IMG/VR virus record: IMGVR_UViG_3300029910_000251 | Location: 1-26,154 of that record | Reading direction: 5' to 3' (one strand) | DNA: 26,154 bases | From: a virus | In this document: piece by piece, positions 1-26,154 of the stretch | Position numbering within the stretch: the first letter of the stretch is position 1 | Layout: each line of letters starts with the position of its first letter | Made by a program: the position numbers and the translations under genes | Notes under the pieces: model-generated | The model's database searches: none | What the model saw: only the letters and a program-made list of their open reading frames with translations | What the model was told of the DNA's origin: nothing

Positions 1-1
1 C

Positions 2-1000
2 GGGGTTTATCATTCCTACGACGACTTCATTGCCAATGGAGGATACCCGAATTTTAGCGAGAAACTTTACGCCAACTATGGCGCTCAATATTGGGACATC
101 ATCAATGTAACAACTTCTATTTATTACGTTGGGATTACCCCCTATCAGCTTGCGACCTACACGGTTCAATTCTGGATTTATCCAAATCGCCAATGGCTAG
201 TTCAGCCTCCTGCCATGGTGACTTGGCAGATAGAAATCCCGCCCCAGGCTGTCTATCGGTTCGTCGCTCCTGATTTCTCGGAATACCAATCGAACGCTCA
301 AAGGACTCTGGCCTTATCCACGGTGTCCAGGGATTGGTACAATCAGCCAGCATCAGGACTTTATTCGTTGGAAATCGTTCTTTCTGATAACTTGTACGGA
401 ACGACAACTCCCGTTCCTACCAATCTCTCCTATCCCTATTCGGGCCCTGAACTGGATGGAGTCATCGTCACCATTTCCTTCAAGCAGAACCAGCCTTACA
501 CGCTGGCTCCGATAACGCCGACGACTTCGGGCAGCAACACCATCGCGGAAACGACTGGGACACTTCTTCTGAATGGGGATGACCGTTCGGCGCTTTCGAT
601 CCTTTGCGGGATCAACGGAAGCACGATCACCGGCCTCTTGTGTGGCTATGCCATCTGGCAGACGAATCTCCATCAACCGATCTTTGATGTCAGCTATTTC
701 ATCGCCCAGTGCTGCAACGTCAACAACGTCAATTCGACCAAGCTCGTCGCTTCGGTGACGTATCTAAATCAGAATTGGACAGGGTTCTCCACCAAGGGAA
801 ATCAGGGCCGCGCCTTTCTCATCAATGCCAAGGGCTACCTGAACTATCCCGTGGATGGCCCAATCGATATGAAAGTCACCATCAACGGATCGATGCTGAC
901 GTTTCAGCTCCTTGGCAACCCGAATATACCGGCCTTGGTCTACCAAGATCCAACGGTCGATTTGGTCGATACTTTCACCCGGTTTTCACTTAACGCTTAA
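2..1000 (+). CDS. Beta-rich virion-type protein, 5' end cut by window edge
   Basis: The reading frame is open from base 2 to the TAA at 998-1000, giving at least 332 residues. The ATG at 215 is internal, because the upstream codons continue in the same style (VYHSYDDFIANGG near the left edge). The sequence is rich in Ser, Thr, Asn, Tyr and Val with few charged residues, which suggests beta-structure such as a phage tail or appendage protein. No catalytic motif, signal peptide or membrane segment is visible in the part present. I do not recognise the family. It lies 5 bp upstream of the Cys-rich mini-gene and shares the direction of TerL, so it probably belongs to the same late operon. The structural role is inferred from composition and context only. 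Confidence 0.7.
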   Translation, partial: GVYHSYDDFIANGGYPNFSEKLYANYGAQYWDIINVTTSIYYVGITPYQLATYTVQFWIYPNRQWLVQPPAMVTWQIEIPPQAVYRFVAPDFSEYQSNAQRTLALSTVSRDWYNQPASGLYSLEIVLSDNLYGTTTPVPTNLSYPYSGPELDGVIVTISFKQNQPYTLAPITPTTSGSNTIAETTGTLLLNGDDRSALSILCGINGSTITGLLCGYAIWQTNLHQPIFDVSYFIAQCCNVNNVNSTKLVASVTYLNQNWTGFSTKGNQGRAFLINAKGYLNYPVDGPIDMKVTINGSMLTFQLLGNPNIPALVYQDPTVDLVDTFTRFSLNA

Positions 1001-1005
1001 ATCCT

Positions 1006-1206
1006 ATGCCTACGAGTATCTGTTCGACGTGCAAATATTGGAACAATCGTCAGCCGCAAATTCTCATGCAGGAGGTTAAACAGGCCTCTGCGGTAGTTCC
1101 TCCTAATCCTGGCTACTGCACCCTGAACGCTCCTTCGATGCCGGTCCCGCGCTGGCCTATAACCGGAGCACAAGATGGCTGTGGCCAGTGGGTTTCCAGC
1201 ACCTAA
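1006..1206 (+). CDS. 66-residue Cys-motif protein upstream of TerL
   Basis: A small protein starting MPTSICSTCKYW, with Cys residues arranged as CxxC near residues 6-9, a GYC near residue 38 and a CGQW near residue 60. This C-x2-C...G-x-C...CG-x-[WF] layout recurs in small phage and bacterial proteins and would suit binding of a zinc ion or an iron-sulfur centre. That binding is inference. It begins 5 bp after the preceding stop and ends 3 bp before the TerL start, so it is likely translated in the same operon. No strong Shine-Dalgarno is visible, which fits translational coupling. The function is unknown, and its position beside TerL could mean a packaging-linked role. Confidence 0.7.
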   Translation: MPTSICSTCKYWNNRQPQILMQEVKQASAVVPPNPGYCTLNAPSMPVPRWPITGAQDGCGQWVSST

Positions 1207-1209
1207 TCC

Positions 1210-3021
1210 ATGGCTATCTTCAACAACCTGGAGGAGTTGAAGACGAAGTGCGTCCTTTCGGTCGCGCTCTGGTTCGCCGCGTGTGCTCGCATCTACGACA
1301 AGACGAAGGCCCTGGTCCCAGTTCACCCGAACATCTACCAGATTCGCCTTTGCCAAGCTGTCGAGTGGGCTTTGGCGCAGAAGGTTCCCGTCCGAATCAT
1401 CGGCTTAAAGCCATCCCAGGTAGGAGGTACGACGATTGCCGCTGCCGTGATCTACTGGCTGGCGCAGAAGATCCCGATGAACATCGTCCTCATCGCGGAC
1501 ATCTATGGCCGATCTCAAAAACTCTTTGCCATCTTCAAGACGTTCGCTGAAGCGGACATGATGGATTGGAGCAATCCCTACACCTCGACCGACAAGATCA
1601 TCAAGTTCAAGAACGGCTCCGTGGTCGAGATGAAGACGGCGGAGAACCAGAATGCTTCCCGCGCCAGCACGCTTCAAGGGACGTTGATCTCCGAGCTTCC
1701 TTTCTGGCCGCATGATGCCGAGGAGACCATCACCGCCGTAGAGCGATCGCTCGCCACGCATCCCAACACCATCGAGATCATCGAGAGCACGCCCAAAGGG
1801 GCACAAGGCATTTTCCCGAAGAAGTTCCGCGAAGCCAAGTGGCCGGAATACGACAAGTACTGGCAGAAGTACGGGGGCAAGATGCAGGATGGGGAAGGTG
1901 AGTCGATCTTCATTCGTGTCTTCGCGGCTTGGTTCGAGTTTCCCGAGCATAAGCGTGAGGTCAGCGACCTTCAACGAGAAGCCATCTATGGCTCTTTAAA
2001 CGAGCGAGAAAAGAAAGGGGTCGAGCTTTACCGCTGGACCGCCCAACAGATTGCTTGGCGTCGATTCATCATCTCCAATCAATGTCAGGGTTCGGAGGTG
2101 AAATTCGACGAGGAGTACCCGGAAGATCCTGAGAAGTGTTTCTTGGCGTCTGGTCGGCCCCGTTTCGACGTGCAGGGAATGAACTACCTCCAATCCTTGG
2201 CCAGCGCGACCGCCTGGAAGAAGGGTCAGTTGACCGATCCAAAGGAAAATCATTCCTATCCTTCCTTCATTCCAACGGGCGATAACGAATCCTGGTTCTG
2301 GATGTGTGAGGAGCCAAAAGTTGGCCTTCGGTATCTCATCTCATGTGACGTGGCCAGTGACCGGGATGTGTCCCCCAAAGGTGCCACGGATTCCAATCCA
2401 GATCGGCATGTTCCTATGGTGCTACGTGCCGCCTACACCGATCAAAACGGAGTCTTCCATCGAAAGAAACAGGTAGCCCGTCTTTCCTCTCCCTGCACTT
2501 TGGGACACGACAAACTAGCCTACCAAATCCACATGGTGAGCCGATTCTATGGCAACTGCGTCATCGCGGTTGAGATGAACAACCACGGCCTTAATTTGTT
2601 CACTAGACTTAAGGATCGTGGCGCGAATCTTCTCATGCGGAAGGTGATCGATCCCAAAACGAGCCGCGAGACGGAAGTCTATGGCTGGACAACCACGACA
2701 CAAAGCCGTCAGGCGATCCTTGAGGAGCTTTCCATCGCCGTTCGTGAGGCCGACATGCCCGAAAGCCCTGATGGGATCGAAGTCACCTGCCACTACACGG
2801 TGGCCGAACTTCTGACCTTCCAGATCGATAAGGACGGCAAAGCTCAGGCGGCTACGGGATGCCATGACGACGAGGTGATCTCCCTGGCAATTGGCAACTA
2901 CCTCATCAATAGCGCCACCAAGTACGTCCAAGCCCAATCTCCTTCGCTACGCCCCCGCGACAACTATCGGGTGGCACAAAATGGTGTCGAGCGAAGAGAC
3001 ACCTTCATGCCCGCGTTTTGA
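1210..3021 (+). CDS. terL: Phage terminase large subunit (DNA-packaging ATPase and nuclease)
   Basis: TerL docks on the portal, pumps DNA into the prohead with its ATPase and cuts the concatemer with its nuclease. At 603 residues it has the usual family length. The N-terminal ATPase shows a Walker A-like segment LKPSQVGGTT at about 66-75, a Walker B-like strand TLISELPFW at about 158-166 with the acidic pair replaced by Ser-Glu as in many TerL proteins, and a coupling-type motif IESTPKG at about 191-197. The C-terminal RNase H-like nuclease shows its acidic residues in order: Asp380 in SCDVASD, Glu455 in VIAVEMN and Asp553/Asp554 in CHDDEV. The ATG follows the upstream stop by 3 bp. The portal-like gene lies far away on the opposite strand, which is an unusual layout. 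No small terminase subunit was identified. Confidence 0.93.
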   Translation: MAIFNNLEELKTKCVLSVALWFAACARIYDKTKALVPVHPNIYQIRLCQAVEWALAQKVPVRIIGLKPSQVGGTTIAAAVIYWLAQKIPMNIVLIADIYGRSQKLFAIFKTFAEADMMDWSNPYTSTDKIIKFKNGSVVEMKTAENQNASRASTLQGTLISELPFWPHDAEETITAVERSLATHPNTIEIIESTPKGAQGIFPKKFREAKWPEYDKYWQKYGGKMQDGEGESIFIRVFAAWFEFPEHKREVSDLQREAIYGSLNEREKKGVELYRWTAQQIAWRRFIISNQCQGSEVKFDEEYPEDPEKCFLASGRPRFDVQGMNYLQSLASATAWKKGQLTDPKENHSYPSFIPTGDNESWFWMCEEPKVGLRYLISCDVASDRDVSPKGATDSNPDRHVPMVLRAAYTDQNGVFHRKKQVARLSSPCTLGHDKLAYQIHMVSRFYGNCVIAVEMNNHGLNLFTRLKDRGANLLMRKVIDPKTSRETEVYGWTTTTQSRQAILEELSIAVREADMPESPDGIEVTCHYTVAELLTFQIDKDGKAQAATGCHDDEVISLAIGNYLINSATKYVQAQSPSLRPRDNYRVAQNGVERRDTFMPAF

Positions 3022-3073
3022 TTTGCATTCCTGAAACATTAACCCAATCTGAACCCAACACAAAGGACACTAT

Positions 3074-3478
3074 ATGGCTCTTCCCTCCAAGGTTATCCGC
3101 AACGGCCCCATCAGCGGCGGAAACACTGATATTTACTATCCACAGCCTGTCGCAATCCTTGATGACTATTCGTCTCTCGGTGGAACTCCCATTGCTGCCG
3201 CCGCAGCGATCACCGATACCGCTTCCCATCAGATCGTGGCGGCTGGCTCGACTAATTCATCTACCGCCGTTCGCAATCTGAACATCGTGAACTCCGGCGC
3301 TACGGGCGCTGTCTATCAGATTTACGATGGGGCGAACGTGATCTACACGGGGTACGTCGGACCGAACAGCGAATCCAAGCCTGGAACTCTGTCCTCTTCT
3401 CCTGGCAATGCGCTTTCCATCAAATTCCTCACGGCTCCTAGCGGGGCCTACGTCAGCGGCGTCACCTCTTCCTTCTAA
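3074..3478 (+). CDS. Small virion-like protein of 134 residues, unknown family
   Basis: The ATG at 3074 has an AAAGGA Shine-Dalgarno 5-10 bases upstream, which favours it over the longer overlapping frame starting at 3018. The protein has few charged residues and is rich in Ala, Gly, Ser, Thr and Ile. Its middle (NLNIVNSGATGAVYQIYDG, about residues 68-86) looks like a small beta-sandwich of the type used as a head-decoration or tail protein. No signal peptide or catalytic motif is visible. It sits between TerL and the Pro/Ala-rich gene and is probably a late structural gene. The structural role is inferred from context and composition, not from a recognised family. Confidence 0.75.
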   Translation: MALPSKVIRNGPISGGNTDIYYPQPVAILDDYSSLGGTPIAAAAAITDTASHQIVAAGSTNSSTAVRNLNIVNSGATGAVYQIYDGANVIYTGYVGPNSESKPGTLSSSPGNALSIKFLTAPSGAYVSGVTSSF

Positions 3479-3482
3479 GGAG
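3477..3482 (+). promoter_or_regulatory. Shine-Dalgarno AAGGAG overlapping the previous stop codon
   Basis: AAGGAG lies 5 bases before the ATG at 3488 and begins within the TAA stop of the preceding gene. It fixes the start of the Pro/Ala-rich gene and suggests coupled translation of the two genes. Confidence 0.75.
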
Positions 3483-3487
3483 TATCC

Positions 3488-4471
3488 ATGCCCTATCCTC
3501 AGACTTTTTACCCTCGCAACTTGGGTGCTGGCGGCTATGGGGTCGGCGGACCGAGTCTCTATGGTCGAGCCACTGGGCGTCCGTTTCCTGAACTGGAATA
3601 CGGTCGCTTCGGCGCGAACCCTCCCGGTGTTTCCGTGGCCGGTGCTCCCAACCGAATGCCGCAAGATCCGACCGACAACAACGCTCCTGAGATTTCTGCT
3701 GAAGAAGCGCGTCTTCGTGCGGCCAATGCGGGGAGTTCGGCGGCGAATGCTGCAACCAATGCTGCGGCAGCCGCGAGTCGAGCTGCCAGCACAACTCAGC
3801 TTCACGATCAGCAACAGCCTTTCTTTGCGGCTGAAACGGTCCGCAAGAATGCCCAAGCTGCCGCAGGCATTCCCCGAGATGCAAGCCCCAGCATGGCGGC
3901 TGGTCAGCTTGGCAACGCTGCGACGGCTGGAATCACTGATCCTGTAGACGCGCAGATGGCTAAGGAGCGCATGGGCTTGACTCCGCTCATCAGCCCTGGA
4001 ACCAACCCGGAACAAACCAATCTTGCGGTTGCCAGCGCCCTTCGTACGGCTCAGGCTGGCAAGGCGGGAGCTGAAACGACTGCGGTCCAAGGCGCTTACG
4101 ATGCGGGTCGGACTCCTATGCCTGCCACCTTTGCTCCTGGGGCTACTCCTCCGCCTCCGGCTCCCATGAATGGCGCTGGCAACCTTCAGCCGACTATGCC
4201 GCGTCTGCCGACCGCTGGCGTGCCTTCGCAGCCTCCTGCACCTTCCCCAGCTCCGATTCAGCCTCCGAACCCCGAATCAGCCAAGGTTGCCTATAGCACC
4301 ACCGCGAACCCCGGTGGTCCTTCCTACAACGTTGCCGCCGGTCGTGTTCCGACGATTCCCGCAAGTTCTCCTCCTTCCTCTCCCAATGCCGGACGACCCA
4401 ACCCGCTTCCGTCGCCTTTCGTTTCGACCCAGCGTGGTAAGAAAGTGAAGGCGGGTATGGCGACCTACTAG
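3488..4471 (+). CDS. Pro/Ala-rich low-complexity protein, possible minor virion component
   Basis: A 327-residue protein with a clear Shine-Dalgarno (AAGGAG) before the ATG. Residues 1-60 are Gly/Tyr/Pro-rich. The middle (about 80-110) is an Ala-rich helical segment with repeated AAN and AAS triplets. The C-terminal third (about 215-310) is dominated by Pro, Ala and Ser and looks disordered, and the last residues are basic (RGKKVKAG). No enzyme motif, signal peptide or membrane span is seen. It lies 9 bp upstream of the giant virion-type gene. Both start with MP followed by a short aromatic stretch and both have disordered, Gln/Ala/Pro-rich parts. A scaffold or a small ejected protein would fit the composition, but this is inference only. 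Confidence 0.72.
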   Translation: MPYPQTFYPRNLGAGGYGVGGPSLYGRATGRPFPELEYGRFGANPPGVSVAGAPNRMPQDPTDNNAPEISAEEARLRAANAGSSAANAATNAAAAASRAASTTQLHDQQQPFFAAETVRKNAQAAAGIPRDASPSMAAGQLGNAATAGITDPVDAQMAKERMGLTPLISPGTNPEQTNLAVASALRTAQAGKAGAETTAVQGAYDAGRTPMPATFAPGATPPPPAPMNGAGNLQPTMPRLPTAGVPSQPPAPSPAPIQPPNPESAKVAYSTTANPGGPSYNVAAGRVPTIPASSPPSSPNAGRPNPLPSPFVSTQRGKKVKAGMATY

Positions 4472-4480
4472 GGAACCTTC

Positions 4481-7400
4481 GTGCCGATCTATTCGCCCTT
4501 CGACGTAGTTTCTCGGCGACAGCAGCAAGGCCAACAGCCTGCCGCTGATCCGTTCTCGTCCTTTCTGGAAAGTCCCCAGGTCGATCCCTCGCAGCTTGAG
4601 ACGAATTACCAGGGCGAGCAGGCCGAGGCGCTAAAGCAGCAGCAAGCTGCCCAAAAGGCGCAGGACGCTCAGGACAAGCAGGATGCTGCGGATCAGGCGC
4701 AGGCTCAAGAAAAGCAGGATGAGGTTGATGCCAAGACCTATGCGGCTAGTGGGGCAATTACGCGCCCTTCCGCATATCCTACAGCTTCCGGTAAGACCTC
4801 TATTCGTCAGGTTCCCGTCACGGACGAGAATGGCAATCCGACCTATAAGCCCGGCGACCAAGGTGTTGCGTACGACGAGAACGGACAGCCTTGGCGGCAG
4901 ATTCGCCGTGCGGATGGCTCCTGGGATTCGGTCGATCCCTTCAGCCTTGGTTACGCCAAGGTTTCCATCGACAGCCAAGGCAAGGCGATTGCAACTCCCC
5001 ACGGCAAGGATGCCTCCACTCTAGGAACCCAGGATGTCAGCAGCAATGCCGACATTTACAACGATCCCCAAGTTGCCGATGAGGTGCAGAAACGAGAACA
5101 AGCCGTTGTCGGCAAGACTGCCAAGGAACAGATTGAAAATGGGGTGGTGGCCGATGCGGAAACTGCCCGACAGGCCCATCAGGATGCCATTTCCGCCGCG
5201 CAGCAGGCCAACCTAGATTATTCCTCCCAAGCTGCCGACCTGAAGAACTCGCTTGATCCTGAGAGTCAGCAGAAGCTTAAAGACCTTCAATCGGCCCGCG
5301 ACCAAGCGCGTCAAGGAGTCATCGACGCCCAAAAGGCGGCTGAATCCAAGTTCGCCGAGGCCAGAAAGGCAAAGGCCGATCCGGTCGGCTATCTCAAGTC
5401 CAAGAATCAGGCACAGCAAGATGCCATCGACCAGAGCCAGGATAATCCTCAAGTTCCTCCGCTATTGAGCCCTGATGGGCAACCCACGGTCAATGGGCCT
5501 ACGCCAGATGCGTTGCCTGATGTTGGCCAGAATGGGGCTGTGATGGCCTCCACACCCCCCGCATCCGGTCCTCAACCGGGATCAGAGCCTCCCAGCCCTG
5601 GTGCAGCTCCTACGCCAGCGCCGGTTACTCCTTCTGCTCCTACACCTGACCAGCCTTCTTCGGTGGCCGATGGCATCCGAAACGCCCCAATGGGTTCTGG
5701 TCCGCTTGGATCAGTCACGCCTGAGGATGCCATGGGAAATAGCAGCCTGCTTTCGGGACCGATGTCCGCTCCCTACTGGCAAGGGCGCATCAACCTTCAG
5801 ACTGCCCAAGGAGAAGATGCTTCAGAGATTCCACAGGGACTCTGGAAGAACGTCTACAACGGGAGCAAGGCTGCGCTTCTCAAGGGAGTCGGTTCCGTTT
5901 CTCAGGGCGCTCAAACGGTGGCTGGTTGGTTCGCTGGCGGTGGCGCGGATGACTCCTGGCCGCGTCAGGCCATGGCTGCGGTTGACCATGCCTTCGGAAC
6001 GCAAATGACCCAAGGGGCGGATGCGCTTCGTTCCAAGCTTTACGCCCGAGCGAATCAAACGGCAGATGCAGCCAATACGGTTGCGGATCAGCTCATCAAG
6101 ACCGATCCGAATAGCGTTGCGGCCAAAGTCGGCACCATGATCGGTGCCGCTCCTGTCTTCCTTGATCCTCTAATGATGGGCGTTGCGGGCGTTGGAATGG
6201 GGCAACAGCAGGCCAAGGCTCAAGGAGCCACGGATAGCCAAGCTGTCACCGCTGGCCTTCAGACGGGCCTCGTGGACGCCACCATTGGCAAGATCCTTGG
6301 TCCTCTTGGTCATCTCAGCGACCGCTTGAAGCCAGTTCTAGCAGATGGCATCGGTGGATTCCTGGCGAAGGCGCTTGGCCATACGGCTGTCTCATCGGCG
6401 CGTGGCTCCGTGGAAATGACCGCCTTCAACACGGCCAACAACGCGATTGCTAACGCCAACGCCCCTGAAAAGACCGATGTCCTCAATGGATGGGAAGATT
6501 CGGCAATCACAGGTGCCATTCAGAACGCTCTCTTTGGCGCAGGTGGAATGGCCTTGCGTCAGGGTCGAAATGAAGCCCTACGAGGCGGTCTAGATGCCAA
6601 TAAGATCGCAGGGAACACCGCCAAGGTTCTCAATTCGATCTCGGACAAGTTCAATGGCATCGACCAGTCGCAGCTTGATCCGACGCAAAAGGCCGCTTTC
6701 AAGGCTCAACTCATCAAGCAGCTCGATATTTCGCCGGATGTGGCCGCCCAGGTCTACGCTCATGCAGATGCGGGCGCTCAGGCCAAGGATGCCATCCGGT
6801 CTGCCCTTCAGGACAATGCCGCTTCCGCTCAAGGTGGCGATGCCTCCGTGGTTGAATCGAACAAGAAGGCAGCGTCTTCCGTTCTCGATGCGGTCGATCA
6901 ATTGCACCAAAACACGGCCCAGATTCAGCGCATGGGTCGCACGGATGAGGGTCGAAAGCAGCTCCAAATCATCAACCAATACAACGCCACGCTGCCGGAA
7001 GGGGTTCCGAAGGCGAACGCGGTCGAGATTGGTGCGGCAACCAGCATCGCTCCCAAGGATACGATCCCTACGCCTGCCCACTTCCAGGCGGCTCAAGAGA
7101 TCGCGGCCATCCAAGACCCGACCCAAAAGACGGCGGTCCTTGCGGCGGTCAAGGCTGCCAGTGGCCGAGCTTTGACTTCTGACGAGACGAATCTCCTTTC
7201 CCAGGTCACGGAGTCGAATGGTGGTAAGCCGGTCGCCTACGAGCAGGACGGAAAATGGATCTTCACCGATGCCGGGCTCAATCGCATCCGCGAGATCGCT
7301 CCTGATGCCGCTAAGCTGCTCGCCGAATCCGAGCAGCATCAGCTTGAGGCTCCTGAGCCTGAACCTGCACCTGCCAATCAAAAGGAGAAGACGGCCAAGG

Positions 7401-10400
7401 ATATCGAGACTGTTGGAAAGGCTCAACAAAAGGCTTTGGGGGATCGAGTCGTATCCGATTTAAAGAATGGGAAAATTAACCGTTCAGAAGCCGTTGAGCG
7501 GATGCGTAATCTCGGATTTTCAGATGAAGAGATTGATCCTCATATTCCCCTCAATTTACCCGTAGATGGAGGTGCCTCAAAGGAGAAGCCTTCTCCCGCC
7601 GAACCTTCAAGCAAAAACCCCGGTGGTGCCAACGTCGGCGATGACATCTCCTTCACCTACCCCCATGCCGACAAAGGAGAAGTCAAAGCCAAGGGCGAAG
7701 TCCTTTCCAAAGGCGAGGATCATTACGAAGTAGTCGATCACGATAGCGGGGACCGCATGACGGTTCCTTTCTCGAAGGAAAACATCAACGAAAGGACCCC
7801 AAATGCAAATTCTGAAGAACATGATGCTGGGACTACGGATGCTGACGTCAAAACCGAACCCAAAAAAGAAGGTGCTACTAAAGCGCAAGAGCCCGAAGAA
7901 AAAGACGCTGAAATCCCCGGTGTCTCGCGTGAGAAAGTAGCTCCTGAGCATCAGGACGCTTACGATGTCACGGCGAAGGCCTACGATAAGTACCGCAAGC
8001 TATTCGACTACCTAGGGGTTAAATCGAAGCTGGCAAAGAATCCCGATAGCCTTGGTCTGTCCGTGACGCCTGGGAAAAATGTCTTGGAAGTCGATCCCGA
8101 GGCGATTTCCCATTCCATGAAGATTCTGGGGGGAGGGGAGGACGCACGCACACGCATTGAAGCAGCGATGGGCGAAGAGGCTCATCATCTCTTTGTCGAG
8201 CGAACGGCTCAAGACCTGGCTAAGGAGCGAGGCACCACCACGGACAAGATTTTCGGCGGAATTTGGAAGTCTCTGAGCGACGAGCAGAAGAACGCTGTTA
8301 CCAAGCAGTACGGCAAGAGCCTGGACTCGCAGAGCGAAGCTAATAAGGCACGCGAGTACATTCGGATGCTCACCCAGCTTGAGCGTGAAGGACGTACGAC
8401 CGAGATAGCGTCTCTGATGACGCCTGAGACTCGGGATATCTTTCAGCGGATGGTGGATCACCTGAAGGAATTGTTGACCGGTAAGAACCCGATTCCCGAG
8501 GCCAAAGAACTCCTTGATCGGACGAATCGTCTCTTGGATGCGGCGGAGAAGGGTGAACCTGAGAAGGTTTCTGCGGCTAAGCCCGAAAAGTCACTTGAAG
8601 CGACCGAGAAAAAGCCTACGCTTGAGTCCCCCCGCAAGCCTGTCGCTGCGGCGAAACCTGAGCCTCAAAATGGAAAAGAAGCCCCAACCAAAGAAGAAGA
8701 TGAAAAGTCTCCCCCCCCTGATTGGGCCAAGCAAGGAACTCCAAGAGACGCGGCAACGTATTTTGAGCAGGCCTCCCATTTCCTCAAAGGCAGCGGTGAA
8801 TCAGGCGAGGATGCACATGCGGGCAGCAGAACAGACAGAATAGCTTCCGAAGCCGACCGGCTTAAGGATCTTGCGGAACAGTCTGGAAAGATCATCCCCG
8901 TAGACAAGTTCAGGAATGCCCCCGCCATTCCCGGCGTAAGCATGGAGAACGCCGTCTATCACATCGGTGACAAGGCATGGAAAGTCACGAAGGGCAAGTT
9001 CTACGGATACGCTCCCGAACTGAACGAAGGCAAGGGATTCCCCGTTGATCGCGTCCCAGCAACGCCTTCGGAATACATGGATCGAATGGCGCTGGCCAAT
9101 CGGATCTTTGGCGATCATTTCAAATTCGAGGGTGTCCAGCTAGACGCCAGCGGCCATCCTCACATGGTCGTTTCTCAGCCTTGGGTTGAGAGCGCCCACC
9201 TGATGGGAATTGTTCCAAATATCAAGGCAGACGAGATTCGATCCTTGATGCAGAAGGAAGGGTTCCGAGAGATTCCTGGCGAACGTCTGAATCCCACTGG
9301 CTGGTACCGTCCTGGCGATGGCGTCATTGTCGATGACCTCCACGCAGGTAACGTCGTCAAGGAGCCCAAGGGTAAGCTCTATCCGATTGATACCATCATG
9401 GGCCGCGTCGATCCAAAGGAGTTCAAAGATCGCGGCTGGGACATGACCGATCCTCGTAATCCTGAAAAGGAAGGCGCTCCCAAAAAGCCTCCGCTGAATT
9501 GGGACGAGGAACCTAAGCGCGTTAATGCGGCCAAGCCCGATAAGGAATCTCCTGAGTTCTACAGCCAGCTAGAGCGAACGATCCAAGACAAGATGCCCGC
9601 GAAGGCTTCTGCTACCCAGATCGAAGGCATCCTAAAGGGTGGTGGAGTCAAAGCCGAGGAAATCAAGTGGTCCGGTCTGAGCGAATGGCTGGCCGATCAT
9701 CCTAACCCGACCAAGGCGGAGGTGCTGGCGCACGTTCGGGAGAATGGGACGCAGATCAACGAGACGACGCTTCGGCCTCCTGATGTCGGCGCTCCGCATG
9801 AAAATGGAAATGCAAAATACGCCCAATACCAGATCCCCGGCGGTGAGAACTACCGGGAGAAGGTCTTGTCGCTTCCAACGGCTCCGGACGCTCCCGATCC
9901 GTCCGAGCCTTGGACGATCAGCACCCGCCCCGGAAATTCGGATGCGGCCTATAAATCAAGCCACTTCCCCGAGGTCCCAAACTACCTCGCCCACATGCGG
10001 CTCAATGACCGCACGGACAGCGATGGGAGGCCCGGCACGCTGATTGAGGAGTTGCAGAGCGACCGACATCAGCAGGGACGTGAACGAGGATATACCGAGG
10101 ATGCTCCGAAAGAAGAGCCGGAGGGATGGTCTGTTTTACCTCTTCCTTCGGGAGATCATTCAGGTCGAGATGCTGGTTATGAATACCAAGTCCTTCATAA
10201 TGGAACTAGGATGGCATATGCCCGCGATCAAAACGAGGGATTGAGTGTTGCTCACCGGTTAGCGAACGGCGGAACAGGACATCTTCCCATCCCTGATGCT
10301 CCCTTCCGCAAGACCTGGCACGAGCATCTCTTTCGTAGGGCGTTGGCCGATGCGGTTGCCAATGACAAAGACTGGTTGGGTTGGACTACCGGCGATACTC

Positions 10401-13400
10401 AGGCGGATCGTTACAGTTTAGCTAAACAGGTCGATAACGTTCGAGCTTTCCGTCGTCCAGATGGGACATTCGATCTCAGTGCTAAGACGAAGGATGGATC
10501 AGGGCCGCATGATTTCGGGAATAGCATTCCGGCAGAAAAGGTTTCCGACTACATCGGAAAGGATCTCGCTTCAAAAATTGTGAATCAGCCCGATGGGTGG
10601 CATACCTATGAGGGAAATGACCTAAAGGTAGGCGGCGAGGGGATGAAGGGATTCTACGATAAGATCCTCCCGAACTACGTTTCAAAGTATGTGAAGAAGT
10701 GGGGTGGCAAGGTTGCCCGGGAAGATATGCCGATCCCTTACGAAGAGAGAGAGGATGGAAATATCGCTCGTGTTTCTCATCCGATCTGGAAGGTGGACAT
10801 AACCCCCGAGATGCGAAAGGGAGTTGAGGAAGGCCAGCCTGTCTATGCTGCAAAGCCCGAATCAGCCGAGGAAGAGAAACCTTCCGTCCATAACCGCATC
10901 TTTGGTGACAAGAAAGGCTTCATCGAAGCCGACGTTAAGCCCACCATTGAAGCGGTAAAAACCTCCTTCACTAGCGCGGCAGACGACGTAGCCAAGATTT
11001 TCGCGCCTACTTTGCGTGGCGATAAGACGGATACGGGCATTACGAAGGCTCAGGCCGCTGGCAATATCATAAGAGAAAATAATGCTCTTATGGCGAGGCT
11101 GATGGATCAGGCTCATAGTGCGCTGAAAGATGCCAGCAAGTATTTCGATGGAATTTCAATTAATAAAAACTTGGACTTCATGGACTCTATCGAGAATAAC
11201 CGGCAACTTGCTGATCCCAAACTAGAAGCCATCGCCAAGACTCTCCGCCAGATTAATAATCAGTGGAAAGAAGCCGTCAGGAATCTTCCCCGTGGGAGCT
11301 TCAAGAATTTCATCGAGAACTACTTCCCTCATGTATGGGAAGGTGGAGATGTCGATGGGCAAAGCGTTCCTGCAAAGGAGTTCCTGCGACGAGTTGAAGG
11401 CACTACGGCTTTCATGAAGCATCGGACGATTCCGACTATAGCGGATGGAATCGCCATGGGACTCAAGCCGATCACCTACAATCCGGTAGACATGATGCTC
11501 CTTCGTTGGGGGCAAATGGCTAGATACATCGCGGCTCAAAGAATATTGGATTCCCTTGATAATGAAGGTCTAGCCAAGCACTTCAGCAGCGATGCCGAAG
11601 CGCCTCCGGGTTGGACCCGCATCGACAAGCGGATTGGAACCTCAGAAGGGCCTACCGGGGCATATGACCTGACCAAACCCGGATCGCCTCCGATCAAAGG
11701 GCCAATACCCTACTACGCCCCAGATTCGGTCGCCCAAGTCATCAATAACCATCTTTCTGCCGGTCTAGCCAACAAAGGCTGGTACAAGGGCCTAGTTGGG
11801 ACGGCAAACGTGATGAATCAGGCCCAGCTTGGCTTTAGCGCCTTCCACCTGGGATTTACATCGTTTGAGGCAAGCATTTCCAGATTTGCCTTAGGAGTTG
11901 AATATGCGGCGAGAGGGAATTTAAAAGATTCAATTAAATCTTTTATTTCAACCCCCTTGGCTCCTTTGACCAATGTTGTTAAAGGCGATCTTCTCTACCG
12001 GGAGTGGATGCGCCAAGGGAAGGGCTTGGAAGCAACGAACAGGCTAGAAAAGGGCCTGGATAAGGTTCCCGGGGTTTTGGTCAATCGACCGAATGCCGAA
12101 CTGCTTTCCAGTCTGGTCGATTCAGCCATTAAGGCCGGTGGGCGAGTGCAAATGGACCCGATGTACTCGAACCATATGGCCAAGAAGATGAGCCAGGCCT
12201 TCCGCCAAGGAAACTACGTTGGAGGAATCCTCCGTTCGCCCGGGGCTCTTCTTGAGAAGGTTTCGGCTCCCATCATGGAGTACTTGGTTCCCCGGCAGAA
12301 GCTTGGCATCTTCGCCGATCTGGCCCGCATGGAGATGCAGAAGCTTGGACCCGATGCCTCTACGCAGCAGGTACGGCAAGTCATGGGAAAAGCCTGGGAC
12401 TCGGTGGATAATCGTCTCGGTCAAGTCGTCTACGACAATCTTTTCTGGAACAAGGTCACTAAGGATATTTCGCATGCCACGATTCGATCTGTTGGCTGGA
12501 ATGTAGGAGATATCAGGGAAGGCGGTGGGGGGGCATTGGACTGGGCTAAATTTGTTAAGGATATATCCACTGGAAAGTCCAAGAACGCTGAGTTTACGCA
12601 CCGAATGGCATATACGATAGCCCTTCCAACGGTTGTAATGACAACTGGAGCTATCGTTCAATATCTTATGACCGGCAAAGGCCCCGAGGAACTTAAGGAC
12701 TACTTCTTCCCGAAGACCGGGGATACGACGCCTGATGGCCATAATGTGCGTCTTGCGCTTCCTTCCTACATGAAGGACGTGTTCGCTGTGGCCAATAACC
12801 CGACGCATACGGTAACGTCCAAGCTTCATCCCATGTGGTCTGCCCTGGCCGAGATGATGCAGAACAAGGACTTCTACGGCACCGAGATTCGCCATGCGGG
12901 AGATCCCCTGGTTAAGCAGGTGGCTGAGGAGCTTGGGTTTGTTGGCAAGAACTTCGCTCCCTTTGCGGTCACTGGCGGTATGAAGTTGCATCAATCGGGA
13001 GCTTCTCCGGCCAAGCAGGTGTTGCCGTTCTTTGGAGTGACCCCTGCACCGGCCTACGTTGATCAGACGCCTGCCGAGCGTATCGCTCACCAAATTCAGC
13101 AGGACAAGATGCCGAATCGCACCAAGACCCAGGCTGACTTCGACAAGAACCAGCTTAAGGGACAGTTGACCAATCTATCCCGCCAAATGGCCAAGCCCGG
13201 CATTTCGGATGAGGACAAAGACGATTTGCGTAAGCAGTCGGAGAAGCTTCTAGCCGATGGCACCAAAAAGGGGACCATTACGCCCAAAGAGGTTCCTTTG
13301 ATTATGAAGGAGGCGAGAATCAACTCCAACCTCTCGCCCCTGCAACGCGCCTTCAAGTCGATGGACTACGACGAGGCCTTAAAGGTCTGGGAGGCTGCCA

Positions 13401-13543
13401 ACAAGAAGGAAAAGGCCATGATTGGACCGATGATGCGCCATAAGGTCATCTCGGCGCAGAATCAGGGGAGGCAGGTAGATCAACCGATCGTTAAGGAGCT
13501 GCTTGGTCAACGCTCGCCTGAGGACTTGGCCGAAGCGAAGTAG
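4481..13543 (+). CDS. Giant 3020-residue phage polyvalent protein with kinase-like domain, probable ejected virion protein
   Basis: The GTG start at 4481 follows an AGGGA-type Shine-Dalgarno and the previous stop by 9 bp. Layout: Gln/Ala-rich coiled-coil-like region (about 45-90 and 190-300); Pro-rich linker (about 320-400); hydrophobic Gly/Ala segments (about 545-690); short helical module (about 990-1022); small beta-rich module (about 1050-1100); EEAHHLF at 1232-1238, a possible zinc-peptidase site; kinase-like domain (about 1485-1650) with Lys1501, catalytic-loop DDLHAGN at 1618-1624 and Asp1637 in the DFG position; phage module with LIEELQSD at 1854-1861, IPDAPF at 1937-1942 and DITPEM at 2106-2111; C-terminal region (about 2140-2870) resembling large polyvalent-protein associated domains such as LPD38, with GWNVG near 2672 and a probable membrane span near 2712-2731. 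Polyvalent proteins of this kind are thought to enter the host with the DNA. Individual activities are inferred from motifs. Confidence 0.9.
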   Translation: MPIYSPFDVVSRRQQQGQQPAADPFSSFLESPQVDPSQLETNYQGEQAEALKQQQAAQKAQDAQDKQDAADQAQAQEKQDEVDAKTYAASGAITRPSAYPTASGKTSIRQVPVTDENGNPTYKPGDQGVAYDENGQPWRQIRRADGSWDSVDPFSLGYAKVSIDSQGKAIATPHGKDASTLGTQDVSSNADIYNDPQVADEVQKREQAVVGKTAKEQIENGVVADAETARQAHQDAISAAQQANLDYSSQAADLKNSLDPESQQKLKDLQSARDQARQGVIDAQKAAESKFAEARKAKADPVGYLKSKNQAQQDAIDQSQDNPQVPPLLSPDGQPTVNGPTPDALPDVGQNGAVMASTPPASGPQPGSEPPSPGAAPTPAPVTPSAPTPDQPSSVADGIRNAPMGSGPLGSVTPEDAMGNSSLLSGPMSAPYWQGRINLQTAQGEDASEIPQGLWKNVYNGSKAALLKGVGSVSQGAQTVAGWFAGGGADDSWPRQAMAAVDHAFGTQMTQGADALRSKLYARANQTADAANTVADQLIKTDPNSVAAKVGTMIGAAPVFLDPLMMGVAGVGMGQQQAKAQGATDSQAVTAGLQTGLVDATIGKILGPLGHLSDRLKPVLADGIGGFLAKALGHTAVSSARGSVEMTAFNTANNAIANANAPEKTDVLNGWEDSAITGAIQNALFGAGGMALRQGRNEALRGGLDANKIAGNTAKVLNSISDKFNGIDQSQLDPTQKAAFKAQLIKQLDISPDVAAQVYAHADAGAQAKDAIRSALQDNAASAQGGDASVVESNKKAASSVLDAVDQLHQNTAQIQRMGRTDEGRKQLQIINQYNATLPEGVPKANAVEIGAATSIAPKDTIPTPAHFQAAQEIAAIQDPTQKTAVLAAVKAASGRALTSDETNLLSQVTESNGGKPVAYEQDGKWIFTDAGLNRIREIAPDAAKLLAESEQHQLEAPEPEPAPANQKEKTAKDIETVGKAQQKALGDRVVSDLKNGKINRSEAVERMRNLGFSDEEIDPHIPLNLPVDGGASKEKPSPAEPSSKNPGGANVGDDISFTYPHADKGEVKAKGEVLSKGEDHYEVVDHDSGDRMTVPFSKENINERTPNANSEEHDAGTTDADVKTEPKKEGATKAQEPEEKDAEIPGVSREKVAPEHQDAYDVTAKAYDKYRKLFDYLGVKSKLAKNPDSLGLSVTPGKNVLEVDPEAISHSMKILGGGEDARTRIEAAMGEEAHHLFVERTAQDLAKERGTTTDKIFGGIWKSLSDEQKNAVTKQYGKSLDSQSEANKAREYIRMLTQLEREGRTTEIASLMTPETRDIFQRMVDHLKELLTGKNPIPEAKELLDRTNRLLDAAEKGEPEKVSAAKPEKSLEATEKKPTLESPRKPVAAAKPEPQNGKEAPTKEEDEKSPPPDWAKQGTPRDAATYFEQASHFLKGSGESGEDAHAGSRTDRIASEADRLKDLAEQSGKIIPVDKFRNAPAIPGVSMENAVYHIGDKAWKVTKGKFYGYAPELNEGKGFPVDRVPATPSEYMDRMALANRIFGDHFKFEGVQLDASGHPHMVVSQPWVESAHLMGIVPNIKADEIRSLMQKEGFREIPGERLNPTGWYRPGDGVIVDDLHAGNVVKEPKGKLYPIDTIMGRVDPKEFKDRGWDMTDPRNPEKEGAPKKPPLNWDEEPKRVNAAKPDKESPEFYSQLERTIQDKMPAKASATQIEGILKGGGVKAEEIKWSGLSEWLADHPNPTKAEVLAHVRENGTQINETTLRPPDVGAPHENGNAKYAQYQIPGGENYREKVLSLPTAPDAPDPSEPWTISTRPGNSDAAYKSSHFPEVPNYLAHMRLNDRTDSDGRPGTLIEELQSDRHQQGRERGYTEDAPKEEPEGWSVLPLPSGDHSGRDAGYEYQVLHNGTRMAYARDQNEGLSVAHRLANGGTGHLPIPDAPFRKTWHEHLFRRALADAVANDKDWLGWTTGDTQADRYSLAKQVDNVRAFRRPDGTFDLSAKTKDGSGPHDFGNSIPAEKVSDYIGKDLASKIVNQPDGWHTYEGNDLKVGGEGMKGFYDKILPNYVSKYVKKWGGKVAREDMPIPYEEREDGNIARVSHPIWKVDITPEMRKGVEEGQPVYAAKPESAEEEKPSVHNRIFGDKKGFIEADVKPTIEAVKTSFTSAADDVAKIFAPTLRGDKTDTGITKAQAAGNIIRENNALMARLMDQAHSALKDASKYFDGISINKNLDFMDSIENNRQLADPKLEAIAKTLRQINNQWKEAVRNLPRGSFKNFIENYFPHVWEGGDVDGQSVPAKEFLRRVEGTTAFMKHRTIPTIADGIAMGLKPITYNPVDMMLLRWGQMARYIAAQRILDSLDNEGLAKHFSSDAEAPPGWTRIDKRIGTSEGPTGAYDLTKPGSPPIKGPIPYYAPDSVAQVINNHLSAGLANKGWYKGLVGTANVMNQAQLGFSAFHLGFTSFEASISRFALGVEYAARGNLKDSIKSFISTPLAPLTNVVKGDLLYREWMRQGKGLEATNRLEKGLDKVPGVLVNRPNAELLSSLVDSAIKAGGRVQMDPMYSNHMAKKMSQAFRQGNYVGGILRSPGALLEKVSAPIMEYLVPRQKLGIFADLARMEMQKLGPDASTQQVRQVMGKAWDSVDNRLGQVVYDNLFWNKVTKDISHATIRSVGWNVGDIREGGGGALDWAKFVKDISTGKSKNAEFTHRMAYTIALPTVVMTTGAIVQYLMTGKGPEELKDYFFPKTGDTTPDGHNVRLALPSYMKDVFAVANNPTHTVTSKLHPMWSALAEMMQNKDFYGTEIRHAGDPLVKQVAEELGFVGKNFAPFAVTGGMKLHQSGASPAKQVLPFFGVTPAPAYVDQTPAERIAHQIQQDKMPNRTKTQADFDKNQLKGQLTNLSRQMAKPGISDEDKDDLRKQSEKLLADGTKKGTITPKEVPLIMKEARINSNLSPLQRAFKSMDYDEALKVWEAANKKEKAMIGPMMRHKVISAQNQGRQVDQPIVKELLGQRSPEDLAEAK

Positions 13544-13545
13544 GC

Positions 13546-13836
13546 TTAGTCCTGAGTGCTGATGACGATGGCGGGGCGATGTACGATATTGGCTCCTACT
13601 AGCGATATAACCCCGTCTTCAGCAACAAACTCACCTCCTTCAGGAATCGGCCCAAGCCATTGCGTCACGACTTCAGGTGGGATTTCAACACGATCTCCGA
13701 AGGGAGGTCGATGGCCCATTTTCTCCAATAGGCGGGTGGCTAGAAACATGGCGCTCTGCTTATCCCACTTCGCCAGCGGGCTCTCGTTGCCGCCTTCCAA
13801 CAGGCGCAGGACTTCGGGGGTTGTGAGGGGGGTCAT
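13546..13836 (-). CDS. 96-residue hypothetical protein, last gene of minus operon
   Basis: The frame begins with ATG at 13836, overlaps the stop of the upstream gene as ATGA, and ends with TAA only 2 bp from the convergent stop of the giant gene. The N-terminal half looks helical (MTPLTTPEVLRLLEGG, then a stretch ending RLLEKMGH). The C-terminal half contains Pro-rich turns and short beta stretches (FVAEDGVISLVGANIV). No cysteines, signal peptide, membrane span or known catalytic motif are visible. I do not recognise the family. Being at the end of a string of small genes, it is likely an accessory phage gene. Its expression probably depends on transcription from upstream, since no promoter is evident. 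Confidence 0.6.
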   Translation of the reverse strand: MTPLTTPEVLRLLEGGNESPLAKWDKQSAMFLATRLLEKMGHRPPFGDRVEIPPEVVTQWLGPIPEGGEFVAEDGVISLVGANIVHRPAIVISTQD

Positions 13837-14042
13837 GATGGAAAAGATTTTATTCTGTATTCTAATTCTTCAATTTCAGATTTTAGTGATTCAATTGTTT
13901 TTTCACTTGAAACTTCCAAGTCCTCATATTTTTCCTTCCAGTAATGTCCCCAATTTCGCAAGTCTACATTGATTTTTCGGGCATTCTCTATTTCGGAAAT
14001 TGCATCGTCAAAATACGGGCAAGAAGGCGATGGCTCTTTCAA
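13833..14042 (-). CDS. 69-residue coiled-coil hypothetical protein with TTG start
   Basis: The proposed TTG start at 14042 has a strong Shine-Dalgarno (GAGGGGAG in the transcript sense, at 14049-14056) six bases upstream, so I accept the non-ATG start. The protein is short and charged, with a heptad-like C-terminal half (EKTIESLKSEIEELEYRIK), which predicts a coiled coil that could oligomerise. It overlaps the next gene by 4 bp (ATGA). The DNA is visibly richer in A and T than the structural genes. The family and function are unknown. It could be a small regulatory or host-interaction protein, but there is no direct evidence. Confidence 0.6.
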   Translation of the reverse strand: MKEPSPSCPYFDDAISEIENARKINVDLRNWGHYWKEKYEDLEVSSEKTIESLKSEIEELEYRIKSFPS

Positions 14043-14048
14043 GCTAAT

Positions 14049-14056
14049 CTCCCCTC
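14049..14056 (-). promoter_or_regulatory. Shine-Dalgarno GAGGGGAG deciding a TTG start
   Basis: A strong purine-rich ribosome-binding sequence lies six bases upstream of the TTG at 14042. It supports that rare start codon for the 69-residue coiled-coil gene. Confidence 0.6.
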
Positions 14057-14069
14057 AATTGAGACACCG

Positions 14070-14261
14070 TTAACACGTTGCATAAATCTTAAGCCACTCA
14101 AGAATAGGTTCACCGACTGTTGGCGATGATTCCTTTGCTGTATCGGATAGATTTATGCAGCCCTTTTTATTGGCAACATCAAACATTAGCCAAACTCCCT
14201 CTTCTCGGCTTTGCAATTCAAGCCCCGGCAATAATTCTGTATCTTTATGTTTTATTTTCAT
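14070..14261 (-). CDS. 63-residue hypothetical protein
   Basis: The ATG at 14261 lies 3 bp after the stop of the zinc-ribbon-like gene and has a weak GAGAG ribosome-binding sequence. The protein begins MKIKHKDTELLPGLELQ, has a hydrophobic-aromatic strand (GVWLMFDVANKKG) and ends with a short helix and a terminal Cys. It has no signal peptide or recognised motif. The first part could form a small beta-sheet. It lies in the AT-richer small-gene string. I do not recognise the family. Confidence 0.55.
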   Translation of the reverse strand: MKIKHKDTELLPGLELQSREEGVWLMFDVANKKGCINLSDTAKESSPTVGEPILEWLKIYATC

Positions 14262-14264
14262 AAT

Positions 14265-14570
14265 TTACTCTCGATCATTTTCATAGCTAAAGTCGCGCTG
14301 GGCTCCGCATTTTTCACAGAGATAACCGACGTGCATCCCTTGCGGTCGCATTTCTGACCCACACTTGCACGCTATTGATTCAGCGTTTTTCCCCTCCTTG
14401 TCCCAGCCTTTGGCGGTGATGTGAATATTTCGGAATGTGTCACGATCATCTCGGCTTTTGCAATCTACGGTTTTCCATTCCCCCCAGCTTTCTAGGGTAT
14501 CAGACCGGTTAGGGTGCATCTCATTCCACGCCTTCCGCACTTCCTCTTCCTGGGCTGGGGTGAGGGTCAT
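14265..14570 (-). CDS. Small zinc-ribbon-like protein, 101 residues
   Basis: I place the start at the ATG at 14570 (MTLTPAQEEEVRKAWNEMHP) rather than the longer frame from 14636, because GGAG lies about eight bases before it and the ATG overlaps the stop of the preceding 43-residue gene as ATGA. The C-terminal third has two Cys pairs, ACKCGSEM and LCEKCGAQ, about 16 residues apart, a layout typical of a zinc ribbon. Such ribbons often bind nucleic acid or protein partners, but the partner here is unknown. The N-terminal part is a charged helix followed by a Trp-rich stretch (ESWGEWKTVDC). Zinc binding is inference from Cys spacing, and the family is not recognised. Confidence 0.62.
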   Translation of the reverse strand: MTLTPAQEEEVRKAWNEMHPNRSDTLESWGEWKTVDCKSRDDRDTFRNIHITAKGWDKEGKNAESIACKCGSEMRPQGMHVGYLCEKCGAQRDFSYENDRE

Positions 14571-14698
14571 TTGATTACTCCGAATAGGTATAAAATAATT
14601 ATCCCGGCCAATCCTGCCAGCGAGGTCAGAAGGCAAATGAATGCTGCGGGAGCAACCAAGAATGTCATGAATCTATAAAATAAATCCCGATCTTTCAT
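14567..14698 (-). CDS. 43-residue single-span membrane protein
   Basis: Short frame starting MKDRDLFYRFMTFLVAP, with about 28 mostly hydrophobic residues after residue 11 that would form one or two membrane segments, ending GVIK. The ATG at 14698 overlaps the upstream stop as ATGA and its own stop overlaps the next ATG in the same way. That fits a real, translationally coupled gene despite its small size. The N-terminus is charged, so an N-in orientation is plausible. The function is unknown. Small phage membrane proteins of this type include superinfection-exclusion factors and lysis regulators, but nothing here selects between these. Confidence 0.55.
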   Translation of the reverse strand: MKDRDLFYRFMTFLVAPAAFICLLTSLAGLAGIIILYLFGVIK

Positions 14699-14886
14699 GT
14701 CTTTATCTTTCTGATGATGAATTCTGTTTTCTTAACAGGCATCGTATCGGCATGTGATTTATTAAAACTAGAAAGATAGGTGTTCCAGCAATTATTATAA
14801 TCGTCCCAAAATTTGTCCCCGATCTCTGGGATTGTCCCCGTTCGAACACGTCGGTAGCCCTTTGGGGTCTTTGGCTTGATCTTCAT
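14695..14886 (-). CDS. 63-residue conserved-looking small phage protein
   Basis: Begins MKIKPKTPKGYRRVRTGTIP and continues with EIGDKFWDDYNNCWN. The pattern G-Y-R-x-V-x-x-G...GD-x-[FW], followed by a Trp a few residues on, recurs in small proteins of phages and some bacteria and probably forms a compact beta-fold. It overlaps both neighbours by 4 bp (ATGA). The C-terminus is basic (KKTEFIIRKIKT). No catalytic residues or signal peptide are seen. The function is unknown. Confidence 0.6.
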   Translation of the reverse strand: MKIKPKTPKGYRRVRTGTIPEIGDKFWDDYNNCWNTYLSSFNKSHADTMPVKKTEFIIRKIKT

Positions 14887-15242
14887 CCACCCTCCTTCTT
14901 CTCTGCGCGGCTCGACTCGTCGTAGGAGCGAAGAGCACTAGCGAGTGATGATTCCCCACCATCGCCAGACACCACACCGCGAGCCCATCCGATAACAATC
15001 GCCGCCTTCTCCTCCCTATCTCGGGAGGCCGTGAGTTCGGAGCGGAGGCTCTTGATTGTGGTGATGGCTTCAGACATGAGCGAAGCATTCATGCCGTTCT
15101 TTTGGAGGACGTTTACAATTGGTCCTAATCGATCCTCAATCAGCGCTTTCTTAATCTCCGGTCCATCATTAGCCATCCATTCCGCAGTATGATGAGGGCC
15201 GGAGAAACCGGCGTTGCCTAATTTACAGGGCTTGTTGCTCAT
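14883..15242 (-). CDS. 119-residue helical hypothetical protein
   Basis: Starts MSNKPCKLGNAGFSGPHH with the ATG overlapping the upstream stop (ATGA at 15239-15242). The N-terminal 25 residues are Gly/His/Cys-containing and could be a loop or metal-binding segment. The rest is predicted helical and charged (DREEKAAIVIGWARGVV, then a Ser-rich C-terminus). No membrane span or catalytic motif is visible. It belongs to the ATGA-linked string of small genes. The family is not recognised. Confidence 0.58.
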   Translation of the reverse strand: MSNKPCKLGNAGFSGPHHTAEWMANDGPEIKKALIEDRLGPIVNVLQKNGMNASLMSEAITTIKSLRSELTASRDREEKAAIVIGWARGVVSGDGGESSLASALRSYDESSRAEKKEGG

Positions 15243-15517
15243 TTGCGGAGGGATTCGTAGGTTTCATGAGCCGCCCGAAGTTCCCCCAAGGAAATGGTCT
15301 TATGATTCATTCCATAAACTATCCTTCCAGGAGAATCCTTATGCATGTGATGACAAGCCAAATACAATTCAGAAAATGGCTTAAGCGCCTCCAAAATCTC
15401 CGCCTGGTCCGGCACTTCTCGGATGCAAGTTACATGAATTGCTCCAATAAATAGAGCCTTGCAAATCTGCGAATCGCTAAAATCGGATTCTGTTTCAATC
15501 TCAAATGTTCTCTTCAT
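15239..15517 (-). CDS. 92-residue hypothetical protein
   Basis: Begins MKRTFEIETESDFSDSQI and looks like a mixed alpha/beta protein, with a hydrophobic strand (ALFIGAIHVTCIREV) followed by helices and an ELYLACHHMHKD segment rich in His. It ends by overlapping the next gene (ATGA). A 34-bp gap separates it from the upstream secreted-protein gene, and it is the first gene of the small-gene string. The His/Cys cluster (about residues 54-58) might bind metal, but no defined motif is met. The family is unknown. Confidence 0.58.
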   Translation of the reverse strand: MKRTFEIETESDFSDSQICKALFIGAIHVTCIREVPDQAEILEALKPFSELYLACHHMHKDSPGRIVYGMNHKTISLGELRAAHETYESLRK

Positions 15518-15551
15518 ATCTTACGCCCGGTGAGGGTTAATTTTTGGCATG

Positions 15552-15938
15552 TTATTCAAAATAGAAATTGGAAATAATCTGGAAAAAGTAGTCGCTGCCG
15601 TAGTACTCGCTAAGGATATCCATCGGCGTCTTCCCAGATACCCACCGAGGACGGCCAGGAAGACCATCCTTGGCCCACAGCTTGCCATCAAACGCGAAGA
15701 TGACGAGCGAGCCATGCTTTAAATGCTGCATCCCGTAGATCGGGCTCCAATTGTATTCGATGACGCTCGCATTAACGCCATGCGCGTCCAAATAGACCGC
15801 AAGAGCATCCGAGTACCGCACGTTCGCCGTGTGATCTCCCGAGAGGGTTGACTGGAAGGCCGTAGCGTCGTCGAGAATATCGGCTCGGGAAGAAGCCGCT
15901 CCGATCAAAAGCAGGATGGAAAACAAGGTGCGTCTCAT
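15552..15938 (-). CDS. Secreted 128-residue protein with signal peptide, possible degenerate cysteine-peptidase-like fold
   Basis: I choose the ATG at 15938 (MRRTLFSILLLIGAASSRAD) over the in-frame GTG two codons upstream, because it gives a standard Sec signal peptide: two Arg, a hydrophobic core and an SRA cleavage region near residue 19. The mature part has a helix (RYSDALAVYLDAHGV), then an aromatic strand, then LKHGSLVIFAFDGKLWAKD and GRPRWV. The order helix, His before a beta-strand and a later Asp recalls papain- or transglutaminase-like folds, but the Cys expected at the helix start is absent. If the fold is right, the protein is probably inactive. This is a weak structural inference. 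It would act in the periplasm or outside the cell. Confidence 0.65.
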   Translation of the reverse strand: MRRTLFSILLLIGAASSRADILDDATAFQSTLSGDHTANVRYSDALAVYLDAHGVNASVIEYNWSPIYGMQHLKHGSLVIFAFDGKLWAKDGLPGRPRWVSGKTPMDILSEYYGSDYFFQIISNFYFE

Positions 15939-15948
15939 GAACACACCA

Positions 15949-15972
15949 TGACACTACACCATAACAGTGTCA
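15949..15972. promoter_or_regulatory. Inverted repeat TGACACT-N10-AGTGTCA overlapping a TTGACA box
   Basis: A perfect 7-bp inverted repeat with a 10-base spacer lies 11 bases upstream of the secreted-protein start. On the minus strand one arm forms part of TTGACA (a consensus -35 box). At 17 bases downstream only a poor -10 (CATGGT) is found. It could be an operator for a promoter driving the small-gene string, or a chance repeat. Confidence 0.25.
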
Positions 15973-15994
15973 ACACAAACTAGACACACTAAGC

Positions 15995-16144
15995 CTAGAT
16001 CACTCTCAACAGCAGGAGAATCAAAAGGATCAGCAAGACCAATCCAAGGCCACCAGACGGGGCATAGCCGTAGTTATGACCACTGATGCCAGGAAGGGCT
16101 CCAACGAGCAGGAGGACGAGAAGAACGATAAGGAGGATGTACAT
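15995..16144 (-). CDS. DUF3309-type 49-residue membrane protein
   Basis: The short frame starts MYILLIVLLVLLLVGALPG, has a polar centre (HNYGYAPSGG) and a second hydrophobic stretch (LGLVLLILLILLLL), ending RVI. This Leu/Ile-rich segment, GYxPSGG turn and second Leu/Ile-rich segment is the hallmark of the DUF3309 family, small proteins usually found on bacterial chromosomes. The two segments probably form a membrane hairpin. It lies between the secreted-protein and double-psi barrel genes, 13 bp after the latter's stop. No clear Shine-Dalgarno is seen. The family's function is unknown. Here it may be a captured host gene working in the lysis or envelope region. Confidence 0.72.
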   Translation of the reverse strand: MYILLIVLLVLLLVGALPGISGHNYGYAPSGGLGLVLLILLILLLLRVI

Positions 16145-16157
16145 ATTTTGATTTGGT

Positions 16158-16595
16158 TTAGATGAGAAATTTTGCTCCTCCGGGGATCACGTAATCGCAG
16201 GACAAACGCCCATCTTTCAAATTTCCACCAGCGTCTAGGAAAGCCTGTTGAGTGAGGTCGATGCCATGGTAGGTGCTTTCAGCGGGCCCTACGTCGATGA
16301 GCGGAACCGTGATCGAAGATCCTCCGTACGGTGTAACGATGATTGGCGTCTTCCAGGGGATATTCGGAAGAGGAGTTCCAGCCGTGGCTTTGCATTTGCC
16401 CCAATCAGGCACAGGCAATGCACATCCCAATATGGTCGGATTCCCTTTGGTATTGATCCCGCTGGCCGTGCTTCCGTCATCCTGTGGATCATTATCACCC
16501 CCGAACCAAGTGGCAATCTGTCCTCGAACGAGAAGATCAGGGCCATCTACGATGACGTGGAAAAACCAACCCGGCGAGGTGATGATCTGGATCAA
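16158..16595 (-). CDS. RlpA-like double-psi beta-barrel protein, candidate cell-wall enzyme
   Basis: The 145-residue frame uses a TTG start at 16595, overlapping the lipoprotein stop (TTGA), with AAGGTGG about seven bases upstream. The protein shows GQIATWFGG (25-33), a Cys-containing ILGCALPVP (55-63), a WKTPIIVTPYGG strand pair, PLIDVGP (98-104) and GIDLTQQAF (111-119). This order matches the double-psi barrel of RlpA and related proteins, where the Asp of the [IV]xD-x-GP motif (here Asp101) is important for peptidoglycan cleavage. Some family members cleave naked glycan strands, others only bind. No signal peptide is evident, so export would need the holin or another route. As no other lytic enzyme is visible, it is the best endolysin candidate in the window. 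Confidence 0.68.
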   Translation of the reverse strand: MIQIITSPGWFFHVIVDGPDLLVRGQIATWFGGDNDPQDDGSTASGINTKGNPTILGCALPVPDWGKCKATAGTPLPNIPWKTPIIVTPYGGSSITVPLIDVGPAESTYHGIDLTQQAFLDAGGNLKDGRLSCDYVIPGGAKFLI

Positions 16596-16930
16596 GGCAC
16601 AACCACCTTGTTCTCAGCAGCCCACCGATCCAAGGATTCAAACTGCTGTGCCTGCTGGCCGGAGATCAGATAGACCTTGCGCCCATACGAAGTCCAACTC
16701 TGCAAGGGAACGTCGCCCAAGGGGGGATGTAGCTTGCTCTTGTTCGCCAGATAGTTGAAGACGAACACGTAACGCTCGGTCACATAGACGCCACGGCTAT
16801 CGCCCTTGACGATCCCTGCGTCTCGGCGATTTCCGTCCCAACCGATCTTGTTGGGCTCAACCGGATTGGGCGCTACGGTCCCCGCGCACCCAACCAAACA
16901 AAGGCTAAGAGCTACGAATACGAAGCGCAT
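16592..16930 (-). CDS. Outer-membrane-type lipoprotein, phage-conserved family
   Basis: Begins MRFVFVALSLCLVGCAGT: a short basic end, a hydrophobic core and a lipobox LVGC with the lipidated Cys at residue 15. The mature part contains a WDGNRRDAGIV segment, a VTERYVFVFNYLA segment and KLHPPLG, which I recall as a pattern (GN..(N/D)(S/A)GI(I/V)...VT...PPL) from small lipoproteins encoded by phages and prophages. After processing it would be 98 residues anchored in an envelope membrane. It overlaps the double-psi gene by 4 bp and the preceding Ala-rich gene by 26 bp. An envelope role in lysis or exclusion is possible. It lacks the Pro-rich body typical of outer spanins. Confidence 0.72.
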   Translation of the reverse strand: MRFVFVALSLCLVGCAGTVAPNPVEPNKIGWDGNRRDAGIVKGDSRGVYVTERYVFVFNYLANKSKLHPPLGDVPLQSWTSYGRKVYLISGQQAQQFESLDRWAAENKVVVP

Positions 16931-17192
16931 CGAGGTTTCCTTGTTCGGCCTGCTGCACCGCGTCAGCGTCCTTGTCTTTCTCTGCCTGCTCGTCAGCAGA
17001 TTCCTTTTGCTGGATCATCGCTGGCGTGTTGTGGGCCGCAAACAGTTCCTCAACCACCTTCGCGACTTCTGTCATGGCGTCCGCCGACTTCTCGATGGCA
17101 GCCTCAGCCCCAGTAACGGGACTGAGGGCCGAGGCAACGGAACTGCCAAGAGCTTCCAACGCGGCTTCGACTTCTGCGGTGAAGCTGGCCAT
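16905..17192 (-). CDS. 95-residue Ala/Glu-rich helical protein
   Basis: Starts MASFTAEVEAALEALGSSVA and is helix-forming almost throughout, with many Ala, Glu, Asp and Lys residues (for example KESADEQAEKDKDADAVQQ near 63-81). A coiled coil is likely. It has no membrane span or signal peptide. The start lies 5 bp after the stop of the preceding gene, and the stop falls 26 bp inside the following lipoprotein gene. Ala-rich tail-like segments resemble those of the neighbouring 163-residue protein. The function is unknown. Confidence 0.6.
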   Translation of the reverse strand: MASFTAEVEAALEALGSSVASALSPVTGAEAAIEKSADAMTEVAKVVEELFAAHNTPAMIQQKESADEQAEKDKDADAVQQAEQGNLDALRIRSS

Positions 17193-17197
17193 GGCCT

Positions 17198-17689
17198 TTA
17201 AGCCGCAGGGGCGACGGCAGCAACAGGAGTTGCGCCAGTCGTGGCAGCGTCAGCGTAGGTTGCAGCACCGGCCTCCACGCCAGCAGCAAGGGCCTCGAAG
17301 AACGCAATCGCCTTAGCAGCATCCGCATCTTTTTCGAGAGAGGCGTAGAGCGAGGCATACTCCTTGCCCAAGGCCGTAACTACGGAGGCCAGGAGGGCGC
17401 TTCCATCGGTGAACTTATTCAGGTAGTCCGTGAACACCGCAACGGTGGGAATGGTCCCATCGGCGAGCGTATGGACGCCGCTGGCGACGGACCACACGTA
17501 GTCAGCCACCTTAGTCCGAGTGGCCGGATCGCTCACCTCAGCCTGAATGAGGACGCCAGTAACAATGCTGGCGACCTCCTGGGTGACAGTCTGGCCGACG
17601 CTTGAACCGAGAATATTCTCGATAAAGTGGGCGGCAGCGAGGGCTTCGTGGCCAACGGTGGCGGCGATCTTGGAGAGAATATTGCTCAT
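17198..17689 (-). CDS. 163-residue Ala-rich helical protein
   Basis: Begins MSNILSKIAATVGHEALAAAHFIENI and continues with amphipathic, Ala/Val-rich helices. The region about 38-80 has TKVADYVWSVASGVHTLAD, and the C-terminus is an Ala/Thr/Pro tail (ATPVAAVAPAA). No signal peptide is evident. The hydrophobic moments may allow membrane association. The ATG overlaps the stop of the holin-like gene by 4 bp (ATGA), so the two are translationally coupled. I do not recognise the family. It may be a membrane-associated partner of the lysis proteins, but this rests on position alone. Confidence 0.62.
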   Translation of the reverse strand: MSNILSKIAATVGHEALAAAHFIENILGSSVGQTVTQEVASIVTGVLIQAEVSDPATRTKVADYVWSVASGVHTLADGTIPTVAVFTDYLNKFTDGSALLASVVTALGKEYASLYASLEKDADAAKAIAFFEALAAGVEAGAATYADAATTGATPVAAVAPAA

Positions 17690-18042
17690 TTGATTTCAGT
17701 GGGTTTGGATTGGGCAGTTTCGGTGGAGGTAAAACCGCCCGGAAGGACGGTTGATTGAACGGAAAGAGTTGAAGGAACGGCTGGAATCGGAGGAGAGCCA
17801 AGGAAGGAGTCGAGACGCCGCTTGAGATCGAGGAGGATCAAATTTCGATAGTGGGACCAGAAAAGAGATGCGGAGGCAAATCCCCCCGCAAGAAGAAACC
17901 AGCCAACCGTGACACCCCAATCAACCGCCCCTTTCGCCACTTTTGCATCGACCCATCCATGGCTCACTAAGGGGGTAACGCAGACGATCAATAGGGCTCG
18001 GATCAAAGATCCAACGAAAAGCTGAACAGGCGAAAGGTTCAT
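17686..18042 (-). CDS. Two-span membrane protein, holin candidate
   Basis: This 118-residue protein has membrane segments at about 7-29 and 43-62, separated by a short polar turn with Lys residues. After them comes a basic stretch (LKRRLDSF) and a Ser/Thr/Pro tail. Two segments, a short size and a charged C-terminal part resemble class II holins, which permeabilise the inner membrane for lysis. The gene lies in a run of membrane and envelope genes and is coupled to the next gene (ATGA). Alternatives are an antiholin or an envelope-remodelling protein. The other small membrane gene nearby could equally be the holin. Confidence 0.65.
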   Translation of the reverse strand: MNLSPVQLFVGSLIRALLIVCVTPLVSHGWVDAKVAKGAVDWGVTVGWFLLAGGFASASLFWSHYRNLILLDLKRRLDSFLGSPPIPAVPSTLSVQSTVLPGGFTSTETAQSKPTEIK

Positions 18043-18045
18043 GTC

Positions 18046-18336
18046 TCAGTTTTTATCGTGACTATGAGGCTCAAATGTCTTGTGCTTGCGCCTTGTCTTG
18101 ACGATAGGCTTATGCCTTTGTGTTGCAAGCATATTGAACACAACCATGCTTCCCTTCCATACCCAGGCCAAGGCAGCACACCCGGAAACGATGACCGCTA
18201 AAAGAAAGCTATCTGCTTGAAGTTCAGGGCTATGCTTCACTATCCACGCCTGCGTTGCGGCAAACCATAGCCCCCAACTGGCACCTGGGGCGATCAAGCT
18301 CATGAAGAGGCTCTTAAAGGACATTGTGTCTTTCAT
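18046..18336 (-). CDS. Small membrane protein, possible holin or antiholin
   Basis: A 96-residue protein starting MKDTMSFKSLFMSL, with a second possible Met start at residue 5 (18324). Hydrophobic segments at about 10-32 (LFMSLIAPGASWGLWFAA) and 43-61 (SFLLAVIVSGCAALAWVW) are followed by a strongly basic tail with several Lys, Arg and His residues. This fits an inner-membrane protein with a cytoplasmic C-terminus. Two possible Met starts four codons apart recall the dual-start holin/antiholin pairs of some phages, but no regulatory stem-loop was found. It lies 3 bp before the next membrane gene. No firm family is recognised. Confidence 0.62.
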   Translation of the reverse strand: MKDTMSFKSLFMSLIAPGASWGLWFAATQAWIVKHSPELQADSFLLAVIVSGCAALAWVWKGSMVVFNMLATQRHKPIVKTRRKHKTFEPHSHDKN

Positions 18337-18404
18337 TATTAAAGGGTTGCATGGGCTGTGCCATCGCGTCTTCTTATGCCTATGATTTAATTAATTTCCA
18401 AGAA

Positions 18405-18782
18405 CTATCTTCGGAAGAGGCTTACAAGCCATCCGATGATGATGCCCATCAATCCCCATATGATGTGAATGGCCTTCAAGGCCCCTTGCTGTTGGGAATT
18501 TCGGTTGTTGATGGCATCCCGCCAAAGCTTCATTTCGTCCCAGTTGCTCCACATCTTCGTCATCTCGGCCCGCAAATCGGTCATGTCCTTTGCATTCAGC
18601 TTTGCTCCCTCTTGCAGATCGCGGACATCCTTTTGGATTATTCCAAGCGAACCAATCCCTGCCTTGATCGTCTCCAAGGAAAATCGATCCGTTGCGGCAG
18701 CTCTCTCAAGCTCGGCGATTGCCTTTAGAATGGATTGGATGTCTTCTTTCGTGGCCGCACTGGCTAAGAGTCGTGGAGACAT
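18405..18782 (-). CDS. Coiled-coil protein with C-terminal membrane anchor, haemolysin XhlA-like
   Basis: The 125-residue protein starts MSPRLLASAATKEDIQSIL, has a charged coiled coil over about 15-95 and ends with one hydrophobic span (IIWGLMGIIIGWLVSLF, about 107-123) and two Arg. This coiled-coil-then-span architecture is typical of XhlA-like phage proteins, which sit in the membrane beside holins and aid lysis. The ATG lies 3 bp after the second fibre's stop, placing it at the switch from tail to lysis genes. The role is inferred from architecture and position. A spanin-like or tail-associated role remains possible. Confidence 0.68.
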   Translation of the reverse strand: MSPRLLASAATKEDIQSILKAIAELERAAATDRFSLETIKAGIGSLGIIQKDVRDLQEGAKLNAKDMTDLRAEMTKMWSNWDEMKLWRDAINNRNSQQQGALKAIHIIWGLMGIIIGWLVSLFRR

Positions 18783-18785
18783 GAC

Positions 18786-20393
18786 TCAGGGAGCTACTGC
18801 CGTCAAATGGACGTAGCATTGCACCGACGTATTGAACTGAAGCAACGTCAGGCTCAAAACAGCCACCGTGATCGGGGAAGTCTCAAAGACCTGAATGGTC
18901 ACCGCCGTGTTGCTAACCGCCGTGATCTGGACGTTGTAGGAATTGGTCGTGCTGGAACTCTCGCAGGAAGCGGTGATTACAGGCGTCACGCCTCCACCAT
19001 AGGCCGTTGGAAACGTCCAAGTGTAGGTTCCGGTCGTGGTCGTCTGGGCGCGGATTCGCTGAACGACGGGGCTTGTGGCCGTGATCGTATTGTTAGGCCA
19101 AGTTCCGGTGATTGTAAGGCCTGCTCCGGCAGTCAACCCAGGGCTGGCGGTTCCTGTACCTCCATTGGCCACCGAAAGGACTGTGCCAGACCAGTTGGCG
19201 TTGTTGATCGTGCTGGCCGTGGCAAGGGAACCAAGCCCCAGATTTGTCCGCGCTGTCGAGGCGCTGGCCAGATCGGAAAGGTTATTCGCCTTTTGCAGGG
19301 ATGTTGCCAGAACGGCGGAGGCCGCTCCCGAAGCGTCATAAGCGGTCGCTGCAGTTGTCGCTGCGGTGCCAAGTCCCAAATTGGTTCGAGCGGTCGCGGC
19401 ATTGGCCAAGTCGCTCAAGTTATTGGCCGACTGAAGGAAGTAGGCGACATTTTGCGATGCAGCCGTGCCGAGCGTCGGCGCTCCTGTCAGTTTGGAGTAG
19501 GCAAGACCGGTGATCCACGCCGGGTTGGCGTAGCTCCCAGAGGTTAAGACGATGGGGTCAGCAATCCCGTAGCCAGACAGAGAAGTCGGCGTCCCCGTGA
19601 TCTTCGACCATGCCAAGGCCGTAATCCAGGCAGGATTGGCATAGCTGGCATCCGTCTCCGCAACATTGGAAAGACCGACCGTCAGTGTGCCACTCGAAGT
19701 GATTGGGCCTCCTGTAACGGTGACATGAGAATCCGCACCGGCCCCGGAGATGCTGGTTACAGTTCCGCTTGGGATCGTAGGTGTGCCAGTGATCTTGGAG
19801 TACGGGAGGCTGACGATCCATGGGGGATTCGTGTAGCTGCTATTGGTGGAAACGCCGTCTGTGATTCCGTAACTGGAAATCGTGGTCGGAGTCGAACTGA
19901 TCGAACTCCAAGGAATTCCGGTAAGATGCGCTCCGTTGGTTACGGTCAAAGCAATCGAGGATGACCCACTTCCATATCCATCGCCACTAATCGTGATCGT
20001 TTGGTTGGCCGTCAAAAATGAGGGAGCGCCGCTTACGTCTGCCCATGGGAAAGGACCCGCTATTGGAGCATAGCGCGCATCGGATGCCGTCTTGGTGTAG
20101 GCATCCGTTATGCCATAGCCCGAGACGGATGTTGGGGTGCTGGTGATCGCGCTCCACGGATAGGTTGAAGGCGCATTGGTCATTCCTCCGCCCATGGCTA
20201 CAATCTGCGCTGGAGTGTAAGAAGTAGGAAGAATGCTGGCGTCAAATCCCCAAATGTTGCTGGCTACCCCAGCGATAGGACGACCGGAAATGCCCGATCC
20301 ATCCGGCCTGACTTGGTTGACATCCACTTCATTTGGATTCAGAGCCAAAGCCAAAGCGCAGGAAGAAAACAGAAATAGGAGAGATATTTTCAT
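18786..20393 (-). CDS. Tail-fibre-like protein with repeats and an N-terminal signal peptide
   Basis: I use the ATG at 20393, because MKISLLFLFSSCALALALNP reads as a standard Sec signal peptide with an Ala-x-Ala site. The frame also allows an ATG at 20402, three codons upstream. The body has the repeats of phage fibres: SGYGITD units (about 94-100 and 178-182), a duplicated YANPAWITxLAxSKxTG segment (about 250-305), two NNLSDLAxAxTARTNLGLG segments (about 322-392) and VANGGTGTASPGLTAG. The C-terminal 110 residues look like a beta-rich tip (GTYTWTFPTAYGGG). Fibres of this type trimerise and bind host-surface glycans or proteins. A signal peptide is unexpected in a virion protein, which is assembled in the cytoplasm. 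The gene follows adaptor A with no gap. Confidence 0.82.
   Translation of the reverse strand: MKISLLFLFSSCALALALNPNEVDVNQVRPDGSGISGRPIAGVASNIWGFDASILPTSYTPAQIVAMGGGMTNAPSTYPWSAITSTPTSVSGYGITDAYTKTASDARYAPIAGPFPWADVSGAPSFLTANQTITISGDGYGSGSSSIALTVTNGAHLTGIPWSSISSTPTTISSYGITDGVSTNSSYTNPPWIVSLPYSKITGTPTIPSGTVTSISGAGADSHVTVTGGPITSSGTLTVGLSNVAETDASYANPAWITALAWSKITGTPTSLSGYGIADPIVLTSGSYANPAWITGLAYSKLTGAPTLGTAASQNVAYFLQSANNLSDLANAATARTNLGLGTAATTAATAYDASGAASAVLATSLQKANNLSDLASASTARTNLGLGSLATASTINNANWSGTVLSVANGGTGTASPGLTAGAGLTITGTWPNNTITATSPVVQRIRAQTTTTGTYTWTFPTAYGGGVTPVITASCESSSTTNSYNVQITAVSNTAVTIQVFETSPITVAVLSLTLLQFNTSVQCYVHLTAVAP
19218..19430 (-). repeat. Tandem protein-coding repeat (NNLSDLA...NLGLG), two copies
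   Basis: Two copies of a 25-residue unit with core NNLSDLAxAxTARTNLGLG are separated by about 21 residues. This is a common shaft repeat of phage fibres, and DNA-level divergence shows it is not a recent exact duplication. Confidence 0.75.
19473..19646 (-). repeat. Fibre shaft repeat (YANPAWITxLAxSKxTG), two copies
   Basis: Two degenerate copies of a unit with core YANPAWITxLAxSKxTG encode part of the fibre shaft. A related, weaker copy (NPPWIVSLPYSKITGTPT) lies upstream. Confidence 0.7.
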
Positions 20394-20395
20394 GG

Positions 20396-20812
20396 CTACC
20401 ATCCGGTTTCAAGGCCAACTCGCCCCCATCCGTTTCCATTGGTGTAAACGTAGTAGTAGTTTGCGTCGTAAGCCTCATCCCCAGGATTTCCAGGCGACGT
20501 AGATTGAGTGGGAGCATGAACCCAAGGGGCGCGGAAAAGCGTTCCAGGTTCGACTACTTCCAAAAGACCATTTCCATTAATGCCGATAATTCCAATCCCT
20601 TTCGGAAAGTTGTTAATCAAGTTCACCATCTGCTGCGCCACTGGTTGAGACATGAGAACGTTATTCTGCATGTCAACCAATTCGCGGGCGAAGGTGGATA
20701 CGGTCTGCTCGTCACAAGGGAGCTTGCCGCCAAAGATGACAAACGCTCTGGTAAACAGTTTCGAATTTTCCGATACCGGAGCTGCCTTAACTTTCTTTTT
20801 GAACCACCACAT
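20396..20812 (-). CDS. Adaptor-like protein A, paralogue of the gene before the SGNH fibre
   Basis: A perfect AGGAGG (20820-20825) lies seven bases before the ATG at 20812. The 138-residue protein starts MWWFKKKVKAAPVSEN (basic). At residues 18-56 it has KLFTRAFVIFGGKLPC followed by TFARELVDMQNNVL, which matches residues 15-54 of the 147-residue gene at 23163-23606 at about 15 of 39 positions (K-L, A, F-G, V-[SA]TF, R, VD, NN-L). The remainder is Gly/Asn-rich and Tyr-rich near the C-terminus. It ends 2 bp before the second fibre's ATG. A small protein immediately upstream of its fibre, in two related copies, suggests a connector or assembly partner for that fibre. No family is recognised. Confidence 0.68.
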   Translation of the reverse strand: MWWFKKKVKAAPVSENSKLFTRAFVIFGGKLPCDEQTVSTFARELVDMQNNVLMSQPVAQQMVNLINNFPKGIGIIGINGNGLLEVVEPGTLFRAPWVHAPTQSTSPGNPGDEAYDANYYYVYTNGNGWGRVGLETGW

Positions 20813-20819
20813 AGCTAAT

Positions 20820-20825
20820 CCTCCT
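20820..20825 (-). promoter_or_regulatory. Perfect AGGAGG Shine-Dalgarno
   Basis: AGGAGG (transcript sense) lies seven bases upstream of the ATG at 20812. It is the best ribosome-binding site on the minus strand and decides the start of the adaptor-like gene. The 38-bp spacer between this gene and the SGNH fibre gene holds nothing else evident. Confidence 0.8.
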
Positions 20826-20850
20826 ATTTCAAAATAATCGAAATATCAGT

Positions 20851-23166
20851 TTAAAGACCCACCGAAATATCCCAAGTGTAGGTAGTCGTCGCAGCGAGTG
20901 CCGTAGTCCCCGCAGTCACGGTTATTGCCGTAGTGCTTGACGACGGGAACACCATCGTAACTCCTGACAAGGCTGAAGCATTCGCGTTGGTCGGCGTCAT
21001 CGAAACGATAGGCGCACTCGAAAGTGTCGCGTTGAAACTGATAGTGAACACGGTAGCCGATAAAGTCGGCAGCGTTCCAGTCGTCAACGAGACATGATAG
21101 CCGGTCTTGAGAATCGTGATGGTTGGCGCGGAGGCTCCCGTTCCAGCCCCAGCCCCCGCAGTTGCGGTAGATGCCGATAAGCTCGGCTGAATCAGGGCAA
21201 TGGCATTCGCTATTGCGGTTGTAGTAAAGGCCGTGCTGGCGGGCGCGGTGGTGTTGTTCCCGGCGGTCTGAGTGGCGACCGTGACCGTGGCCCCCGTCAG
21301 GTTCAGGGTGCCGGTGGTTCCGGTCAGAACGGCGGCGACCTGGTTGGCGGTTGCGGCAGCCGATAAGGTTCCTCCGCTATCAGCGTAGGGAATACCGCTG
21401 ATGATGGTCGATTGGTTAAGCGATCCTTTTACATTCCAGGTGTAGGTAGAGGTGTTCCAGCCACTCAACCAGGCACCCACGTTTCCATTGGATTCGTCGT
21501 AGAGGATGTAGCGGTAGGCGTTCCCCGCTGCGTCCGATCCGGCAAACCAGCGGGCCGCCCCGGCACTCCGGCAATCGACGCCCGCCAGCGACGTATTGGC
21601 ATACTGATTGATCTGGAGATTACCTTGTATATTTAGCGTATAAACATTCGTATTCCAACCTGTCAGAAACATCGCAGTATTACCATTTCCCTTGTCCCAA
21701 AAAAGCAAGCGATGGGCGTTTGCGTCATCATTCACGACCTCCCACCGATCAACTCCTGCGCTCTTGTAATCCACGCCGACTTGCCCGGTGGCAGCAGCGG
21801 CATAGCATGTGAAGATATTGCCGTAAAGCTGCGCCCCATAACCCGCACCGGAACTGCCTAGGCCAGTGACCACAAACGCCAAGTAGGCCCCGTCGTCCGA
21901 AATATAGAAATTCCAGTTGTTGCCCGATCCCTGCTCGCCGACTTGCCAGCGTGAGACGCCAGCAGACCTCAGATCAATAACCGGGCCAGCCGTTGCAAGG
22001 GTTGTATCCAACGTGATGTTATTCCAGATATGGTTAGTAGTGACTGCCGGGCTAGAGTAAAAAACACTGCCGGAGAAAACCGGGAAGGCTCCCGTCTGCA
22101 TCTTGGATTCCAGGTCTTCCTCCAGAAGCTTATGTCCCTCAACCGTGGGATGCGTCCCATCCTGGAAGTAAATGCCGTCCGAATAATCCGGTAGGACGTA
22201 TTCCCGGTTCCAGACGAAGGAGCAAGGAATCTGTCCGGTACGGATCGCTTTATTAATGTTCAACCGATAGGTTTCCTGTTGAGCAGATAAGGCAGACCCA
22301 GGAAGAATGTCTTCCAAGACAACTGTGAAACCATCGGCCAGAGCCGCCGTGGTATACGTCGTCAGGGCGGAAATGATCTGGGTATCCGTCTGAGGAGTGC
22401 CGCCGCCAGCGCCTCGAAGATCGTTGATCCCGGCCCCGACGATCAACCAGGACTGGGGACCGCCATCGCCACCATTAGCGGTAGGACGATGAGGATAAGG
22501 ACCTGTTAAAAATCGATCAGTGATGTTGTTTCCGGCATTCGACCCCGCCGCGATCCACGACCCGGAAACCGCCGTATTGCGAGTGGTTCCATGATTGAGC
22601 GCAAACTTATCGGCAGCAAAAAGCGCCTCGAAACACTGGCTTGAGGGCGTGGGGAGTCCATAACCAAAAGTGATCGAATCTCCCTCGAAGGTGAAGGCGC
22701 AGCCGGTGAGGCCGATGGTGCCCTTGTCGTAGGGGATGATGTTGTTGGCGTCGGCCTTCACCAAGCCGCTCGCGGCATTGGTGGTGTTGCCCTGAATCGT
22801 CACGGAGGCCGGGAGCGTGCTGAGGGGTGCGAATCCGCTTCCGTCGAGCTTCAGGAGGCCGTTAGCCGAATTGGTGATGTTTCCAAGGGTCGTCACCGTA
22901 CCGCTACTTCCGACCGTAAGTACATCGCCATTTCCCATCGTAATCGTTCCTGGCGCAAAGATAGGGAGATTGGCGATCAATGGTTGCAAGTTGGTAAGCG
23001 ACCAATTCTTAGTTGCCGCATCCTGGGCGCTAGTTGGATCAGCCAGATTATTGATCTGCTGGCTATTGGCGTTCAACGGAGTTGTTAGAACGCCATTGGA
23101 AATTGGGAATGAAGCCCCAAGGCAGATTGAAGCTGAAATAAAGAAAGCCAAGATGAAACGTATCAT
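20851..23166 (-). CDS. Tail fibre with embedded SGNH/GDSL hydrolase domain and signal peptide
   Basis: The 771-residue protein starts MIRFILAFFISASICLGAS, a signal-peptide-like segment. Residues 31-55 (NNLADPTSAQDAATKNW) are the classic fibre neck motif. Residues 96-145 hold two GNxTNxAxGLxKxD units. An SGNH hydrolase domain spans about 150-355: GDSIT with nucleophile Ser164, Gly202 in NTAVSGS, GIND with Asn248, and DGTHP with Asp336 and His339. All four blocks of the family are present, so it is probably active. Three RSAGxxRW repeats (about 398-584) form a shaft, followed by ASTAFTTTAIANA and a beta-rich tip (680-771, SAPIV...TYTW). SGNH enzymes remove acetyl groups from surface polysaccharides, a known phage strategy to reach receptors. 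It overlaps the preceding gene by 4 bp (ATGA). Confidence 0.87.
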   Translation of the reverse strand: MIRFILAFFISASICLGASFPISNGVLTTPLNANSQQINNLADPTSAQDAATKNWSLTNLQPLIANLPIFAPGTITMGNGDVLTVGSSGTVTTLGNITNSANGLLKLDGSGFAPLSTLPASVTIQGNTTNAASGLVKADANNIIPYDKGTIGLTGCAFTFEGDSITFGYGLPTPSSQCFEALFAADKFALNHGTTRNTAVSGSWIAAGSNAGNNITDRFLTGPYPHRPTANGGDGGPQSWLIVGAGINDLRGAGGGTPQTDTQIISALTTYTTAALADGFTVVLEDILPGSALSAQQETYRLNINKAIRTGQIPCSFVWNREYVLPDYSDGIYFQDGTHPTVEGHKLLEEDLESKMQTGAFPVFSGSVFYSSPAVTTNHIWNNITLDTTLATAGPVIDLRSAGVSRWQVGEQGSGNNWNFYISDDGAYLAFVVTGLGSSGAGYGAQLYGNIFTCYAAAATGQVGVDYKSAGVDRWEVVNDDANAHRLLFWDKGNGNTAMFLTGWNTNVYTLNIQGNLQINQYANTSLAGVDCRSAGAARWFAGSDAAGNAYRYILYDESNGNVGAWLSGWNTSTYTWNVKGSLNQSTIISGIPYADSGGTLSAAATANQVAAVLTGTTGTLNLTGATVTVATQTAGNNTTAPASTAFTTTAIANAIALIQPSLSASTATAGAGAGTGASAPTITILKTGYHVSLTTGTLPTLSATVFTISFNATLSSAPIVSMTPTNANASALSGVTMVFPSSSTTAITVTAGTTALAATTTYTWDISVGL
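21415..21975 (-). repeat. Three fibre shaft repeats (RSAGxxRW units)
   Basis: Three degenerate units, each starting around [DRC][YLC][RK]SAG[VA]xRW and running about 40-65 residues to an FVVTG/FLTGW/LSGW end, encode the fibre shaft after the hydrolase domain. Confidence 0.7.
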
Positions 23167-23606
23167 GATAAGGCTCCAAGGAAGAAAACGGGCACCTTCA
23201 GCGTATACAGGTTGCTGTCAGGCGGTCCGTTCAGGTTGAAAGAGAATCCGTCAGTCGTGAGATTGAAGATTCCAGCCACCGCAAGGGCGTAGCTGGAAGA
23301 GGACGGAGCCAAGATGACAGGAGATCCCAAAGCTGGGACCGAAGGCCAATTCATGCCCGTGATTTGTCCGCTGGTTTGGCCTTGAACTAGTGGGAAGCTG
23401 ACGTATTGCATCAGTGCGAAGACCGCTCCAGCGGGCAATACGCTGACATCGAACAAAAGGTTGTTGTTAAGATCGACGATACCCCGCGAGAAGGTCGCCA
23501 CTACCGGCTCTTGCGCCGCGCCGAAGTTCCCGTTGAAAAGCTTGTAGGCGTATCCCAATAGCTTTTGCGGAGAAGGGATCGGGAAAGTTCCAAAGGGATA
23601 ACCCAT
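23163..23606 (-). CDS. Adaptor-like protein B, paralogue of the gene before the second fibre
   Basis: I place the start at the ATG at 23606 (MGYPFGTFPIPSPQK), one base after the upstream stop, rather than at the in-frame ATG at 23693, which would overlap the preceding gene by 86 bp. The 147-residue product has KLLGYAYKLFNGNF followed by VVATFSRGIVDLNNNLL, matching adaptor A over about 39 residues. The rest is beta-like (ALMQYVSFPLVQGQTSG, then a Ser-rich turn) and ends VPVFFLGALS. Its stop overlaps the SGNH fibre ATG, so the two proteins are made together. By position and duplication, a fibre-connector or chaperone role is plausible but unproven. Confidence 0.7.
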   Translation of the reverse strand: MGYPFGTFPIPSPQKLLGYAYKLFNGNFGAAQEPVVATFSRGIVDLNNNLLFDVSVLPAGAVFALMQYVSFPLVQGQTSGQITGMNWPSVPALGSPVILAPSSSSYALAVAGIFNLTTDGFSFNLNGPPDSNLYTLKVPVFFLGALS

Positions 23607-23607
23607 A

Positions 23608-23928
23608 TCAGTCGTTTGGTTGGTTGGCTGCTTTAGCCTCTTCGGCCTCGGCAACCTTGGATTCGCGATCCACGTCGCGCTTCTCGGAGGCAACGATGTC
23701 GAGGACTTCGTTTAAGAGCCAAATCCTCCGGCGCAAATATATCAGCTCTTCGGCAGACAGGTCTCGCGTCTCAAGGAGCTTTTGCGTGTCAGCAGCCTTG
23801 ATTCCCTCAACCTTCGTCATGATCCACTTGACCTCTTCGCTGTTGATGAGGGCGCTAAGGCGCTTTATCCGAAGAGCCAAAGAGGCCCGCTTGGAAGTCG
23901 GATCGGCGTTTTCGAGAATGCGTGCCAT
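23608..23928 (-). CDS. 106-residue helical protein downstream of portal
   Basis: Starts MARILENADPTSKRASLALRIKRLS, 3 bp after the portal stop. It is charged and helix-rich throughout, with a stretch EELIYLRRRIWLLNEVLDIV (about 60-79) and an acidic/Ala tail (SKVAEAEEAKAAN). It probably forms a coiled coil or helical bundle. Head-completion or scaffold-type proteins often sit here. Nothing in the sequence identifies which, and the family is not recognised. It lacks membrane spans and signal peptide. Confidence 0.6.
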   Translation of the reverse strand: MARILENADPTSKRASLALRIKRLSALINSEEVKWIMTKVEGIKAADTQKLLETRDLSAEELIYLRRRIWLLNEVLDIVASEKRDVDRESKVAEAEEAKAANQPND

Positions 23929-23931
23929 GGC

Positions 23932-26118
23932 TTAAATGGAAGGAGGGACGGGCTCGGCAGGCTGACCCGAGCTATCGGTTGGAGGGGGCGTACTGGGTTG
24001 TGCGCCGGGCTGAGGCGTGGCGGCAGCCATGGCCGCTTGCTGTTGAGCGGCGGCGATCTCTTCAGGAGTGGGAGACGGGAGCGCCTTGTCGGCCTGCTGG
24101 ATGTCCATCGACTTCAGGCGGGCAATCAGGAAGTCACGGACCAAGAGCTTGATCTGGGGGGGATACCCCATGTAGGTCAGAACGATTTGCGTCGCCTGTT
24201 CGTTCTGCTCGTTGATCTGGTCGCCACGGGTCAACGTGAGCTGAAGCGCCACGGTGAACTTCATGGCCTCGACCTGCGTCTTGTTGATGATGCCTTCCTT
24301 CGTCTCGCTTGCGTCGTTGTAGGTGAAGGACTCGGTAGGCGACATGTAGGCCACGGCGGTCGCGACGCCTGCCTTGGTGGTGTCTTCGAGTCCCTTCTTG
24401 CAGCAGATGGCCTTGAGGGCATAAGCCTCGTCACCGCTGCGCTCGATGGCCTGGATGCCGTACTTGAGCTTTGAACTGGGAAGCTGGGACAGCGTGTCGC
24501 CGCCAGGAGAAAGATTCCCCGTGGAAGCCTGCGACTGCTGCATGAACATCTTCATGAGGTCGATGCCCCCGTCACTCAGGGCCGGACCGTCAATCGTGAT
24601 GATGGCTCGCTCGGGATCTTTCCCGGGCTTCAGCGTATGGAGCGTCTCTCCGGGCTGTGGAGGCCGTTCATCCCACCCTTCACAGGCTTCCCGGTCGTAG
24701 AGGCGGAACTTACCAGCAATGGAGTTGTCCCAAATCTGGCGATTCAGGAAGTAATCAATCGTCTCCTGGTTGTGCTTGTTGAGCTTGTATTCCGAGGAGC
24801 CGTACCAGCGGTTCTTGACCGGGTTGATGCGGACCACTCGGAAAGGACGAAGAACGCCAGGAGCGACCGTGTTGGCCGTGTAATCGAAGGAATAAGCGAA
24901 TCGATTCTTGAGATCGATGGTGATGACGATCTCGCGCAGGCGTCCATCCCCAATGGGATCGATGTTCGTGTAAACCTCCGCCATGCCCGTGCGGAGGACG
25001 TACTTATCGCTGGCATCGTGCGAGGTTTCGCCGTCGTAATGAACCGGCTTATCCTGCTCGGATTGCGCTTCGGAAGAGGCGTAGGCCAACTTCTTCAGGT
25101 TCTCCATCAGTTCGAGGAAGAACGCCTTTTCCTGGGGATCGAACTGCGTGTCGTCTACATCAGGCCCAGCGTACTGCTCAACCACTTCGGTAACGAAGCG
25201 GTCGTACTTATGGGCGATCAGAGGAGCTTCTTGGATGTCCTCGACGTTGAGCGGGCAGATGAAGTCCCGATGGTTGATGCCGTGGAAGTCAGGGCCAGCG
25301 TAGTTGACCTTGTGCATCTCGTAGGTCGTACGCTGGAACTCCGCATCCGGCGGGATGATGGTCTGCGGGTCTTTCTGGGGAACCTGCACCATCTTGGTCG
25401 GGTTCATCCCGATCATCTGCCCCGCCTTTTGCAAGAGTCCCATTTCCTCAGGGTCCATGGGGACTTCCTGCTCGATCAGAACGTCATCATGGTAGATCGG
25501 CTCGCCCAAAGTCGTTCGGATAGGCTCTTGGTCAGGACCAACGAGCACCGTGTCCGTCTCCATGAAGAACTCGATGTCCTCACGGTGAGCGATCTTGACC
25601 ACGCGCTCTCCGACGACCGCAGCCATCTCAATCGCGTCTTCTAGGGCATCGTGGAGATTCGATTGGCCCAGCTTGAAAGCGCCCCAGTCCTGAAGCTTGT
25701 TGGCATCATCCGGCGTCTGATCGTTGCGGATAGGGGTGATCGAGAAAAATGGATCGGTACCTAGGTAGTCCTTGGTAAGGCGGGCGATGATCGGCATCGT
25801 GATCCGCTTGGACTGGTTGAAGGAGACGTTCGACTTCTCGTAGATGCTTCCCGCCTGTGCGCGGTGGTAGAAATCGTTGTCATGCTCCTCAAGCCAGTGG
25901 TCCCGATGACGACACCACTTGTCCATGTCATCGGAGTACTTCTTGATGGTTTCGATGGCGAACTCGACGACTTGCTTGAGCTGGTCCCGCGTGAGGACGA
26001 GGGAACCGCCAGGAGAGCGGAAGGGCGTATCTACGTCAGCCGCCTGCTCCGACGCATTCTTTGCGGCGGTGACTTCGATATTGCGGGCGGCGTCTGCCGA
26101 TAAAGCCAGCGTGGACAC
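23932..26118 (-). CDS. Portal-like (head-tail connector) protein
   Basis: The GTG start at 26118 is preceded by an in-frame TAA 12 bases upstream. The 728-residue protein has features of portal subunits: a helical N-terminus, then a conserved-looking block SKRITMPIIARLTKDYLG (about 103-120) with a DPFFSITP strand, a mid-region NRWYGSSEYKLNKHNQETI (about 436-454) that resembles the wing/stem region of portals, and a QSQASTGNLSP loop. The last 50 residues are Pro/Gln/Ala-rich and disordered. Portals form a 12-subunit ring at one capsid vertex, through which TerL packages DNA. Here the gene leads the minus-strand operon and is followed by the 106-residue and fibre genes. The call rests on length, motif style and context. 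Confidence 0.76.
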   Translation of the reverse strand: MSTLALSADAARNIEVTAAKNASEQAADVDTPFRSPGGSLVLTRDQLKQVVEFAIETIKKYSDDMDKWCRHRDHWLEEHDNDFYHRAQAGSIYEKSNVSFNQSKRITMPIIARLTKDYLGTDPFFSITPIRNDQTPDDANKLQDWGAFKLGQSNLHDALEDAIEMAAVVGERVVKIAHREDIEFFMETDTVLVGPDQEPIRTTLGEPIYHDDVLIEQEVPMDPEEMGLLQKAGQMIGMNPTKMVQVPQKDPQTIIPPDAEFQRTTYEMHKVNYAGPDFHGINHRDFICPLNVEDIQEAPLIAHKYDRFVTEVVEQYAGPDVDDTQFDPQEKAFFLELMENLKKLAYASSEAQSEQDKPVHYDGETSHDASDKYVLRTGMAEVYTNIDPIGDGRLREIVITIDLKNRFAYSFDYTANTVAPGVLRPFRVVRINPVKNRWYGSSEYKLNKHNQETIDYFLNRQIWDNSIAGKFRLYDREACEGWDERPPQPGETLHTLKPGKDPERAIITIDGPALSDGGIDLMKMFMQQSQASTGNLSPGGDTLSQLPSSKLKYGIQAIERSGDEAYALKAICCKKGLEDTTKAGVATAVAYMSPTESFTYNDASETKEGIINKTQVEAMKFTVALQLTLTRGDQINEQNEQATQIVLTYMGYPPQIKLLVRDFLIARLKSMDIQQADKALPSPTPEEIAAAQQQAAMAAATPQPGAQPSTPPPTDSSGQPAEPVPPSI

Positions 26119-26154
26119 CCCAATTTCTTAACATCCGCTTACTATTTGTCGATA

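Follow-up and report, generated by a model that had tools for sequence, protein, structure and literature searches.

Both tail-fibre-type proteins of the phage analysed in this study, fib1 and fib2, start with a predicted Sec signal peptide, and in at least six unrelated loci multiple fibre genes of the phage carry one. Tail fibres are taken as made and attached in the cytoplasm. We give roughly an even chance to the reading that fib1 and fib2 are receptor-binding fibres that are Sec-exported, processed and joined to virions at or after lysis. The wider proposal, that in several unrelated groups of tailed phages, including that of the window, fibres leave by the host Sec route, are processed and trimerise beyond the cytoplasm, and reach finished virions only at or after lysis, is put forward tentatively.

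Predicted signal peptides on the two fibres

The window spans one IMG/VR record in full (26,154 bases). Its minus strand carries a run of portal, g22, g21, fib2, g19, fib1, g17, g16 and g15, followed by small exported proteins (Table 1); g16 and g15 are membrane proteins. Both fibres are included in this late structural run, which holds portal and lysis genes on one strand. The plus strand encodes the terminase together with a polyvalent protein of 3,020 aa, which may be injected along with the DNA. The lipoprotein g12 has a related counterpart in a relative phage (L134:17800-18132; BLASTP E 2e-6); the two phages are otherwise unrelated, and in both the gene lies downstream of signal-bearing fibres. 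Possibly, this type of lipoprotein is a spanin or a receptor-blocking lipoprotein. In searches of phage records, neither the two fibres nor the portal gave a match, and TerL reached only ~21-27% among the matches listed. A TerL scan of viral contigs gave no relative of the window phage, and a host search with TerL against 396 Acidobacteriota genomes gave distant matches only.

Table 1. Positions of the window features discussed in the text (slashes mark predicted cleavage sites).
Feature	Position	Strand	Evidence or remark
Portal protein	23932..26118	minus	phrog_1216 portal, E 1e-10
g22	23608-23928	minus	with portal, heads the gene run leading into the fibres
g21, 147 aa, no signal	23163..23606	minus	precedes and overlaps fib2; paralogue of g19
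fib2, 771-aa fibre with SGNH hydrolase	20851..23166	minus	Pfam Lipase_GDSL_2, E 3e-8, above cut-off
fib2 predicted signal peptide, MIRFILAFFISASICLGA/SFP	23113..23166	minus	rule passed; site by eye
g19, 138 aa, no signal, not a fibre	20396..20812	minus	directly before fib1; phrog_17312 tail protein, E 1e-4
fib1, tail-fibre-type, 535 aa from coupled ATG	18786..20393	minus	phrog_2282 tail fiber, E 3e-13
fib1 predicted signal peptide, MKISLLFLFSSCALALA/LNP (continues LNPNE)	20343..20393	minus	scorer 14.5, rule passed
g15, holin-like membrane protein, downstream of fibres	17686..18042	minus	Phage_holin_10, E 0.005, below cut-off
g12, small lipoprotein (MRFVFVALSLCLVGC), downstream of fibres	16592..16930	minus	scorer pass
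3,020-aa polyvalent protein	4481-13543	plus	Kinase-PolyVal domain at 1528-1640

The original prediction had placed the two fibres in the span 18786-23166, which holds both of them and also takes in the signal-free, non-fibre gene g19; its 538-residue frame for fib1 is corrected here (Table 1). fib1 has shaft repeats (SxTPTxxSxYGITD and SYANPAWIT..WSKITGTPT motifs) and is 41% identical to the fibre of another IMG/VR phage (G002), which is likewise signal-bearing. Its start ATG at 20393 lies 2 nt after the TAG stop codon of g19; an alternative in-frame ATG at 20402 would give the start MVAMKIS. After the signal follow ~60 residues of no recognised kind, and an N-terminal virion-attachment domain was not found in fib1.

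In fib2, whose start overlaps the end of g21 as ATGA, the N-terminus from the ATG at 23166 reads MIRFILAFFISASICLG(A)/SFPIS. The neck motif NNLADPTSAQDAATKNW is located at residues 39-55, ~20 residues after the 17-18 residue signal, with no virion-attachment domain between the two. It is followed by an SGNH hydrolase at 162-347 with all blocks present (GDS162, GxND as GAGINDL from 244, and DGTHP336) and by C-terminal repeats. The neck motif is common to 48 viral loci; no PHROG match was obtained for fib2, and no close relative was found among phage records and the motif relatives in viral contigs. An AlphaFold model of fib2 (pLDDT 36) was too poor for a fold search.

Signals were scored with a home-made von Heijne-type matrix, built from 24 E. 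coli signals and combined with rules for the n-, h- and c-regions. Both fibres passed the rule, with a basic n-region, a hydrophobic core and small residues at -3/-1, confirming the signal-like starts that had been predicted. For fib2 the site was placed by eye, as for a few relatives, the scorer's own best site (after residue 28) being implausible. Among the other gene models of the window only the g12 lipoprotein passed, and g10 looked exported but failed the strict rule. The rule was passed by 0.8% of random N-termini and by 1.5-1.9% of the sequences made by shuffling each fibre's residues. Shuffle score P values were 0.007 for fib1 and 0.054 for fib2, and therefore each fibre alone is only moderately significant. 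As a baseline of real fibres, 148 distinct phage-fibre N-termini were gathered via shared neck, shaft or spike modules; four passed the same rule, and these stem from three phage groups in which most fibres, or all of them, bear signals. Thus, signals are rare among phage fibres.

Starts that are hydrophobic by chance, or miscalled start codons, confined to the window, could be suspected from the marginal score of fib2 alone. However, translational coupling to the preceding gene makes both starts credible, and the fib1 relative at 41% identity keeps its signal and bears signals on all three of its fibres; we regard this as the least probable explanation. The claim that signals on two fibres of one phage are not due to chance is supported by the baseline and by the signal-bearing cassettes of relatives. 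Homologues lacking the hydrophobic start had been named as evidence against the prediction. Most proteins that share the shaft or neck are indeed signal-free, but these share modules only, and neck-motif relatives with a whole N-terminus have a longer region before the neck which is absent from fib2, where the signal occupies that place. In the G002 fibre and in further cassettes the signal is kept.

Signal-bearing fibre genes in other phages

The nearest fib1 relative is encoded by a 48 kb IMG/VR phage (G002/L051) with signals on all three fibre/spike genes: a beta-helix spike (MKKLLSFLLLASVALG/ANVQV), a shaft fibre (MKKILLFAFLLPVLVLG/QTVYP) and a Gly-rich fibre (MKALRLLLALAIAALCCA/STQQI). 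That the mature spike starts as a common MANVQI-type fibre N-terminus received no support from HMM searches. A prophage of Fibrisoma montanum (Bacteroidota; L146) has seven consecutive signal-bearing fibre-type genes, including SGNH and beta-helix proteins. Cassettes with two and three signal-bearing genes were found in Bacteroidota genomes (L238 and L241), with three in a metagenomic locus (G003), and with three, two and two in Bryobacterales (Acidobacteriota; L139, L148 and L274), L274 being a second Bryobacterales prophage with the trait. Signal-free tail proteins served as queries in the retrieval of L238, L241 and L274; the same retrieval also gave L239, L240 and L242, whose fibres have none. 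No signals were detected on the fibres of six Bacteroidota phage isolates (B40-8, P2559S, 6H, RAP44, P12024L and BS-TP2), including a P12024L fibre at a comparable gene position. These isolates rule out that fibre signals are universal in Bacteroidota phages, and the trait is therefore patchy; all cases observed so far in this analysis come from prophages or uncultured phages. The terminase of OQ791282.1, a record with the name Shigella phage Henu10, resembles those of Riemerella phages, and the record may be mislabelled.

In a family of freshwater phages, defined by a shared mature N-terminal domain and matching 480 viral contigs, the rule was passed by 77 of 89 distinct N-termini (80 best loci plus earlier ones). 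In its fibre2 class, Lys at position 2 (61/61), Ala at -1 (60/61) and Ala at -3 (58/61) are nearly invariant; as the pattern used to collect this set included Gln, the constancy of Gln there is not evidence. dN/dS in this class was 0.52 for the signal and 0.05 for the mature part. At the DNA level, the 5' ends of fibre2 genes (L187, L189, L211, L218, L317-L395) showed a pS of 0.13 in the signal-coding stretch vs 0.515 in the mature part, a conservation which perhaps reflects recombination or a constraint on translation start. Fibre1 and fibre2 of one freshwater phage have a common mature N-terminal domain that begins at the cleavage site, as expected for a docking domain.

Bacteroidota signal peptidase I substrates carry Gln at +1 in 71% on average (PMC5837995). 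With the E. coli-trained scorer, whose training set has Gln at this position in 2/24 signals, Gln was found at +1 in 16/19 Bacteroidota-type cassette genes and in 66/89 N-termini of the freshwater family. The window fibres, with sites A/L and A/S, have no Gln at +1. Within one phage the signals are unlike each other beyond the signal rules.

These data bear on the option, raised in the original prediction, that the hydrophobic start is an uncleaved structural anchor or plug in the virion and merely resembles a signal. A short fibre has to be attached by some device, and fib2 offers none besides its hydrophobic start; in one class of relatives, a basic and amphipathic extension precedes the hydrophobic part. 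However, a docking peptide should conserve its sequence and not A-x-A/Q, whereas the signals differ among fibres of one phage, A-x-A is kept and the fibre2 signal evolves faster at the protein level than the mature part. Moreover, Gln stands where the Bacteroidota signal peptidase expects it, which favours real, cleaved Sec signals over an anchor, and the mature domain begins at the site. We consider an anchor improbable.

Host surface proteins have the same shaft motif as the fibres and also bear signals. Long secreted proteins with the phage-fibre YGITDG/YANPAW shaft motifs were observed in Elusimicrobia genomes (L142-L145, L147), and some cassette genes could be surface adhesins. Such shared motifs in signal-bearing surface proteins of Elusimicrobia and Bacteroidales would fit a recent capture of host adhesins, with the signal as inherited baggage that has no role for the phage. 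This is very unlikely, since baggage should decay, whereas signals occur on multiple genes in at least six unrelated loci and are under purifying selection (dN/dS 0.52).

Proposed export and docking of the fibres

The sequences show the signals, how rare these are on fibres, that they extend over entire fibre cassettes of unrelated phages, and that relatives have cleavage sites of the host type. Export of the signal-bearing fibres is well supported by inference, and their incorporation into virions is plausible. Cleavage is inferred along with export; docking on the virion, including an adaptor role of g19 and g21, would be a further step. If the fibres are both exported and parts of the virion, they must join it at or after lysis, or cross by a route that is not known. 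In the proposed route, fib1 and fib2 would be late products, each translated in coupling with a short preceding gene whose cytoplasmic product may be its adaptor. They would pass the Sec translocon and be cleaved by the host signal peptidase I. The mature fibres would fold and trimerise in the periplasm, apart from the virions assembling in the cytoplasm, and upon cell lysis would meet the freed virions and dock. g19 and g21 are candidate fibre-specific adaptors, a proposal based on their position, their paralogy (BLASTP E 3e-7, 44 aa aligned) and a single weak match to a tail-protein family. In viral contigs, the search for their relatives gave one distant match only, and an AlphaFold model of g19 with g21 (pLDDT 39) was too poor for a fold search.

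Alternatively, the proteins might be exported and processed but not be part of the virion. They could then act at the surface of an infected or lysogenic host or within its periplasm; for example, the SGNH esterase and spike lyases might strip the receptor or mask it, which would spare progeny the loss on debris and block superinfection. The signals and Q-rule sites, the enzymatic SGNH, beta-helix and lectin domains, the shaft repeats common to host surface proteins and the missing N-terminal region of fib2 relative to its neck-motif relatives are all compatible with such a role, and outer-membrane modification was proposed for five signal-bearing genes of Porphyromonas gingivalis phages (PMC10367356). 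Surface decoration and a decoy or superinfection-exclusion function, as originally suggested, are conceivable. The gene content of freshwater phages, however, argues for virion fibres. In two long records (G1055 and G1054), terminase, tape measure, head protease and portal genes are followed by fibre1, fibre2 and a third signal-bearing gene and then by holin and amidase, and no gene other than the signal-bearing ones is recognised as a fibre. The Peptidase_S74 chaperone, which is typical of phage fibres, was present in all seven fibre2-type proteins scanned. In addition, cassettes hold up to seven different fibres, beyond the needs of blocking, and the genes are located in late structural or lysis runs. 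A non-virion role therefore appears less likely, though it deserves serious consideration. The original options assume that an exported fibre is a non-virion protein; both long records point instead to export followed by docking on the virion. G1055 also encodes an 811-aa tail protein, which could be the real receptor binder. In the freshwater phages, a third signal-bearing protein (~200 aa, QDVVxDTVYIQKQG...) is encoded between fibre2 and holin (L189:5466-6098, L211:2315-2917 and L402:16394-17017) and gave no family match.

If export of a whole fibre set followed by docking is true, it would mean a split assembly, with particles inside and receptor-binding parts outside until lysis brings the two together. 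Such a route would account for how fibres with enzymatic domains stay out of the cytoplasm and would let free fibres act on receptors before release. Host-type signal cleavage also offers a sequence mark for fibres in poorly annotated Bacteroidota and Acidobacteriota phages, and export would also affect how such fibres should be expressed in the laboratory.

Comparison with known systems

The window fibres resemble T7-type (gp17-like) and shaft/neck fibres in the neck motif (NxADPTSAQDAATKNW), the shaft repeats and the enzymatic or tip domains. In neck-motif relatives a signal-free region of ~50-190 residues precedes the neck, whereas in fib2 the neck follows closely on the signal. In the open-licence literature, no paper was found that describes signal peptides as a feature of tail fibres in general. 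Virion proteins with Sec signals are known from filamentous phages, whose pIII and pVIII are joined to the particle after membrane insertion. However, filamentous virions are extruded through the membrane, whereas the window phage, with its portal and terminase, is a tailed phage for which cytoplasmic assembly is expected.

Q-rule substrates of signal peptidase I have a K/R start, a hydrophobic core and A-x-A/Q, as in the Bacteroidota-type fibre cassettes, whereas the Gln is absent from the window sites; the text describing them does not mention phages (PMC5837995). In a survey of phage DGR targets, phage-encoded targets had no signals, which was taken as a mark of phage origin (PMC6199706). 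These targets are receptor-binding-type proteins, as proposed for the window fibres, but the latter are signal-bearing. The closest published parallel is that of P. gingivalis phages (proposed Nixviridae), in which five genes of unknown function bear signals whose cleavage exposes Gln; these signals were read as an adaptation to the host Sec/SPase I system and the proteins as outer-membrane modifiers (PMC10367356). Whereas those genes lack an assigned function, the signal-bearing genes described here are recognisable fibres and spikes.
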